Positions 1-64,000 of a stretch of 64,000 nt of DNA are shown here, one piece after another (positions within the stretch are counted from its first letter, which is position 1; each line of letters begins with the position of its first letter). Both the position numbers and the translations under genes were made by a program. Origin of the DNA: Cellulomonas shaoxiangyii (GTDB lineage: Bacteria; Actinomycetota; Actinomycetes; Actinomycetales; Cellulomonadaceae). The DNA lies in the NCBI RefSeq assembly GCF_004798685.1, contig NZ_CP039291.1:3782001-3846000 (forward strand), read 5' to 3'. The notes under the pieces were generated by a model. The model was not told the DNA's origin. It did not search any database and saw only the letters and a program-made list of their open reading frames with translations.

Positions 1-801
1 GAGCCGGCGCAGCGCGTCGGCCGCGTCGCCGGCCTGCTCGTCGACCTCGGCGACGACGACGTCGGTGCCGATGGTCCGCTTGAGCTCGTCGGGCGTGCCC
101 TCGGCGACGACCCGGCCGGCGCTGATGATGCCGACCCGGTGCGCGAGCACGTCGGCCTCCTCGAGGTACTGCGTGGTGAGGAAGACGGTGACGCCCAGCT
201 CGGCGTTGAGGTGCTGCACCTCGGCCCACAGCGCCTCGCGGCTCTCCGGGTCGAGGCCGGTCGTCGGCTCGTCGAGGAAGACGACGCCCGGGCTGTGCAC
301 GAGCGCCATCGCGACGTCCAGCCGGCGGCGCATGCCGCCCGAGTAGCTGCCGGCGGGCCGGTCGAGCGCCGACCCGAGGGCGACGAGGTCGCCGAGCTCG
401 CGCAGCCGCCGGTCGATCTGCGCGGCGCGCATGCCGTAGAGCCGCCCCTGCAGCCGCAGCAGCTCGCGGCCGGTCTGCTTGAGGTCGAGCGCGGTGGCCT
501 GCAGGGCGGCGCCGATCCGCAACCGCACCTCGCCGGGGCGCGTCGCGACGTCGAAGCCGGCGACGACGGCGCGTCCGGACGTGGGGGCCAGCAGCGTGCA
601 CAACGTGCGCACGAGGGTCGTCTTCCCGGCGCCGTTGGGACCGAGGAAGCCGTAGACCTCCCCGTCACGGACGGCGAGGTCCACCCCGGCGAGGACGTCG
701 CGGCCCCCGAGGGTCCGGTGCAGGTCCTCCACGAGGACGGAGCACGGCGTCCCGTCGCCGGGCGGGCGCCGCACGGGCGCGAGGGTCGCAGACGTCGTCA
801 T
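1..801 (-). CDS. ABC transporter ATP-binding protein, DrrA-like (3' end beyond window)
   Basis: This is the nucleotide-binding subunit of an ABC exporter and powers export by ATP hydrolysis on the cytoplasmic membrane face. Visible in order: Walker A GPNGAGKTT at about residues 52-60, signature YSGGMRRRLDVAMAL, and Walker B VVFLDEPTTGLDP, followed by a C-terminal stretch typical of the daunorubicin-resistance (DrrA) group. The chosen ATG at 801-799 opens MTTSATLAPVRRPPG. The reading frame stays open to base 1, so the C-terminus and the partner permease lie outside the window. It is divergent from a TetR-family gene with two palindromes between them, the usual arrangement for a drug exporter and its own repressor. 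The substrate cannot be told from the sequence. Confidence 0.93.
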   Translation of the reverse strand, partial: MTTSATLAPVRRPPGDGTPCSVLVEDLHRTLGGRDVLAGVDLAVRDGEVYGFLGPNGAGKTTLVRTLCTLLAPTSGRAVVAGFDVATRPGEVRLRIGAALQATALDLKQTGRELLRLQGRLYGMRAAQIDRRLRELGDLVALGSALDRPAGSYSGGMRRRLDVAMALVHSPGVVFLDEPTTGLDPESREALWAEVQHLNAELGVTVFLTTQYLEEADVLAHRVGIISAGRVVAEGTPDELKRTIGTDVVVAEVDEQAGDAADALRRL

Positions 802-833
802 GTTCGGGCCTTCGTTCCGCCGGGGGCAGGGTT

Positions 834-883
834 ACCCTCACAGGGTGCCGATACAGTGGGGAGAAGGTCAAGACATGATGTCT
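834..883. promoter_or_regulatory. Two palindromes between the ABC exporter and tetR genes (candidate TetR operators)
   Basis: The 96-base divergent intergenic region holds two inverted repeats. ACCCTCACAGGGT (834-846) has perfect 5-bp arms around CAC. AGACATGATGTCT (871-883) has perfect 6-bp arms around a single G and ends 14 bases before the tetR start. TetR-family repressors usually bind such palindromes in the shared promoter region of their own gene and the divergent target. Assignment as operators is inference from position and symmetry. Confidence 0.5.
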
Positions 884-897
884 CGGGGTCAGTCATC

Positions 898-1542
898 GTG
901 ATCGAGTCGGGCGCACCGGTCGCCACCGGGTGGCAGGACGCGATCGAGGCCCACAAGGCCCGCTACCGCGACCGGATCATGGACGCCGCGGTCGAGCTCG
1001 CCGCGTCGGAGGGGGCTGCGCGCATCACCATGGCGCGGCTCGCGCAGCACGCCGGCATCGGTCGCGCGACGCTCTACAAGTACTTCCCCGACGTGGAGCA
1101 GGCGCTGCTGGCGCACGTCCGGCGGGAGATCGACCGCTGCGCCGAGGTGCTGGCCCGCGCCGCCGCCCTGCCCGGCTCCACCGGTCTCGAGCGGCTGCAC
1201 GGCAGCATCACCGCGGTCGCCGACTACTTCGCCAGCAGCGGCCACCGCATGAGCTGGGCGAGCCTCGACCGCGCCGAGCTGAGCACGACCGCGAACAGCG
1301 TGGTGACCGCGCACATGGCTGCGCTCGTCGAGCCGGTCGTCGGCGTCTTCGCGGACGGTCTGCGCGACGGCAGCATCCGCGCCGGGCTCGACCCGGCCGT
1401 GCACGGGCCGCTCGTCCTCAAGCTCGTCGTCAGCCTGCACGACGAGCTGTTCCGAGGCGTCATGACGAGCGCCGAGGCCGTCGAGGCCGTGTGGCAGCTG
1501 GTCGCGCGGGGCATCGCCGCGCAGCCCGACGCGACCGTCTGA
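898..1542 (+). CDS. TetR/AcrR-family transcriptional regulator
   Basis: A one-component repressor of 214 residues, normal length for the family. The N-terminal helix-turn-helix is clear at about residues 20-65 (RITMARLAQHAGIGRATLYKYF), followed by a helical ligand-binding domain. I chose the GTG at 898 because it gives the usual short arm before the first helix; upstream codons in this frame read through the ABC promoter region. No strong Shine-Dalgarno sequence is present. Its position divergent from the DrrA-like ATPase and next to two palindromes suggests it represses that exporter and itself. The ligand is unknown. Confidence 0.92.
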   Translation: MIESGAPVATGWQDAIEAHKARYRDRIMDAAVELAASEGAARITMARLAQHAGIGRATLYKYFPDVEQALLAHVRREIDRCAEVLARAAALPGSTGLERLHGSITAVADYFASSGHRMSWASLDRAELSTTANSVVTAHMAALVEPVVGVFADGLRDGSIRAGLDPAVHGPLVLKLVVSLHDELFRGVMTSAEAVEAVWQLVARGIAAQPDATV

Positions 1543-1600
1543 CGCGCTCGCGAGAGGTCGGCAGGGCGCCCGCCGGGAGGACCGGCCGGGCCGGCGGACG

Positions 1601-1629
1601 ACGGCCGCGCGACGGTGCGCGCGGGCCGT
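1601..1629. terminator. Hairpin between convergent tetR and luxR-type genes
   Basis: ACGGCCGCGCG (1601-1611) pairs with CGCGCGGGCCGT (1618-1629), an 11-bp stem with one bulged G and the loop ACGGTG. It lies between two convergent genes, so it may terminate both. No T-run follows, which is common in very GC-rich actinobacteria. Confidence 0.45.
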
Positions 1630-1635
1630 CCCCGG

Positions 1636-2421
1636 TCAGCGGTGGGCGAGCGCGAGCGCCCCCGTCGCGGGGACGCGACGCTGCGCCCCGGTCACGTGCT
1701 CGGCACGGCGCGGCGCACCCGCGGGCTCCTCGGCACCCGGGCGCGGCTCCACGAGGTTCTCGCGCAGGGCCACGGACACCGCCGACGTGCGGTTGGAGCA
1801 GTTGAGCTTGGCGAGGACGTTGGCGACGAGCCGCTTGACGCCGTGCTGCGAGATGCGCAGGGCCTTGGCGATCTGCTTGTTGCTCATGCCGTCCACCAAG
1901 AGCGCCACGACCTCCCGCTCACGCGGCGTGAGCTGGCCGTACGCCGGCCGCCGGCCCACCTGACCCTCGCGGGCGCTGGCGAGCAGGCGCCCGGCGAGGG
2001 TGGCGGGCAGGTACACCTGCCGGCGCGACACGCAGTCGACGGCCGTCGCGAGGTCCGCCGTCGTCAGCTCCCGCTGGAGCAGGTAGCCGTCCGACGGGAT
2101 CGACGTGACGTCCTCGAGGACCTCCTCGTCCGCCGACCCGACGAGCACGAGCACCGCCGCGCCGCGGTCCCGGCACTCGGAGGCGAGGGCGCCGACCGCG
2201 GCGCAGTCGCCGTCCTCGAGGCCCAGGATGACCGTCACCTCGGCGGCCGAGGCGACGAGGGCACGGAGCTCACTGGGACATCGGGGGGTCCGCACGGTGC
2301 CGGCGCCGATCGCGTCGAGCATGGCGGTCAGGCCGTGCCGGACGAGCTCCACCCCGGTGTGGACCAGAACCAACCCGTCGCCCTCCACGGTCGCCCCTGG
2401 TGTGCCGGCGTTCTCGATCAT
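1636..2421 (-). CDS. LuxR-family HTH regulator with receiver-like N-terminus
   Basis: A 261-residue DNA-binding protein. The C-terminal LuxR/NarL helix-turn-helix is obvious at about residues 165-220 (LTPREREVVALLVDGMSNKQIAKALRISQ split over the four helices). Residues 10-130 have the alternating strand/helix pattern of a response-regulator receiver (GDGLVLVHTGVELVRHGL, VTVILGLEDGD), but the usual acidic pocket DD near the N-terminus and a clean phospho-acceptor Asp are not apparent, so it may be a pseudo-receiver. No histidine kinase is adjacent. The last 45 residues after the HTH are proline/arginine-rich and disordered. It lies downstream of the antiporter gene but with its own 189-base upstream region. 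Confidence 0.85.
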   Translation of the reverse strand: MIENAGTPGATVEGDGLVLVHTGVELVRHGLTAMLDAIGAGTVRTPRCPSELRALVASAAEVTVILGLEDGDCAAVGALASECRDRGAAVLVLVGSADEEVLEDVTSIPSDGYLLQRELTTADLATAVDCVSRRQVYLPATLAGRLLASAREGQVGRRPAYGQLTPREREVVALLVDGMSNKQIAKALRISQHGVKRLVANVLAKLNCSNRTSAVSVALRENLVEPRPGAEEPAGAPRRAEHVTGAQRRVPATGALALAHR

Positions 2422-2533
2422 GTGCTCCCCCTTGTGCCACGACCCGAGCGAGAACCGGCAAAGGGCGCGTGTGGGAGGGATCGCTGGATCCCGTACCGCC
2501 TGCGCGCCGCCACCGGACCGTGGGTATCAAAGC

Positions 2534-2575
2534 ACAGATCGAGACGATCTGTCTCTACCTCATGCACACGGTATG
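2534..2575 (-). promoter_or_regulatory. Candidate promoter and inverted repeat upstream of the LuxR-type gene
   Basis: The 189-base gap upstream of the LuxR-type gene is noticeably less GC-rich than its surroundings. It contains ACAGATC-GAGAC-GATCTGT (2534-2552), perfect 7-bp arms with a 5-base spacer. Leftward from it, CATACCGTGTGCA (2575-2563, minus strand) includes TACCGT, a plausible -10 box, putting the inverted repeat just downstream of the start of transcription. This would suit binding of a repressor, possibly autoregulation. Inference only. Confidence 0.4.
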
Positions 2576-2610
2576 CGCACGTCCAGATCGGCGCGGCGGC
2601 ACCCGGCCGA

Positions 2611-3849
2611 TCAGCGTTCCGTGGCGACCACCGGGCCGGCCACGGGCTGCGCCCCGCGCATGCGGGCGCGCTCGATGCGCGCCGTCCACGGGCCGGTCGC
2701 GAGGGTCGTCACCACGGCCATGACGAGGAAGGCCGTGGCGAGCGGCGGGTCGAGCAGCCCCGCCTCGACGCCCGTCTGCACGACCAGCACCTCGGTCAGC
2801 CCGCGGGTGTTGAGCAGGGCGCTCAGCATCGGGGCGTCCGCCGCTGGCACGGCACCCCTGCGGACCGCCAGCCGCACGCCGAGGAGCTTGCCGCCCACGC
2901 CCAGCACCAGGACCACGACGGGCAGGAGGAGCCCCGCGCCCGCGAGGCTCAGTGGCGCCGCGGCCAGGCCCGCGACGAGGAAGAACACCGGTAGCAGGAC
3001 GTGCGTGGCGACCCACCGCACCGGCCCGTCGAGCACCCGGCGCGTCCCCGCCGGCAGTGCGTCGAGGGGCACGACCGCCCCCAGCAGGAAGGCCCCGACG
3101 ACGCCGTGCACGCCCGCGACCTCGCCGAGCCGCACGAAGCCGACCGTCGCCGCCCCCAGCAGGACGAGCATGAGGACCGACCCCGCGGCGCCCGGCGGGA
3201 CCGCAGCGAGCAGCCGGGGTGCGAGCCGGGCGAGCGCGAGTGTCGCGACGACGAGCCCGACCAGCGCCGGGACCGCCGCCGGGCGCGTGCCGTCCCCGCC
3301 GGGTGCGAGCACCGCGGCGAGGCCCAGCAGCAACCACACGAGGCCGTCCTGCACCGCCGCCGTCGCCAGGGCGGTGTCCGCCTCCCGACGCCCGGCCAGG
3401 CCGCGGGAGCGCACGATCTCGCCCAGCACCGGCAGCGCCGTCGCCCCGAGCGCGCAGCCGCACACGATCGCCAGGGGCACCACCGGCGTGCCGTGCCCCG
3501 TGGCCACGAGGACGCCCGCGAGCCCGGCGCCGAGCACCAGCGCGACACCCAGCCCCGTGCCCGCGAGCACGCCCGTCGCACGGGACACCGCCGCCGAGGC
3601 GCGCGTGTCGAGGTGCAGCCCGAGCAGGACCACCAGCACCGCGACGCCGACGCGCGCGGCACCGTCCCGCAGGCCTGCCGAGTCGTCGGGCCACAGGGTG
3701 GCCGTGACGTGTGGCGCCCAGCTGCCGAGCCCCACCGGCCCGAGCAGGAGGCAGGCGACCATGACGCCCAGCACCGGCGGCTGCCGGAGTCGGCGCGCGA
3801 CCGCGCCCGCGAGCGCGGCCAGGGCGACGACGGCGACGACGCCCGTCAC
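2611..3849 (-). CDS. Cation:proton antiporter, CPA2/Kef-type membrane domain
   Basis: A polytopic membrane protein of 412 residues made almost entirely of about twelve hydrophobic helices, typical of the CPA2 sodium(potassium)/proton exchanger core. The first helix MTGVVAVVALAALAGAV, the loop RQPPVLGVMVACLLLGP and the GVVGAFLLGAVVPLD segment match the family pattern. There is no C-terminal TrkA-N regulatory domain, so it is a short version. GTG at 3849 is chosen because it begins just before helix one and has GGGGGC upstream. It probably exchanges Na+ or K+ for H+ at the plasma membrane. Its direction and spacing do not put it in an evident operon. Confidence 0.88.
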   Translation of the reverse strand: MTGVVAVVALAALAGAVARRLRQPPVLGVMVACLLLGPVGLGSWAPHVTATLWPDDSAGLRDGAARVGVAVLVVLLGLHLDTRASAAVSRATGVLAGTGLGVALVLGAGLAGVLVATGHGTPVVPLAIVCGCALGATALPVLGEIVRSRGLAGRREADTALATAAVQDGLVWLLLGLAAVLAPGGDGTRPAAVPALVGLVVATLALARLAPRLLAAVPPGAAGSVLMLVLLGAATVGFVRLGEVAGVHGVVGAFLLGAVVPLDALPAGTRRVLDGPVRWVATHVLLPVFFLVAGLAAAPLSLAGAGLLLPVVVLVLGVGGKLLGVRLAVRRGAVPAADAPMLSALLNTRGLTEVLVVQTGVEAGLLDPPLATAFLVMAVVTTLATGPWTARIERARMRGAQPVAGPVVATER

Positions 3850-4144
3850 GGCCGCGCCCCCGCACCGGTCGGCCGCGGGTCGGCGGTCGAGGGCTGCGCG
3901 GTCGAGGGCTGCGCGGTCGCGAGCCGGCCGGCGGTCGGGCGGGGACGGGCGGGCACGGGCACCTCCGGCGCATCACGGGACCGGGGGTGCGCACCCCCTC
4001 CCGCACCCTCCCGCCCCGCCTCCCGCCCGGGATCCACCGCGCGGACGGCGGTGCCGGACCCGGCGGGGGTACCCGCTCGGGCAGGGGCGGTGCGCGCGGC
4101 GGGGCGGAGGGCGGCGGGGCGGGGCGGCGGCGGGGCCGGTGCGC
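3850..4144. other. Non-coding GC-rich spacer with a 15-bp tandem duplication
   Basis: I see no credible gene in these 295 bases. GGTCGAGGGCTGCGC occurs twice head to tail (3885-3899 and 3900-3914). The rest is G/C homopolymer-rich sequence (for example 4095-4140) separating the GH51 stop codon from the antiporter start; both genes are on the minus strand. Confidence 0.6.
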
Positions 4145-5671
4145 TCAGCCCAGCGTGAGCGACACCGTCACGTAGGAGTGCGCCGGCAGCTCGACCTCGA
4201 GCCCGCGGGCGTGCGGGCGCACGCCGTCGAACGCCGTCGGCGCGACCGCGTCGGGCGCGTCCGGGGTGTTGTGGGCGTCGAGCCGGGGCGCGGTGAGGAC
4301 GCGGGCGGAGTGCCCGGTGACGTCCCGGCCGCGCAGGTCGAGCACGAGGGTGACCGGCTGGTCGGCGTCGAGGTTCGAGAGCGAGACGAGCGCCGTCTCC
4401 CCCGTGGTCGACGCCGACGCCGACAGCAGCGCCAGGGTGCCGCCGTCGACCTCGCGCGTCGGGACGTCGCCCTTGAGGTGCACCGTGAGCGCGGACGCGT
4501 CGTGGTGGGGCGTGTTCATCTCGAACACGTGGTAGCTGGGCGTGCGGACGAGCGCGCCCGTCTCGGGGTCGGTCAGCAGCATCGCCTGCAGGACGTTGAC
4601 GGTCTGCGCGATGTTCGCCATGACGACGCGGTCGGCGTGCCGGTGGAACGCGTCGAAGTGGCGGCTCGCGACGAGCGCGTCGCGCAGGGTGTTCTGCTGG
4701 TACAGGAACCCGGGGTTGGTGCCCTTCTCGACGTTCCACCAGGTGCCCCACTCGTCCACGACGAGGCCGATGCGCTTCTTGGGGTCGTACCGGTCCATGA
4801 CCGCGCCGTGCCGGTCGAGGAGCTGCTCCATGACCGCGGCGCGGGCGAGCGCGAGGTACCACTCGTCGGTCGTGAACTCGGTGGCGTCGCCCTTGTCCGC
4901 CCACGGCCCGGTCATCGTGTAGTAGTGCAGCGACAGCGCCTGGAACGGCGCGGCGGGGCCGTCGCCCTTCTCGAGCGGGTCGAAGGACCGCATGAGCGTC
5001 TCGGTCCAGTGCACGTCGTGGTCGGAGGCGCCGGCGGCGATCCGGTAGACGTCGTTGCCGGCGTGCGAGCGCACGTACGTCGCGTACTGGCGGGCCAGGG
5101 ACGCGAACTGCTCGGCGCGCAGGTGGCCGCCGCACCCCCACGCCTCGTTGCCGAGGCCCCAGAACGGGACCTTCCACGGCTCGTCGCGGCCGTTCTCCCG
5201 GCGCAGCGCCGCCATGGGCGAGTCGTCGGCGCGCGTGAGGTACTCGATCCACTCGCTCATCTCGGCGACGGAGCCCGAGCCGATGTTGCCGCTGACGTAC
5301 GCGTCGGCGCCGAGCATCTCGCACAGGTCCATGAACTCGTGCGTGCCGAACGAGTTGTCCTCGACGACGTCGCCCCAGTGCGAGTTGACCATCCGCGGCC
5401 GCTGGTCGCGCGGGCCGATGCCGTCGCGCCAGTGGTAGTCGTCGGCGAAGCAGCCGCCCGGCCAGCGCAGGTTGGGGATCTTGAGGGCCCGCAGCGCCTC
5501 GACGACGTCGGTGCGGATGCCGCGCTCGTTCGGGACGTCCGAGTCCTCGCCGACCCAGAACCCGCCGTAGATGCAGCGGCCGAGGTGCTCGGCGAAGTGG
5601 CCGTAGACGTGCCGGCTGATGGTGGGGCCGGGCAGGTCGAGGTCGATAACGGCCGTCAGGGGGACGGGCAT
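4145..5671 (-). CDS. abfA: Alpha-L-arabinofuranosidase, GH51
   Basis: A retaining glycosidase that removes arabinofuranosyl groups from arabinoxylan or arabinan fragments. At 508 residues it has normal GH51 length: a TIM barrel plus a C-terminal beta-sandwich ending [12 protein letters not shown]. The acid/base Glu is about residue 176 in [12 protein letters not shown], and the nucleophile Glu about residue 307 in [11 protein letters not shown]. There is no signal peptide, so it acts in the cytosol on imported arabino-oligosaccharides. The ATG at 5671 is preceded by GAAGGAGCACC, a strong ribosome-binding site; a GTG five codons earlier would lie upstream of that site. It is a single-gene unit with its own promoter and a palindrome overlapping it. 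It complements the secreted xylanases encoded at 32-47 kb. Confidence 0.96.
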
Positions 5672-5722
5672 GGTGCTCCTTCGCACGAGGGGCGGGCTCC
5701 GGACGCCCGCCGCGCCACCGGC

Positions 5723-5765
5723 AGATTACGTGGCGGTCGCGGCCGGGTCGCGATCCGCGACCCGG
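5723..5765 (-). promoter_or_regulatory. abfA promoter with a 23-bp palindromic operator
   Basis: On the minus strand TAATCT (5728-5723) is a good -10 box about 50 bases upstream of the abfA start. A 17-base spacer would place the -35 element at 5751-5746. CCGGGTCGCG-ATC-CGCGACCCGG (5743-5765), a palindrome with perfect 10-bp arms, covers exactly that -35 position. A dimeric repressor bound there would block RNA polymerase. The regulator is not encoded next to the gene. Confidence 0.55.
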
Positions 5766-5791
5766 CAGGTCGCGCGTCGGGGCGGACGGCA

Positions 5792-5826
5792 CGGGGCGGC
5801 GGGTGCTCGTGGCACCCGCCGCCCCG
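5792..5826 (-). terminator. Strong terminator of the toxin-locus operon
   Basis: CGGGGCGGCGGGTGC (5792-5806) and GCACCCGCCGCCCCG (5812-5826) form a perfect 15-bp stem with loop TCGTG, 15 bases beyond the stop codon of the leftward LamG/FG-GAP gene. It is the best candidate end of the leftward transcript that starts upstream of the RHS gene. Confidence 0.75.
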
Positions 5827-5840
5827 TCTCGCGCAGGTGG

Positions 5841-8800
5841 TCAGCGCACCCGCACCTGCCCGGTCGCCTCACCGGCGCTGTTGATCCGCTTCCAGCCCGT
5901 CGTGCTGCCCGACGAGACCCACCACTCGCCGTTCGGGTGCGACAGGAACACGTCGTCCTTGCCGTCGCCGTCCATGTCGGCGAGCTGGAAGGCGTCGGTG
6001 CGCAGGGCGCCGCCGTTGTCGAAGATCTGCCAGCTGGTGGTGCCGCCGTACGAGACGCGCCCGTGGCCGTCCGCGGGGTCGGCGTAGAAGACGTCCGCCT
6101 TGCCGTCTCCGTTAAGGTCGCCGAGCTTCAGCTGCGCGATCGGGACGCCGCCGCCGGCGTTGATCGCGCGCCACGCGGTCGTTCCGCTGTCCGAGACCAT
6201 CCAGGCCCCGTTGTGCGGGTCGACCATGAAGACGTCGTCCTTGCCGTCGCCGTTGAAGTCGGCGATCCGGAACTGCTCCGTGCCGTAGGGCCCGGCGTTG
6301 TTGACGATCTTCCAGTCGGTGGCGCCGCGGTCGTAGGAGATGCGCCAGTTGCCGTCGTGCGCCCACGCCCAGAAGACGTCGTCCTTGCCGTCGCCGTCGA
6401 AGTCGCCGAGCGTGATGTTGGTGCCGGCGTTCGGGTCGCCCCCCAGGCGCTGCCAGCCGGTCGTCCCACCCGAGGACATGAGCCAGCTGTTGTTCCAGAC
6501 GAGGAACACGTCGTCGCGGCCGTCACCGTCCAGGTCGCCGAACTGGTAGCTCGACGTCGGGATCGCGCCGGCGTAGTTCACCGCTGCCCACGGCGCGACC
6601 CCGCCGTACGACACGCGCCACCAGCCGTCCTGCATGCTCGACCAGAACACGTCGGCCCGGCCGTCACCGTCGAAGTCGTTGCCGCCGGCGTTGCGGCGAG
6701 TCGGCGACGGCGGGTTGGTCGGGCCGGCGGGCATGGTGCCAGGGCTCTGGCACGAGGCCCGCAGCTGGGCGAGCGAGACCTCGCCGGTGTACGTGCGCAC
6801 GTCGCCGATCGCACCCGTCAGGTGCCGCGCCGCAGCGCCGGCCTCACGGCCATGACCGAGCTGGAGCGGCCCGGCCGCCAGCCACGGCCTCGGTGCGGCC
6901 GTCGGTGTCGCCTCGCGCACGACGAGCGAGCGCGTGACGTCCGGGGTGCTGAGGTCACAGACGTAGAGCCGGAGCTGCCCGTCACCGCCGCGTACGCCGG
7001 TGATCTGCGCCCACGCGCCCGCCGTGAGCGGCTGTGCGGACCGCACCACGACCGGGGCCGCCGAGTCCGCGTCCGCGCCGCGCATCGCGAACGTCCAGCA
7101 GTGGCCTCCCGTCGCCGGGGGGCACGCCGGGTCGGTGCGGTGCCCGAGCTCGAACCCGCTCACGCGGGTGCCGTCCTGGCTGACGACCGTCGCCGAGCCC
7201 GTGATGGCGTCGAGCCGCACGAGCGCGGACACGGAGAACGCGCCGCCCCCGGCGACGACAGGGCGCGCCGAGGTCGCCGTGTCCAGCGGCGAGTCGAACC
7301 GCAGCGCACGGTCCGTGAGCTCGATCCCGCGCTCCGCGAGCAAGCCGTTCACCACGGTGGTCGACGGGGAGACCGTGAGGTTGTTCGCGCTGCCCGTGGC
7401 GACGTCCTTCGCAGTGCCGGCCGTCGTCTCGTCGAGGCGCCAGGCGCTGCCGAGGGCCGCCAGCTCGACGGTGAACCGGTACGTGCGCATCGGCCCGAGG
7501 TTGCCGGCCCGGTCCTGCGCCACGACGTTGAGCACCTGAGGCCCGACCTGCGTCGGCGTGAACGTGATGACCGGCGTCGTGGCCGGCACGCTGCCGTTCA
7601 GGTCCGTGCTGTTGAAGGCGTAGCGGTACTGGAGGTCGTCCGTCGACCCGCCGCTGGAGACGCGGAACAGCCCGCCCTGTCCCAGCCCGCCGGCCGTCGC
7701 GTCCTCGGCGTAGACGACGTCGCGCCCGGCGATCGCGGTCACGACCGGCATCGCCGGCGGCGTGTAGTCGACCGCGAACTCGCAGACGCCGTCGGGACCG
7801 ACGCGGCCATCGCCGTCGATGCCGTGGGCGATCCAGCGGTACAGGCCGCCGTCGTTGAGGTCCATGGGCACCTGCACCGACTGCAGCGCACCCGACCCCT
7901 GCGCCGGGTTGGGCGCCGGGTCCCACACGACGACGGCTGGGTTCACCGCGCTGACGAGCGCGACGTTGCCGTGCACGTTGCCGCCGTCCGGGTCGCTGAA
8001 GACGGCCTTGAGCACCGGCCGACGATCACGTGTCACCGGTCGGTCCGCGCCCACGACGCAGCCGTCCGCGCCGACCAGGCCCATTGCGCTCGGCGCCGAT
8101 GGTGCGCGGTTGTACGTCACCGACAGGCCGGCGTCCCAGCCATAGCGCTTCCAGTACGCCATCGAGCTCTCGTCGACGGCGATGCCGAACGAGCCGTGCC
8201 CCTGGTTGGCCGCCGCGATGTCCTGCGCCGCGACCGTCGCGTCGAACTCGATACGGCGCGGCACCTGACCGTTGGTGCAGCCGTTGCGGTGCGCGATCGT
8301 GTGCGTCTGCAGCGGCTTCCAGTACGACCCACCCGGGTACGGCGTGCCCGACGTGAAGTCCGCCACCGCGTGCAGCGTCACCGGCCGCGGCGTGCAGTCA
8401 TAGGAGTGCGTGCCGGCCACCGAGAACGTCGCACCGCGCACGTCCCCGGGCTCCACCGCGCCGACCGCGTCGAGCCCCACGAACTGGTACAGCACCCGGC
8501 TGTAGAACGTGTGCGAACAGGTCGTCGACGTCGCGCGCGAGCACAGCCCCACACCCTCGTCGCCGGCGAAGTTGTACGCGTTGCCGACCACCGTGCGCAC
8601 CGCGGAACGCTGGTTCAGCGAGCCGCTGACACCCGGGTCGATGTACACCGGCCACTCGGTGCCCGGGTCTGCGAGCATCCCGGCGTCCGGCGTGACGGTC
8701 ACGGCGTCGGGCGCCACCTCGGCGGGGATCTCGGCGACGGTCTCGTCCCCGACAGGCGCCACCGTGGGGTCGGCGTCCTCGAGCGTGCCCAGGGCACGGT

Positions 8801-9566
8801 CCGTCGTGCCCTCGGCCACGTCGCTCGAGGAGTCCCACATGACCGGGACAGGGCTGGTGAAGACCGGCGCACCGTCGGCCTCGGCGGCGACGAAGCCACC
8901 GTCCTGCGCCTGGACCTCGATGCTGTCGGAGGTGGTGACCGGGAAGGTGAGGTCCGCAAGATCGGGGTGCGCGGCCGCCTCGGGCGACTCGACCCGCAGC
9001 ACCTCCGAGAAGCCGGTGGCGTCCTCGTTGACCGTCACGACCAGGTCCACACCCGGCAGCACGTCCGCGTAGATCAGCTGCGAGCCGTCGACGTCCGGTG
9101 CCGGTAGCTCGAAGGGCATCTCGAACGTCAGGGTGTGCCCGTCGCGCTCGATCGTCGCGAACGGCTCGTCACCCGACCCGTCCGAGAACCGCATCGGCGT
9201 CACCGGGGAGGCCACCGTGACGGCCGCGCCCGTGTCCTCGAGCGTCGCGCTGACCGCCGCCCACTCCCCCGACACGTCGGTGCGGACCGCACCGGTCGAG
9301 ATGTCCAGGCGCATCGAGCCGTCCGACAGGGCGAACGTCGTCGCCCACTCCGTCCGCGCGTCGACCACCTCCACCTCGGTGTCGCACCGCACTGCCAACG
9401 CCGCGGCCGCAGCCACGTCCGACGCGACCTCCGCGCAGGCCGGCGCGGCCGCCCGCGGCGCCGCCTCGACCCGCGGTCCCGCCAGCGCCACCGCCCCTCC
9501 GCTGCCGACGACGGCCACCGCCGTGACCGCCGCCCACGCGAGCCTGCCCCTCACCCGACCGCTCAT
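5841..9566 (-). CDS. Secreted LamG-like protein with C-terminal FG-GAP repeats
   Basis: An exported protein of about 1241 residues. A signal peptide (MSGRVRGRLAWAAVTAVAVV, then cleavage near AVALAGPRVEA) is followed by a roughly 500-residue domain shared with the upstream neighbour and typical of proteins found beside actinobacterial RHS toxins. Ig-like segments (about 500-720) and a LamG/concanavalin-type jellyroll (about 730-940) come next. Six FG-GAP calcium-binding repeats end the protein (for example GDLDGDGRDDVFLVW, GDFDGDGKDDVFWAW; about 955-1240), probably a beta-propeller. I chose ATG 9566 because GAGG lies six bases upstream; ATG 9578 is possible. Only 28-40 bases separate it from the paralogue upstream, so co-transcription is likely. 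Probable role is surface adhesion or toxin presentation; function is inferred. Confidence 0.85.
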   Translation of the reverse strand: MSGRVRGRLAWAAVTAVAVVGSGGAVALAGPRVEAAPRAAAPACAEVASDVAAAAALAVRCDTEVEVVDARTEWATTFALSDGSMRLDISTGAVRTDVSGEWAAVSATLEDTGAAVTVASPVTPMRFSDGSGDEPFATIERDGHTLTFEMPFELPAPDVDGSQLIYADVLPGVDLVVTVNEDATGFSEVLRVESPEAAAHPDLADLTFPVTTSDSIEVQAQDGGFVAAEADGAPVFTSPVPVMWDSSSDVAEGTTDRALGTLEDADPTVAPVGDETVAEIPAEVAPDAVTVTPDAGMLADPGTEWPVYIDPGVSGSLNQRSAVRTVVGNAYNFAGDEGVGLCSRATSTTCSHTFYSRVLYQFVGLDAVGAVEPGDVRGATFSVAGTHSYDCTPRPVTLHAVADFTSGTPYPGGSYWKPLQTHTIAHRNGCTNGQVPRRIEFDATVAAQDIAAANQGHGSFGIAVDESSMAYWKRYGWDAGLSVTYNRAPSAPSAMGLVGADGCVVGADRPVTRDRRPVLKAVFSDPDGGNVHGNVALVSAVNPAVVVWDPAPNPAQGSGALQSVQVPMDLNDGGLYRWIAHGIDGDGRVGPDGVCEFAVDYTPPAMPVVTAIAGRDVVYAEDATAGGLGQGGLFRVSSGGSTDDLQYRYAFNSTDLNGSVPATTPVITFTPTQVGPQVLNVVAQDRAGNLGPMRTYRFTVELAALGSAWRLDETTAGTAKDVATGSANNLTVSPSTTVVNGLLAERGIELTDRALRFDSPLDTATSARPVVAGGGAFSVSALVRLDAITGSATVVSQDGTRVSGFELGHRTDPACPPATGGHCWTFAMRGADADSAAPVVVRSAQPLTAGAWAQITGVRGGDGQLRLYVCDLSTPDVTRSLVVREATPTAAPRPWLAAGPLQLGHGREAGAAARHLTGAIGDVRTYTGEVSLAQLRASCQSPGTMPAGPTNPPSPTRRNAGGNDFDGDGRADVFWSSMQDGWWRVSYGGVAPWAAVNYAGAIPTSSYQFGDLDGDGRDDVFLVWNNSWLMSSGGTTGWQRLGGDPNAGTNITLGDFDGDGKDDVFWAWAHDGNWRISYDRGATDWKIVNNAGPYGTEQFRIADFNGDGKDDVFMVDPHNGAWMVSDSGTTAWRAINAGGGVPIAQLKLGDLNGDGKADVFYADPADGHGRVSYGGTTSWQIFDNGGALRTDAFQLADMDGDGKDDVFLSHPNGEWWVSSGSTTGWKRINSAGEATGQVRVR

Positions 9567-9606
9567 CTGTGACCTCATCTCTCAGCCGCCCCCAGAGGGG
9601 CGGTGC

Positions 9607-12600
9607 TCAGGACACGCGGACGCGCGCGACCTGGTACTCGTGACTGGCCGCGAGGCGCACCAGCAGGTCCGGCACCGACCCGCCGGCACGCAGGGCGTCC
9701 ACCGAGCCGCTCAGCCCGGCGGGGTCGGCCGGGCGTCCGAGCACCGAGCGGTAGGCGCCGTCGACGACCCGGTTGAGGTGCTCCGTCGACAGCAGGACGC
9801 CTCGGGCGACGGCGTCGCGGCCCGCCGAGCCGACGTGCGGAACCCAGGTGTCCACGTCGCCCTGGCCGGCCGCCCGTCCCAGCAGGTCGCGGTAGAGCGC
9901 ACGGACGAACTCGACGTCGGTCGACCCGGCGCGCTGGTAGTACTCCGCGGAGCCGAGCACGCCGATCTCGACCGTGAACGTGTCCATGCCGCGTTCCATG
10001 GCGTCCACCCACACGAAGGCGCCGTCGTCGTACGGCCGCCCGAGGTAGGTGCGGTAGGTGTCGCCGACGAACTGGATCTTCCACTCGCGCGAGCCCACGA
10101 GGTCCCGGGGGATCACGTCGAGCGGGTGGCCCGCCTCGAGGCGGGCCGTGCGCCCGACGAGCTCGTCGAACCACGGGTCGCGCCGCAGCAGGTCGCGGTG
10201 AACGCTCGACACGTACGCCGGAAGGAACGCCGGCGTACCGGGTGCGGGCGCCGGCAGCGGCGGGGGCGGCGGCGCGGCGGGGTCTCCGGCCGGTGGGTCG
10301 AGCGCCGGCAGCACCGACCACGGGTTGAGGCACGAGACCCGCAGCTGCTCGATCGCGACGACACCGGTGTACGTGCGGACCTGGCTCACCGAGCCGGGCC
10401 ACGGGTGCGCCGCCGCGCCGTTCACGCGACCGCGTCCGACCTGCAGGCCGCCGTACGTCCCCACCCTGGCGGACGCGGCCACGCCTGCACTGAGGACGGC
10501 GTTGCCGCGCTTGGGCGCGCCTGCAGATCCCAGGTCGCACACCCCGACGCGCACGGTGCCGGTGCCCGCGTCGCGGACGCCGACGAGCTGCACCCAGGAG
10601 CCGGCGCGCGCGGGCACGGTCGACATCGCCACGACCCGTGATGCCCCGGCCGCGTCGCTCGTCGGCACGGAGAACGCCCAGCAGTGCCCCTCCGTCCCGG
10701 CAGGGCACGCCGGGTCGACGCGGTGGCCGAGCTCGAACCCGCTGACGTGCGTGCCGTCCTGGCTCACGACCGTGGCCGTCGACGTGACCGCGTCCAGCTT
10801 CGCGAACGCCATGACGGAGTAGGTCCCGTCGGTCCGGACGACCGGTGCGGAGGTGTTGGCGCCGTCCGCGGGTGCGTCGAACCGCAGCGCGAGGTCACCG
10901 GTGTGGCCGCCCACCTCGCGCCCCAACCCGTCGGCGCGGGTCGTGCCGGACGCGACGACGAGGTCACGGGTGCCCGGCGTCACGGTGTTCGCGGCGGTTG
11001 CGCCGCTCGCCTCGTCGAGCTGCCAGGCGTCGCTCACGCCGGCGAAGCCGACGGTGAAGCGGTGCGTGCGCCTCGGGCTCGGCCAGCCCGCCGCGTCGAG
11101 GGACCAGACCTCGAGCGTCTGCGGCCCGGCCACCGCCGGCAGCACCGAGATCGTGGGCGACGACGCGGGGACGGTGCGCACGGGCCCGCCCGCGACCTGG
11201 TACTGGTACCACGCCACGTCGGCCGAGCCGCCGTTGCCGAACGTGAAGCGGCCCTCGACGCCGATGCCGCCCGCCGGGGCCGGCCCCTCGGCGTAGACGG
11301 CGGGCATGCCGGCGACGGGTGTCACGCCGGGCGTCGCCGGCGGCGTCAGGTCGACGACGAGCTCGCACCCGACGGGCGAGCCCCAGGCGCCGCGGTCGTC
11401 GACGCCCGCCATGCTCCAGCGGTAGGTGCCGCCATCACGGAGGACCCCCGAGGGAACCGTGATGGAGTGCTCCGCACCGGAGCCCTGCGCGGGGCTGTCC
11501 TGCGCCAGCCACACACGTGCGCCGGAGCCCACGTCGTCGATCGCGAACATCGGCCGGACGGCGCCTCCGTCGGGGTCGTGCAGGACGCCGCGGAGCGTCG
11601 GCGTAGCGCTCCGGATCACGGGCCGCGGCCCGCCCCACACGCAGGCCGCGTCGGGGTCGGTGGTGCGCGCCGACGCGGGCGCCTGCGGCGCACGGTTGTA
11701 GTCGACGGAGAACGTCGCGTCCCAGCCGTAGCGCTTCCAGGAGGCCATGGAGCTCTCGTCGACGGCGATGCCGAAGGACGCGTTGGCCGTGTTCGCCGCG
11801 GCGACGTCCCGCGCCATCTGCGTGGCGTCGAACTCGATGCGCCGCGGGACCTGGCCGTTGGTGCACCCGTCGCGGTGCGCGATCGTGTGCGTCTGCAGCG
11901 GCTTCCAGTACGAGCCGCCGGGGTACGGCGTCGCGGCGGTGAAGTCCGCGACCGCGTGCAGCGTCACGGGGCGCGGGGTGCAGTCGTAGGAGTGGGTTCC
12001 CGTCACGGCGAACGTCGCGCTCAGGACCTCACCCGGCTCGATCCCGCCCACGGCCTGGAGACCGCCGAACTGGTACAGCACCCGGCTCTGGAACGTGTGC
12101 GAGCAGGTCGTCGACGTCGCGCGCGAGCACAGCCCCACACCCTCGTCGCCGGCGAAGTTGTACGCGTTGCCGATCACAGTGCGCACCGCGGAGCGCTGGT
12201 TCAGCGAGCCGCTCACGCCGGGGTCGATGTACACCGGCCACTCGGTGGCCGGGTCCGCCAGGATGCCCGCGTCCGGCGTGATCGTCACCGCGTCGCCGGC
12301 GACCTCGGCGGGGATCGCCGTGACGACCTCGTCACCCACCGGGGCCACCGTCGGGTCGGCGTCCTCGACCGTCCCGAGCGCGGCGTCGGTCGCGCCCTCG
12401 GCCACGTCGCTCGAGGAGTCCCACATGACGGGGGTCGGGCTCACGAACACCGGATCACCGGACTCGTCCGCGGCAACGAACCCACCGTCCCGTGCCGCCA
12501 GCTCGATGCCGTCGGAGGTGACCACCGGGAACGTCAGGTCCTGCAGTTCGGCCTGCGCCGCCGCCTCGGGCGACTCGACCCGCAGCACCTCGGAGAACCC

Positions 12601-13197
12601 GGTGGCGTCCCCGTTCACCGTCACCACGAGGTCGACCCCGGGCAGGACGTCGGCGTACGTCAGCTGCGACCCCTCCACGTCCGGCGCCGGCAGGTCGAAC
12701 GGCATCTCGAACGTGAGGGTGTGCCCGTCGCGCTCGATCGTCGCGAACGGCTCGTCACCCGACCCGTCCGAGAACCGCATCGGCGTCACCGGCGACGCGA
12801 CCTCCACCGCGCCACCCGTGTCCACGAGCGCCGCGTCCACCGGCGCCCACTCCCCCGACACCTCCGTGCGCACCGCACCCGTCGACACGTCGAGACGCAT
12901 CGACCCGTCCGGCAGCGCGAAGGTGGACGCGAACTCCGTCCGCGCGCCTGCGACTTCCACCGCGACGTCACATCGCACCGCCAACGCCCACGCCGCTACC
13001 GCGTCAGCGACGACCTCTCCACACGCGGGCTCGGCCGGTAACGAGCGTGCTGGCAGCGCGACGCTGGGCACCGCCGCCGCGACCGCTCCACCGGTCGTGG
13101 CCAGGACGCACGAGGTGACAATCGCCCCCGCGATCATCGTGCCAATCCATCCGTTCACAGCCGCCCTCACCTTCCCACCGCGTGCGACGGCCCGCAT
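9607..13197 (-). CDS. Secreted LamG-like protein with C-terminal DUF4214 repeats
   Basis: A 1196-residue paralogue of the next gene. Signal peptide at residues 15-45 (GWIGTMIAGAIVTSCVLATT), then the same N-terminal domain, Ig-like segments and a LamG jellyroll. After a proline-rich hinge (PAAPPPPPLPAPAPG) the C-terminus is different: about 200 residues of DUF4214-type helical repeats (YRTYLGRPYDDGAF, YRDLLGRAAGQGDV, YRSVLGRPADPAGL) instead of FG-GAP repeats. DUF4214 is common in secreted and S-layer-associated proteins. ATG 13197 has GAGG ten bases upstream; in-frame GTG codons 9 and 15 codons later are alternatives. It sits 66 bases after the immunity gene in the same direction. Role in surface attachment or delivery of the RHS toxin is inferred from context. 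Confidence 0.85.
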   Translation of the reverse strand: MRAVARGGKVRAAVNGWIGTMIAGAIVTSCVLATTGGAVAAAVPSVALPARSLPAEPACGEVVADAVAAWALAVRCDVAVEVAGARTEFASTFALPDGSMRLDVSTGAVRTEVSGEWAPVDAALVDTGGAVEVASPVTPMRFSDGSGDEPFATIERDGHTLTFEMPFDLPAPDVEGSQLTYADVLPGVDLVVTVNGDATGFSEVLRVESPEAAAQAELQDLTFPVVTSDGIELAARDGGFVAADESGDPVFVSPTPVMWDSSSDVAEGATDAALGTVEDADPTVAPVGDEVVTAIPAEVAGDAVTITPDAGILADPATEWPVYIDPGVSGSLNQRSAVRTVIGNAYNFAGDEGVGLCSRATSTTCSHTFQSRVLYQFGGLQAVGGIEPGEVLSATFAVTGTHSYDCTPRPVTLHAVADFTAATPYPGGSYWKPLQTHTIAHRDGCTNGQVPRRIEFDATQMARDVAAANTANASFGIAVDESSMASWKRYGWDATFSVDYNRAPQAPASARTTDPDAACVWGGPRPVIRSATPTLRGVLHDPDGGAVRPMFAIDDVGSGARVWLAQDSPAQGSGAEHSITVPSGVLRDGGTYRWSMAGVDDRGAWGSPVGCELVVDLTPPATPGVTPVAGMPAVYAEGPAPAGGIGVEGRFTFGNGGSADVAWYQYQVAGGPVRTVPASSPTISVLPAVAGPQTLEVWSLDAAGWPSPRRTHRFTVGFAGVSDAWQLDEASGATAANTVTPGTRDLVVASGTTRADGLGREVGGHTGDLALRFDAPADGANTSAPVVRTDGTYSVMAFAKLDAVTSTATVVSQDGTHVSGFELGHRVDPACPAGTEGHCWAFSVPTSDAAGASRVVAMSTVPARAGSWVQLVGVRDAGTGTVRVGVCDLGSAGAPKRGNAVLSAGVAASARVGTYGGLQVGRGRVNGAAAHPWPGSVSQVRTYTGVVAIEQLRVSCLNPWSVLPALDPPAGDPAAPPPPPLPAPAPGTPAFLPAYVSSVHRDLLRRDPWFDELVGRTARLEAGHPLDVIPRDLVGSREWKIQFVGDTYRTYLGRPYDDGAFVWVDAMERGMDTFTVEIGVLGSAEYYQRAGSTDVEFVRALYRDLLGRAAGQGDVDTWVPHVGSAGRDAVARGVLLSTEHLNRVVDGAYRSVLGRPADPAGLSGSVDALRAGGSVPDLLVRLAASHEYQVARVRVS

Positions 13198-13263
13198 GGC
13201 GCGTCGTCCTCGTGCCTGCTGCCTACTCGCTGATCGACCCTCCGCCGTTCCGCTTCGAGCGCC

Positions 13264-13779
13264 CTAGGCGCCGGGCGGACACGTCGGTCGGTGGTTGCGC
13301 CGGTACCTCTCGAGCGCGGCAACGCACCGCGCCAGGGCCGTGACGGGCGGCGGATACGCAAACCACTCCTTCTCGAACCTCGTCGCTGGATCCGTCAAGA
13401 ACGCTGCGGTGGACTCGACCACACGGGACGCGAAGCGTTCGAGGCCGATGTCATCGCCCTGCCAGCGCAGCTCCGGTGGCGTCTCCTGAGCCCACGAATC
13501 GAAGAAATGGATGGACATCCCGACCGAATCGTGCCTCCTGACGATCTTCCAGCGATATTCGCCGGGCTCTTGGTCCAGCGACAGAGATTGCTCGGATGCG
13601 CCCTCGAGCAATGCCGTGACGGCGCCGAGCACTACCGTCGGCACGTCGCTGGAATCGGCGACGTTGAAGTTCTTAGCGACACCGCCCCTCTCCACGCGGA
13701 ACGTGATGGAACCAGCTTCCACACGGACCCAAGAGAAGTCGAAATCGCTCCGGTGTGTTGCACGGGCGGGCGCGGTCAC
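13264..13779 (-). CDS. Predicted immunity protein for the RHS toxin
   Basis: A 171-residue soluble protein with no signal peptide and no family I recognise. It begins MTAPARATHRSDFDF and is acidic in its centre. Its GTG start overlaps the TGA stop of the RHS toxin gene (GTGA), so the two are translationally coupled. In polymorphic-toxin systems the gene directly after the toxin tip encodes the cognate antidote; the identification rests on this position, size and cytosolic nature. Codons ending in A or T (for example in 13500-13700) are far commoner than in the flanking genes, as they are in the toxin tip itself, which suggests the pair arrived together by module exchange. Confidence 0.7.
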   Translation of the reverse strand: MTAPARATHRSDFDFSWVRVEAGSITFRVERGGVAKNFNVADSSDVPTVVLGAVTALLEGASEQSLSLDQEPGEYRWKIVRRHDSVGMSIHFFDSWAQETPPELRWQGDDIGLERFASRVVESTAAFLTDPATRFEKEWFAYPPPVTALARCVAALERYRRNHRPTCPPGA

Positions 13780-16700
13780 TTCGGGTACGCCGTCCAGATC
13801 TCACTGCCTCGCACGACGATCTCCACCACGCTCGTCTTGTCACCCTTGCCGTTCACGCCGATGTTCGTACCGAAGTCGTACCGATGGAGAACGCCCTCGC
13901 CCCGCGGGTTCGGGCACGACGTGGACCCGCATACCGCCGCGCGCAGGCGCTGGGAGACGGCCGGCGTGTCGCCGTCCCAGAAGAACTGCTCGTCGAACTC
14001 ACCGGGTGTGTCTGCGTCGCCGTTGGCTCTTGCGCGATCCTGCGCTCCCGGGCCGTGACGGGTCTCGATGTGCCCGAGTCGCGCGTCGGACAACGTCACA
14101 GGGCACGTGCTCTCGTTGTGCACCAGAACTGCGCTCTGGCCCACGTGATACGTGTGCACCTCGGCGATGCCGAGGTTGTACGCCTTTCCTCGATTCGCCG
14201 GAACGACGGACCCGACAGGCAACACGTTCCAGTCGGCACCAAGCACCAGCTCGCCGTCAGCCAGCTCGTCGGCCCGCTCGAACTCCTGGTCCGTCACCGA
14301 CCAGAACGGGTGGTCCTCGGTGGTCCGGATCGTCTCGCCGCCTACGCGGAGATCCACCAGGTCGTCGTCGTGGACGAAGGTCTCCTGAACGGCCCGCGAG
14401 CCCTGCTCACCCGTCTCCGGATCGGTGGCGATCACCTTGTCGCCGACCTTGACTGTCCGGATCGGCTTCTTCGACCCGTCCGCCATGAGCACGAGCACCG
14501 ACCCGGCGAAGGAGCACGCCCGGGCCGCCGTCGGCTGGCTCGAGCTCGGCGCGTCTCCCTTCGCCGCCGCGTTCGTGTTCGGCTTCGCCGCCGGAGCCGC
14601 GGTCGGCGGCTTCGCACTCGCCGGCACCCCCCGGCTCGCCGTACTCGCTCGCGCGCTCACCGCCGTCGCCGCCCGGTTCACCGCCGACCTCGCGGCGTTC
14701 CCCGCGGCCGACGCCGCCCGCTGAACCCCGGGCACCCGCATGGCCAGGCGCCCCGCCTGCCCGCCGACCGCCCCGAGCAGTCCGCCGATCGCCGTGTCGC
14801 GCGCCAGGCCGCTCCAGGAGAACTTCTGCGTCCTCTGGACCTTCGTCTTCCACAGGTTCGTGGCTGCGGCACCGGCGGCGCCGCCGAGGGCGAGGCAGCC
14901 GACGCTGCCCGCGCCGCCGGTGGCCGCCAGGCACCCAGCGGTCACCAGGCCGCCGGCGACGAAGCCGGCGATGTCGGCCTGATGGCGCTTGACGAACCTG
15001 GCGGCGCTCCGCCCGGCGTTCTTGATCGACTTCCACGCGCTGCCCCACGACAGCATTCCGGTGGGGTCCCAGAAGGTGATCGGGTTGTTGTCGGCGTACG
15101 AGTACGCGGCCCACTGCTGGGGCTTGCCCAGGTCCATCACCGGGTCCACGGAGAGGAACCGGCCGATGGTCGGGTCGTAGTACCGGGCACCCATCTGCAC
15201 CAGGCCGCTGCTGTCGACCGGCTTGTTGAGGAAGCCGTGGTCACCGGGCCATGCCGGGGTGCCGCCGCGGGCGTTGCCGTACGGGTCGGTCCGCCGGTAG
15301 GTGACGGTGTGGGTCTCGTTGTTGATCCCCATGCTCGCCGTCTGGTGGGGGTCGTTGACGAGGCTGGTGACGTCCTTCATCGCCGAGCCCGTGCGCACGG
15401 CGACGGTGTTGCCACCGAACCCGTAGTAGCGGACCGCCTTCACCGCCCCCGTGCCGACCGTGAGGTTCAGCTCCTGGCCGCCGGGCAGGTAGACGGTCGT
15501 GACGCCGCCCTGCCGACGGACGAGACGGTCGCCCTCGGGCGTGTACACGTACTCACCGGCGCTGCCGACGCCTGCGTCGACGACCGACGCCAGGCGGCCG
15601 TCGTCGTTCCACGTCAGCGTCTGCGCCGGCTTGCCCGCACGGTTGCGCGTCGCGGTGTTGCCCGACGCGTCGTACGTGTAGCTGTCGGTCGTCGTCGCCG
15701 CCCCCGTCGTCGTCGTCACCTTCTGGACGGCGTGCGGGCGTGCCTGGCCGGCAGCGGGGTAGGTGTACGTGCGGGTCGTGTCGCCGCCGGACTTGTGGTG
15801 CACCTCGGTCGCGCGGTTGCCGACCGCGTCGAAGGCCCAGTCCGTCCAGTACGGTGCCGGACCGCCCATGGCGGCGACGCTCGGTGCCGTCGCGCAGTTC
15901 GCGTTCGCCGGTGTCCAGGCCCGGGCCAGGCGCTGCAGACCGTCGTACGTGAAGCACTGGGCGTCGGTGGGCTTGCCGGTCGGACGGTCGACGATCGACG
16001 TCGGGTTGCCCGCGGCGTCGTACGTGTACGTGATGTCGGCGTCGTACCCGGAGACGCCCTGTCGCTGCGTCCACGTCTTCGCCAGCCGACGCGTGCCCGT
16101 CTCGTAGGAGTAGTTGACGAAGTCGACGTACGTGTTCCCCAGGCTGTAGCGAAGGAGCTCGCCGTACACGTCGTACAGCGACCCGGACACGTAGACGCCG
16201 TTACCCAGGCCGCCGGCCATCCACTCCGGCACGGACATCTGGTCGAAGAACGTCACGACCGTCTCCTCGGGGAGGCCACCCGCAGCCGGCAGCGTCACCT
16301 CCTCGCGCTGCCCGTCCGGCGCGTACCGGTACGACGTCGTGTACGTCCCGGCCAGGGCACCCTCCGCCGCGGGGATCGTCACCGACTGGCCGAGCGGCTG
16401 GTAGGCGTCGTCGTAGGCGGTGACGGCGGTGGTGTACGCCGCCCCCGCGACGTGCCGCGTCGACGACGTCGTCTGGCCCTTCGCGAGGGTGTCGTACACC
16501 CACGACGCCTGCAGCGGTCCGGTCGCGGTGCTGGTGCGCTGCTCGACGGGCCGGCCCAGTGCGTCGCGCACGACGACCTGCGTGCGGTTTCGCGCGTCGG
16601 TCGTCGAGACGACCTGGCCGGCGTCGTCGTACGTCGTCGTCGTGGTGCCCTTGTCGGGGTCGGTCGCGGAGACCTGGCGCCCGCGCAGGTCGTATCCGTA

Positions 16701-19700
16701 CGTCCACCGGTTGCCGGCCGTGTCGGTGACGGCCGCGCGCCTGCCGGCACGGTCGTATGCGTACGTCGTCGCCTGGTAGGCACCCGTGGGCGCTGTGCCC
16801 GTGTACTGGCGCAGCTCGACGACCTGCCCGCGCGCGTCGGTGATCGACGTCTCGGGGATCGTGCCGTCCGGCGGGTCGACCGTCACGCGGTCGCCGCCGT
16901 GGGTCGTCGTCGTGCGCCAACGCTCCTGCTCGTCGACGTCGAAGATCTCGGCCGTCGTGCGCCCGGCGCCGTCGTAGACGTACCGCGTACGCGCCGGCAC
17001 CGCCGCCGACGCCCGCACGAGCGTCGCCGCCGGCGGCCCGGTGGTGAACCACGGCCCGAGCTCACGGTCGACCAGGCCGCGGCTGTCGTACATCGTCTCC
17101 GAGACGATGCGGCCCTGGTTGTCGCGCGCGGCCGAGATGGACTGGGTCTGCCGCGGACGCAGCATGCCGTCGTAGAGCTCGACCGTCGCCTGGTAGTCCC
17201 CGAGCGCGGTCAGCGACTGCGTCGTCACCGTGTTCGGGCCGGAGGCCGAGACGGTGTAGGCGAACTTCATGCTCGGCGTGTCCGACGCCTGCAGGCGGCC
17301 GGGCAGCCACACGGCGGTGGTCCGGCCCAGGCCGTCGAACGTCGCCGACGTGACCTTCCCGTTCGGGTCGCTCTGGCGGACGGGCGTGCCCCACGCGGGG
17401 TTGACGGTGGTGCTGGACGTGAGCGCCGTGCGCGGGCCGCTGCCGTCCGGGTCGGGCGTCGTCTGCGACGTGGCCGTGAGCGGTCCGCCCGTCGCCGGCG
17501 TGTACGCCGTGGTCGACTTGCGCCCGAGCGCGTCGGTCGAGCTCAGCGGGCGGCCGTGCGCGTCGTACGTCGTCGTCGCGTCAGTGACGTACGTCGGCGC
17601 TCCGGCGGCGTAGTCCTTGAGGCTCTGCGACGTCGTCACCAGGCCCCGCGTCGGTGCAGCGCCGACGGCGAGGCCGTCGTACGCGACCCGTGAGTCGCTG
17701 ATGACGTCCCCGGGACGGGCCGGCGCCACACCGCAGCCGACGCCGACGACCTCGGTGCGTGACGTCGTCGCGACGACGTGCGCCGTCGTGTTCCGCGCGT
17801 ACTCGACGCGCGTGCAGCGGTCGTCCGCGGGCGTCGCGACGTCGCCCTGGTCGTCGATCTGCGTCGTCATGCCGTACGTGGGGTCGTACGTCGTGGCGAT
17901 GCGGGTGGTCCGGCGCCCACCGGGAAGCGCCGGCGCGGCCGTACGCTCCTCGACGGCCGCGATACCGATGAGGGTCGCGCGGCTGCCGTCGGCACCGGTG
18001 GCGGTCGGCGGCGAGATCCATGGCGAGCTCAGCGTGCCGCTGACCTCGGCGCCACCGACGCCGTCGTAGGTGATCTCCTCACGGACGAACCCGTTGAGCC
18101 GGTCCTCGTCGGCGATGCCGTCGACGAGCACGGACCGCGTGCCGCCGGCCGCGACCTTGTCGCCGTGCATGCCGCGGAAGTACCGGGTGCGCGTCATGGA
18201 CCGCTGCGGCGCGGTCGGCGCACCCGTGACGACGTCCACCTGTGCGTACCCGCGGAACTCGTTCCACGTGCGCTCGGCGGCGGGGACCAGCGGGTTGTCG
18301 TCGTACCGCCACGCGGCGTCGCCGTGGTACCGGTACTCCGTCTGGACCGACAGGCTGCCGTCGTCGTTCGGGTTCTCGACGACCGACGTCACCAGGTACT
18401 TGTGGAAGTACTCGGTGATCGCCGGCACGGCGCCCACGGGCTGCCAGCGCACCGGGAAGCAGCGGCGTGTGTTCGAGTCGGCCGACGCGGGCAGGCTCGT
18501 GGGCGTGCAGTCCTTCGGGGTGTAGTTGACGCTGACGCGCGCGCCGGTCTCGGTGTCGAGCGCGTTGAGGCGGAACCGGTTCATCGGCGGCCCGGCGTCG
18601 CCGACGGTGTCCACGCGGTTCGCCATCTGGGTGCCGTAGAAGCGCACGTCCGGCAGCTCGACGGCCGACCCGACGAGACCCTTGTGACCGATCCGGTCCA
18701 GCCACAGCGCCTTGCTGGTCGAGTCGCCCGGGTCGGGGAAGGTGTGCGTGAACGACCAGGCGTCGACCGACTGGTACGACGCGCCCGACAGCACCTTCGT
18801 GGTTACACCTACCAGGCGCTTGCGCGTGAAGAACGCCGGCGACGTCACGGCCGGGCAGGAGGTGGTCGACGTGCAGATGAGGTCGCCCGGGACGTCCGGC
18901 CACGACGCGGCGGTCGTCGTCAGGGCCGCCGGGTCGCAGGAGACACCCGTCGCGGGGATGCACCGCTCCGCCACGGCGAAGTCGACTCGCATCGGCGCCT
19001 GGCCCGAGGCCTCGGAACCGGCCCGCTGGCCGTACTCGATGGCGGTCGGGTGCCCGCCACGCACGTACGTGGACACCGCCTCGTTGTTGTTCCTGCCGTA
19101 GCTGTTCGTCTCCTTGGCGTAGAACGTCGTCAGGGTGTTACCCGACGTGTCCACGATGTACTCGAGGTTCCACCGCCACGTCTGCATGCACTGTGACGCC
19201 GCGAACGACGCCGCGTAGCAGGGGTCGCCCGGGTGGTTGCCGTAGACGGGCACCGACCAGGCGGAGTTCGTCTTCGTCGTGTCCGTCGCGGAACGCTGGC
19301 CCCGGCCGAACACGTACTGGGTCCCGTCGGTCGTCGTGACCTTCCAGTACTCGCCGTCGTTGTCGTCGTTCCACCCGCCGGTCAGGCGCTCGACGCGCGT
19401 GCCGTCGTCCTCCTTGAGCCGCCACCCGCCGGTGACGGCGTCCTTCACCAGCTCGCTGGAGTGGCCCGCGAGCGCCAACGTCGCGTTGTCGGACTGCCAG
19501 CACAGGTCGCCCGTGACGCGGGCCGCGTTGTTCACCGCCCCCTGACGGTCCTGCGAGCAGGAGACGTACTTGCGCTCGACGAACCCGACAGGCATGTCCC
19601 AGCCGTCGCCGATCCAGGACGACTGGTTGTTCGTGTTGGCGACCTTGCCGTCGACCGCCTGCGACGAGTAGGACAGCGCGAGCTCCGGCTCGGGGCCGCC

Positions 19701-20924
19701 CACGCTGGGCGGGACCCGCAGCGGGTAGGACCAGCTGAAGCTGCCGGTCTGCCCGGAGACCTGCCAGGAGGAGGACGGGGAGAGCGACGTGGCGCCGAAG
19801 CTGCCCGACGACCCCGACGTGCCGGCAGTCACCGCCATCAGGCGCGTCGCCGCGGCCGGCACCGTGGCGCTCAGGGTCGAGCGGCGCACGTCGTTGGTCG
19901 ACTCCAGCACCGTCTGCTCGCGGCACTCGGCACGCTCGGGCGTCGTCAAGGCGCAGTCGGGCAGCTGGACGAGGCGCAGGCGGGAGCCCCAGCCGCCGCC
20001 GTACGCCTGGTCGAACGACGAGTAGTCGACGGCGACCTCGAGCGGGGCGTCCACCGGCGCCAGGAACTCGGGGGCGGCGGGGACCGCCGACTCCTCCGGA
20101 GCCTGCGCCGGTTCGGCGACGCGGGCCGTCGGGACGGGTGTCGGCGCCGTCGGGACGGGTGTCGGCGCCGTCGGGACGGGCGTCGCGGCCGTCGGGACGG
20201 GCGTCGGCGCCGTCGGGACGGGCGTCGCAGTCGTCGGGGTCGTGCTCGGCACGTCCTGCGGACTCGACGTCGACGCGTTGCTCACCGCCGCCACACCGTG
20301 GGCGACGGTGGGCGCGACCGCCGCGGCCCTGCCCTGCCCCGCGTCCCCGGCGGCGTCCTGGGCGTCCTCCTGGACGGGCACGCCGACCCGCAGCAGCAGA
20401 CCCGGGACGCCCGCGGCGACCGCCGCGCGCTGGTCGATCACCTCGACGGGGACCTCCGTCGCCCCGGTGCCGGCGACGCGTGCTGCCTCGGTGCCGGCGC
20501 GTCCCACGCGGACGAAGGGGGAACCGGCACCGGCGCCCGTGCGCGGCGCCGCTTCGGCGCCGTCGGGCGCGACGGGCTCGACGCCCTTCCACGCCTCCGG
20601 GAACCGCGGGCGCACAGGCAGCGTGACCGGCATCGTGCGGCGCGGAAGGGAGCGCGCGGCGGGCACGTCCTTCGCCGGCACGGGGTCGGTCGCGTCCTCA
20701 CGCTCGGGCGCGATCTGCTCCGCGTAGGCATGCAGCTCGGCGGCGGGCCGAGGGGGGCCCGCGCGTCCCTCGTCCCCCGCCACGGCGGGGCCCGTCGCGC
20801 CCAGCGTCACGAGCAGCGCGACGGCCACCAGACCACCGACGGCGCGGGGCAGGGCGCCCGGAACGCTCCGGCGGGCGCGGGGAGCTGCGTCGCGGCCTCG
20901 CGGCGAATGCCGTCGCGCGCTCAT
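13776..20924 (-). CDS. Secreted RHS/YD-repeat polymorphic toxin with Hint domain and C-terminal toxin tip
   Basis: A giant exported protein of 2382 residues. In order: signal peptide (RAVGGLVAVALLVTLGATG, about 28-50), Pro/Thr linker (about 225-272), a pre-RHS domain, a long array of YD repeats (about 960-1900), the RHS core terminus (GARYYDPTIGRFLSVDP, near 1911), a hydrophobic Gly/Ala segment, a Hint self-processing domain (ACSFAGSVLVLMADGS near 2135 through TYHVGQSAVLVHN near 2270), and a final tip of about 110 residues. RHS repeats form a shell that encloses the toxin. The tip has HIETRHGPG and ends VEIVVRGSEIWTAYPK, a pattern reminiscent of BECR-fold RNases, but I cannot name its family. 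The ATG at 20924 has a poor ribosome-binding site and overlaps the stop of a short leader ORF. Followed by an overlapping immunity gene. Confidence 0.9.
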   Translation of the reverse strand: MSARRHSPRGRDAAPRARRSVPGALPRAVGGLVAVALLVTLGATGPAVAGDEGRAGPPRPAAELHAYAEQIAPEREDATDPVPAKDVPAARSLPRRTMPVTLPVRPRFPEAWKGVEPVAPDGAEAAPRTGAGAGSPFVRVGRAGTEAARVAGTGATEVPVEVIDQRAAVAAGVPGLLLRVGVPVQEDAQDAAGDAGQGRAAAVAPTVAHGVAAVSNASTSSPQDVPSTTPTTATPVPTAPTPVPTAATPVPTAPTPVPTAPTPVPTARVAEPAQAPEESAVPAAPEFLAPVDAPLEVAVDYSSFDQAYGGGWGSRLRLVQLPDCALTTPERAECREQTVLESTNDVRRSTLSATVPAAATRLMAVTAGTSGSSGSFGATSLSPSSSWQVSGQTGSFSWSYPLRVPPSVGGPEPELALSYSSQAVDGKVANTNNQSSWIGDGWDMPVGFVERKYVSCSQDRQGAVNNAARVTGDLCWQSDNATLALAGHSSELVKDAVTGGWRLKEDDGTRVERLTGGWNDDNDGEYWKVTTTDGTQYVFGRGQRSATDTTKTNSAWSVPVYGNHPGDPCYAASFAASQCMQTWRWNLEYIVDTSGNTLTTFYAKETNSYGRNNNEAVSTYVRGGHPTAIEYGQRAGSEASGQAPMRVDFAVAERCIPATGVSCDPAALTTTAASWPDVPGDLICTSTTSCPAVTSPAFFTRKRLVGVTTKVLSGASYQSVDAWSFTHTFPDPGDSTSKALWLDRIGHKGLVGSAVELPDVRFYGTQMANRVDTVGDAGPPMNRFRLNALDTETGARVSVNYTPKDCTPTSLPASADSNTRRCFPVRWQPVGAVPAITEYFHKYLVTSVVENPNDDGSLSVQTEYRYHGDAAWRYDDNPLVPAAERTWNEFRGYAQVDVVTGAPTAPQRSMTRTRYFRGMHGDKVAAGGTRSVLVDGIADEDRLNGFVREEITYDGVGGAEVSGTLSSPWISPPTATGADGSRATLIGIAAVEERTAAPALPGGRRTTRIATTYDPTYGMTTQIDDQGDVATPADDRCTRVEYARNTTAHVVATTSRTEVVGVGCGVAPARPGDVISDSRVAYDGLAVGAAPTRGLVTTSQSLKDYAAGAPTYVTDATTTYDAHGRPLSSTDALGRKSTTAYTPATGGPLTATSQTTPDPDGSGPRTALTSSTTVNPAWGTPVRQSDPNGKVTSATFDGLGRTTAVWLPGRLQASDTPSMKFAYTVSASGPNTVTTQSLTALGDYQATVELYDGMLRPRQTQSISAARDNQGRIVSETMYDSRGLVDRELGPWFTTGPPAATLVRASAAVPARTRYVYDGAGRTTAEIFDVDEQERWRTTTTHGGDRVTVDPPDGTIPETSITDARGQVVELRQYTGTAPTGAYQATTYAYDRAGRRAAVTDTAGNRWTYGYDLRGRQVSATDPDKGTTTTTYDDAGQVVSTTDARNRTQVVVRDALGRPVEQRTSTATGPLQASWVYDTLAKGQTTSSTRHVAGAAYTTAVTAYDDAYQPLGQSVTIPAAEGALAGTYTTSYRYAPDGQREEVTLPAAGGLPEETVVTFFDQMSVPEWMAGGLGNGVYVSGSLYDVYGELLRYSLGNTYVDFVNYSYETGTRRLAKTWTQRQGVSGYDADITYTYDAAGNPTSIVDRPTGKPTDAQCFTYDGLQRLARAWTPANANCATAPSVAAMGGPAPYWTDWAFDAVGNRATEVHHKSGGDTTRTYTYPAAGQARPHAVQKVTTTTGAATTTDSYTYDASGNTATRNRAGKPAQTLTWNDDGRLASVVDAGVGSAGEYVYTPEGDRLVRRQGGVTTVYLPGGQELNLTVGTGAVKAVRYYGFGGNTVAVRTGSAMKDVTSLVNDPHQTASMGINNETHTVTYRRTDPYGNARGGTPAWPGDHGFLNKPVDSSGLVQMGARYYDPTIGRFLSVDPVMDLGKPQQWAAYSYADNNPITFWDPTGMLSWGSAWKSIKNAGRSAARFVKRHQADIAGFVAGGLVTAGCLAATGGAGSVGCLALGGAAGAAATNLWKTKVQRTQKFSWSGLARDTAIGGLLGAVGGQAGRLAMRVPGVQRAASAAGNAARSAVNRAATAVSARASTASRGVPASAKPPTAAPAAKPNTNAAAKGDAPSSSQPTAARACSFAGSVLVLMADGSKKPIRTVKVGDKVIATDPETGEQGSRAVQETFVHDDDLVDLRVGGETIRTTEDHPFWSVTDQEFERADELADGELVLGADWNVLPVGSVVPANRGKAYNLGIAEVHTYHVGQSAVLVHNESTCPVTLSDARLGHIETRHGPGAQDRARANGDADTPGEFDEQFFWDGDTPAVSQRLRAAVCGSTSCPNPRGEGVLHRYDFGTNIGVNGKGDKTSVVEIVVRGSEIWTAYPK
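20127..20232 (-). repeat. 21-bp tandem repeat encoding the RHS Pro/Thr linker
   Basis: About five copies of a 21-base unit close to GTCGGCGCCGTCGGGACGGG, encoding PVPTAPT repeats on the minus strand. It is an extended linker between the signal-proximal region and the RHS shell; the copy number is likely to vary between strains by slippage. It stays in frame. Confidence 0.8.
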
Positions 20925-20989
20925 GCGCGTGCCTGCTGCGGACCCGGTCCGTCGACGTCCGTGCGGAAGCCGTGGTCACGCTGCCCCAT
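20921..20989 (-). CDS. Short leader ORF (22 codons) overlapping the RHS start
   Basis: ATG at 20989 follows GGAGGG with a 7-base gap, a much better ribosome-binding site than that of the RHS gene. It reads MGQRDHGFRTDVDGPGPQQA and two further residues, then TGA at 20923-20921. That stop overlaps the RHS ATG (ATGA). Such an arrangement allows ribosomes finishing the leader to restart on the toxin gene, limiting or regulating toxin synthesis. No known leader family is recognised and there is no run of regulatory codons. Evidence is positional, so confidence is moderate. Confidence 0.4.
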   Translation of the reverse strand: MGQRDHGFRTDVDGPGPQQARA

Positions 20990-21217
20990 CGCGCTGCCCT
21001 CCGAGTCACACGGACGCACCCCCGCCCGAATGAGCGTCACCGTAGTGGCGGGGCAGCGTCACAGGGGTGCATTCGCTGGATGACTTCGCAGGACACGCCG
21101 GCGACACGCTGTGACGGATCGGTGCATAGGTAGCGACTTCACCCGCTCGGGTGTACGCGCGAGGGGAGGGCGATCGGACACGCGAGGCGGCAACGAGCCC
21201 CGTCCGGGTGAACGGTC
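20990..21217. other. Upstream region of the RHS operon
   Basis: I see no gene here. The stretch is less GC-rich than its neighbours near 21030-21140 and must hold the promoter of the leftward RHS operon. On the minus strand TACGGT (around 21043) is a candidate -10 box, but no convincing -35 element is spaced correctly. CACCCGAGCGGGTG (minus strand; 21139-21152 region) is a short palindrome near its right end. Confidence 0.35.
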
Positions 21218-21790
21218 CGCGAGCTCGGCCGGCCACCCGGGCGGCGTGCACGGCGTGGACGGCGGCGCTGGAGCGTTCCCTCGGCGTGCGGATCCGCGAG
21301 GAGGCGCTCGGCGACCTGCCCCGCGCGGCAGGAGGCGTTCCGCGTCGTGCAGGCGGCGGAGGCCTGGCGGGCGCACGGCGCCTGGGTGACCGCGCACGGC
21401 GGCACGCTCGACGGCGACGTAGCGGCCCGGTTCCGTGCCGCGGCAGCCGTCACCGCGGCCGAGGAGCAGGCTGCGCGCCGCGCCGTGGCCGCTGCACGCA
21501 CCACGATGCTCGAGAGGCTGGCAGCATGGACGCTCGTCCTGCCGACCGCACCGGGGCCGGCACCGAGCCGCGCCCTGCCAGGCGTGGACCTCGACCGGGT
21601 GCGGGTCGCAGCCGTGCGGCTGAGCACATTTCGCGGCCGCGGCCGGTCTGCCGGCGGCCAGCGCGCCTGCCCTCGAGCTCGGCGACGGGCACCTCGGGCG
21701 GCCCGTCGGGGTGTCGTTCGTGCGTGCCGCGGGCACGGACCTCGCGCTCGTCCAGGGCGCCCCGGCGCTCGTCGGCGGGAGGACGCGGTC
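21218..21790 (+). pseudogene. Frameshifted, 5'-truncated amidase remnant
   Basis: Three consecutive reading frames together give the C-terminal part of an amidase-signature enzyme. Frame one reads AALERSLGVRIREEALGDLP up to about 21326. After a frameshift at about 21328 the next reads QEAFRVVQAAEAWRAHGAWV through LVLPTAPGPAPSRALPGVDL. After a second shift at about 21625 the third reads AGLPAASAPALELGDGHLGR and PVGVSFVRAAGTDLALV. The catalytic Ser/Gly-rich amidase core is missing altogether. I infer a decayed gene; an error in the assembly could explain one shift but not the absent 5' half. Confidence 0.75.
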
Positions 21791-21821
21791 GTCCGCGCCC
21801 GGCCCCCGGGCCATGCACCGG

Positions 21822-23729
21822 TCACGGGACGATGCGCGGCTGACGGAAGTTCATGAACGCCCACTCGTCGTACGTGAGCTGGTGGACCAGCCCCGCGGGG
21901 TCCCTCACGTAGATGTACGGCTCGTTCGCCCGCTTGTAGACGTCCGAGCCCTCGATCCACGTGGCGGTGCGCGGCGCCGGGAACCCGGCACGCTGCCACA
22001 GCTCGTACGTGAGGAGGTCCCACTGCCACCGAGCGGGCCAGAAGGTCACCGCGTACAGCGTCGGCGCCCAGGGGTACTTGACGTAGTCCGTGTTGGTGGG
22101 GCGCGGCGACGGGAAGCCCGCGGCCTGCCACTCGGCGTAGCTCACGGGGGTCGCCACCCCGTTCACCAACCGGTACAGCGTCGGGCTGTACGCGTTCTTG
22201 TAGACGGGGAAGGACGCACGGGAGGAGTTGGAGCCGCTGCGTGTCATGTTGTGCTTGAACGTCGGCCAGTCGGCGCGCCCGAGCGCCGTGTTGGTCGTCC
22301 AGGCGAAGACCTTGCCGCGGTTCCCGTTCGCGGTCGCCTCGACGATCCACGTGCGGCCGTTGACCTGCACGACCGTCGGCGCCGCCGTCATGGGGTCCGT
22401 GCCTGCCGACGTCTCGCCGCTGTAGCGCAGGTCGCCGTTGCCGTCGTAGGCGCGCAACCACTGCTCGCCACCGATGACGACGTTCTGCCGGCCGTCGTTG
22501 TCGACGTCGGCGATGGTCGGTGACGCGTGCAGGCCGGGGCACGTCGTCGCGGTCGCGACGCCCGTGTTCGGCGGGGCGAACGGGTTGTTGCCCGCGCACC
22601 GCGTCCACAGCCGCTGGCCCGTCCCGCTGTACGCGTAGAGCAGCCCGTCCTCCGCGACGAACGCAACGTCAGGGCGCCCGTCTCCGTCGATGTCGCCGAC
22701 CGCCGGCGACGACGTGACGTTGCGGCCGATCCGCACGGGCCACCCCGGCACGTTCGACCCGTCGCCGCGGAAGGCGTAGACGTACTCGCCGTTCATGGGT
22801 TGGCGCCCGCCGTCCCACATGGTCGCGGGCATGTTGCCCGTGCCGACGACGACGTCGAGGCGGCTGTCGCCGTCCAGATCGGCGAGCGCCGGGCTCGACC
22901 ACACGACCTGCTTGCTGACGAACCGGGGCCACCCGGCGACGCGGCTGCCGTCCGGGTTCCACGCGCCCACGTAGCCGCCGTAGTCGGGCGAGCACGACTG
23001 GCCGGGGGCGCCGTCGCAGTCGTACCCGGCGACGATCTCGACCTCGCCGTCCCCGTCGATGTCGCCGACCGCCGGGCTGGACCAGCTCGTGTCGCCCACG
23101 AACACCGGCCACCCGGGGAACAGGTGGCCGTTCTCCATCCACACCCACATGCGCTGGTCGAAGCTCGACGCGATGATCTCGTAGTTGCCGTTGTTGTCGA
23201 TGTCGGCGACGGCGGGCGTGCCGAAGGCTCCCGTCCACGGGTGGTCCGGTCCGAACTTCACCGTCACGAGGCGGTGGTAGTCGGCCTCCACCACGCCGAC
23301 GTCGCCGTGCGTGTTCGCGTACACGATGTCCAGCCGGCCGTCCCGGTCGAAGTCGACGAGCAGGGGCGACGCCTGGATCGCGCCCGGACCGGTGAAGAAG
23401 TCGAACCACCGCACGCCGTTGTCGGTCCGCCAGGCGTAGAGGTGCCCGTCCGGGTACCCGGCGACGATGTCGAGCACGCCGTTGTTGTCGAGGTCGCCGA
23501 CCGCTGCCGTGGAGAACTTCTCGCCGATCTGGCTGTAGTTGGCGGCGAAGGCCGGCGTGTCCCAGCCCGCCGGAGGGCTGACCTTGGGGAGGGCGACGTT
23601 CGGCGGCGCCATGGGGGCGGCGCCGGCCACGGGCACGGGCACCGCGGGGACGCCGGCCAGCGCCGGCACGGCTGCTCCGCCCACGGCGAGGGCCCCCGCC
23701 GTCACGACGGCCGTGATCAGCTTGCGCAT
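21822..23729 (-). CDS. Secreted FG-GAP/VCBS-repeat protein with C-terminal WxxAGFP repeats
   Basis: An exported protein of 635 residues. The signal peptide is clear (MRKLITAVVTAGALAVGGAA, cleavage after PALAG). ATG 23729 is fixed by GGAGG six bases upstream. Residues 60-480 contain seven FG-GAP-type calcium-loop repeats (GDLDNNGVLDIVAG, VDFDRDGRLDIVYA, GDIDGDGEVEIVAG and others), predicted to fold as a beta-propeller. The last 130 residues hold three tandem repeats of about 40 residues with the pattern PTLY...L(T/S)Y..W..AGFP.PR, whose fold I do not recognise. No enzymatic motif is seen. A structural or adhesive role at the cell surface is inferred. Confidence 0.87.
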   Translation of the reverse strand: MRKLITAVVTAGALAVGGAAVPALAGVPAVPVPVAGAAPMAPPNVALPKVSPPAGWDTPAFAANYSQIGEKFSTAAVGDLDNNGVLDIVAGYPDGHLYAWRTDNGVRWFDFFTGPGAIQASPLLVDFDRDGRLDIVYANTHGDVGVVEADYHRLVTVKFGPDHPWTGAFGTPAVADIDNNGNYEIIASSFDQRMWVWMENGHLFPGWPVFVGDTSWSSPAVGDIDGDGEVEIVAGYDCDGAPGQSCSPDYGGYVGAWNPDGSRVAGWPRFVSKQVVWSSPALADLDGDSRLDVVVGTGNMPATMWDGGRQPMNGEYVYAFRGDGSNVPGWPVRIGRNVTSSPAVGDIDGDGRPDVAFVAEDGLLYAYSGTGQRLWTRCAGNNPFAPPNTGVATATTCPGLHASPTIADVDNDGRQNVVIGGEQWLRAYDGNGDLRYSGETSAGTDPMTAAPTVVQVNGRTWIVEATANGNRGKVFAWTTNTALGRADWPTFKHNMTRSGSNSSRASFPVYKNAYSPTLYRLVNGVATPVSYAEWQAAGFPSPRPTNTDYVKYPWAPTLYAVTFWPARWQWDLLTYELWQRAGFPAPRTATWIEGSDVYKRANEPYIYVRDPAGLVHQLTYDEWAFMNFRQPRIVP

Positions 23730-23928
23730 CGGTGCCTCCAACCTCCTCCGGCTGGCCGGCTTCTTCGGCGGGGCCGGGACGCGGAGGGTGAGCGGGCGGG
23801 CCGCCTCGCCAGCGGCGTCGGGTGCTCCTTCGTACCTCGTCGGGTGGCCGGTTGGCGAGTAGCACGAACCCGCCCAAACCCGCGCAAGCGGCACAACCGG
23901 CGCGGGGTTCGTCCACCGCCGTCGCCGG

Positions 23929-25047
23929 TCAGCCCTTCGTGACACCGTCCGTCAGGCGCGGCGACCGCGGCGACGGCGTCGTCGGCCGCCCCACGCTGAA
24001 CACCGCGAGCGCGACCTGCGACCGGCGCAGCCCGAGCCGGCGCCGCAGCGCGCCGACGGCGTGCGGGGAGTCGACCACCTCGGAGTGGGGCGCGACCGCG
24101 AGCCCGGCGCGGTGGGCGTGCAGCCACGTGCGCTGCAGCGCGCGCCCGGCCTCGACGACGTCCGCCGGCGCCAGGCCCAGCCGGGCGTCGAGGGTCTCCG
24201 TCGCGCTGTGCACCGTGGGCGTGCGGGCGACGAGCACGAGGTGCTGCGGCCCGCGCACCGGGGCGCCGGGAGCGGGCGGCGGTGGGAGTGGGCGGGCGCG
24301 GTCGACGGCCTCGACCCACCGGCCGACCAGGACGGCGAGGCGCAGGGCGGCGTCGTGCAGCGCGGGCCGCCGGGTGACCGGTGCGGCGAGGCGCGCGGCC
24401 CAGGACGGCATGAGCAGCATCCGGTCGGTCATGCCGTCGCGCGCGTAGCGCGGGTGCGCCGGGGACAGGCGGAGCCAGCGGACGAGCTCGGCGGCGACGG
24501 CGCGCCGGGACGCGGTCCATGCCGTCCCCAGCCGGACCAGCCGGGACATCGCGGCGTCGTCCACCTGGAGCAGCCGGAGCCCTGCGGGCAGGGCCGGCGC
24601 GTCCACCCGCAGGTCCGGGGCCGGCGCGAGCTCGCCGCGGTGCACGCGCCGGTCCCGCACGTCCTGCGGCGTGAAGGGCGTCGCGTACGGCTCGGCGACC
24701 GGCCGCAGCACGAGGACCGGCAGCGTCGGGTCGGCCGCGCCGCGCACCGGCAGGTCCTCGAGCCGGTCGAGGGCGGGGGTCGGCTCGACCGCGAGCCCCC
24801 GGCCGTCGGCGGCCGCGGCGACGGCCGCCGACTCCACCCAGGCGCCCAGCGAGAGCAGCAGGTCACGGAAGGACGGGTCCCCCGCGCACAGCACCCGGTC
24901 CGGGACGACCGCGACCTCGATCCGCCCGTCGGTGACCCGCACGGCCCAGGGCTGCGTGTTGTGGGCCGACGGCGCCCTCCCGGCGACGCGCACCCACCGG
25001 CGCAGGTCGTCGTCGGTGGCGGCCGTCCCGTCGTGCGTCGCCGTCAT
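23929..25047 (-). CDS. Acg-family nitroreductase-like protein
   Basis: A 372-residue protein of the Acg-like branch of the FMN nitroreductase fold. The diagnostic SAHNTQPW motif stands near residue 27, and the two-lobed length is about twice that of a minimal nitroreductase, as in mycobacterial Acg (Rv2032). Members often bind FMN but may sequester it rather than reduce a nitro group, so catalysis is uncertain. The ATG at 25047 overlaps the stop of the upstream gene (ATGA) and has GGAGGAGG in front. It is the last of four coupled genes. No transmembrane segment is seen. Confidence 0.83.
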   Translation of the reverse strand: MTATHDGTAATDDDLRRWVRVAGRAPSAHNTQPWAVRVTDGRIEVAVVPDRVLCAGDPSFRDLLLSLGAWVESAAVAAAADGRGLAVEPTPALDRLEDLPVRGAADPTLPVLVLRPVAEPYATPFTPQDVRDRRVHRGELAPAPDLRVDAPALPAGLRLLQVDDAAMSRLVRLGTAWTASRRAVAAELVRWLRLSPAHPRYARDGMTDRMLLMPSWAARLAAPVTRRPALHDAALRLAVLVGRWVEAVDRARPLPPPPAPGAPVRGPQHLVLVARTPTVHSATETLDARLGLAPADVVEAGRALQRTWLHAHRAGLAVAPHSEVVDSPHAVGALRRRLGLRRSQVALAVFSVGRPTTPSPRSPRLTDGVTKG

Positions 25048-26192
25048 GCGACCTCCTCCGCCGCCGTGCCGGCGGCCGTCGTGCCGGTGCCGACCGGCCT
25101 GCGGTAGAACGTGACGCCGTGCAGCGGACGCCCGCCGGCACGCTGGAACTGCCGGGCCGAGGCGGGGTTGTCGCGCCCGACGAACGTCGAGCGCAGCCGC
25201 GCGTACCCGCCCGCGGCGAGGTTGGCGTGCAGCGTGCGGGACAGCAGCGTGAGCACGCCGCGCCCCTGCCGGTCCGGTTCGGTGCCCTGGATGATCAGCA
25301 CCGCCTCCCGCCGGTAGCGGCCCCGGGTCGCGAGGAGCCGCAGCTGCTGCAGCGGCCCGAGCCGCCCGCCGACGCGCTGCACGAAGGCCGTGATGTCCGG
25401 CACCACCAGCACGAACGCCACGAGCGCGCCGCTGGCGTCGTCGCGCGCCAGGAGCAGCAGGTCCTCGTCCACGAGGAAGCCCAGCCCGTCGGTGGCGGCC
25501 GCCATCTCCGCGTCCGTGATGGTCGTGTAGTACGGCAGGGCCGCGAACGCGCGGTTGAGGACCGCGAGCACCTCGGGCACCAGCCGGCCCACCTCGGAGC
25601 GGCGTCCCCGCTCGAGCCGCAGCCCGGCGGCGCGCCACTCCGCGTCGGTCGGCGCGCCCGCCGCGGACGACGGATCGACGTCGACGACCCACGTGTCGGA
25701 CTCGCCCCACCGCTCGAAGCCGAGGGCCTCGTACGCGGCCGGCACCCACGCCGGGTTCCACGGCGAGTCGACGAACCCGCGCTCGTCGAAGCCGGACGTG
25801 ATCACCCCGCCCGACTGGTTCGGCAGCAGCGACACGGGGCCGAACAGCTGGGCGCGACCGTCCGCGCGGGCCTCCAGCGCGCCGACGAGCGCGGCCGCCG
25901 CGTCGGCGTCGGCGAACTCGGTCGCCCCGAACAGCAGCGACGGGGTGCCGAGCCGCGCGTCGAGGCGGGCGTCGGTGTGCACGGTGGTCCGCCCCACCGC
26001 GCGCCCCGCGGCGTCGCGCACCAGCAGCAGCTCGACCGGTCCCGGGTGCGGCGAGGTGCCCCGCCACCAGGACGTGACGGTGGACGCGAGCAGCGGCACC
26101 GCGAGGTCCCGCGGGTGCAGGCGCAGCGGCAGGTCGACGAAGTCGCGCAGGTCCGCGCGCGAGCGCACCGGCGTCACGGCCAGGCGGGTCAC
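25044..26192 (-). CDS. GNAT-superfamily N-acyltransferase-like protein
   Basis: A cytosolic protein of 382 residues. Its C-terminal part shows a GNAT acyl-CoA-binding pattern (IIQGTEPDRQGRGVLTLLSR, followed by YARLRSTFVGRDNPASARQF), and the N-terminal half (LPLRLHPRDLAVPLL, LFGATEF, GPVSLLPNQSGGVI) resembles the larger GNAT-like proteins that act on peptidyl or acyl substrates. GTG 26192 overlaps the preceding TGA (GTGA), and its own TGA overlaps the next ATG, so it is coupled on both sides. Placed after a PaaK-like ligase, it could transfer the activated acyl group to an amine. The substrate is unknown. Confidence 0.78.
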   Translation of the reverse strand: MTRLAVTPVRSRADLRDFVDLPLRLHPRDLAVPLLASTVTSWWRGTSPHPGPVELLLVRDAAGRAVGRTTVHTDARLDARLGTPSLLFGATEFADADAAAALVGALEARADGRAQLFGPVSLLPNQSGGVITSGFDERGFVDSPWNPAWVPAAYEALGFERWGESDTWVVDVDPSSAAGAPTDAEWRAAGLRLERGRRSEVGRLVPEVLAVLNRAFAALPYYTTITDAEMAAATDGLGFLVDEDLLLLARDDASGALVAFVLVVPDITAFVQRVGGRLGPLQQLRLLATRGRYRREAVLIIQGTEPDRQGRGVLTLLSRTLHANLAAGGYARLRSTFVGRDNPASARQFQRAGGRPLHGVTFYRRPVGTGTTAAGTAAEEVA

Positions 26193-26986
26193 GGCGCCCC
26201 GCCCGGCCCCGGCGCGACGTGCACGCGGATGTACCCGCCGGTGCCGTGCCGCCGGTCGCGCGTGATCCACTCCATGAGCCGCCGGTGCGCGGGCAGCCGC
26301 GCGAACAGCATGAGGGCGTCCCGGTCGGTGAAGAACGCGATCGTGCCCAGGGTGAACGGCGGCGCCCAGTAGACCCGGTGCCACACGTACCCCGTCATCC
26401 GCCGCATGGCCGCGACCATCGGGTACCACTCGCGCGAGAGCAGGGCCCACGAGTGCGGCCCGCGGTACCGCGTCGCGCCCAGGAACATCGCCCCGGCCTG
26501 CGCGGGCGTCCGGGCGGGGCGGGACGACGGGTCCGGGTCGCGCGCACCGTCCGCCGCCGTCCGCTCCGTGGTGCGCCGCGGCGGCGCCGGGGCCACGGGC
26601 GGCGGCGTCCGCCCACGCGCGCTCTCGCTGGTCAGCGCGGTGAACCGCTCGATGTGCGCCATCTCGTCGCCCTCGGCGCGCCAGACGCCGTTGGAGTAGC
26701 CCTGCGGGTCGGCGACGAACACGCGCGCGCGCTCGTGCCCGAGGCCGGCACCGTCCGCGAGCGCACGCCCCTGCGCCGGCGTCGCGACGCACACGACGAG
26801 CCCGCGCACGGGCGCGCCGGCGGCGTCGCGCGCGCGCACCCCCGCGCTCCACACGTACCCGTCCGCCGCACGCACCGCCCGGTGCGCGCGCCACGCCCAC
26901 GCGGGTCCGGCTCCGGTCCGCTCGAGCACGACGAGCGCCTCGGCGCGGGACTCCACCGGCGCGCGCGAGAAGTCGCGGGTCCGCAT
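26189..26986 (-). CDS. Uncharacterised protein in the ligase/GNAT operon
   Basis: I do not recognise this 265-residue protein. It is soluble, with no signal peptide. The N-terminal half reads as one alpha/beta domain (ALVVLERTGAGPAWAWRAH, VCVATPAQGRALADGAG). A proline-rich linker (VAPAPPRRTTERT) leads to a second domain with many aromatic residues (GATRYRGPHSWALLSREWYP, GYVWHRVYWAPPFTLGTIAF), which resembles the dimeric alpha/beta-barrel monooxygenase-like families such as DUF4188. ATG 26986 shares one base with the stop of the ligase gene (TGATG). Translational coupling ties it to the neighbouring acyl-activating and acyl-transfer genes. Confidence 0.65.
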   Translation of the reverse strand: MRTRDFSRAPVESRAEALVVLERTGAGPAWAWRAHRAVRAADGYVWSAGVRARDAAGAPVRGLVVCVATPAQGRALADGAGLGHERARVFVADPQGYSNGVWRAEGDEMAHIERFTALTSESARGRTPPPVAPAPPRRTTERTAADGARDPDPSSRPARTPAQAGAMFLGATRYRGPHSWALLSREWYPMVAAMRRMTGYVWHRVYWAPPFTLGTIAFFTDRDALMLFARLPAHRRLMEWITRDRRHGTGGYIRVHVAPGPGGAP

Positions 26987-28650
26987 CAGCCGGCGCCGCC
27001 GGCGGCCGCCACGGGGTCGGCGGCAGCAGGCCCGCCGGACGAGGGCGACGCCGACGGGTGCGACGTCGACGCGTCCCGGTCGTCGGGGTCGACGACGTAG
27101 ACGTTCTTGATCTTCGTGCTCCCGCCCGTGAAGGGCCCCGTCCCGTGGTCGTGCACGTGCACGACCAGCTCGGACGCCGTCGGGTCCTCCTCGAGCGACT
27201 GCGCGAAGTCGCGCGACACCGCGGCGAGGTGGCGCAGCACGCCGGCGACGGCCCGCTCGGCCAGGTCCGCCCGCGCGGCGTCGTCCAGGCGGGCGTCGGC
27301 ACGCAGCTGCACGTGGATCGCCGGGCGCTGCTCGTGGTCCCCGACGTCGACGAGCGCAAGCTTGAACGACTCGATCGCCGCGGCGTGCGGGTTGTCGAGG
27401 TACAGGCCGTTCTCGACGTCGAGCGGGTACAGGTTGGCGCCCATGTAGGAGACGGTCGAGTCCTTGCGCCCGTACAGCAGCAGGAACGGCAGGCGCATCC
27501 GCTGGATCGCGAACGCCCGCTCGAAGCCGAACGCCAGGCGGTCGCGCGCGGGCTCGGGCAGGGCGGCGATGACGTCCTTCATCTCGTCGAACGTCACGAT
27601 CATCGCCTCGTCGCCGATGTCGTAGCGCAGCTTCGGGCTCATGATGTCGGCCGAGTTCAGCGTGACGAGCAGGCGCCCGTCGGCGGTCGTCTCGAGGTAC
27701 GTCTCGAGCGGGTTGTACTGGAAGATCATCGGCGTCCGGGCCTCGTCGGGTCCCAGCAGGGCCTGGCGCAGCGCACCGCCGCCGGCCAGCGTGCGGCGCA
27801 CCCACACCGACAGGTCGCTCTCCCCCGCCATGCCGATCGTCAGGTCGGACGCGCCGTAGCCGGAGTACACGCGCCCGAACCGGTCCTCGAGGTAGTCGCG
27901 CAGGCCCTCGGTCAGGGCCTCACCGCCCACGAACCCGTTGAGGTCGTAGGCGTCCCAGTCGAAGCCCTCGGCGTCGAGCCGGTCACGCAGGTGCTTGAGG
28001 AACGGCGGGTAGGCGCACACCAGGTACGTGTAGCCGGGGCCGAAGTGGCGCAGCGTGTCGACGATCTTGTCGAGCTCCGGCCCGGTGTTCTTCACCATCG
28101 CGATCCGCGACATGGCGATGCCCGTGTTCGTGCCCGTCGCCCACGCGCCCATCGAGAACGCGTTGACCGCGAACAGCCGGCGGGTGCCGAACAGCAGCGT
28201 CACGTACCCGGACACGTTCTTGTGCACGGTCGCCAGCTCGCGCTTCGACCGCATCCAGTTGTACGGCGTGCCCGACGAGCCGCTGGACTCGTCGACGACC
28301 GTGCCGACGGTCTCGATCAGGCCGCCCCAGCAGCGCTCCGCCTCGGCGTAGCGGTCGACGTAGCCGTGCTTGGACGTCGGCCGGTAGTTGGTCAGGTCCC
28401 ACCAGCGGAACCGGAAGCCGTCCTCCTCGACGTACCGCCGGTACGCCGGCACGTCCAGGTACGCGTGCTGGCAGATCATCCACGCGTTCAGGCGCGCGAA
28501 CCGCTCCATCGCCGGGTGGTAGTTCCGCGCCGTGAACCGCCACAGCGCCGGGTGCAGCCGGTACACGCGGTAGACGACGGTCACGAGCCAGGTGGCGAGG
28601 CGGAGGGCGGCCTGGCGCAGGACGCTCGTCCGGGGGGCGTCCGGGGTCAT
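26986..28650 (-). CDS. Phenylacetate-CoA ligase (PaaK)-like adenylate-forming enzyme
   Basis: A 554-residue member of the ANL superfamily. The P-loop DESSGSSGTPYNW is at about 120-132, the A5 motif VYSGYGASDLTIGMAGE near 265, and PKLRYDIGDEA near 345, with a PaaK-type C-terminal domain (MRLPFLLLYGRKDSTVSYMG). Such enzymes adenylate a carboxylic acid and load it onto CoA or a carrier. It carries an extra hydrophobic N-terminal segment (ALRLATWLVTVVYRVYRLHP), which may associate with the membrane. The ATG at 28650 follows TAGGGT by six bases and has no strong Shine-Dalgarno, so translation is probably leaderless. It is the first gene of a four-gene coupled operon; the acid substrate is not aromatic-specific by any motif I can see. 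Confidence 0.85.
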   Translation of the reverse strand: MTPDAPRTSVLRQAALRLATWLVTVVYRVYRLHPALWRFTARNYHPAMERFARLNAWMICQHAYLDVPAYRRYVEEDGFRFRWWDLTNYRPTSKHGYVDRYAEAERCWGGLIETVGTVVDESSGSSGTPYNWMRSKRELATVHKNVSGYVTLLFGTRRLFAVNAFSMGAWATGTNTGIAMSRIAMVKNTGPELDKIVDTLRHFGPGYTYLVCAYPPFLKHLRDRLDAEGFDWDAYDLNGFVGGEALTEGLRDYLEDRFGRVYSGYGASDLTIGMAGESDLSVWVRRTLAGGGALRQALLGPDEARTPMIFQYNPLETYLETTADGRLLVTLNSADIMSPKLRYDIGDEAMIVTFDEMKDVIAALPEPARDRLAFGFERAFAIQRMRLPFLLLYGRKDSTVSYMGANLYPLDVENGLYLDNPHAAAIESFKLALVDVGDHEQRPAIHVQLRADARLDDAARADLAERAVAGVLRHLAAVSRDFAQSLEEDPTASELVVHVHDHGTGPFTGGSTKIKNVYVVDPDDRDASTSHPSASPSSGGPAAADPVAAAGGAG

Positions 28651-28656
28651 CCACGG

Positions 28657-28714
28657 ACCCTAACAACGCCCCTGGTCAGCGAGCCGGAGGTTCACCCCGA
28701 CGGTGCACCGTCGG
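28657..28714 (-). promoter_or_regulatory. Leaderless promoter of the PaaK-like operon with an 18-bp palindrome
   Basis: On the minus strand TAGGGT (28662-28657) is a -10 box followed by exactly six bases and the ATG at 28650. About 35 bases further upstream is CCGACGGTGCACCGTCGG (28697-28714), a perfect 18-bp palindrome. It could be an operator for this promoter or the terminator hairpin of the zinc-ribbon gene that ends at 28727, or both. Confidence 0.5.
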
Positions 28715-28726
28715 CGCTCGGTGGCG

Positions 28727-28966
28727 TCAGCGGGCGTCCGGCAGCCACCGCAGGACGACGTGCCCGAACACCGACACCAGCGCCAGCGTCGACGCGGTGC
28801 CGCACTGCCCGCAGCTCGCCGTGTGGTTCACCCAGGCGACGTCGGGCAGGCGGTCGACGTCGGTGACGGTGAGGTCGATGGATCCGCACTCGGGGCACCG
28901 CAGACGCGCCTGCTCGTCGAAGGCGACATCGCGCCCCGGCACCGTTGCCGTTGACAGCTCGCTCAC
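28727..28966 (-). CDS. Small zinc-ribbon protein
   Basis: A 79-residue protein with two Cys pairs, CPECGS and CGQCG, about 30 residues apart, which would bind one Zn2+. The C-terminal tail is hydrophobic (STLALVSVFGHVVLRWLP). The GTG at 28966 is preceded by GGGAG at six bases. No signal peptide and no enzyme motif are visible. It is monocistronic, between the PaaK-like operon and a divergent ankyrin-repeat gene. Function unknown; zinc ribbons of this size often mediate nucleic-acid or protein contacts. Confidence 0.7.
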   Translation of the reverse strand: MSELSTATVPGRDVAFDEQARLRCPECGSIDLTVTDVDRLPDVAWVNHTASCGQCGTASTLALVSVFGHVVLRWLPDAR

Positions 28967-29093
28967 GTGTGCTCCCGGGATGGACGACGTCGGACGCCCG
29001 ATATTCTCCACCCGTTCGGGCCAACGCACGACACGACGGGTCCCCTTGCGCCCCGGCGCACGGCGCCCGCCCCACCGACGAGGCGAGGAGCGC

Positions 29094-30149
29094 ATGACCG
29101 ACCAGCGCGCGGCGCAGCTGCCGAAGGACGTCGAGACCCTGCTGGCGGCGGGCGACCTGGCGCGGCTCACGGCCGTCCTCGACACGTGCCCGCCCGACGC
29201 GCGCGGTGGGTACGCGCAGCAGACCGCCCTCGCCTTCGACGACTGCCCGGACGAGCTCGCCCGGTGGCTCGTGGCGCGCGGTGCGGACCTGCAGGCGCCG
29301 GACCGGTGGGGCAGCACGCCCCTGCACACCCGCGCACGCAGCCGGCGCGGGCGGATCGGCGTGCTGCTCGAGCTGGGCGCGGACGTGCACCACGACGCCG
29401 GCCGGCTCGGCACTCCCCTGCACGCCGCGGCGGCCGGCCGGAACGTCGAGCACGCCCGCCTGCTCCTCGCGCACGGCGCCGCGGTCGACGCGGTGGACGC
29501 CCACGGCCGCACGCCGCTCGAGGTGGCGCTGCACGACTGCCCGAACGTCGCGCTCGTGCCGGCGGCGGCCCTCGCCGAGGTGCTCCTCGACGCCGGGGCC
29601 CGGCCGACGCCCGCGGCCACCGCCTCGGTCGAGGAGATCGGCAGGCAGCTCGAGCGCTTCCGTGACCGGATCGCGCCGGGGCACCTCGCCCCGGCCGACG
29701 CCGCGCTGACGTCGCTCTACCGCCGATTCGCCGTGGCGCCCGTCCCGCGTCACCGCCGGCACGACGGCACGTCGCCGATCGCGGTGACGTCGACGCGCTG
29801 GCACGAGCAGCACGCCGAGCTGTGGGAGCTGCTGGTGCCGGCCGAGGGCGCGGCCACGACCGTCCAGGGGGAGGTCGTGCGGATCACGGGCCGGATCTCC
29901 CACGAGCTGACGGACAACGGCGGCGCCAACTGGGACGCGGACTTCCGCGCCATGGCACGCGCGCTCGCGGAGCACGTCGGCACGGGAGTGCCGCTGGACG
30001 CGCCGGACCTCGTGCGGGTCGGCGCGATCGTCGACGAGCTCGGGCTGTCGGCCTCCGGCGACACGGACCGCCTGGCCGAGCTCGCGGTGGCGTGGGTGCT
30101 GCGCAACCCGGAGCCCCGTCCGCTCGGGCGACCGGCGTACCGCAGGTAG
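29094..30149 (+). CDS. Ankyrin-repeat protein
   Basis: A cytosolic protein of 351 residues. About five ankyrin repeats occupy residues 10-175 (GSTPLHTRARSRRGRIGVLL, GTPLHAAAAGRNVEHARLLL, GRTPLEVALHDCPNVALVPA). The C-terminal half is a separate alpha-helical domain without recognised family motifs (RWHEQHAELWELLVPAEGAA, ISHELTDNGGANWDADF). ATG 29094 follows AGGCGAGGAGCGC, a strong ribosome-binding site. Ankyrin arrays mediate protein-protein binding. The gene is divergent from the zinc-ribbon gene. Possible functions include regulation of a partner enzyme, but nothing in the sequence identifies the partner. Confidence 0.85.
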   Translation: MTDQRAAQLPKDVETLLAAGDLARLTAVLDTCPPDARGGYAQQTALAFDDCPDELARWLVARGADLQAPDRWGSTPLHTRARSRRGRIGVLLELGADVHHDAGRLGTPLHAAAAGRNVEHARLLLAHGAAVDAVDAHGRTPLEVALHDCPNVALVPAAALAEVLLDAGARPTPAATASVEEIGRQLERFRDRIAPGHLAPADAALTSLYRRFAVAPVPRHRRHDGTSPIAVTSTRWHEQHAELWELLVPAEGAATTVQGEVVRITGRISHELTDNGGANWDADFRAMARALAEHVGTGVPLDAPDLVRVGAIVDELGLSASGDTDRLAELAVAWVLRNPEPRPLGRPAYRR

Positions 30150-30199
30150 CCGTCCCGGCCGCCGGCCGGATCGCACCCACGCGGGGGGCGGCACCGGCG

Positions 30200-30205
30200 T
30201 ACGGT
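30200..30205 (+). promoter_or_regulatory. -10 box of a leaderless promoter (GNAT gene)
   Basis: TACGGT lies exactly six bases upstream of the ATG at 30212, and there is no Shine-Dalgarno sequence in between. This is the spacing expected when transcription starts at the start codon. Confidence 0.55.
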
Positions 30206-30211
30206 GCCCGG

Positions 30212-30736
30212 ATGACCCGGGAACGACGCACCGCGCGCCTGGTGCTGCGCCAGTGGACCGAGGCCGATCTCGAGCCGTTCGCCCGGATGAACGCCGACCC
30301 CGAGGTGATGGAGTACTTCCCGGCCACGCTCACGCGGGAGGCGAGCGACGCGATGGTCGCCCGCGTCCGGGCGCACCTCGACGAGCACGACTGGGGTCTG
30401 TGGGCGCTGGAGGCCGACGGCCGCTTCGCCGGGTTCACCGGGCTGGCCCGGCCGGGCTGGGCGCCGTCCCTCGTGGAGGTCGGCTGGCGGCTGCCGCGGT
30501 GGGCGTGGGGCAGGGGCTACGCGACGGAGGCGGCGCGCGAGGCGCTGGCCGTCGGCTTCGGCGAGCTCGGCCTGACGGAGGTCGTCTCGGTCACCACCGT
30601 GTCGAACGAGCGCTCCCAGGCGGTCATGCGCCGGCTCGGCATGACGCGGGACCCGGCCGCGGACTTCGACCACCCCACGATCCCCGAGGGCCACCCCCTG
30701 CGCCGCCACGTCCTCTACCGGATCACCGCACCCTGA
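30212..30736 (+). CDS. GNAT-family N-acetyltransferase, RimJ/RimL type
   Basis: A 174-residue acetyl-CoA-dependent acetyltransferase of the Acetyltransf_3 group. RLVLRQWTEADLEPFARMN is the typical first strand and helix; VGWRLPRWAWGRGYATEAAR is the acetyl-CoA pyrophosphate loop; and SVTTVSNERSQAVMRRLGM is the C-terminal strand and helix. Relatives modify ribosomal protein N-termini, antibiotics or small amines, so the substrate is open. The ATG is assigned from the N-terminal family alignment and the -10 box six bases upstream (leaderless). It is convergent with the NhaP antiporter gene. Confidence 0.9.
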   Translation: MTRERRTARLVLRQWTEADLEPFARMNADPEVMEYFPATLTREASDAMVARVRAHLDEHDWGLWALEADGRFAGFTGLARPGWAPSLVEVGWRLPRWAWGRGYATEAAREALAVGFGELGLTEVVSVTTVSNERSQAVMRRLGMTRDPAADFDHPTIPEGHPLRRHVLYRITAP

Positions 30737-30887
30737 GGTCCGCGCGCCGGCGCCCGGCGGGTGCGGCCCTCCCGCTCGCACGGACGTCGACCGCGTTCAG
30801 TCCCGGGGTTCCCGGGACATGCGCCGGGCGCACCCACCCCGGCTCGGCCGTCGGGCCCGTCATCGCGAGCACGCGCGGGTCGTGCAC
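30723..30887 (-). CDS. Possible small ORF (54 codons), weak
   Basis: GTG at 30887 is preceded by GAGGAG with a six-base gap and opens VHDPRVLAMTGPTAEPGWVR. The frame runs to a stop at 30723, overlapping the end of the convergent GNAT gene. The first 35 codons have strongly G/C-ending codons and plausible composition, whereas the last part is Arg/Ala-rich like a shadow frame. No family is recognised. It lies 80 bases after the stop of the antiporter gene in the same direction. It may be only an intergenic open frame. Confidence 0.2.
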   Translation of the reverse strand: MHDPRVLAMTGPTAEPGWVRPAHVPGTPGLNAVDVRASGRAAPAGRRRADLRVR

Positions 30888-30967
30888 GGGGCTCTCCTCG
30901 TCCTCGGTGACGGCGAGACCGTAGCCGTGCGACGGCCCCGGCGGCCAGCCCTGCGCGCGGGCGGACC

Positions 30968-32260
30968 TCAGACCGGCGTGGTCGCGGGGTCCTCCCCCGC
31001 CACGCGGGCGTGGCGCTCGCGCCGGCGGTCCAGCGCGCGCATCACCGGGGTGGCGGCCGCCCCGTGGATCAGCACCGACGCGACCACCACGAGGGCCGCG
31101 ACGCCCCACAGCCGATCGGCGTCCGCGAACTCGCCCTCCTGCACGGCGTACGCCACGTAGAACAGCGACCCGACCCCCCGCACGCCGAAGAACGCGACCA
31201 CCGCACGCTCGCGCGGCCCGGTGCGACCGCCCCGCAGCGCCACCCACCCCGTGAGGGGCCGAACCACCAGCAGGAAGACCAGGGCGACGCCGAGCTCTGC
31301 CCAGCCGAGCCCGGAGAACACCCCCCGCACGAGCGCCCCGCCCAGCAGCACGATCACCGCCACCGTGAGCAGCCGCTCGATCTGCTCGACGAAGGCGTGC
31401 AGCACCTTGTGGTACTCGTGCTCGCGCTCCGTGCCGCGCAGCGCGACCGCGCACACGAACACCGCGACGAACCCGTACCCCTCGGCCATCTCCGCCCCGC
31501 CGTACGCGAGGAAGATCGCCGCGAGCGCGACGAAGCCCTGCGTGTGCTCGGTGATCCGCAGCCGCTCGGCGAACGAGGAGAAGAACAGGCGACCGAGCAG
31601 CCAGCCCACGAGGAAGCCGAGGGCGACCCCCACGCTCAGCCGCCACACGACGTCGAGCAGGACCCAGCGGCCGAGCCAGCCGCCCGGGGCGAGCCCCGAC
31701 AGGCTGACCGCGATCGCGGCGTAGGTGAAGGGGAACGCGAGCCCGTCGTTGAGGCCGGCCTCCGAGGTCAGCGCGAAGCGTGCCTCGTCGTCCTGCGTCC
31801 CGGGCTCGTCCACCGGCTCGGTGACCTGGACCTCCGTCGCCAGCACCGGGTCCGTCGGCGCCAGCGCCGCCGCCAGCAGCATGGCGCTCGCGACACCGAG
31901 GCCGAGGACCGCCCACCCGAGCACTCCGACGGCGACCATCGACAGCGGCATGGTGATGGCGAGCAGGCGCCAGGTCGTGCCCCACGACCGCCACGAGAAC
32001 GGACGGTTGATCGCGAGACCGGCGCCCATCAGCGAGACGATCACGCACACCTCGGTGAGGTGGAGCGCGATGTCCGGGTGCTCCGTCGGGCTGGGGTCCG
32101 GCAGCTGCGGGAGCAGCCAGAACCCCAGCGCCCCCATCGCCAGGAACACGGCCGGCATCGACACCGGCGCCCGGCGCAGCAGACGCGGCAGCACGGCCGC
32201 GGCGAGGGTGGCCACGCCGACGGCGAGGAAGATCGCGGCTGGGCCGTCGACGGGGAACAC
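30968..32260 (-). CDS. Na+/H+ antiporter, CPA1/NhaP type
   Basis: A membrane exchanger of 430 residues with about twelve hydrophobic helices. [20 protein letters not shown] is the first helix; [17 protein letters not shown] carries the conserved TDP motif in helix five; [20 protein letters not shown] carries the ND residues essential for cation exchange in CPA1 proteins; [15 protein letters not shown] is also typical. The start is placed at GTG 32260 because the family begins there, no ribosome-binding site exists and TACCGT lies six bases upstream. The long in-frame extension toward 32422 is Arg/Pro-rich and not membrane-like. It probably expels Na+ in exchange for protons. No regulatory RCK domain is present. 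Confidence 0.9.
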
Positions 32261-32266
32261 CTGCAC

Positions 32267-32272
32267 ACGGTA
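32267..32272 (-). promoter_or_regulatory. -10 box of a leaderless promoter (NhaP gene)
   Basis: TACCGT on the minus strand (32272-32267) is followed by GTGCAG and then the GTG start at 32260. The six-base spacing equals that of the other leaderless genes in this window. Confidence 0.5.
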
Positions 32273-32395
32273 TGGGCGGATTCGGCAGCGGGCGCGCCGA
32301 CCGCCTACGGGGGTGGCGCGGCACCGTCGCGGGGACTGCGCGGCCGGTCTGGACGCCCCCGACGCGCCGGGACGCCCGAAATCTGCGGAAACTGT

Positions 32396-33928
<1,533 letters not shown>

Positions 33929-33961
33929 CCTGCTCCACCTGACCGGCTCCCCGCCGGCCAC

Positions 33962-34000
33962 GACGACGGCGCCGCACCGACCGGGTGCGGCGCCGTCGTC
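33962..34000 (+). terminator. Xylanase gene terminator
   Basis: GACGACGGCGCCGCACC (33962-33978) pairs perfectly with GGTGCGGCGCCGTCGTC (33984-34000), a 17-bp stem with loop GACCG, 34 bases beyond the xylanase stop. Confidence 0.75.
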
Positions 34001-34058
34001 ACGTCTGCCCGGGGACGGCTACCGGTGGGCCGCCCGGAACGCGCCGGCCGACGCCTCG

Positions 34059-34064
34059 TACGAT
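34059..34064 (+). promoter_or_regulatory. -10 box of a leaderless promoter (pseudouridine synthase)
   Basis: TACGAT lies six bases before the GTG start at 34071, with no ribosome-binding site between them. Confidence 0.6.
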
Positions 34065-34070
34065 CGACCG

Positions 34071-35048
34071 GTGCCACCGCGCTCCCCGCTCCCGGCACGC
34101 CACGGGCTCGCGGCCGCCCACCTGTGCACCCCGCCCCGCGTCCGCGCGACCCCCGACCCGTGGCCGACGATGGGCGCGTGGCTGCGCGGCCGCCTCCGGG
34201 ACGGCGTCGACGTGGCGGGGATGCTCGCGCAGGGCCGCTTCGTCGACGAGGACGGCCGCGCGCTGCGCGACGACGACCCGTACGCGCCCGCCCGGCACGT
34301 GTGGTTCCACCGCGACCTGCGCGACGAGCCGGTGGTGCCGGGCGAGATCCACGTGGTGCACCGCGACGAGCGCCTCGTCGTCGTCGACAAGCCCCCGTTC
34401 CTGTCGACGATCCCCCGGGGTCGGCACGTGGTGCAGAGCGTCGTGGTCCGCCTGCGCGCCGAGCTGGACCTGCCGGAGCTCTCGCCGCTGCACCGGCTCG
34501 ACCGCGTGACGTCGGGGCTGCTCCTGCTCGCGACCGAGCAGCGCTGGCGCGGCGCCTACCAGACGGCGTTCGAGCGCCGGGCGGTGGACAAGACGTACCG
34601 GGCGCTCGCGCCGCTGCGCGCCGACCTCGCCCTGCCGACGGTCGTGCGCGACCACATCCACAAGGAGCGCGGCACCCCACGTGCCGAGGTGGTGCCCGGT
34701 GCACCCGTCAACGCGGAGACGCGCGTCGAGCTGGAGCGGGAGGCCGACGGCCGCGGGGTGTACCGGCTGACGCCGCGCACCGGGCGCACCCACCAGCTGC
34801 GGGTCCACCTGGACGGCCTCGGCATCCCGATCGTCGGCGACCCGCTGTACCCGGTGGTGCGGGACGTCGCCGTGGACGACTTCCGCGACCCGCTGCAGCT
34901 CCTGGCCGCCGAGGTCGCGTTCACCGACCCGGTCGACGGGCGGCGCCGGCGCTTCCGCAGCGTGCGGTCGCTGCCGCTGCCGGCGGAGGACGGCGCACCC
35001 AGGGATGCGGAGCGGGCCCCGCGCTCGCGCAGATCGCCCCCACCCTGA
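34071..35048 (+). CDS. RluA-family pseudouridine synthase
   Basis: A 325-residue RNA-modifying enzyme that isomerises uridine to pseudouridine in rRNA or tRNA. HRLDRVTSGLLLLA near residue 145 contains the catalytic Asp of the RluA motif HRLDxxTSG. VHRDERLVVVDKPPFLSTIP and GRTHQLRVHLDGLGIPIVGD are the other two conserved segments. A longer N-terminal part (1-95) precedes the catalytic domain, as in the RluA-like subgroup found in actinobacteria. The GTG start is supported by the -10 box six bases upstream. No S4 domain is seen. The target position cannot be assigned. Confidence 0.92.
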   Translation: MPPRSPLPARHGLAAAHLCTPPRVRATPDPWPTMGAWLRGRLRDGVDVAGMLAQGRFVDEDGRALRDDDPYAPARHVWFHRDLRDEPVVPGEIHVVHRDERLVVVDKPPFLSTIPRGRHVVQSVVVRLRAELDLPELSPLHRLDRVTSGLLLLATEQRWRGAYQTAFERRAVDKTYRALAPLRADLALPTVVRDHIHKERGTPRAEVVPGAPVNAETRVELEREADGRGVYRLTPRTGRTHQLRVHLDGLGIPIVGDPLYPVVRDVAVDDFRDPLQLLAAEVAFTDPVDGRRRRFRSVRSLPLPAEDGAPRDAERAPRSRRSPPP

Positions 35049-35050
35049 CC

Positions 35051-35079
35051 TTGGCGCGCCCGCGGGCAGCCGCCAGAGT
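35051..35079 (+). promoter_or_regulatory. Promoter of the flavin oxidoreductase gene (leaderless)
   Basis: TTGGCG (35051-35056) and CAGAGT (35074-35079) are separated by 17 bases, and the ATG at 35086 follows six bases after the -10 box. The promoter lies in the 37-base gap after the pseudouridine synthase gene. It is the one leaderless site here with a convincing -35 element. Confidence 0.55.
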
Positions 35080-35085
35080 GGTGAC

Positions 35086-36423
35086 ATGCCCACGCGCGCA
35101 CCGCTGCCCGCCACGTTCGAGGGCGACGTCCTCCTCCCGGACTCCCCCGGGTACGACGCCGCGCGCGCCGTCTGGAACGGCGCCGTCGACCGCCGCCCCG
35201 CGTACGTCGTCCGGTGCGCCGGCACCGACGACGTGCGCACCGCGGTCCGGGTCGCGCGCGAGCTCGGGCTGCCGCTCGGCGTCCTGTGCGGCGGCCACAG
35301 CGCGGCGGGGTGGGCGGTGCCCGACGGTGGGCTCATGATCGACCTGTCCCGGATGCGTGGGGTCGTCGTCGACCCGGGGGCGCGCACCGCGCAGGTGCAG
35401 GGCGGGGCGCTGCTGGGGTCGCTCGACGCGGCCACGCAGCCGTACGGGCTCGGGACGACCGCCGGGATCGTGTCGCACACCGGCATCGGCGGGCTGGCGC
35501 TCGGCGGGGGCGTCGGCTGGCTCGCCCGGCAGCTCGGCCTGACCTGTGACAACGTGCTCGGCTACGAGGTCGTCACCGCCGAGGGCGGGCTGGTCCGCGC
35601 GACGGCCGCCGAGAACCCCGACCTGTTCTGGGGGCTGCGCGGCGGCGGGGGCAACTTCGGCGTCGTCACGCGGTTCGACCTCGCCCTGCACGACGTCGGC
35701 ACGCAGGCGCTCACGGCCGAGGTCGACCTCGACCCGGCCGGCGGGCTCGACGCGCTGCGGACATGGCTTGCCCTCGCGCAGGACGCACCGCGGCGCGCGA
35801 CCGTCGTCGCGGACGTGCGCGCCGGCGGACCGCTCACGCTCGGGTTCGTCTGGGTCGGAGCACCCGACGAGGCCGGGCCGCTCGTCGCGCGGCTCGACGC
35901 GCTCGGCACGCCCCTGGCCCGGCGCGTCACGCCGATGAGCTACCTCGACCTGCAGCGCCGGTCCGACGCCGCCACGGCCCACGGCTCCCGGCGCTACGCG
36001 AAGAGCCACTACGTCCGCGAGCTGCCCGACGCCGCGCTGGAGGCGTTCCTCGCCCACGCGGAGGCGGACGTGGGAGGGGCGGACCTCGTCGCCTACGGCG
36101 GCGCGATCGCGGACGTCGCCCCGGACGCGACGGCGTTCGCGCACCGCGACGCGTGGTTCGAGTACGGCGTCGGCGCCGCGTGGGACGACCCGGCCGACGA
36201 CGAGCGCCGTGCCGCGACGTGCCGGCGGCTCGCCGCGTCGATCGAGCCGTGGAGCGTGGGCGTGTACGTCAACGCGCTCGGGGCCGAGGGCGCCGCGCGC
36301 GTGCAGCGCGCGTACGGGGCCGCCACCTACGCGCGGCTCCAGCAGGTCAAGTCGGCCTGGGACCCGGACAACGTCTTCCGGCTGAACCAGAACGTCCCGC
36401 CGGCCGAGGCGTCCGCGACCTGA
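35086..36423 (+). CDS. FAD-linked oxidoreductase, berberine-bridge-enzyme type
   Basis: A 445-residue flavoprotein. The N-terminal PP-loop FAD-binding domain is clear: LGVLCGGHSAAGWAVPDGGL contains the His normally joined covalently to FAD, with HTGIGGLALGGGVGWLARQL and GGGGNFGVVTRFDLAL further on. The BBE C-terminal motif is present near the end (VQRAYGAATYARLQQVKSAW then DPDNVFRLNQNV). These enzymes oxidise alcohols, sugars or secondary metabolites with O2. No signal peptide is seen. The second attachment site, a Cys in a GxC motif about 60 residues later, is not evident, so FAD may be singly linked. The substrate is open; a sugar oxidase would fit the surroundings. Confidence 0.9.
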   Translation: MPTRAPLPATFEGDVLLPDSPGYDAARAVWNGAVDRRPAYVVRCAGTDDVRTAVRVARELGLPLGVLCGGHSAAGWAVPDGGLMIDLSRMRGVVVDPGARTAQVQGGALLGSLDAATQPYGLGTTAGIVSHTGIGGLALGGGVGWLARQLGLTCDNVLGYEVVTAEGGLVRATAAENPDLFWGLRGGGGNFGVVTRFDLALHDVGTQALTAEVDLDPAGGLDALRTWLALAQDAPRRATVVADVRAGGPLTLGFVWVGAPDEAGPLVARLDALGTPLARRVTPMSYLDLQRRSDAATAHGSRRYAKSHYVRELPDAALEAFLAHAEADVGGADLVAYGGAIADVAPDATAFAHRDAWFEYGVGAAWDDPADDERRAATCRRLAASIEPWSVGVYVNALGAEGAARVQRAYGAATYARLQQVKSAWDPDNVFRLNQNVPPAEASAT

Positions 36424-36448
36424 CGCCGGCCGTTCGCGACGTTGCCTA

Positions 36449-36519
36449 ATCGTTTGCACGGGTCACACCGGGCGTGACGCGTGCCACAGTGAGCGGGTCT
36501 TCCATTGTGAGCGCTCACA
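36449..36519. promoter_or_regulatory. LacI-type operators upstream of the GH43-GH5 genes
   Basis: TGTGAGCGCTCACA (36506-36519) is a perfect 14-bp palindrome and, with its flanks (ATTGTGAGCGCTCACAG), closely matches the ideal lac operator. About 50 bases upstream CCTAATCGTTTGCA (around 36445-36459) has the A-A-N-C-G-N-T-T core common to LacI-family sites. The perfect site is about 40 bases before the original ATG of GH43 and would cover the transcription start. A LacI-family sugar-responsive repressor encoded elsewhere is inferred. Confidence 0.75.
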
Positions 36520-36560
36520 GCCCCCCGGGGCACGAGCCTCCCCGGCAGCAGGAGACCGTG

Positions 36561-36643
36561 ATGCGCGACGACGACGACGTCCAGCGAGGGTCCGCCCCCT
36601 CCCCCGAGCGCGCGCACGGCGGCGCTGGGCAGCCCTCTGCCTC
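36561..36643 (+). other. Displaced 5' end of the GH43 gene (frameshifted signal-peptide start)
   Basis: ATG 36561 follows GCAGGAGACCGTG, a good ribosome-binding site, and reads MRDDDDVQRGSAPSPERA before running into a stop at 36648. A one-base shift near 36612-36616 joins it to the downstream frame, which there reads RARRRWAALCLVLTMTVLGG, a typical Arg-rich n-region and signal-peptide core. So the native gene probably began at 36561 and one base is missing, either in the strain or in the assembly. Confidence 0.6.
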
Positions 36644-38683
36644 GTGCTGACCATGACCGTGCTCGGCGGGGTCGCGGTCGTCGCAGCCCCGGCGGCGACG
36701 GCGGCCACCGTCGACCCGGCAGCGGCGTACGTGCTGGTCAACCGCAACAGCGGCAAGGTGCTGGACGTCTACAACCTCGCCACGTCCGACGGCGCCCGGA
36801 TCACCCAGTGGACCCGTGGGGACGGCGCCCACCAGCAGTGGCAGTTCGTCAGCTCGGGCGACGGGTACCACCGGCTGAGGTCGAAGCACTCGGGCAAGGT
36901 CCTCGACGTCTCGGGATGGTCCGGCGCCGACGGGGCCCCGGTGGTGCAGTGGTCGGACACCAACGGCGCCAACCAGCAGTGGCGCCTCCAGGACACCACC
37001 GACGGGTACGTCATGCTGGTCAACCGCAACAGCGGCAAGGCGCTCGAGGTCCAGAACGCCTCCACGGCAGACGGCGGGAACATCGTGCAATACAGCAGCT
37101 GGGGCGGCGCCAACCAGCAGTGGCGGCTCGTCCGCGTCGACGGCGGAACCCCCACCACGCCCACCACGCCCACCCCGCCCTCCACGGGGACCTTCACCAA
37201 CCCCGTCGTCTGGCAGGACTTCGCCGACGGCGACATCATCCGCGTCGGCGACGCGTACTACTACTCCGCGTCGACCATGCACTACTCGCCCGGTGCGCCG
37301 ATCCTGCGCTCGTACAACCTCGTCGACTGGGAGTACGCCGGCCACTCGGTGCCCAGGCTCGACTTCGACGACAGCGGGTACGACCTCACCGGCGGCCGCA
37401 AGTACGTCAAGGGCATCTGGGCGTCCACGCTGGGGTACCGCCGCAGCAACAGCACGTACTACTGGCTCGGCTGCACGGAGTTCAACCGCACGTACGTCTA
37501 CACCGCGTCGGCGGTGGACGGCACGTGGACGAAGAAGGCCCGCATCAACAACTGCTACTACGACGCCGGGCTGCTCGTCGACGACGACGACACGATGTAC
37601 GTCGCGTACGGCAACGGCACCATCAGCGTGGCGCAGCTCAACGCCGACGGCACCGCGCAGGTGCGCGCGCAGCAGGTGTTCCAGACGCCGTCGAACGTCG
37701 GCACCCTCGAGGGCGCCCGGTTCTACAAGCGCGACGGCTACTACTACATCTGGCTCACCCGGCCGGCGAACGGCCAGTACGTGCTCCGGTCGCGCTCCCC
37801 GTTCGGCCCGTACGAGATGCGACAGGTGCTGCTCGACCTGCCGGGCCCGATCTCCGGCGGCGGTGTGCCGCACCAGGGCGGTCTCGTCCAGACGCAGGCC
37901 GGCGACTGGTGGTACATGGCCTTCACGGACGCGTACCCCGGCGGACGGGTGCCGACGCTGGCCCCGATCAGCTGGAGCTCCGACGGCTGGCCGGTCCTGC
38001 AGACCGTCAACGGACGCTGGGGCACCACGTACGCCCGCCCGAACATCACGACGACCAGGACCGTCAGCTCGATGATCGGGAAGGACACCTTCACGGGTAC
38101 GAGGCTCGGCCCGCGGTGGGAGTGGAACCACAACCCCGACACCGGCCGGTTCAGCGTCGGCAACGGGCTCCGCCTGCAGACCGCGACCGTGACGAACGAC
38201 CTGTACAGCGCCCGCAACACCCTCACGCACCGCATCCAGGGCCCGACGTCGACGGCGACGATCGAGCTCGACCACTCCGCGATGGCGGAGGGCGACCGGT
38301 CGGGGCTCGCGATGCTGCGGCAGTCGTCGGCCTGGATCGGGGTGGTCAGGCGGAACGGCACCACGCGCGTGGTGATGACCGACGGGCTGACGATGAACAG
38401 CTCGTGGGCGACCACCGGCACAGGGGTCGAGCGTGCCTCGGCCGACGTGTCCGGCGGCCGGGTCTGGTTGCGCGCGCGGGCGGACATCCGTCCCGGCTCG
38501 GGCCGGACGGCGACCTTCTCCTACAGCACCGACGGCTCCACCTTCGTGCCGCTCGGCCCCGCGTTCGTCCTGAACAACCAGTGGGAGTTCTTCATGGGCT
38601 ACCGGTTCGGGATCTTCAACTACGCCACCCAGGCGCTCGGCGGCGCCGTGACGGTCCGCAGCTTCGACCTGACCACACCCTGA
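36644..38683 (+). CDS. Secreted GH43 beta-xylosidase/arabinofuranosidase with N-terminal ricin-type CBM
   Basis: From GTG 36644 the product has 679 residues. It begins inside a signal-peptide core (VLGGVAVVAAPAATAA). A ricin-type beta-trefoil CBM follows (about 25-165; three QQW motifs), then a short Thr/Pro linker, the GH43 five-bladed propeller (about 180-475) and a C-terminal concanavalin-type domain (about 480-679). GH43 residues are visible: the base Asp in WQDFADGDIIRVGDAYYY, the pKa-tuning Asp in YYDAGLLVDDDD, and the acid Glu in GTLEGARFYKRDGYYYIW. It acts outside the cell on xylo- or arabino-oligosaccharides. A start at 36644 lacks both a ribosome-binding site and a basic n-region, which points to a frameshift just upstream. 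Preceded by a lac-type operator; GH5 follows after 49 bases. Confidence 0.85.
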   Translation: MLTMTVLGGVAVVAAPAATAATVDPAAAYVLVNRNSGKVLDVYNLATSDGARITQWTRGDGAHQQWQFVSSGDGYHRLRSKHSGKVLDVSGWSGADGAPVVQWSDTNGANQQWRLQDTTDGYVMLVNRNSGKALEVQNASTADGGNIVQYSSWGGANQQWRLVRVDGGTPTTPTTPTPPSTGTFTNPVVWQDFADGDIIRVGDAYYYSASTMHYSPGAPILRSYNLVDWEYAGHSVPRLDFDDSGYDLTGGRKYVKGIWASTLGYRRSNSTYYWLGCTEFNRTYVYTASAVDGTWTKKARINNCYYDAGLLVDDDDTMYVAYGNGTISVAQLNADGTAQVRAQQVFQTPSNVGTLEGARFYKRDGYYYIWLTRPANGQYVLRSRSPFGPYEMRQVLLDLPGPISGGGVPHQGGLVQTQAGDWWYMAFTDAYPGGRVPTLAPISWSSDGWPVLQTVNGRWGTTYARPNITTTRTVSSMIGKDTFTGTRLGPRWEWNHNPDTGRFSVGNGLRLQTATVTNDLYSARNTLTHRIQGPTSTATIELDHSAMAEGDRSGLAMLRQSSAWIGVVRRNGTTRVVMTDGLTMNSSWATTGTGVERASADVSGGRVWLRARADIRPGSGRTATFSYSTDGSTFVPLGPAFVLNNQWEFFMGYRFGIFNYATQALGGAVTVRSFDLTTP

Positions 38684-38732
38684 CGGGGCGCGAGCCCGGA
38701 CCCGGGACCGCTGGAGCAGCAAGGAGGATCTC

Positions 38733-40904
38733 GTGATCACTGCGCGGCACGGCGGACGGGTCCGCATGCGCCTCATCCTGATGGTCGGCGCCCTGGCCGC
38801 GCTGCTGCTCGGGGGCGGCGTGACGGCGGTCAGCGCCGCCGCCGCCGGCTGCCGGGTGGACTACACGGTGCCGTCGCAGTGGCCGGGCGGCTTCACCGCC
38901 GACGTGAAGGTCACCAACCTCGGTGACCCCCTGCGCGGCTGGCGGCTGGCGTGGACCTTCCCGTCGGGGCAGCGCGTCACGCACGCGTGGAACGCGACGA
39001 CCACGGCGTCGGGCAGCCGGGTCGTCGCGGCGGACGCGGGCTACAACGCCGCCGTGCCGAGGGGCGCCACGGTCTCGTTCGGCTTCAACGGCACGTGGAC
39101 CGGCAGCAACGCCGCGCCGGCGGCGTTCACCCTCAACGGCGTCGCGTGCACCGGGCAGGTGGGCGGGTCGCCGTCGCCGACCGCATCACCGTCACCGACG
39201 GCGACCGCGTCGCCGACGGCCACCGTGTCACCGACGGCCACCGCGTCGCCCACGGCCACCGCGTCGCCCACGCCGACGCCGACCACGTCGCCGCGGCCGA
39301 CCACGTCACCGCAACCGGCCGACGCCATGGCGACGGTCGCCGCGATGCAGCCGGGCTGGAACCTGGGCAACACGCTCGACGCGATCCCGGACGAGACCGC
39401 GTGGGGCAACCCGCTGACGACCCGGGAGCTGCTGCACCACGTCCGGTCGGAGGGCTACAACAGCATCCGCATCCCCGTGACCTGGAACGGTCACCTCGGC
39501 CCGGCGCCCGACCACACGATCGACCCGGCGTGGCTCGCCAGGGTCGAGCAGATCGTCGACTGGTCCCTGGACGAGGGCTTCTACGTGATGCTCAACCTGC
39601 ACCACGACTCCTGGGAGTGGGCCGACTCGTACCCGACCGACAAGGCCGCCGTCCTCGAGCGGTACCAGGCCCTGTGGGACCAGCTCGCGACCAGGTTCCG
39701 CGACCACTCGTCGCGGCTCGTGTTCGAGAGCATCAACGAGCCCCAGTTCACCGACACCGCCGACGAGCAGGGCGACGTGCTCGTGCAGGAGCTCAACACC
39801 GACTTCGTCGAGCGGGTCCGCGGCTCCGGCGGGGGCAACGCCACCCGGCTGCTCGTCCTGCCGACCCTGCACACCAGCAGCGAGCAGCCCCGCCTGGACG
39901 CGCTCGCCGCGACGATCGACGAGCTCGACGACCCGAACCTCGCCGCGACCGTGCACTTCTACGGATGGTGGCCCTTCAGCGTCAACATCGCCGGCGGCAC
40001 GCGGTACAGCAGCGACGTCGAGCAGGACCTCGTCAGCTCGTTCGACCGCGTGACCAGCACGTTCGTCGAGCGCGACATCCCCGTCATCATCGGCGAGTGG
40101 GCCCTGCTCGCGTGGGACCACACCCGCCCGGGCATCATCCAGCGCGGGGAGTTCCTCAAGTACCTCGAGGCCGTCGGGTACCACGCGCGCACCCGCGGCC
40201 TGACGACGATGGTCTGGGACGCCGGCCAGTTCCTCGACCGCAACGCGCTCGCGTGGCGGGACGCGGGCGTGCACGCCATGATGCGGGCGAGCTGGACGGA
40301 GCGTTCCGGCACCGCGTCGTCGGACCAGGTGTACCTGCCGGGCAGCGGCGCCGTCACCGCCCGCTCGCTCACCCTGAACCTCAACGGGACCACGTTCCAG
40401 GGGCTGCGGCACGACGGCGCGGACCTGGTCCGCGGGAGCGACTACACGGTCGACGGCGACCGGCTGACGTTGACCGCCTCGGCCCTGTCCCGGCTGGCCG
40501 GCGACCGCCGGTACGGGGTGAACGCGACCGTCGAGGCCCGGTTCTCCCAGGGCGTGCCGTGGCGGATCAGCATCATCACCGCCGACACGCCGACCCTGGG
40601 CGCCGCGACCGGCAGCACCGCCTCGTTCGTCATCCCCACGCAGTTCCGCGGGGACACGCTCGCCACCATGGAGGCCCGGTACGACGACGGCTCGAACGCC
40701 GGGCCCGCGTCCTGGACGTCCTACAAGGAGTTCTGGAGCACCTTCCGGCCCGACGCCGACGCCGGGACCATCCTGCTCACGCAGGACTTCTTCGCCGAGG
40801 TCCGGGACGGGCGGGTCACGCTGACGTTCCACTTCTGGAGCGGGGCGCAGGTCACCTACGAGATCACCAGGTCCGGCACGTCGGTGGTGGGCAGCCCGGG
40901 ATGA
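38733..40904 (+). CDS. Secreted endoglucanase/xyloglucanase, CBM2-GH5-X2-CBM46
   Basis: A 723-residue secreted glycosidase. Signal peptide about 12-38, N-terminal CBM2 (GCRVDYTVPSQWPGGFTADV; about 40-140), Pro/Ser/Thr linker about 145-195, GH5 barrel about 200-520, an X2 immunoglobulin-like module (about 530-615) and a C-terminal CBM46-like module (about 620-715). The catalytic Glu336 lies in ESINEPQF and the nucleophile Glu455 in PVIIGEWALL. GH5-X2-CBM46 is the layout of GH5 subfamily 4 enzymes, which act on xyloglucan, beta-glucan and cellulose. GTG 38733 follows AAGGAGGATCTC. The 49-base spacing after GH43 suggests co-transcription from the lac-type operator promoter. Confidence 0.94.
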   Translation: MITARHGGRVRMRLILMVGALAALLLGGGVTAVSAAAAGCRVDYTVPSQWPGGFTADVKVTNLGDPLRGWRLAWTFPSGQRVTHAWNATTTASGSRVVAADAGYNAAVPRGATVSFGFNGTWTGSNAAPAAFTLNGVACTGQVGGSPSPTASPSPTATASPTATVSPTATASPTATASPTPTPTTSPRPTTSPQPADAMATVAAMQPGWNLGNTLDAIPDETAWGNPLTTRELLHHVRSEGYNSIRIPVTWNGHLGPAPDHTIDPAWLARVEQIVDWSLDEGFYVMLNLHHDSWEWADSYPTDKAAVLERYQALWDQLATRFRDHSSRLVFESINEPQFTDTADEQGDVLVQELNTDFVERVRGSGGGNATRLLVLPTLHTSSEQPRLDALAATIDELDDPNLAATVHFYGWWPFSVNIAGGTRYSSDVEQDLVSSFDRVTSTFVERDIPVIIGEWALLAWDHTRPGIIQRGEFLKYLEAVGYHARTRGLTTMVWDAGQFLDRNALAWRDAGVHAMMRASWTERSGTASSDQVYLPGSGAVTARSLTLNLNGTTFQGLRHDGADLVRGSDYTVDGDRLTLTASALSRLAGDRRYGVNATVEARFSQGVPWRISIITADTPTLGAATGSTASFVIPTQFRGDTLATMEARYDDGSNAGPASWTSYKEFWSTFRPDADAGTILLTQDFFAEVRDGRVTLTFHFWSGAQVTYEITRSGTSVVGSPG
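39166..39321 (+). repeat. Tandem 18-bp repeats encoding the GH5 Pro/Ser/Thr linker
   Basis: Several imperfect copies of an 18-base unit near GCGTCGCCGACGGCCACC encode SPTATA-type repeats between CBM2 and GH5. It is a flexible, probably glycosylated linker. Confidence 0.75.
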
Positions 40905-40939
40905 GCCGGCGCCCCCCGCCGCTCCCCCGCGCCTCTTGA

Positions 40940-42706
<1,767 letters not shown>

Positions 42707-42716
42707 CACCGACGCG

Positions 42717-42774
42717 GTCGGGGTCCCCGCGGGCGCAGGAGCGTCGTCCGCTCCTGCGCCGCGGGGACCCCGAC
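42717..42774. terminator. Long bidirectional terminator between GH27 and GH10
   Basis: GTCGGGGTCCCCGCGGGCGCAGGAGCG (written as 42717-42743) pairs with 42749-42774 in a 26-bp stem with a single bulged G and loop TCGTC. It sits between two convergent genes, 11 and 15 bases from their stops, so it can serve both strands. Confidence 0.8.
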
Positions 42775-42788
42775 GTGGCGGCCTTCCG

Positions 42789-44690
42789 TCATGACCTCGG
42801 GCGCGTGGGTCCCTTCGGCTCGAGCCGGGCGACGGCGTCCGCGAGCGCGGCGGTCGCCTCGTTGACCTGGGCCTGGGTGCCGCCCCTGGCCAGGACGGCG
42901 TTCGCGCGGCCCAACGCCTTCTTCACCGCGGCGACGGTCTTGCCGGTGTAGGTGTGACCGCGAAGGTCGAGCGCCGAGGCCTCGGCGACGGTCTCCTCGA
43001 GCGTCGAGGTGTCGGTGATGGGCCTGCGGACGCCGAGCCAGCGCTCCGGGTCGGCGACGGCGGCCGCAGCGAGCTTCTCGGAGAAGTCGCTGTTGAGCAG
43101 CAGCGGGTTGTGGGTGGACCGCCAGCTGAGCTGGTCCGTCAGGCCCCAGAAGGTCACCCGGTTGATGTCCTGCGAGTACTTCTTGTAGACCGCGAAGTAC
43201 TCCGCGAACCGCTGCGCCTGGATGCGCTCCAGCTCCGCGCGGTTGCTGATCTTGCCGACCCAGTAGTCGAACTCGCCGCGGGAGATCCGGTCCTTGACCG
43301 ACGGGTCGGTCAGGTCGCGGTACGCCGCCCGGTCGTCACCCTCCGGCTGACCGTTCCACGCCTCCCACACCTGCAGGTCCAGCTCGCTGATGTCGGCCGT
43401 CATGCCGGCCTCGATGATCATCTGCAGGGACCGCTCCACCGAGGCGGCGTCGGAGCACGCCCCGGGCTGCCACTCGGCGGCGGCGTCGTCGGACAGCCGG
43501 GGCAGGCGCGTGTGGTCCGAACAGGCGAAGGCCGGCGTCTGGTTGATGTAGTTGTGCGACTGGAGGCCGATCGTCTCCACGAGCAGCCGCGGGTCCTCGG
43601 GGTGCTCGGCGGCGTACCGCTCGTTCAGGTCCGTGGCCATCGCGACGATCGCCTGGGCCTTGCCCTCGGACTGGAAGACGTTGAAGTCGTTGTACACGAG
43701 CCGCGTCTCCGGCCCGTACGTGCGGGCCAGGACGAACGCGTCGTACAGGAAGTCCGCCGGGCTCTCCCCGGCCGCCGTGTCCGCGCCGTTGGCGTAGGCC
43801 GCGTACCAGTTGGACCAGCCGCCGTTCGGGCCGCCGCGCAGGTAGTCGCGCCAGTCCTCGGTCTCGGGGTCGAACTCCGCGAGCCCGTCGACGAACGCCT
43901 CGTTGACCACGTCCCAGGAGACGGCGCGGCCACGGAAGTGGGTGAGCACCTCCTGGATGTAGCGCTCCATGTTCGCCCGTGCCTGCGCGCGGGTGCCGCC
44001 CGTGGTGCCGCTGTTGATGCGGGCCGGCGACTGGCCGTGCCAGACGAGCACGTGCCCGTGGACCTTCATGCCGCGCGCGAGGGTCTGGTCGACGAAGGCG
44101 TCCGCGGCGGCGAAGTCGAACGTGAACTCACCGGTCTCCGGGTCGATGTTGTCGTTCGGCAGCAGCTGGTCCGGCTTCATGTTGTTCTCGGCCGTCATGA
44201 CGTTGTAGTGCCGCTCGACCGTCGCCGAGTTCGGCGACCCCGCCGCGTAGGTCTGCGGGCCCGAGTAGATGTTGCCCACGTCGAAGTGGTCCCGGTAGAC
44301 GTGCTTCAGCGGAGCCATCTCGCGCCGGAACGTCGTCTCGAGCACGACGTCCTCCGCGGGCATCGTGAACGAGTCGACGCGCGCCCCGATCCACCCGAGC
44401 TCGGGCGACGTCCAGCCGCCCCACACGTGGGACCTGCCCGGGTCCGCCGTCAGCACGACGGTCTCACCGGCCTCGTAGCTGCCCTCCCCCGTCACCGTCC
44501 CGCGCCCGGAGACGCGGATGTCGACCTCGAACGTGTCGTCCGGGGCGGCGGCCTGGGCCGGCGCGGCGAGGCCGACGGCCGCGAGCACGAGCGCCGTGGC
44601 GGCTCCCGTCCACCGCGCCGCCCGGCGCCGGCCGTCCCGTGGCCCCGCCCCTGGTGCACCCGCACGCCGTCGTGTGGCAAGCCCAGTCAT
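42789..44690 (-). CDS. Secreted GH10 xylanase with InlB-type repeat and FIVAR-like domains
   Basis: A secreted protein of 633 residues. Signal peptide about 20-52 (WTGAATALVLAAVGLAAPAQ). A Bacterial_repeat/InlB-B-type beta module at about 53-115 (GRGTVTGEGSYEAGETVVLT). The GH10 barrel spans about 120-550, with acid/base Glu264 in WDVVNEAF and nucleophile Glu436 in ISELDLQV. The C-terminus (about 570-633, LDLRGHTYTGKTVAAVKKAL) resembles FIVAR sugar-binding/spacer modules. No classic cellulose-binding module is seen; the unusual end modules may tether it to the cell surface or glycans. ATG 44690 has AGAGGAACC upstream. It is convergent with GH27. Confidence 0.92.
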   Translation of the reverse strand: MTGLATRRRAGAPGAGPRDGRRRAARWTGAATALVLAAVGLAAPAQAAAPDDTFEVDIRVSGRGTVTGEGSYEAGETVVLTADPGRSHVWGGWTSPELGWIGARVDSFTMPAEDVVLETTFRREMAPLKHVYRDHFDVGNIYSGPQTYAAGSPNSATVERHYNVMTAENNMKPDQLLPNDNIDPETGEFTFDFAAADAFVDQTLARGMKVHGHVLVWHGQSPARINSGTTGGTRAQARANMERYIQEVLTHFRGRAVSWDVVNEAFVDGLAEFDPETEDWRDYLRGGPNGGWSNWYAAYANGADTAAGESPADFLYDAFVLARTYGPETRLVYNDFNVFQSEGKAQAIVAMATDLNERYAAEHPEDPRLLVETIGLQSHNYINQTPAFACSDHTRLPRLSDDAAAEWQPGACSDAASVERSLQMIIEAGMTADISELDLQVWEAWNGQPEGDDRAAYRDLTDPSVKDRISRGEFDYWVGKISNRAELERIQAQRFAEYFAVYKKYSQDINRVTFWGLTDQLSWRSTHNPLLLNSDFSEKLAAAAVADPERWLGVRRPITDTSTLEETVAEASALDLRGHTYTGKTVAAVKKALGRANAVLARGGTQAQVNEATAALADAVARLEPKGPTRPRS

Positions 44691-45009
44691 CTGAGGTTCC
44701 TCTCGCTGTCCCGCTCGGAGCCGGTGCCGCGGCGGAGATCTGCCGTCGCGCCGACGTCTGGCACGTCCCTGCGCACGAGTCCCGGGACCCCTCGCTGACG
44801 TCGTCGACAGCCACCCCGGGCACAGCGCGATCACGCCTTCACCGGTGGAGGCGTCGTCGTCGACGCACACCGGTCAGTAGGCCGTGTGGGTGACACGCTA
44901 GGTAGGCCCCCCGGGGGCGTCAAGGGCGACGGCGCCGGGCCCGCGCGCGCCGGCCGGGGCGCCCTCGGCGCCGCCGGACGGGTGCGGGCGCGGGTGCGGG
45001 CACGCCGAC
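44691..45009. other. Intergenic region upstream of the GH10 gene
   Basis: About 320 bases without a credible gene, between two leftward GH10 genes. It contains the promoter of the 44690 gene; on the minus strand TAGCGT near 44900 could be a -10 box. GGCCCCCCGGGGGC (44906-44919) is a short palindrome. No lac-type operator is present, unlike upstream of GH43 and GH27. The segment 44930-45000 is extremely GC-rich and repetitive (GGGTGCGGGCGCGGGTGCGG). Confidence 0.5.
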
Positions 45010-45045
45010 GCGGAGCACCGGCCCCCGCGGGGACCGGTGCTCCGC
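45010..45045 (-). terminator. Terminator of the multidomain GH10 gene
   Basis: GCGGAGCACCGG (45010-45021) pairs with CCGGTGCTCCGC (45034-45045), with CCCC/GGGG able to extend the stem inward. It lies 17 bases beyond the stop codon at 45062. Confidence 0.7.
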
Positions 45046-45061
45046 CCGACGCCGGTCCGGC

Positions 45062-47449
45062 TCAGCCGCAGACGGCGCCCGCGTGCCCGGCCTGGTACGT
45101 CGTCAGGGCGCCCTGCCACCCGGCGACCTTGACGCCCGTGACGTTGACGTGGCCTGCGGCGACGCTCGTCCCCGGCGCGGTCCACGTGTGCTCGAAGGAC
45201 GCCCCCGGCCACAGGACCGTCCCCGCGACCGTCCACCACGGGGTCGTCGCGGCGACGACCACGGGGACCCGCTCGGCGTTGCGCACGTGCACGGTGACCC
45301 GCGGCCGCCCGTCGACGCACTGCGCCTGCCCCGACACGGTGAGCGCCACCGCGCGCGGCGTGCCGGGCAGCGCCGACGGCGTCACCGACGCGGACGGTGC
45401 CGACGGCGCGGAGTCGCCCGCGGCGTTCGTCGCGACGACCGTGAACGTGTACGCGCGGCCGTTCGTCAGGCCGGTGACCTCGCACGACGTCGCGTCGGTC
45501 GTGCACGTCGCACCACCGGGCGACGCGGTGACGGTCGTCGCGGTGACCGGGCTGCCGCCGTCCTCGGCCGGCGGCGTCCACGACACCGTCGCGGCTCCGT
45601 CCCCGGCGGTGGCCCGCACGTCGGTGGGCGCCGCCGGCGGGGTGGCCGGCGGGGCGACCGCGCCCGGCCACGTCACGAGGACCTCGTCGCCGGCCGGGGA
45701 CACCCGCTCCACCGTGATCCGGTTGATCGAGAAGGCGTTGCCGCCCCCGCCCCCGCGGACGCCGATGTTGCCGATCAGCCCGTCGGCCGGCTGCGACCCG
45801 TCCATCGTGATCTCGCTGACGAGGTCGTAGCTGCCCATGTTCACCATGCCGCTGTTGAAGTACGCGGGCAGCTGCGTGGCGACCTGGTTCGCGGCGTACG
45901 GGTGGGCGTTGACGAGCGCGCCGTCGGCGCTCGTGTAGCCGCCGTTGGTGTTGTCCCTGACCCAGCGGACCCGGATCGCCGTCGTGCCCTTGGCGGTGTA
46001 GTTCACCGTGACGCGGTAGGTCGCGCCCGGCTCGGGCCGGAACGCCACCTCGCCGTCGTCCGTCGTGGACCACGGCCACGCCGACGCGTCGTCGCCGAGG
46101 ACGATGTTCGCCCCGCTCCAGGGGTCGCCGGCCGAGGTGTCGAAGACGTGCACGCCGGGGACGGGAGCGGGCTCCTGGCCGCCCGTGGTGTCGATGTACT
46201 CGTGCGTGGCGAGGAACTCGTCCGGGTAGAGGATGCCCAGGAGCGCGAGCTTGGCGTTGCCGTCGTAGTCGTACGGCATGGCGAACTCGCCGCCCTTCCA
46301 GCCGGTCACCACGTCGCGGACGCCCGCGAGCTTCACGGCGGTGACGACCTTGGGGTTGCCGGTCGTGTTGGCCGGGCCGGCCGCGTAGTCGCGGTAGATG
46401 CGGAACAGCTCGGCGTACTTCATGCCCTGGTTGTTCTCGTTCTCGGGCGTCAGCTCGCCGGGCGGCAGGGCGATGTCCATCTCCGTGACGTTGACCTCGA
46501 CGTTCCCCAGCGTCGCGAAGAGCCGGATGTTCTCCTCGACGTCCGCGACGTCGGTGGCCAGGCCGTAGTGGCCCTGCATGCCGATGACCTCGATCAGCGG
46601 CTTGCCGTCGGGCCGGACGCCGGCGTGGCGGGCGTTGATGTCCTTGACCATCTCGTAGACGACGCGGGCCTTGGCCGGGGAGTCCAGGCCGAAGTCGTTG
46701 TACGTGAGCTTCACGTCCCAGCCGTTGGCGTCGACCACCTCGGCCGCCTTGAGGAAGGCGAGCTCGACCCACTCGGCGCCCAGCGCCTGGTACCAGCCCT
46801 CGCCCTTGGCCAGCGAGGCCCGCCAGTCGGCGGGGTTCGCGGTGCCGACGGCCTCGTTGACCACGTCGATCGCGACCAGGCGCTCGCCGAAGTGCCCGAG
46901 CACCGTCTCGATGTGCGTGTTCAGGTTCTCCAGCGCCACCGCGCGGTCGAACGTGCCCGGCTGGTCGAACCGGGCCGGGGGCGCGTCCCACATCCACGTC
47001 GGCGTCTGGGAGTGCCAGGCGAGGGTGTGGCCGTAGAACGCCAGGTCGGGGTTGCGCGCCGCGTGCTCGGCGAAGGCCGCCTCCGCCGCGTCGAACGTGA
47101 AGACGCCCTTGTCCCGCTGGGTGCTCTCGGGCTTCATCTCGTTGCCCGGCGTGTAGGACGCGTAGTTGTGGATGAGGCCGTTCATCTCGCCGCGGCCGAA
47201 GATGCCGAAGGAGAAGTAGTCCGCGTAGACCTCCTTCATCGGCGGGTAGTGCTCGAAGGTCTGCCCGGGGGGCGGGAGCTCCGGCTCGGGGGGCGCGACG
47301 GCCGCGTGCCCGGTCCCCAGCGCGGTGAGCGTCATCAGGCCGGCGACCAGGCCGGCCACGACCGGCCGCATCACCCTGCGCCCCCGGCGGGGGTGCCGCG
47401 AGGGGCGCCCCCGTCCGCTCGCCGTGAGTTCTCGTCGCGGATCCGACAT
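45062..47449 (-). CDS. Secreted multidomain GH10 xylanase with beta-sandwich module and FN3
   Basis: A 795-residue secreted xylanase. Signal peptide about 27-52 (RPVVAGLVAGLMTLTALGTG). GH10 barrel about 70-400, acid/base Glu199 in AIDVVNEAVG and nucleophile Glu323 in VNVTEMDIAL. A carbohydrate-binding-like beta-sandwich is at about 415-590 (VHVFDTSAGDPWSGANIVLG, TYRVTVNYTAKGTTAIRVRW), then FN3 (about 600-690, PAAPTDVRATAGDGAATVSW) and a C-terminal beta module with two Cys (about 700-795) similar to actinobacterial cellulose-binding domains in composition but not assignable. ATG 47449 is preceded by GGAGGTCC. It lies divergent from the NB-ARC regulator, with inverted repeats between them. Confidence 0.92.
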   Translation of the reverse strand: MSDPRRELTASGRGRPSRHPRRGRRVMRPVVAGLVAGLMTLTALGTGHAAVAPPEPELPPPGQTFEHYPPMKEVYADYFSFGIFGRGEMNGLIHNYASYTPGNEMKPESTQRDKGVFTFDAAEAAFAEHAARNPDLAFYGHTLAWHSQTPTWMWDAPPARFDQPGTFDRAVALENLNTHIETVLGHFGERLVAIDVVNEAVGTANPADWRASLAKGEGWYQALGAEWVELAFLKAAEVVDANGWDVKLTYNDFGLDSPAKARVVYEMVKDINARHAGVRPDGKPLIEVIGMQGHYGLATDVADVEENIRLFATLGNVEVNVTEMDIALPPGELTPENENNQGMKYAELFRIYRDYAAGPANTTGNPKVVTAVKLAGVRDVVTGWKGGEFAMPYDYDGNAKLALLGILYPDEFLATHEYIDTTGGQEPAPVPGVHVFDTSAGDPWSGANIVLGDDASAWPWSTTDDGEVAFRPEPGATYRVTVNYTAKGTTAIRVRWVRDNTNGGYTSADGALVNAHPYAANQVATQLPAYFNSGMVNMGSYDLVSEITMDGSQPADGLIGNIGVRGGGGGNAFSINRITVERVSPAGDEVLVTWPGAVAPPATPPAAPTDVRATAGDGAATVSWTPPAEDGGSPVTATTVTASPGGATCTTDATSCEVTGLTNGRAYTFTVVATNAAGDSAPSAPSASVTPSALPGTPRAVALTVSGQAQCVDGRPRVTVHVRNAERVPVVVAATTPWWTVAGTVLWPGASFEHTWTAPGTSVAAGHVNVTGVKVAGWQGALTTYQAGHAGAVCG

Positions 47450-47494
47450 GGGACCTCCAGTGATGCCCGGCGCACCGTTGCGCGGGGAGGGTGG

Positions 47495-47530
47495 TGGCAA
47501 CATTGCCAACGTTGCACGTGGCGTTGCCAG
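47495..47530. promoter_or_regulatory. Overlapping inverted repeats upstream of GH10 (LacI-like sites)
   Basis: TGGCAACATTGCCAACGTTG and the following CACGTGGCGTTGCCA (47495-47529) contain GGCAA/TTGCC, GCAAC/GTTGC and the central CAACGTTG. The outer TGGCAAC and GTTGCCA are also inverted copies. The cluster is 46-80 bases upstream of the GH10 start at 47449 and is markedly richer in A/T than its surroundings. LacI-family proteins favour such centres. It is a different sequence from the GH43 operator, so a second regulator is possible. Confidence 0.5.
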
Positions 47531-47654
47531 CGTCGCCGGAGGCGCGAGGCACTGTCAAGGCCACACGCGACGCGTGGCGCGAGCCGCGATGGGGACCCCG
47601 GCAGAGGCCGTGTCGGCGGGGTGGACGGCCCGGCCCCATACCGGACATCTTGGG

Positions 47655-47660
47655 CATGCT
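47655..47660 (+). promoter_or_regulatory. Possible -10 box of a leaderless promoter (NB-ARC regulator)
   Basis: CATGCT is six bases before the GTG at 47667. The match to TANNNT is imperfect, but its spacing equals that of the other leaderless genes here. Confidence 0.35.
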
Positions 47661-47666
47661 GAACCG

Positions 47667-50054
47667 GTGCAGCCGCCGACCCGCCCCGAGGATCAGGAGT
47701 TCGCGCGCCTCCTGATCGCCGCCCGGGAGCACCGGGGCATGTCCCAGGAGTCGCTGGCCGAACGCTCGGGGGTGAGCGTCCGGGCGATCCGTGACCTGGA
47801 GCGCGGCCGGGTCGGCCGACCCCGACGTCAGTCGGCGCAGCTGCTGGCTGCCGGGCTGGGGCTGGCCGGTGCCCGCGCGCGGGAGTTCCTGGCGGCCGCC
47901 GGGGTGGCGGCCGATCCCGGGACCACGTCGGACGGCTTCTGCTCCCTGCCGCCCCCGCCGGTCCTGGCCGGCCGGCAGGCCGAGCTCGCCGCGCTGGTCG
48001 CCGGCGTCTCCGCCCACGACGACGGACGCCCGGGCGGCGTGGTCCTCATCAGCGGGCAGCCCGGTGTCGGCAAGACGGCCGTGGCGGTCGCGGCGGGTTA
48101 CGCGCTGGCGGACCGGTTCCCCGACGGGCAGCTGTTCGTCTCGCTGCACGGTGCCGATGCCGCCCCGCTGTCGCCCGCGGACGCCCTCGGGCAGGTGCTC
48201 GTGGCCCTCGGCGCCGGGCCGGGCCTGCCGACCAGGCTGGAGGAGCGCACGGCGCTGTACCGGGCGCAGCTGCACCGGCGCCGCGTCCTGCTGGTCCTGG
48301 ACGACGCGGCGTCCGAGGCGCAGGTGCGGCAGCTGCTGCCGGTCGGCGGCTCGCTCGCCCTGGTGACCGCGCGGCGCCGGCTGGCCGGGCTGCACGTCAC
48401 CGACCGGGTCTTCCTGGACGTGCTCGACGAGGCGGGCGCCGGCCGCATGGTGGAGTCCATCGTCGGGTCGCAGCGCTGCGACGCCGAGCCGGAGGCCGTG
48501 GGCCTGCTCACCGCGGCCTGCGGGCGGCTCCCCCTGGCCCTGAGGGTCGCGGCCAACCGGCTGGCGAGCCGGCCGCACTGGACGCTCCGCCAGCTCGTCG
48601 ACCGGCTCGCCGACGAGCGCAGGCGGCTGAGCGAGCTGAAGGCCGGCGACCTGAGCGTGCGGGGACCGTTCGAGATGTCGTACGGGCAGCTGAGCGGGCG
48701 CGCGGCGACCCTGTTCCGGCGGCTGGCCCTGCTCGCGACCGGCGAGTTCGACGGCGGCCTCAGCGCACCCCTGCTCGGCACCGGCCGGTGCGCGGCGGAC
48801 GGCCCGCTGGACGAGCTGGTGGAGGCGAGCCTGATCGAGTCGACCGGCCCGGACCGGTACCGGCTGCACGACCTCACCCGGATCTTCGCCGCCTGCAAGC
48901 TCACGGCCGACCCCGCGTCCGAGCGCGACGCCGCCCGGCTCCGGCTCGACGACTTCGTGCTGGTCACGACGATCCGCGCCGGGGCGCACTTCGACGCTGA
49001 CGAGACCGTGCAGACCCGGCTGCGGCGGTGGGACGGCGGGTGGACGCCGGGGAGCAGGGACGAGGCGGCGCGCTGGCTGGCGCTGGAGTCGGCGCAGTGG
49101 CTCGCGTCGCTGCACCGCGCCGCGCACGAGGGCCGGTACGCCCTGGTGGTGGACGTCTGCGAGGCGATGCACTGGTACTCGGACCGCCACCACGCCGCCG
49201 AGGTCTGGCCGCAGGTGTTCACGCTCGGCGTGCAGGCGGCCCGGGCCGGCGGACTGCGCGCGCACGAGGCGCAGCAGCGCAACTACCTGGGGTGGGCGCT
49301 GCACATCTGCGCGGGCCGGCGCACCGCGGCCGTCGCGGAGCACGAGTCGGCGCGGGCGATCGCGCGCGAGGCGGGCGACCGGAAGGAGGAGGCGTGGGCG
49401 CTGATGTACCTGAGCTGGCTCCAGGTGCGCGAGGAGCCGGACGAGGCGATCGCACGGTGCCGTGACGCGGTGCGCCTGATGGCCGGCGCCCGCCACGTGC
49501 AGGGCACCGCGCACGCGCGGTTCTACCTCGGCGTCGTCCTGCACGAGGCGGGGCGGTTCGCGGAGGCGGAGGACGAGCTGCGCGAGGCCGAGGACGGGCA
49601 CCTGGCGCAGCTCGTGGCCGACGGGGCGGACGTCCAGGCGGCCGACGGCCTCGGGTTCGTCCGTCTGTGGCGGGCGCGCAACCTCCTGCGCCTCGACAGC
49701 CCGCAGCCGGCGCTGCGCAAGGCGCAGGAGGCGGCCGACGGGTTCCGCGAGCAGCGCAACCCGCGGGGCCTGGCGCGCGCGCTGCTGGCGGCGGCCGAGG
49801 CGGACGCGCAGCAGGGCGACCTCCGGGGGGCGATCCGCCGCCTCGACGTGGCCGCCGACCTGTTCGCGCAGCTGGCGGCGACCCGGTTCGAGGCCGAGTC
49901 CCTGCTCGTCGCGGCCGACCTGTACGAGCGGGTCGGCCGCCGGGACCGCGCGCTCGCGACCTGGGAGCGCGCCTCGGAGCTGGCCGCGCAGATCGAGGGA
50001 GAGCAGGGGCGGCTGCTGCGCGAGCGCGCGTCGAGGGGCTCGACCGCCCCCTGA
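47667..50054 (+). CDS. XRE-HTH / NB-ARC / TPR transcriptional regulator (STAND ATPase)
   Basis: A 795-residue regulator placed just before the polyketide operon. Domains: XRE helix-turn-helix (about 10-65, RGMSQESLAERSGVSVRAIR), P-loop ATPase of the NB-ARC type (GQPGVGKTAVA near 130, VLLVLDDAASEAQVRQLLPV near 207, GRLPLALRVAANRL near 285), and TPR-like helical repeats (about 480-790). The ATPase probably acts as a ligand- or nucleotide-gated switch. I chose GTG 47667 because codons between ATG 47589 and it often end in A or T (CAT, CTT, GCT, GAA), unlike real genes here, and because family members begin close to the HTH. It most likely activates the seven-gene operon that begins 300 bases downstream. 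Confidence 0.87.
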   Translation: MQPPTRPEDQEFARLLIAAREHRGMSQESLAERSGVSVRAIRDLERGRVGRPRRQSAQLLAAGLGLAGARAREFLAAAGVAADPGTTSDGFCSLPPPPVLAGRQAELAALVAGVSAHDDGRPGGVVLISGQPGVGKTAVAVAAGYALADRFPDGQLFVSLHGADAAPLSPADALGQVLVALGAGPGLPTRLEERTALYRAQLHRRRVLLVLDDAASEAQVRQLLPVGGSLALVTARRRLAGLHVTDRVFLDVLDEAGAGRMVESIVGSQRCDAEPEAVGLLTAACGRLPLALRVAANRLASRPHWTLRQLVDRLADERRRLSELKAGDLSVRGPFEMSYGQLSGRAATLFRRLALLATGEFDGGLSAPLLGTGRCAADGPLDELVEASLIESTGPDRYRLHDLTRIFAACKLTADPASERDAARLRLDDFVLVTTIRAGAHFDADETVQTRLRRWDGGWTPGSRDEAARWLALESAQWLASLHRAAHEGRYALVVDVCEAMHWYSDRHHAAEVWPQVFTLGVQAARAGGLRAHEAQQRNYLGWALHICAGRRTAAVAEHESARAIAREAGDRKEEAWALMYLSWLQVREEPDEAIARCRDAVRLMAGARHVQGTAHARFYLGVVLHEAGRFAEAEDELREAEDGHLAQLVADGADVQAADGLGFVRLWRARNLLRLDSPQPALRKAQEAADGFREQRNPRGLARALLAAAEADAQQGDLRGAIRRLDVAADLFAQLAATRFEAESLLVAADLYERVGRRDRALATWERASELAAQIEGEQGRLLRERASRGSTAP

Positions 50055-50355
50055 CCGGAGCGCCCCGCTTTCGCCGGTTCCGGCAGTTCCGCCCCGGTTC
50101 CTGCCGGTTCATCTGCCTGTCCGTGCACCGCCACCGATGCTGGACTGGGCCGGCCGGCGGTCGTGGACCAGCGGCTGCACGACGGGACGGGTGGTCGCAG
50201 GACCGGACCCCGGCCCCGACGGAGCAGTCACCTCTCGGGCTCTGCCCGTGCCGCACGCGCCCGGGGCCTCCCGGGACGCCGGTCGACGCCGACGTCGACA
50301 CCGCAGCCCGCAGCAGCACCTGGCCGAGACGTCGACATCCCCTGGGGGACACACC
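50055..50355. promoter_or_regulatory. Upstream region of the polyketide operon with GTTC repeat array
   Basis: No gene is evident in these 301 bases. GTTC occurs four times in one orientation at 50077, 50086, 50097 and 50107, each about one helical turn apart, and CCGGCAG (50080-50086) and CTGCCGG (50101-50107) are inverted copies within the array. Such phased repeats are typical binding sites for pathway regulators (direct repeats upstream of -35). The neighbouring NB-ARC regulator is the obvious candidate to bind. No clear -10/-35 pair was found. Confidence 0.45.
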
Positions 50356-51561
50356 ATGCGCCCGACCGCACCCCGGCACGCCCTGCCGGCCGCACACGGT
50401 GCGGACACCGGGGACGCGGCGAGCCCGTCGGTCCTGCTGTTCTCCGGGTTCGGGGCCTCCGGTCCCGGCCACGTCCGTCAGCTCCAGGAGCTCTACCGCC
50501 GGCCGTCCTACCGGCCGCTGCTGGAGGCGGCCTCGGACGCCGTCGACCGGGCGGTCCACCGGTTCGGCGAGCCGGGCGTCCAGCACCTGCTGCCCGGGGG
50601 CATCCCGCTGCGGGCGTGGCTGCGCGCAGCGACCCCGCCCCCGGCGGCTGCCCTGCGCCTGTCCGCCGTCGAGGGCGTGCTGACGCACCTGAGCCACCTG
50701 TGCCTCCTGCAGCCGGACGAGGGGGCTGCCGCTGCGGCGCACCGCGCGGCGCCCACGGTCGGGCCGGCCACCGGGCCGGTCGTCGGCCTCGGTCACAGCC
50801 TCGGGCTCATCTCGGCGGTCGTCGCGGGGCTCCGCCGCGAGGGTGGGCAGCAGTTCCTCCGCGACGCCCACGAGTCCATGACGATGACCGTGCTCACGCT
50901 GCTGCGCTGCCAGGAGGCGGCCGGTGACCAGCGACCGGACCCGGCCCTCGCACGCCGTTACGGCGAGCTCGGTGGTGGACGCGACCGTCCCGGCCCCATG
51001 GCCGCCGTGTCGGGGGTGGACGTGGCGACGGTCCGCGACCTGGTGGCCGAGCACCACGCCGGCGGTGGGCAGCCCGTCGAGGTCGGGCTCGTGAACGGCC
51101 CCCGGGACGCCGTGCTCTGCGGGAGCCCCACCGGGCTGCTCGAGCTCTGGTCGCGGCAGCAGGGCACCCTGGCCGGCGCGGGCGCGAGCTGGGCGTTCCT
51201 GAACAGCTCCGTGCCCTTCCACAACAGCCGGCTGGCGCCGGTCCTCGACCACCTGGCCGCCGACCGCGAGTGGGCGAAGGCGTCGATCTCCGGTGAACGG
51301 CTGGCGGCGCCCGTCTACGCCACGGACGAGCCCCGGAACCTGCAGCAGGTCACCGACCTCTACACCGACTGCCTCTCCCAGGTCATCTGCCGGCCGTTGG
51401 ACTGGACGGCGACGCTGCGCTCGGTGATGGCCGAGCACCGGCCCTCCCGGGTCTACGACTTCGGGCCCGGGGTGGCCGTGCGGATGTTCACCCGCAAGTA
51501 CCTGGAGCAGCGGGGCCACGCCCTGGAGTACGTCTCGGTCCGCTCGCCCCCGGCGCGCTGA
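50356..51561 (+). CDS. Free-standing acyltransferase, FabD/SAT-like
   Basis: A 401-residue protein with the malonyl/acyl-transferase fold: VLLFSGFGASGPGHVRQLQE at the N-terminus, nucleophile Ser148 in GLGHSLGL, and the catalytic His289 in SVPFHNS. A normal malonyl transferase has GAFH instead, and the motif FSGFGASG replaces FxGQGxQ. This and the 50-residue insertions resemble starter-unit acyl transferases of iterative synthases. It probably loads an acyl starter onto the ACP encoded downstream. ATG 50356 has GGGGGAC seven bases upstream. It is the first of seven genes that run to 61961. Confidence 0.8.
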   Translation: MRPTAPRHALPAAHGADTGDAASPSVLLFSGFGASGPGHVRQLQELYRRPSYRPLLEAASDAVDRAVHRFGEPGVQHLLPGGIPLRAWLRAATPPPAAALRLSAVEGVLTHLSHLCLLQPDEGAAAAAHRAAPTVGPATGPVVGLGHSLGLISAVVAGLRREGGQQFLRDAHESMTMTVLTLLRCQEAAGDQRPDPALARRYGELGGGRDRPGPMAAVSGVDVATVRDLVAEHHAGGGQPVEVGLVNGPRDAVLCGSPTGLLELWSRQQGTLAGAGASWAFLNSSVPFHNSRLAPVLDHLAADREWAKASISGERLAAPVYATDEPRNLQQVTDLYTDCLSQVICRPLDWTATLRSVMAEHRPSRVYDFGPGVAVRMFTRKYLEQRGHALEYVSVRSPPAR

Positions 51562-51629
51562 CGCTCGTCCTGCCACCGGCGCCACCGCAGGGCCGGCGGG
51601 TCACATCCGATCGAACGAGAGGCTCACAC

Positions 51630-52466
51630 ATGCGTGCCCTGGTATTCGCCGGGCAGGGGATCCAGCGCAAGGGGATGGGCGCCGGCCTGTTCGAGCGCTA
51701 CGACGCCCTCGTCGCCGAGGCGGACAGCGTCCTCGGCTGGTCCCTGCGCGAGCTCTGCGAGACGGGTGACACCGGCCGCCTGACGGACACCCGCTACGCC
51801 CAGCCGGCCATCTTCATGGTCAACGCGCTGCACGCCCTCGCGCGGGCCGACGAGGGCGGCGGCGACTACCCCGTGTACGCCGGCCACAGCCTCGGTGAGC
51901 TCAACGCGCTGGTCGCCGCCGGGATGCTGGACCTGGTCACCGGGCTGCGCCTGGTGCGGGAGCGCGGCCTGGCGATGGCGGCGGTCACCGGCGGTGGCAT
52001 GGTGGCGGTGACCGGGCTCGGCGCCGACCGCGTCGAGCAGGTGGTCCGGGGCAGCGGCCTGACGCAGGTCTTCCTGGCCAACCGCAACAGCGACCAGCAG
52101 GTGACCCTCGGCGGCGAGAGCACCCAGCTCGGCCTGGCGTCCCGGCTGCTGCGCTCCGCGGGCGCCCGGCAGGTGCTCCCGCTGCGCGTCGGCGGCGCGT
52201 TCCACACCCCGCTGATGGCGCCGGCGCAGGCGCGGTTCGCCCGGGCCCTCGAGGGCGTCACGTTCACCCGCGGGCACGGGGTCGTCGTCTCCGGCGTCAC
52301 CGGTGCGGAGGTGGACCCGGACTCCGCGCCCGCGCTGCTCACGCGGCAGATCGTGGCACCGGTGCAGTGGGTCGAGGTGGTCCGTCGGATGCGCCGGCTC
52401 GGCGTCACCGAGGTCGACGAGCTGGGCAGCACGACGCTCACGACGATGATGCGGGCGGTCCGGTGA
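51630..52466 (+). CDS. Malonyl-CoA:ACP transacylase, trans-acting AT
   Basis: A 278-residue FabD-type acyltransferase that moves malonyl (or a substituted malonyl) group from CoA to an acyl carrier protein. MRALVFAGQGIQRKGMG is the N-terminal motif; Ser87 in YAGHSLGELNALVAAG is the nucleophile; His192 in GGAFHTPLM completes the dyad. The GAFH sequence favours malonyl over methylmalonyl. As the PKS encoded two genes later has no AT domain, this protein probably supplies its extender units in trans. Its stop overlaps the GTG of the next gene (GTGA). A second copy specific for fatty acid synthesis would be expected elsewhere in the genome. Confidence 0.93.
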   Translation: MRALVFAGQGIQRKGMGAGLFERYDALVAEADSVLGWSLRELCETGDTGRLTDTRYAQPAIFMVNALHALARADEGGGDYPVYAGHSLGELNALVAAGMLDLVTGLRLVRERGLAMAAVTGGGMVAVTGLGADRVEQVVRGSGLTQVFLANRNSDQQVTLGGESTQLGLASRLLRSAGARQVLPLRVGGAFHTPLMAPAQARFARALEGVTFTRGHGVVVSGVTGAEVDPDSAPALLTRQIVAPVQWVEVVRRMRRLGVTEVDELGSTTLTTMMRAVR

Positions 52467-53596
52467 CCGCGCCCGGGACGACGACGCCCGCGACGGCCGC
52501 GCCCCCGGCCGTGGTGGGCGACGTCGCCGAGGTGGTGCCGACCCGCGTCGGGCCCGTCCTGCGGCTGGCCGCGACGGACCGGATCGCGAACGCCGACCCG
52601 GCCATGTACCTCGAGTGCCGCCAGCGGCAGGCCCTGTCGTACCTGCGCGCGGTGACCGCCTCCGCCGACCTGCTCAAGTACCGGGCACTGGGCAGCACCG
52701 CCGAGTTCCACCGGCACTGCGCGATCCAGCAGCAGCCGCGCTGGACCATGTCGCAGGACCTGTGCGGGCCCGAGGACCTCGCGGCGCTCGGGTACGAGGT
52801 CCAGCTGCTCGGCCACGCCGACCTCGGCCTCCTGCCGCGGCTGCGCGAGCTGGTGCAGGCCGGTCAGCCGGTCACGTTCTACGCGCCGGCCGAGGACGTC
52901 GGCTACTGGGCCGACCTGCTGCGCCGCCGTGGACGCCCCGACGGCGGCGGGCGCGGCGCGCACGGCGTCCTGGTCTGCGGCGTCTCGCTGGACGGCGAGT
53001 GGCTGGTGACCCCGGACACGACCGACGAGGGGCCCGAGTTCCGCACCGAGCTCCTCTCCGTGGCGGGGCTCAGGGTGGCCGCCGCCGCCGACCCCGAGGG
53101 CTGGTTCGTGGACGCCCTGAGCCTGCGTCGGGCTGCTCCCGCGCAGCCCGACGTGTTCGCGGACCGCTACCGCGAGATGGTCACCGGCCTGCAGGACGGG
53201 TTCGAGGCGTACGAGGCGCTGCCCCAGCTGCTCGCGGCCGACCGGGCCCGGCGCCCGGACCTCGACCAGCAGGTCGCGAGCACCGACCTGCTGCGGATGC
53301 TCGCCGGGTCGCGGGGCCTGTTCAGCCAGTTCGTGCGGAACACGTCGCACAGCGGGCCCGCGGTGGCCACCTACCGGGCCCTGGGGGTGAGCCTGTCCCG
53401 GCTGCTCGGCCGCGCCATGGGCTACGTCGCGGGCGACGGGCCCGCCGACCTCGGTTCGTGGCGACGCGACCTGCGGACCCTGCGCACGGCCGAGGTCACG
53501 GGCCTGCGCCGCCTGAAGGACGAGCTGGCTGCCGGCCCCGTGTCGGTCGCCCTCCCCGCCGAACGTGACCGACCGACGCCTCCCCAGCCGCACTGA
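52463..53596 (+). CDS. BtrH-like putative acyl/aminoacyl transferase (papain-like C-H-D)
   Basis: A 377-residue soluble protein. The first two-thirds resemble the BtrH_N family (butirosin BtrH), a papain-like fold that transfers an acyl group from a carrier protein to an amine. Residues compatible with the triad are Cys52 (YLECRQRQALSYL), His167 (GAHGVLVCGV) and Asp185 (LVTPDTTDEG), in that order and spacing. The C-terminal third is helical, as in DUF4872. The gene is coupled to the transacylase by a GTGA overlap and precedes the PKS by 16 bases. It could offload the product from the ACP. Family assignment is moderate and no experimental counterpart in PKS clusters is known to me. Confidence 0.6.
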   Translation: MTAPGTTTPATAAPPAVVGDVAEVVPTRVGPVLRLAATDRIANADPAMYLECRQRQALSYLRAVTASADLLKYRALGSTAEFHRHCAIQQQPRWTMSQDLCGPEDLAALGYEVQLLGHADLGLLPRLRELVQAGQPVTFYAPAEDVGYWADLLRRRGRPDGGGRGAHGVLVCGVSLDGEWLVTPDTTDEGPEFRTELLSVAGLRVAAAADPEGWFVDALSLRRAAPAQPDVFADRYREMVTGLQDGFEAYEALPQLLAADRARRPDLDQQVASTDLLRMLAGSRGLFSQFVRNTSHSGPAVATYRALGVSLSRLLGRAMGYVAGDGPADLGSWRRDLRTLRTAEVTGLRRLKDELAAGPVSVALPAERDRPTPPQPH

Positions 53597-53612
53597 GAGA
53601 AGGGCTCCCCGC

Positions 53613-57253
<3,641 letters not shown>

Positions 57254-57257
<4 letters not shown>

Positions 57258-58882
57258 CCGGAGCCGGCCTCACCGCCGCTCCGGGCCGTGCCGACCCGGC
57301 ACCCACGCGCGCAGCGGGCACCCCCGCAGCCGAGCCGTCCCGGGTCGTGGCCGGCGTGCCCGCGCTGCTCCTGCGGCGGCCCGAGCTCCTGGTGGCCGCG
57401 GGCCTGTTCGTGGTGCTGCTCGCGACCGCCGGCAGGTACGGGTGGTTCAACGACGAGCTGTACTTCATCCGCGCAGGTCAGGAGCCGGCCTGGGCGTACG
57501 CGGACCAGCCGTTCCTCAACCCGGTCCTCCTCAGCCTGCTGCACGACCTGACCGGTGGCCACCTCGTCGCGGTGCGGGCGGTGGCGGCGCTGGCGAGCTG
57601 CGCCTGCGTCGTCCTCGTGGGGTCGATGGCGGGGTCGATGGGCGCGGGGGCCGCCGGCCGCGCGACCGCCGCGGGCCTGTGGGCGGGCACCGGCAGCGCC
57701 CTGGTCAACGGCCACGTGTTCGTCACCGGCACGTTCGACCTGCTCGCGAGCGCGGCGATGTGCTGGTGCCTGGTCCGGGCCATCGCCACCCGGGACCCCC
57801 GCTGGGTCGCCGTGGCGGGGCTGGCCCTGGGGTTCGGGCTGACCAACAAGATGCTCGTCGGCGCCCTGGCGGGGTGCCTGGCGCTCGCGCTGCTGCTCGT
57901 CGGCCCGCGCTGGGTGCTGCGTTCCCGCTGGACCGTGATCGGGGCGGTGCCCGCCGTCCTCGCGGCCGCGCCCTACGTGTACTTCCAGGCGACGCACGGC
58001 TGGCCGCAGAGCAGCGTCGCCGCCTCGATCTCGACGCTGGCCGAGACCCGGCCACCGGGTCAGCTGCTGGCCCAGCTCACGATGCTCTCGGTCCCTGCCG
58101 TGGCGCTGTGGGTCGGCGGCGTGGTGCACCTGTTCCGGACCGAGCGGCTGCGCCCGTTCCGGTTCTTCGCCGTCGGCTACCTGCTGCTGCTCGTCTCCGT
58201 GCTGGTGCTGCACGGGCGGGGCTACTACACCAACGGCGTGGGCCCGGTGCTGGCCGCCCTGGGCGGCCTGGCAGGCGAGGCGTGGCTGCGGCGCGGGCGC
58301 GCGGGGCGCTCCACGCGCGTGCGCCGCGCCGCCGTGGCGGCCACCCTCGGCGTCGCCCTCGCCGTCGGCGTGGTGTTCTCCCTCCCGGTGATCCCCGCCG
58401 CCCGGCTCGAGGCCAGCGGCGTGGGCCGGCTGAACCCGATGCTGATCGACGAGGTCGGCTGGCGCCGCGTCGCCGAGACCGTCGCGGAGGTCCACCGCAG
58501 CGTCCCCACCGCGCAGCGCGACGAGACCGTCGTCCTCACCACCAGCTACGCCAGCGCCGGGGCGGTCGACGTCTACGGCCCCGACCTCGGGCTGCCCCGG
58601 GCGTTCAGCGGGCACAACGGCTACGGCGCGTGGGGGCCGCCGACCGGTGACGGTCCCGTCATCCTCGTCGGGTTCGAGAGCCCGGCCGCGGTGTCCGGTG
58701 CCTTCCGGGGCTGCCGCCCGGCGGCGGTGACCGACAACGGCCTGGGACTGACCAACAGCACGCAGGGCCTGCCGGTGCTGCTGTGCGCGGGACCGCTCCG
58801 GCCGTGGCCCGAGCTGTGGCCCGAGCTGGTCCACCACGACCTGGGCCTGGACCGCACCCTGCCGGGCGCCGGGTCCTCGTGA
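57254..58882 (+). CDS. Membrane glycosyltransferase, GT39/ArnT-like (first)
   Basis: A polytopic membrane protein of 542 residues with about ten to twelve helices. YGWFNDELYFIRAGQEPAWA then YADQPFLNPVLLSLL is the first extracytoplasmic loop of the PMT/ArnT family, with the paired acidic residues that bind the polyprenyl-phosphate sugar. A soluble C-terminal domain (about 420-542, DETVVLTTSYASAGAVDVYG, PAAVTDNGLGLTNS) lies outside the membrane. It transfers a sugar from a lipid carrier onto a lipid or protein acceptor on the outer face. It is linked to the PKS by an ATGA overlap, so the acceptor is probably the pathway product. Confidence 0.88.
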
Positions 58883-60327
58883 CCCGGGCGGCGAGGGCGC
58901 CGGAGCCGCCGGACCGTGCGGCGCCCGAGCCGCCGGAGCGCACGGGCCCGGTCGACCGCACGGACCTGACCCGCGGGCCGGTGCTGCGCCGGACCCTCGC
59001 CTACGCGCTGCCGGTGGCCGTGACCAACCTCCTGCAGCAGACGTACCTGCTGGTCGACACCGCGGTCGTCGGGCACCTCCTGGGGCGCCCGGGGATGGCG
59101 GCGGTGGGGGTCAGCCAGGGGCTGGTGTACGTGCTGTCGGCGGGGTCGTTCGGCATCGGCGGCGCGTTCGCGATCCGCCTCGGGCAGCTCAAGGGGGCCG
59201 GGCGGGACACCCGCGCGACCCTGCGCGCGCTCGCCCTGAGCACGGTCGCCTGGGCGCTGGTCTGCCTGGTCCTGACGCTCGGCCTGGCCGGGCCGGCGCT
59301 GGCCGCCATGGGCGCCGAGGGGCAGCTCGCGGACGACGCCCGCAGGTTCCTGACCACGCTCGGCTGCGGCCTGGTCGCCGTCTTCGCGCTCGGCTCGGTC
59401 ACCGCCGTCCACGCCGGACGTGGTGACTCCCGCACCGCGATGCTGCTGCTCGCGTCGAGCAACGTCCTCAACGCGGCCCTCGTCTGGCTGTTCGTCGGAC
59501 CGCTCGGCCTCGGGCTGGAGGGAGCCGCCCTGGCGACGATCGCGGCCAGCGGGCTCGCCGCGGTCGTCGGCCTGCGCGGGCTGACCCGCACGCGGGGTCG
59601 CCCCGACGCGCGAGCGGACGTCGGGGGCGTGCGGGCGGAGCTGCGGGCCGGCCTGAGCCTCGGCGCACCGATCACGGCGCAGCACCTGGTGATCGCGCTG
59701 GGCGCCACGCTGCTGCTCGGGATCGTCACCACCTCGGGGACCGCGGTGCTGGCCGGGGTGACGGTCGTGGTCCGGCTGGAGACGTTCGCCGCCCTGGCGT
59801 TCATCGCCCTCGCGTCCGGGCTGTCGGCGACGGTGGCCCAGAACGCCGGCGCCGGTCAACCGGACCGCATCCGGACGGCGCTGACCGGGTGCGTCCGGTT
59901 GACCGCCGGTCTCGGCGTCGTCGTCTCCGCCGTGCTGGTCCTCTGCCGTGACCTCGTGGCCACGCTGTTCGTCGCGGACCCGGCGGTGGCGGAGGTGATC
60001 AGCCGGTACGTCGCGATCACGTACCCGTTCTTCACCTGCTACCTGCTGATGGTCGTCGTCCACGGGTACCTCACGGGGCTGGGGCGGACGGCGGTGCCGC
60101 TGGTCTGCACGGTGCTGTCGTTCGCCGTCGTCCGGCTGCCGCTGTCGGCCGTCTGGAGCGACCGGTACGGGCTCGACGGCCTCATCTGGGCGGTCGTCGT
60201 CGGGTGGGTGGTGGGGCTGGCGTACACCGTGCTCGCCGTGCTGCCGGGCGGCCGGCGACCAGGGCGACCACGAGGCCCGGACCGCCGGCCGCTGGCCGTC
60301 GAGGCACGGGAGGCGACGCCGGCGTGA
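58879..60327 (+). CDS. MATE-family efflux transporter
   Basis: A 482-residue multidrug and toxin extrusion transporter with about twelve helices. TLAYALPVAVTNLLQQTYLL, VDTAVVGHLLGRPGMAAVGV and IGGAFAIRLGQLKGAG fit helices 1-3 of the family, with the second half a repeat (SLGAPITAQHLVIALGATLL). DinF-like proteins have the same length. It would export the product, driven by Na+ or H+. It is coupled at both ends by GTGA overlaps, between the two glycosyltransferase genes, which places it firmly in the polyketide pathway. The first 30 residues are Pro/Arg-rich and cytosolic. Confidence 0.92.
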   Translation: MTRAARAPEPPDRAAPEPPERTGPVDRTDLTRGPVLRRTLAYALPVAVTNLLQQTYLLVDTAVVGHLLGRPGMAAVGVSQGLVYVLSAGSFGIGGAFAIRLGQLKGAGRDTRATLRALALSTVAWALVCLVLTLGLAGPALAAMGAEGQLADDARRFLTTLGCGLVAVFALGSVTAVHAGRGDSRTAMLLLASSNVLNAALVWLFVGPLGLGLEGAALATIAASGLAAVVGLRGLTRTRGRPDARADVGGVRAELRAGLSLGAPITAQHLVIALGATLLLGIVTTSGTAVLAGVTVVVRLETFAALAFIALASGLSATVAQNAGAGQPDRIRTALTGCVRLTAGLGVVVSAVLVLCRDLVATLFVADPAVAEVISRYVAITYPFFTCYLLMVVVHGYLTGLGRTAVPLVCTVLSFAVVRLPLSAVWSDRYGLDGLIWAVVVGWVVGLAYTVLAVLPGGRRPGRPRGPDRRPLAVEAREATPA

Positions 60328-61961
60328 GCGTCTCGGTGGACGAGCGGCGGCACGAACCGCTGCACGGGCGCCGGGGACGGGTCGTCCCGTGGGTCCTGCG
60401 GTCGCTGCCCCTGACGGCGGTCCTGCTCGCGGTCGCGGTGCTGTACGGCACGAACCTGGGCGGCTACCCGGCCTTCGTCAACGACGACGAGGGGACGTAC
60501 TACGCGCAGGCGTGGGCCGTGCTCACGCAGGGCCGGCTGACCCACTACTCCTACTGGTACGACCACCCGCCGCTGGGATGGATCCAGCTGGCCGCGGGGC
60601 TGCCGCTGGGGCGACGGCTGTCGGGCGACGCACCCGTGCTGGTCGGCGGGCGGGCCGTCATGGCCGCGGTGATGGTCGTCTCCGCGGCTCTGCTGCACCG
60701 CGTCGCGGGCAACCTGGGCCTGCCCCGGGCTGCGCGACTCGTCGTGGTCCTGGTCTGGTGCCTGTCCCCGCTGACGGTGTTCCTCGGGCGGCAGGTCCTG
60801 CTCGACTCCGTCGCGCTCGCGTGGCTGCTCGCCTCCGTCGCGGCGGCGACGGGCCCCGGCGACCGGCGTCGGCACGTGCTGTCCGGGCTGTGCTTCGGCA
60901 TCGCCGTCCTCAGCAAGGAGACCGCCCTCCTCGCCGGGCCGGGCATCCTGGTGGCCCTGTGCACCGTCGGGGGCGGCCGGCCACGACGGCGGGCCGTCAC
61001 CGACTGGCTCGCGGCCGCGGGGCTCGTGCCCGGGTGCTACCTCCTGGTCACCGCGCTCGCCGGCGACGCGCCGGCCCTGCTCGGCGCGGTCGCGTGGCAG
61101 CTCGGCGGCCGGGAGGGCTCGGGGTCCGTCCTGGACGCCGGCTCGGTGGCCCACGGGGTGCTCGCCTCGTGGCTCGCCCACGACCCGTACCTCCTCCTGG
61201 TCGGGACCGCCGTCGCGCCGCTCGCGCTCCTCTCGCGGACCGGCCGGGGCATCGCGCTGATCCCCCTCGTCCTGGTGGCAGCGGGGCTGCGGCCCGGGGG
61301 GTACCTGCCGGCCATGCACGCGATCCTCGTGCTGCCCTTCCTGGCCCTGGTCGTCGTGCACACCGCGTGGCGGGCGTGGCGGACCGTGCGGGACCGCGGG
61401 CACGCACCCGCTCCGCTCCCCCGGCCGGCCGCGACCGCCGCCCGGGCCGCCCCCGCGGTGCTGGTGGCCCTGGTGGCGGCCGCCGTGGTCGTGGTCGCCC
61501 CGCCGTGGGCGAGGGGTGCCCGTGCGGCCCTGACCCAGGACCACAACGCCCCCTACCGGCAGGCACTGGCGTTCGTCGCCACGCGCGTGCCGCGCGACAC
61601 CGTCGTGCTCACCGACGACACCACCTGGAACGACCTGGTCCGCCTCGGCTGGAGCGGCGACGGGTGGGAGGGACCCCTCTGGCACTACAAGCTCGACCGG
61701 GACCCGGACGCCGCGGCCCACCTGCCCGACGGGTGGCGCGACGTCGACTACGTCCTCGCCGGCCGCGGCATGGGGTCGCTCCTCGGGACCGACGCCATCA
61801 GCTGGCAGCAGTCCCCGCAGGTGCTGAGCGCGTGGCAGAACAGCACGGTGGTGCGGGCGTGGGGCCCGGCGGACGCGCAGGTCGTGCTGCGCAGGGTCGA
61901 CCCGGACGGCACCGACGGGTGCGTGCGGTGGACCTGCCCGGCGCACGAGCCGACGTGGTGA
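60324..61961 (+). CDS. Membrane glycosyltransferase, GT39/PMT-like (second)
   Basis: A membrane protein of 545 residues with a different sequence from the other GT39 gene of the operon. VNDDEGTYYAQAWAVLTQG with Asp/Glu in the first loop and YWYDHPPLGWIQLAAG are the conserved family segments. About eleven helices are followed by an extracytoplasmic domain (about 400-545, VPRDTVVLTDDTTWNDLVRL) like that of mycobacterial and archaeal relatives. It should use a polyprenyl-phosphate sugar. Two different GT39 enzymes suggest two sugars or two attachment sites. GTG 60324 overlaps the stop of the MATE gene. It is the last gene of the operon. Confidence 0.88.
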   Translation: MSVSVDERRHEPLHGRRGRVVPWVLRSLPLTAVLLAVAVLYGTNLGGYPAFVNDDEGTYYAQAWAVLTQGRLTHYSYWYDHPPLGWIQLAAGLPLGRRLSGDAPVLVGGRAVMAAVMVVSAALLHRVAGNLGLPRAARLVVVLVWCLSPLTVFLGRQVLLDSVALAWLLASVAAATGPGDRRRHVLSGLCFGIAVLSKETALLAGPGILVALCTVGGGRPRRRAVTDWLAAAGLVPGCYLLVTALAGDAPALLGAVAWQLGGREGSGSVLDAGSVAHGVLASWLAHDPYLLLVGTAVAPLALLSRTGRGIALIPLVLVAAGLRPGGYLPAMHAILVLPFLALVVVHTAWRAWRTVRDRGHAPAPLPRPAATAARAAPAVLVALVAAAVVVVAPPWARGARAALTQDHNAPYRQALAFVATRVPRDTVVLTDDTTWNDLVRLGWSGDGWEGPLWHYKLDRDPDAAAHLPDGWRDVDYVLAGRGMGSLLGTDAISWQQSPQVLSAWQNSTVVRAWGPADAQVVLRRVDPDGTDGCVRWTCPAHEPTW

Positions 61962-62117
61962 ACCGAGCGCGAGGACGAGGTCGTCGCGCCGAGGACCGGA
62001 CCACCGGTGGCCCAGGTCGTCGCGCACCGGCGATGCGAATGGATTCGGGCATGGCCACCCACGGTCCCGCGCCGCGACAGTGTGCTGGATCGATACAACG
62101 CCACGGGAGGGACGGTC

Positions 62118-63542
62118 ATGTCGAGGACGCGCAGGACGACGGCAGGGGCTCTGCTGGGGGCGGTCGCGCTCGTCGCGGTGGGTGCGATCACGGCGGTGAG
62201 CACCCCCGCGCAGGCCGTGCAGACCACCACGAACGTCGCGTACGCCCCGGCGGAACCCGCGGGCAGCCGCGGCCACCTGCTGGACCTGTACGTCCCCGAC
62301 GGCGCCGGCCCGTGGCCGCTCGTCGTCTGGTCCACGGGGTCCGCGTGGACGTCGGACGACGGCAAGTCCGGGGCGAGCGCGATCGCCCAGCAGCTCAACC
62401 CGCGCGGTATCGCCGTCGCCGGCGTCAGCGTCCGGTCCAGCTCGCAGGCGAAGTTCCCCGCGCAGGTGCACGACGTCAAGGCGGCGATCCGCTTCCTGCG
62501 CAGCAACGCGACGCAGTACCGGCTCGACCCGCAGCGCTTCGCCAGCATGGGCGACTCCTCGGGCGGATGGGTCGCCGCGATGGCTGCCGTCTCGGGCGGC
62601 GACGCGTACCTCGAGGGGCGGGTCGGCACCACGGGCGTGTCGAGCGCCGTGCAGGCGGGCGTCGACTTCTTCGGGCCCACCGACTTCTCCCGCCTGAAGG
62701 AGCAGAACCCCGGCGGATTCATCGACCATGACAGCATCAACGCCCCCGAGGGCCAGCTCCTCGGCTGCGCGACCCCGACCTGCCCGGACAAGGTGCGGCA
62801 GGCCAACCCCCTGGCGTACGTCGACGCCCAGGACCCGCCGATGCTCCTGCTGCACGGGCGGGCCGACAACGTCGTCCCGCACGCGCAGACCGAGATCTTC
62901 TACGACGCGCTCAAGGCCGCGTGCGTCGACACCCAGTTCTTCTCCGTGCCCGGTGCCGGTCACAGCCACGCCGACGTCACGAGCTCGTCGCGCTACGGCC
63001 AGCAGACGGTCCGCACCGTCGAGGGCTGCCGGGAGACGGTCACGCAGGGCACGCCGAACCCCAGCTGGGACACGATCGCCGCGTTCCTCAAGGACGCGTG
63101 GGCGGACGCGGGCCCGGGGCCGACCCCCTCGGTCACCCCGACGCCCTCGGTCACCCCGACTCCCTCGGTGACGCCCACGCCGTCCGTCACCCCCACGCCC
63201 TCCGTGACCCCGACGCCCACCCCCACCCCGACGCCCACCCAGGGCACGGGTGCCGGGTGCACGGCGACCTACCGGCTGGCGAACAGCTGGCCGAACGGCT
63301 TCGTCTCGGACGTGACGGTCACGGCAGGCAGCAGGGCGATCAACGGCTGGCGCGTCACCGTGACGCTGCCCTCCGGTGCCAGCGCGACGCAGGTGTGGAA
63401 CGGGCAGTCCACCGCAGGCGCCCCGCTCACCGTGACCAACGCCTCCTGGAACGGGCGGGTCGAGGCCGGCCGCAGCACGACGTTCGGCTTCCAGGGCACC
63501 GGGAACGGAGCGGGTGCGACGGTGACGTGCGTCGCGTCCTGA
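62118..63542 (+). CDS. Secreted alpha/beta-hydrolase esterase with C-terminal CBM2
   Basis: A 474-residue secreted esterase. Signal peptide 1-33 (TAGALLGAVALVAVGAITAV). Alpha/beta-hydrolase domain about 40-330 of the acetyl-hydrolase/BD-FAE type: nucleophile Ser147 in MGDSSGGWVAA, Asp in LLLHGRADNVVP and His in PGAGHSHAD. A TPSVTP-type linker (about 335-373) leads to a CBM2 (about 378-474, GCTATYRLANSWPNGFVSDV). The CBM2 points to plant cell wall substrates, so removal of acetyl or feruloyl groups from xylan is likely. ATG 62118 follows GGGAGGGACGGTC. It lies 156 bases after the polyketide operon and seems unrelated to it. Confidence 0.9.
   Translation: MSRTRRTTAGALLGAVALVAVGAITAVSTPAQAVQTTTNVAYAPAEPAGSRGHLLDLYVPDGAGPWPLVVWSTGSAWTSDDGKSGASAIAQQLNPRGIAVAGVSVRSSSQAKFPAQVHDVKAAIRFLRSNATQYRLDPQRFASMGDSSGGWVAAMAAVSGGDAYLEGRVGTTGVSSAVQAGVDFFGPTDFSRLKEQNPGGFIDHDSINAPEGQLLGCATPTCPDKVRQANPLAYVDAQDPPMLLLHGRADNVVPHAQTEIFYDALKAACVDTQFFSVPGAGHSHADVTSSSRYGQQTVRTVEGCRETVTQGTPNPSWDTIAAFLKDAWADAGPGPTPSVTPTPSVTPTPSVTPTPSVTPTPSVTPTPTPTPTPTQGTGAGCTATYRLANSWPNGFVSDVTVTAGSRAINGWRVTVTLPSGASATQVWNGQSTAGAPLTVTNASWNGRVEAGRSTTFGFQGTGNGAGATVTCVAS
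63117..63243 (+). repeat. 18-bp tandem repeats encoding the esterase linker
   Basis: Five or more copies of a unit near CCCTCGGTCACCCCGACG encode PSVTPT repeats, continuing into a PTPTPT stretch. In frame; a flexible linker before CBM2. Confidence 0.75.
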
Positions 63543-63638
63543 CCGTCGGCTGACTGACGCGCACCGGCGTACGCCGTGAGGTCCTGCAGCGCGGCAGGCA
63601 CGGGGCCGGCGCGCGTCCGTCTCGGTCGCGCGGGTGGG

Positions 63639-64000
63639 TCAGAAGGTGAGCAGCACCTTGGTCGCGCGGCGCTCGTCCATGGCCTGGTAGCCCTCGGCGG
63701 CCCGCTCGAGGGGCAGCGTGAGGTCGAAGACCTTGCCCGGGTCGATCTCGCGGTCCCAGACGAGCCGGACGAGCTCGGGCAGGAACCGGCGCACGGGCGC
63801 GGGTCCACCGTGCAGGTGGACCCCGGAGAAGAACAGCTCCTCGCCGGGCAGCGAGACGTCGTGGGAGACCCCGACGTACCCGACGTGCCCCCCGGCGCGG
63901 GTGGCGCGGATGGCCTGCGTCATCGACTCCTGCGTGCCGACGGCCTCGATCGTGCTGTGCGCGCCGAGCCCGCCGGTGAGCTCCTTGACCCGCTGGACGC
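63639..64000 (-). CDS. Zinc-type alcohol dehydrogenase, C-terminal part (5' end beyond window)
   Basis: The final 120 residues of a medium-chain dehydrogenase/reductase. HSTIEAVGTQESMTQAIRAT and GGHVGYVGVSHDVSLPG belong to the end of the NAD(P)-binding domain, and DLTLPLERAAEGYQAMDERR with ATKVLLTF is the usual C-terminus. The window edge removes the catalytic zinc ligands and the Rossmann glycine motif. Direction is toward the CBM2 esterase, with which it is convergent across a 96-base gap. Substrate cannot be told. Confidence 0.88.
   Translation of the reverse strand, partial: VQRVKELTGGLGAHSTIEAVGTQESMTQAIRATRAGGHVGYVGVSHDVSLPGEELFFSGVHLHGGPAPVRRFLPELVRLVWDREIDPGKVFDLTLPLERAAEGYQAMDERRATKVLLTF

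Follow-up and report, generated by a model that had tools for sequence, protein, structure and literature searches.

How does a single polyketide synthase (PKS) without an acyltransferase (AT) domain obtain its starter and extender units, and how is its chain released and exported? A compact seven-gene operon of Cellulomonas shaoxiangyii raises this question. It lies in the window analysed here, a stretch of 64,000 basepairs corresponding to bases 3782001–3846000 of a single-contig 3.91 Mb genome. We consider it probable, at roughly 0.6, that this operon represents an uncharacterised biosynthetic cluster of actinobacteria, organised around a type I PKS that is split and AT-less, with separate proteins providing start, release and export as proposed below.

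Re-reading of boundaries, starts and stops placed seven open reading frames (g1 to g7), all on the + strand and all ending in TGA, at the positions and in the single direction given by an earlier, sequence-only reading. A 68-base interval separates g1 from g2; g2 and g3 share a GTGA overlap, a 16-base gap lies between g3 and g4, g4 and g5 share an ATGA overlap, and the g5/g6 and g6/g7 junctions are again GTGA overlaps. These overlaps and the 16-base gap are as previously described, but they link six genes (g2 to g7) rather than five. A scan for promoters and terminators found nothing, with results about as in shuffled sequences.

Related gene sets were compared across 25 distinct loci, including the window. 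Most are 15–24 kb in length (L010 and L053 are only 7 and 5 kb), and for 21 of the 25 g1 was the sole route of discovery, so that its presence there is by construction. L049 and L012 denote one and the same place and entered the counts as a single locus, and L013–L015, which match as ordinary PKSs, were left out of the locus counts. A contig scan with the g4 PKS returned the family members L010, L012 and L011 (62%, 52% and 46% identity, respectively) plus three ordinary PKSs. The association of the genes is not a matter of chance, because g2 and g4 occur together in all 25 loci, g1 in 24, and the MATE exporter gene (g6) in all 23 uncut loci; the contigs of L010 and L053, the remaining two, break off within the PKS gene. 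The exporter named in the sequence-only reading (58879–60327; Pfam MatE) therefore belongs to the core of the gene set.

The distribution of the set was followed with g1 and with the PKS. In the genus of genome G398, the g1 profile gave 5 strong matches (E below 1e-140) in 343 genomes, with 220 further genomes matching only weakly (E of 6.8e-14 or more); at the level of the class, two of 296 genomes matched, G398 among them. In the family of genome G294 the same profile matched 12 of 250 genomes, and a protein search with g1 matched 17 of 354 (the same 12 plus five more), with none above 41% identity among those 354. Protein searches placed g3 and PKS proteins of Plantactinospora (72–76% identity) among the nearest relatives, and found the PKS also in Saccharothrix, Kitasatospora, Actinokineospora and others. 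At least 92 closely related PKSs (P0087–P0178, 1417 bits or more), from many actinobacterial genera, stand among the 120 matches listed.

Ahead of g1, an AfsR-like regulator (47325–50054, + strand) with HTH, NB-ARC/AAA and TPR matches in Pfam had gone unmentioned in the sequence-only reading. It scores 303.5 bits against the NCBIfam AfsR model, under the cutoff of 1430, and regulator-like genes are found also in L066 (43%) and L068 (39%), for a total of three of the 25 loci including the window. This protein is probably the regulator of the cluster.

The central gene, g4 (53613–57257), encodes a protein of 1214 residues with Pfam profiles for a ketosynthase (KS), a ketoreductase (KR) and a PP-binding carrier (ACP), in the order KS, linker, KR region, ACP; Pfam matched neither an AT nor a thioesterase. 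The interval between KS and KR holds linker remnants (CurL-like and RhiE-like matches) and a weak Beta-ketacyl_N match under the cutoff. KS residues C182, H316 and H356 are intact in every one of the 25 loci, and KR residues K958, S982, Y995 and N999 together with ACP residue S1164 are likewise intact wherever the alignment extends to them (24 loci); we take these to be the catalytic positions. Profiles and alignments thus bear out the earlier description of a PKS with intact KS, KR and ACP residues and neither AT nor thioesterase. By general PKS chemistry, a PKS without dehydratase (DH) or enoylreductase (ER) would be expected to yield a 3-hydroxyacyl chain, and one cycle from acetyl would give 3-hydroxybutyryl.

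The missing AT function is matched by g2 (51630–52466), which belongs to Pfam Acyl_transf_1, scores 223.7 bits against a FabD-like model (under the equivalog cutoff of 260.9) and keeps S87, R112 and H192 in all 25 loci. On the strength of these profiles and residues, g2 is the predicted malonyl loader, a FabD-type enzyme encoded separately from g4, in agreement with the earlier proposal of an AT acting in trans. We regard the gene set as a variant of trans-AT PKS clusters, with which it shares a KS without AT, a malonyl AT in trans, a second AT-like protein and a KS placed among relatives that mostly lack an AT. It differs from them in comprising one single-module protein, in the resemblance of its second AT-like protein to fungal fatty acid synthase (FAS) acetyltransferases, and in release by separate proteins, with no thioesterase match.

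That second protein, g1 (50356–51561), scores 25.5 bits against the Pfam starter-unit acyltransferase (SAT) profile PF16073 (cutoff 22.8), a profile that matches 11 of 28 g1 members at E≤0.001 and none of the other 17. Its predicted fold is that of the AT domain of microbial FAS over its whole length, as judged by structure comparison; we take residues 151–534 of yeast FAS beta to be that domain. It contains S148 and H289, with Q186 where the malonate-binding Arg would be expected; across 24 loci this position is Gln in seven and His in 17, as read from a profile alignment that has a gap of 13 residues close by. The full-length fold, the Ser/His pair and the absence of Arg at the malonate position are all common to the AT domain of fungal FAS beta and the SAT domains of non-reducing PKSs (CazM, CTB1). 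In contrast to those domains g1 is a free-standing bacterial protein, with identities of ∼21% to FAS and 14% to the CazM SAT. Both of the discrete acyltransferases expected from the sequence-only reading are therefore present but they are not equivalent, since g1 resembles a starter-loading acetyltransferase in fold and residues. The model suggests that the starter loaded by g1 is non-carboxylated and most likely acetyl. Not every cluster can be primed in this way, because L011 is without g1 (confirmed by profile search). A carboxyltransferase gene follows the MATE gene of that locus (Streptomyces sp. NRRL S-646; 14882–16672); it may supply the extender there, or another starter route may be used.

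The candidate release enzyme, g3 (52463–53596), found no match in Pfam (BtrH_N included) up to an E of 10, nor any in NCBIfam or among the sequences of solved structures. A model built from 22 sequences (pLDDT 87.5) was compared with solved structures. CcbD occupies Foldseek ranks 1–6 (E from 1.9e-5) and CtaG ranks 7–14. VIA-align 2 gave scores of 16.8 for a chain of the AziU3/U2 complex, 16.4 for CcbD (284 residues, 3.6 Å, 18% identity) and 15.4 for CtaG (290 residues, 4.6 Å, 8%), followed by a drop to 8.6 (C39-like peptidase, phytochelatin synthase). All 22 rows of the alignment have C52, H167 and D185; in one pairwise alignment D185 is Asn in L012, giving Asp in nine of ten. Papain-type nucleophiles stand at the start of a helix. 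We also considered C86 (H85-C86 is invariant) as the nucleophile and rejected it, since C52 precedes a helix in the model and fits the spacing in CtaG and CcbD. When residues are compared by their spacing in sequence, the Cys-His and His-acid distances are 115 and 18 in g3 and 117 and 16 in CtaG (C11/H128/D144).

CtaG and AziU3/U2, which together with CcbD are the nearest solved structures to g3, belong to natural-product pathways. The enzymes of this group, namely CcbD and LmbD (lincosamides), CtaG (closthioamide) and AziU3/U2 (azinomycin), have a whole-protein fold in common with g3 and a Cys/His/acid arrangement nearly equal in spacing; they differ from it in that identity is only 6–18% and in that g3 probably pairs with the ACP of a PKS. 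In CcbD the distance from C19 (taken from the structure title) to His131 (from PMC12945683) is 112, compared with 115 in g3. According to that paper, CcbD and LmbD form amides from carrier-protein-bound acyl groups by a ping-pong mechanism with a Cys-His-Glu triad, and CcbD also takes fatty acyl groups. PMC10318531 places the BtrH_N family near the C39 and C70 families. No structure of BtrH (butirosin) itself stands among the structural matches listed for g3 (an absence that excludes nothing). The earlier description of g3 as BtrH-like is upheld for its predicted fold and probable mode of working, including its exclusion with a condensation-type protein described below, but not for membership of the BtrH_N Pfam family.

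Loci without g3 encode another protein of ∼475 residues, and the two of these 15 proteins that were scanned in Pfam (those of L054 and L068) match the Condensation profile PF00668. We searched six-frame translations of the 25 loci with a g3 profile built from 22 rows and a profile of the other protein built from seven. The g3 protein was found in ten loci and the condensation-type protein in the other 15, with no locus containing both and none containing neither. The usual condensation motif is HHxxxDG. All 15 proteins carry SHxxxD instead, in which the second His and the Asp are kept and the first His is lost; with that residue gone, the activity of these proteins is likewise putative and unproven. 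Stand-alone condensation-type acyltransferases (PF00668) thus occupy the clusters from which g3 is missing, and are not part of the window's own operon.

All 15 condensation-type loci fall in one bacterial family, that of G294, where g3 is present in two of 17 loci. On the PKS tree they require two changes: 14 form one clade (100/100) and L068 stands apart, on branches below star level, and the condensation-type loci may still have a single origin. The swap rests on few events, because the 15 loci lie in one family and need two changes on the tree. That two unrelated proteins occupy one and the same position in these clusters is the best hint of chain release by acyl transfer on the part of g3.

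A tree of 40 KS domains, to which the dropped loci L013–L015 also contribute, unites the KS domains of the family (ten rows) in one clade (97/97). This clade adjoins eight KS-KR-ACP proteins (P0180–P0186 and P0188; one named, from Rugamonas) and lies within a set of 25 KS rows (100/99), whose other seven rows are without an AT profile except P0195; P0202, within this set, has the domain order KS-DH-KR-ACP-C. The separation is imperfect: P0199, P0205 and P0206, which likewise have no AT profile, lie outside the set with the AT-bearing P0190–P0192 and P0197, in a tree that contains no labelled trans-AT reference KS. Also outside it are the modular KS of the window's own genome (L002) and the mycobacterial KS (L013).

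Two of the assigned roles have plausible competitors. The g1 protein could be an editing acyl hydrolase of the PksD/PedC type that frees the ACP of stalled acetyl, with the KS priming itself, for example from decarboxylated malonyl. Gln in place of the malonate Arg is a mark of trans-AT acyl hydrolases according to PMC11775670, and g1 has Gln in seven of 24 loci and His in 17; one locus, L011, also manages without g1. Other folds head the structural matches listed for g1, which include no acyl hydrolase, an absence that by itself excludes nothing. We consider an editing role unlikely and retain starter loading for g1. For g3, the competing assignment is a papain-fold thioesterase or ester-forming transferase rather than an amide synthase. 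Papain folds are mostly hydrolases; against this, CcbD, CtaG and AziU3/U2, its nearest solved relatives, all come from natural-product pathways and CcbD is an amide synthase, and substitution by a condensation-type protein points to group transfer. Hydrolysis or ester formation therefore appears improbable, and amide synthesis is favored for g3.

A further competing view makes the KS part of a housekeeping or cell-envelope lipid synthase. In its favor, the KS matches NCBIfam models of mycobacterial lipid synthases, though under their cutoffs. In the KS tree, however, it is far from the short KS proteins of the window's genome (L003 and L004, taken as FabF-like from their length) and apart from the AT-bearing modular KSs (L002 and L013). 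Moreover, g3 has one strong match, itself, in 200 genomes of the window's own family (the second, in G081, scores 20.8 bits). The KS phylogeny that had been suggested as a check thus found no placement with a housekeeping lipid synthase, and we regard that identity as very improbable for the synthase of this biosynthetic cluster.

The odds are even for the view that the two GT39 proteins have a role in the cell envelope and that the transcript is all they have in common with the other genes, leaving the product unglycosylated. Both g5 (57254–58882; DELY and DQP motifs) and g7 (60324–61961; DEGTY and DHP motifs) are predicted membrane glycosyltransferases with D-E type motifs, scoring 49.4 and 30.7 bits against Pfam PMT_2 (cutoff 26.1). 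A g5 homologue is present in two of the 25 loci, window included, and no g7 homologue was found in the other 24; relatives of g5 occur in 29 of 138 genomes of the class, its own included, which rules out a gene specific to these clusters. In G1103, moreover, the g5 relative lies on contig C112 and the cluster on C89. The start-stop overlaps of the GT39 genes in the window speak against a purely envelope function, as does L066, where the homologue is directly upstream of g3; this adjacency is suggestive because it is the single g5 relative found in that genome (G1151). Two PMT_2 proteins are present as the sequence-only reading had it, but glycosylation is weakened as a feature of the class, and g5 and g7 are best treated as accessory proteins that possibly act on the product.

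The pathway that we favor would begin with loading of a non-carboxylated starter, most likely acetyl, by g1 and of malonyl onto the ACP by g2. The KS would condense and the KR reduce, in one or more cycles, to give an ACP-bound 3-hydroxyacyl chain, which g3 would take onto Cys52 and pass to an acceptor drawn from general metabolism, probably at an amine and with less likelihood at a hydroxyl; in related clusters the condensation-type protein would perform this step. The g6 protein would export the product, and g5 and g7 may glycosylate it, or something else, outside the cell. Gene content, active-site residues and the mutual exclusion of the release proteins come from sequence and the folds of g1 and g3 from predicted structures; from these we infer the substrates, the number of cycles, the acceptor, the product as the cargo of the MATE protein and the role of the glycosyltransferases. 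No conserved acceptor gene was recognised by Pfam in the operon or among the part of the cluster neighbours scanned. The arrangement suggests that the exported product is an acyl amide or ester. Cations are frequent substrates of MATE proteins, and we would guess that cation export suits a basic amine acceptor.

A full-text literature search, mostly outside the reach of subscription papers, returned no paper on this gene set. It is conceivable, at somewhat less than even odds, that the clusters represent an undescribed class of bacterial PKS with exchangeable parts, namely a free-standing starter loader of fungal-FAS type, a single AT-less KS-KR-ACP protein for elongation and a release position taken by one or other of two unrelated folds (papain-like or condensation-like) in clusters that are otherwise equal, and that the exported amide of the window is decorated with sugar by g5 and g7. 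If so, a family with five core genes and naturally exchanged release proteins would provide a small natural test of PKS priming and unloading. A fungal-FAS-type starter loader working as a free bacterial enzyme would bear on the origin of the fused fungal domains, and an enzyme that possibly releases PKS chains as amides of free amines could be of use in engineering.

Several neighbouring features were noted. A DUF5933-PAP2 protein is encoded near three Streptomyces loci, on different sides (L012:13820–15472, L050:12164–13486 and L051:12797–14173). About 5 kb before the window lies a separate hybrid cluster (G000:C1 3762544–3777366; L008:544–4224 and 5455–15366), encoding a 3303-residue protein with KS, AT, condensation, AMP-binding and two carrier matches and a 1226-residue protein with condensation, carrier and reductase matches. 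Genes for plant-polymer enzymes flank the operon within the window (4145–5686, 36644–47509 and 62118–63542), and include an arabinofuranosidase C-terminal domain, GH43, GH5 with CBM2/CBM46, a melibiase, two GH10 and a feruloyl-esterase-like protein with CBM2. On the − strand, the window also contains a 2382-residue open reading frame of high GC3 (13776–20924) and a 1245-residue protein (5841–9578) with FG-GAP repeats and, as a profile match only, TcdB_toxin_midN over a short C-terminal piece.
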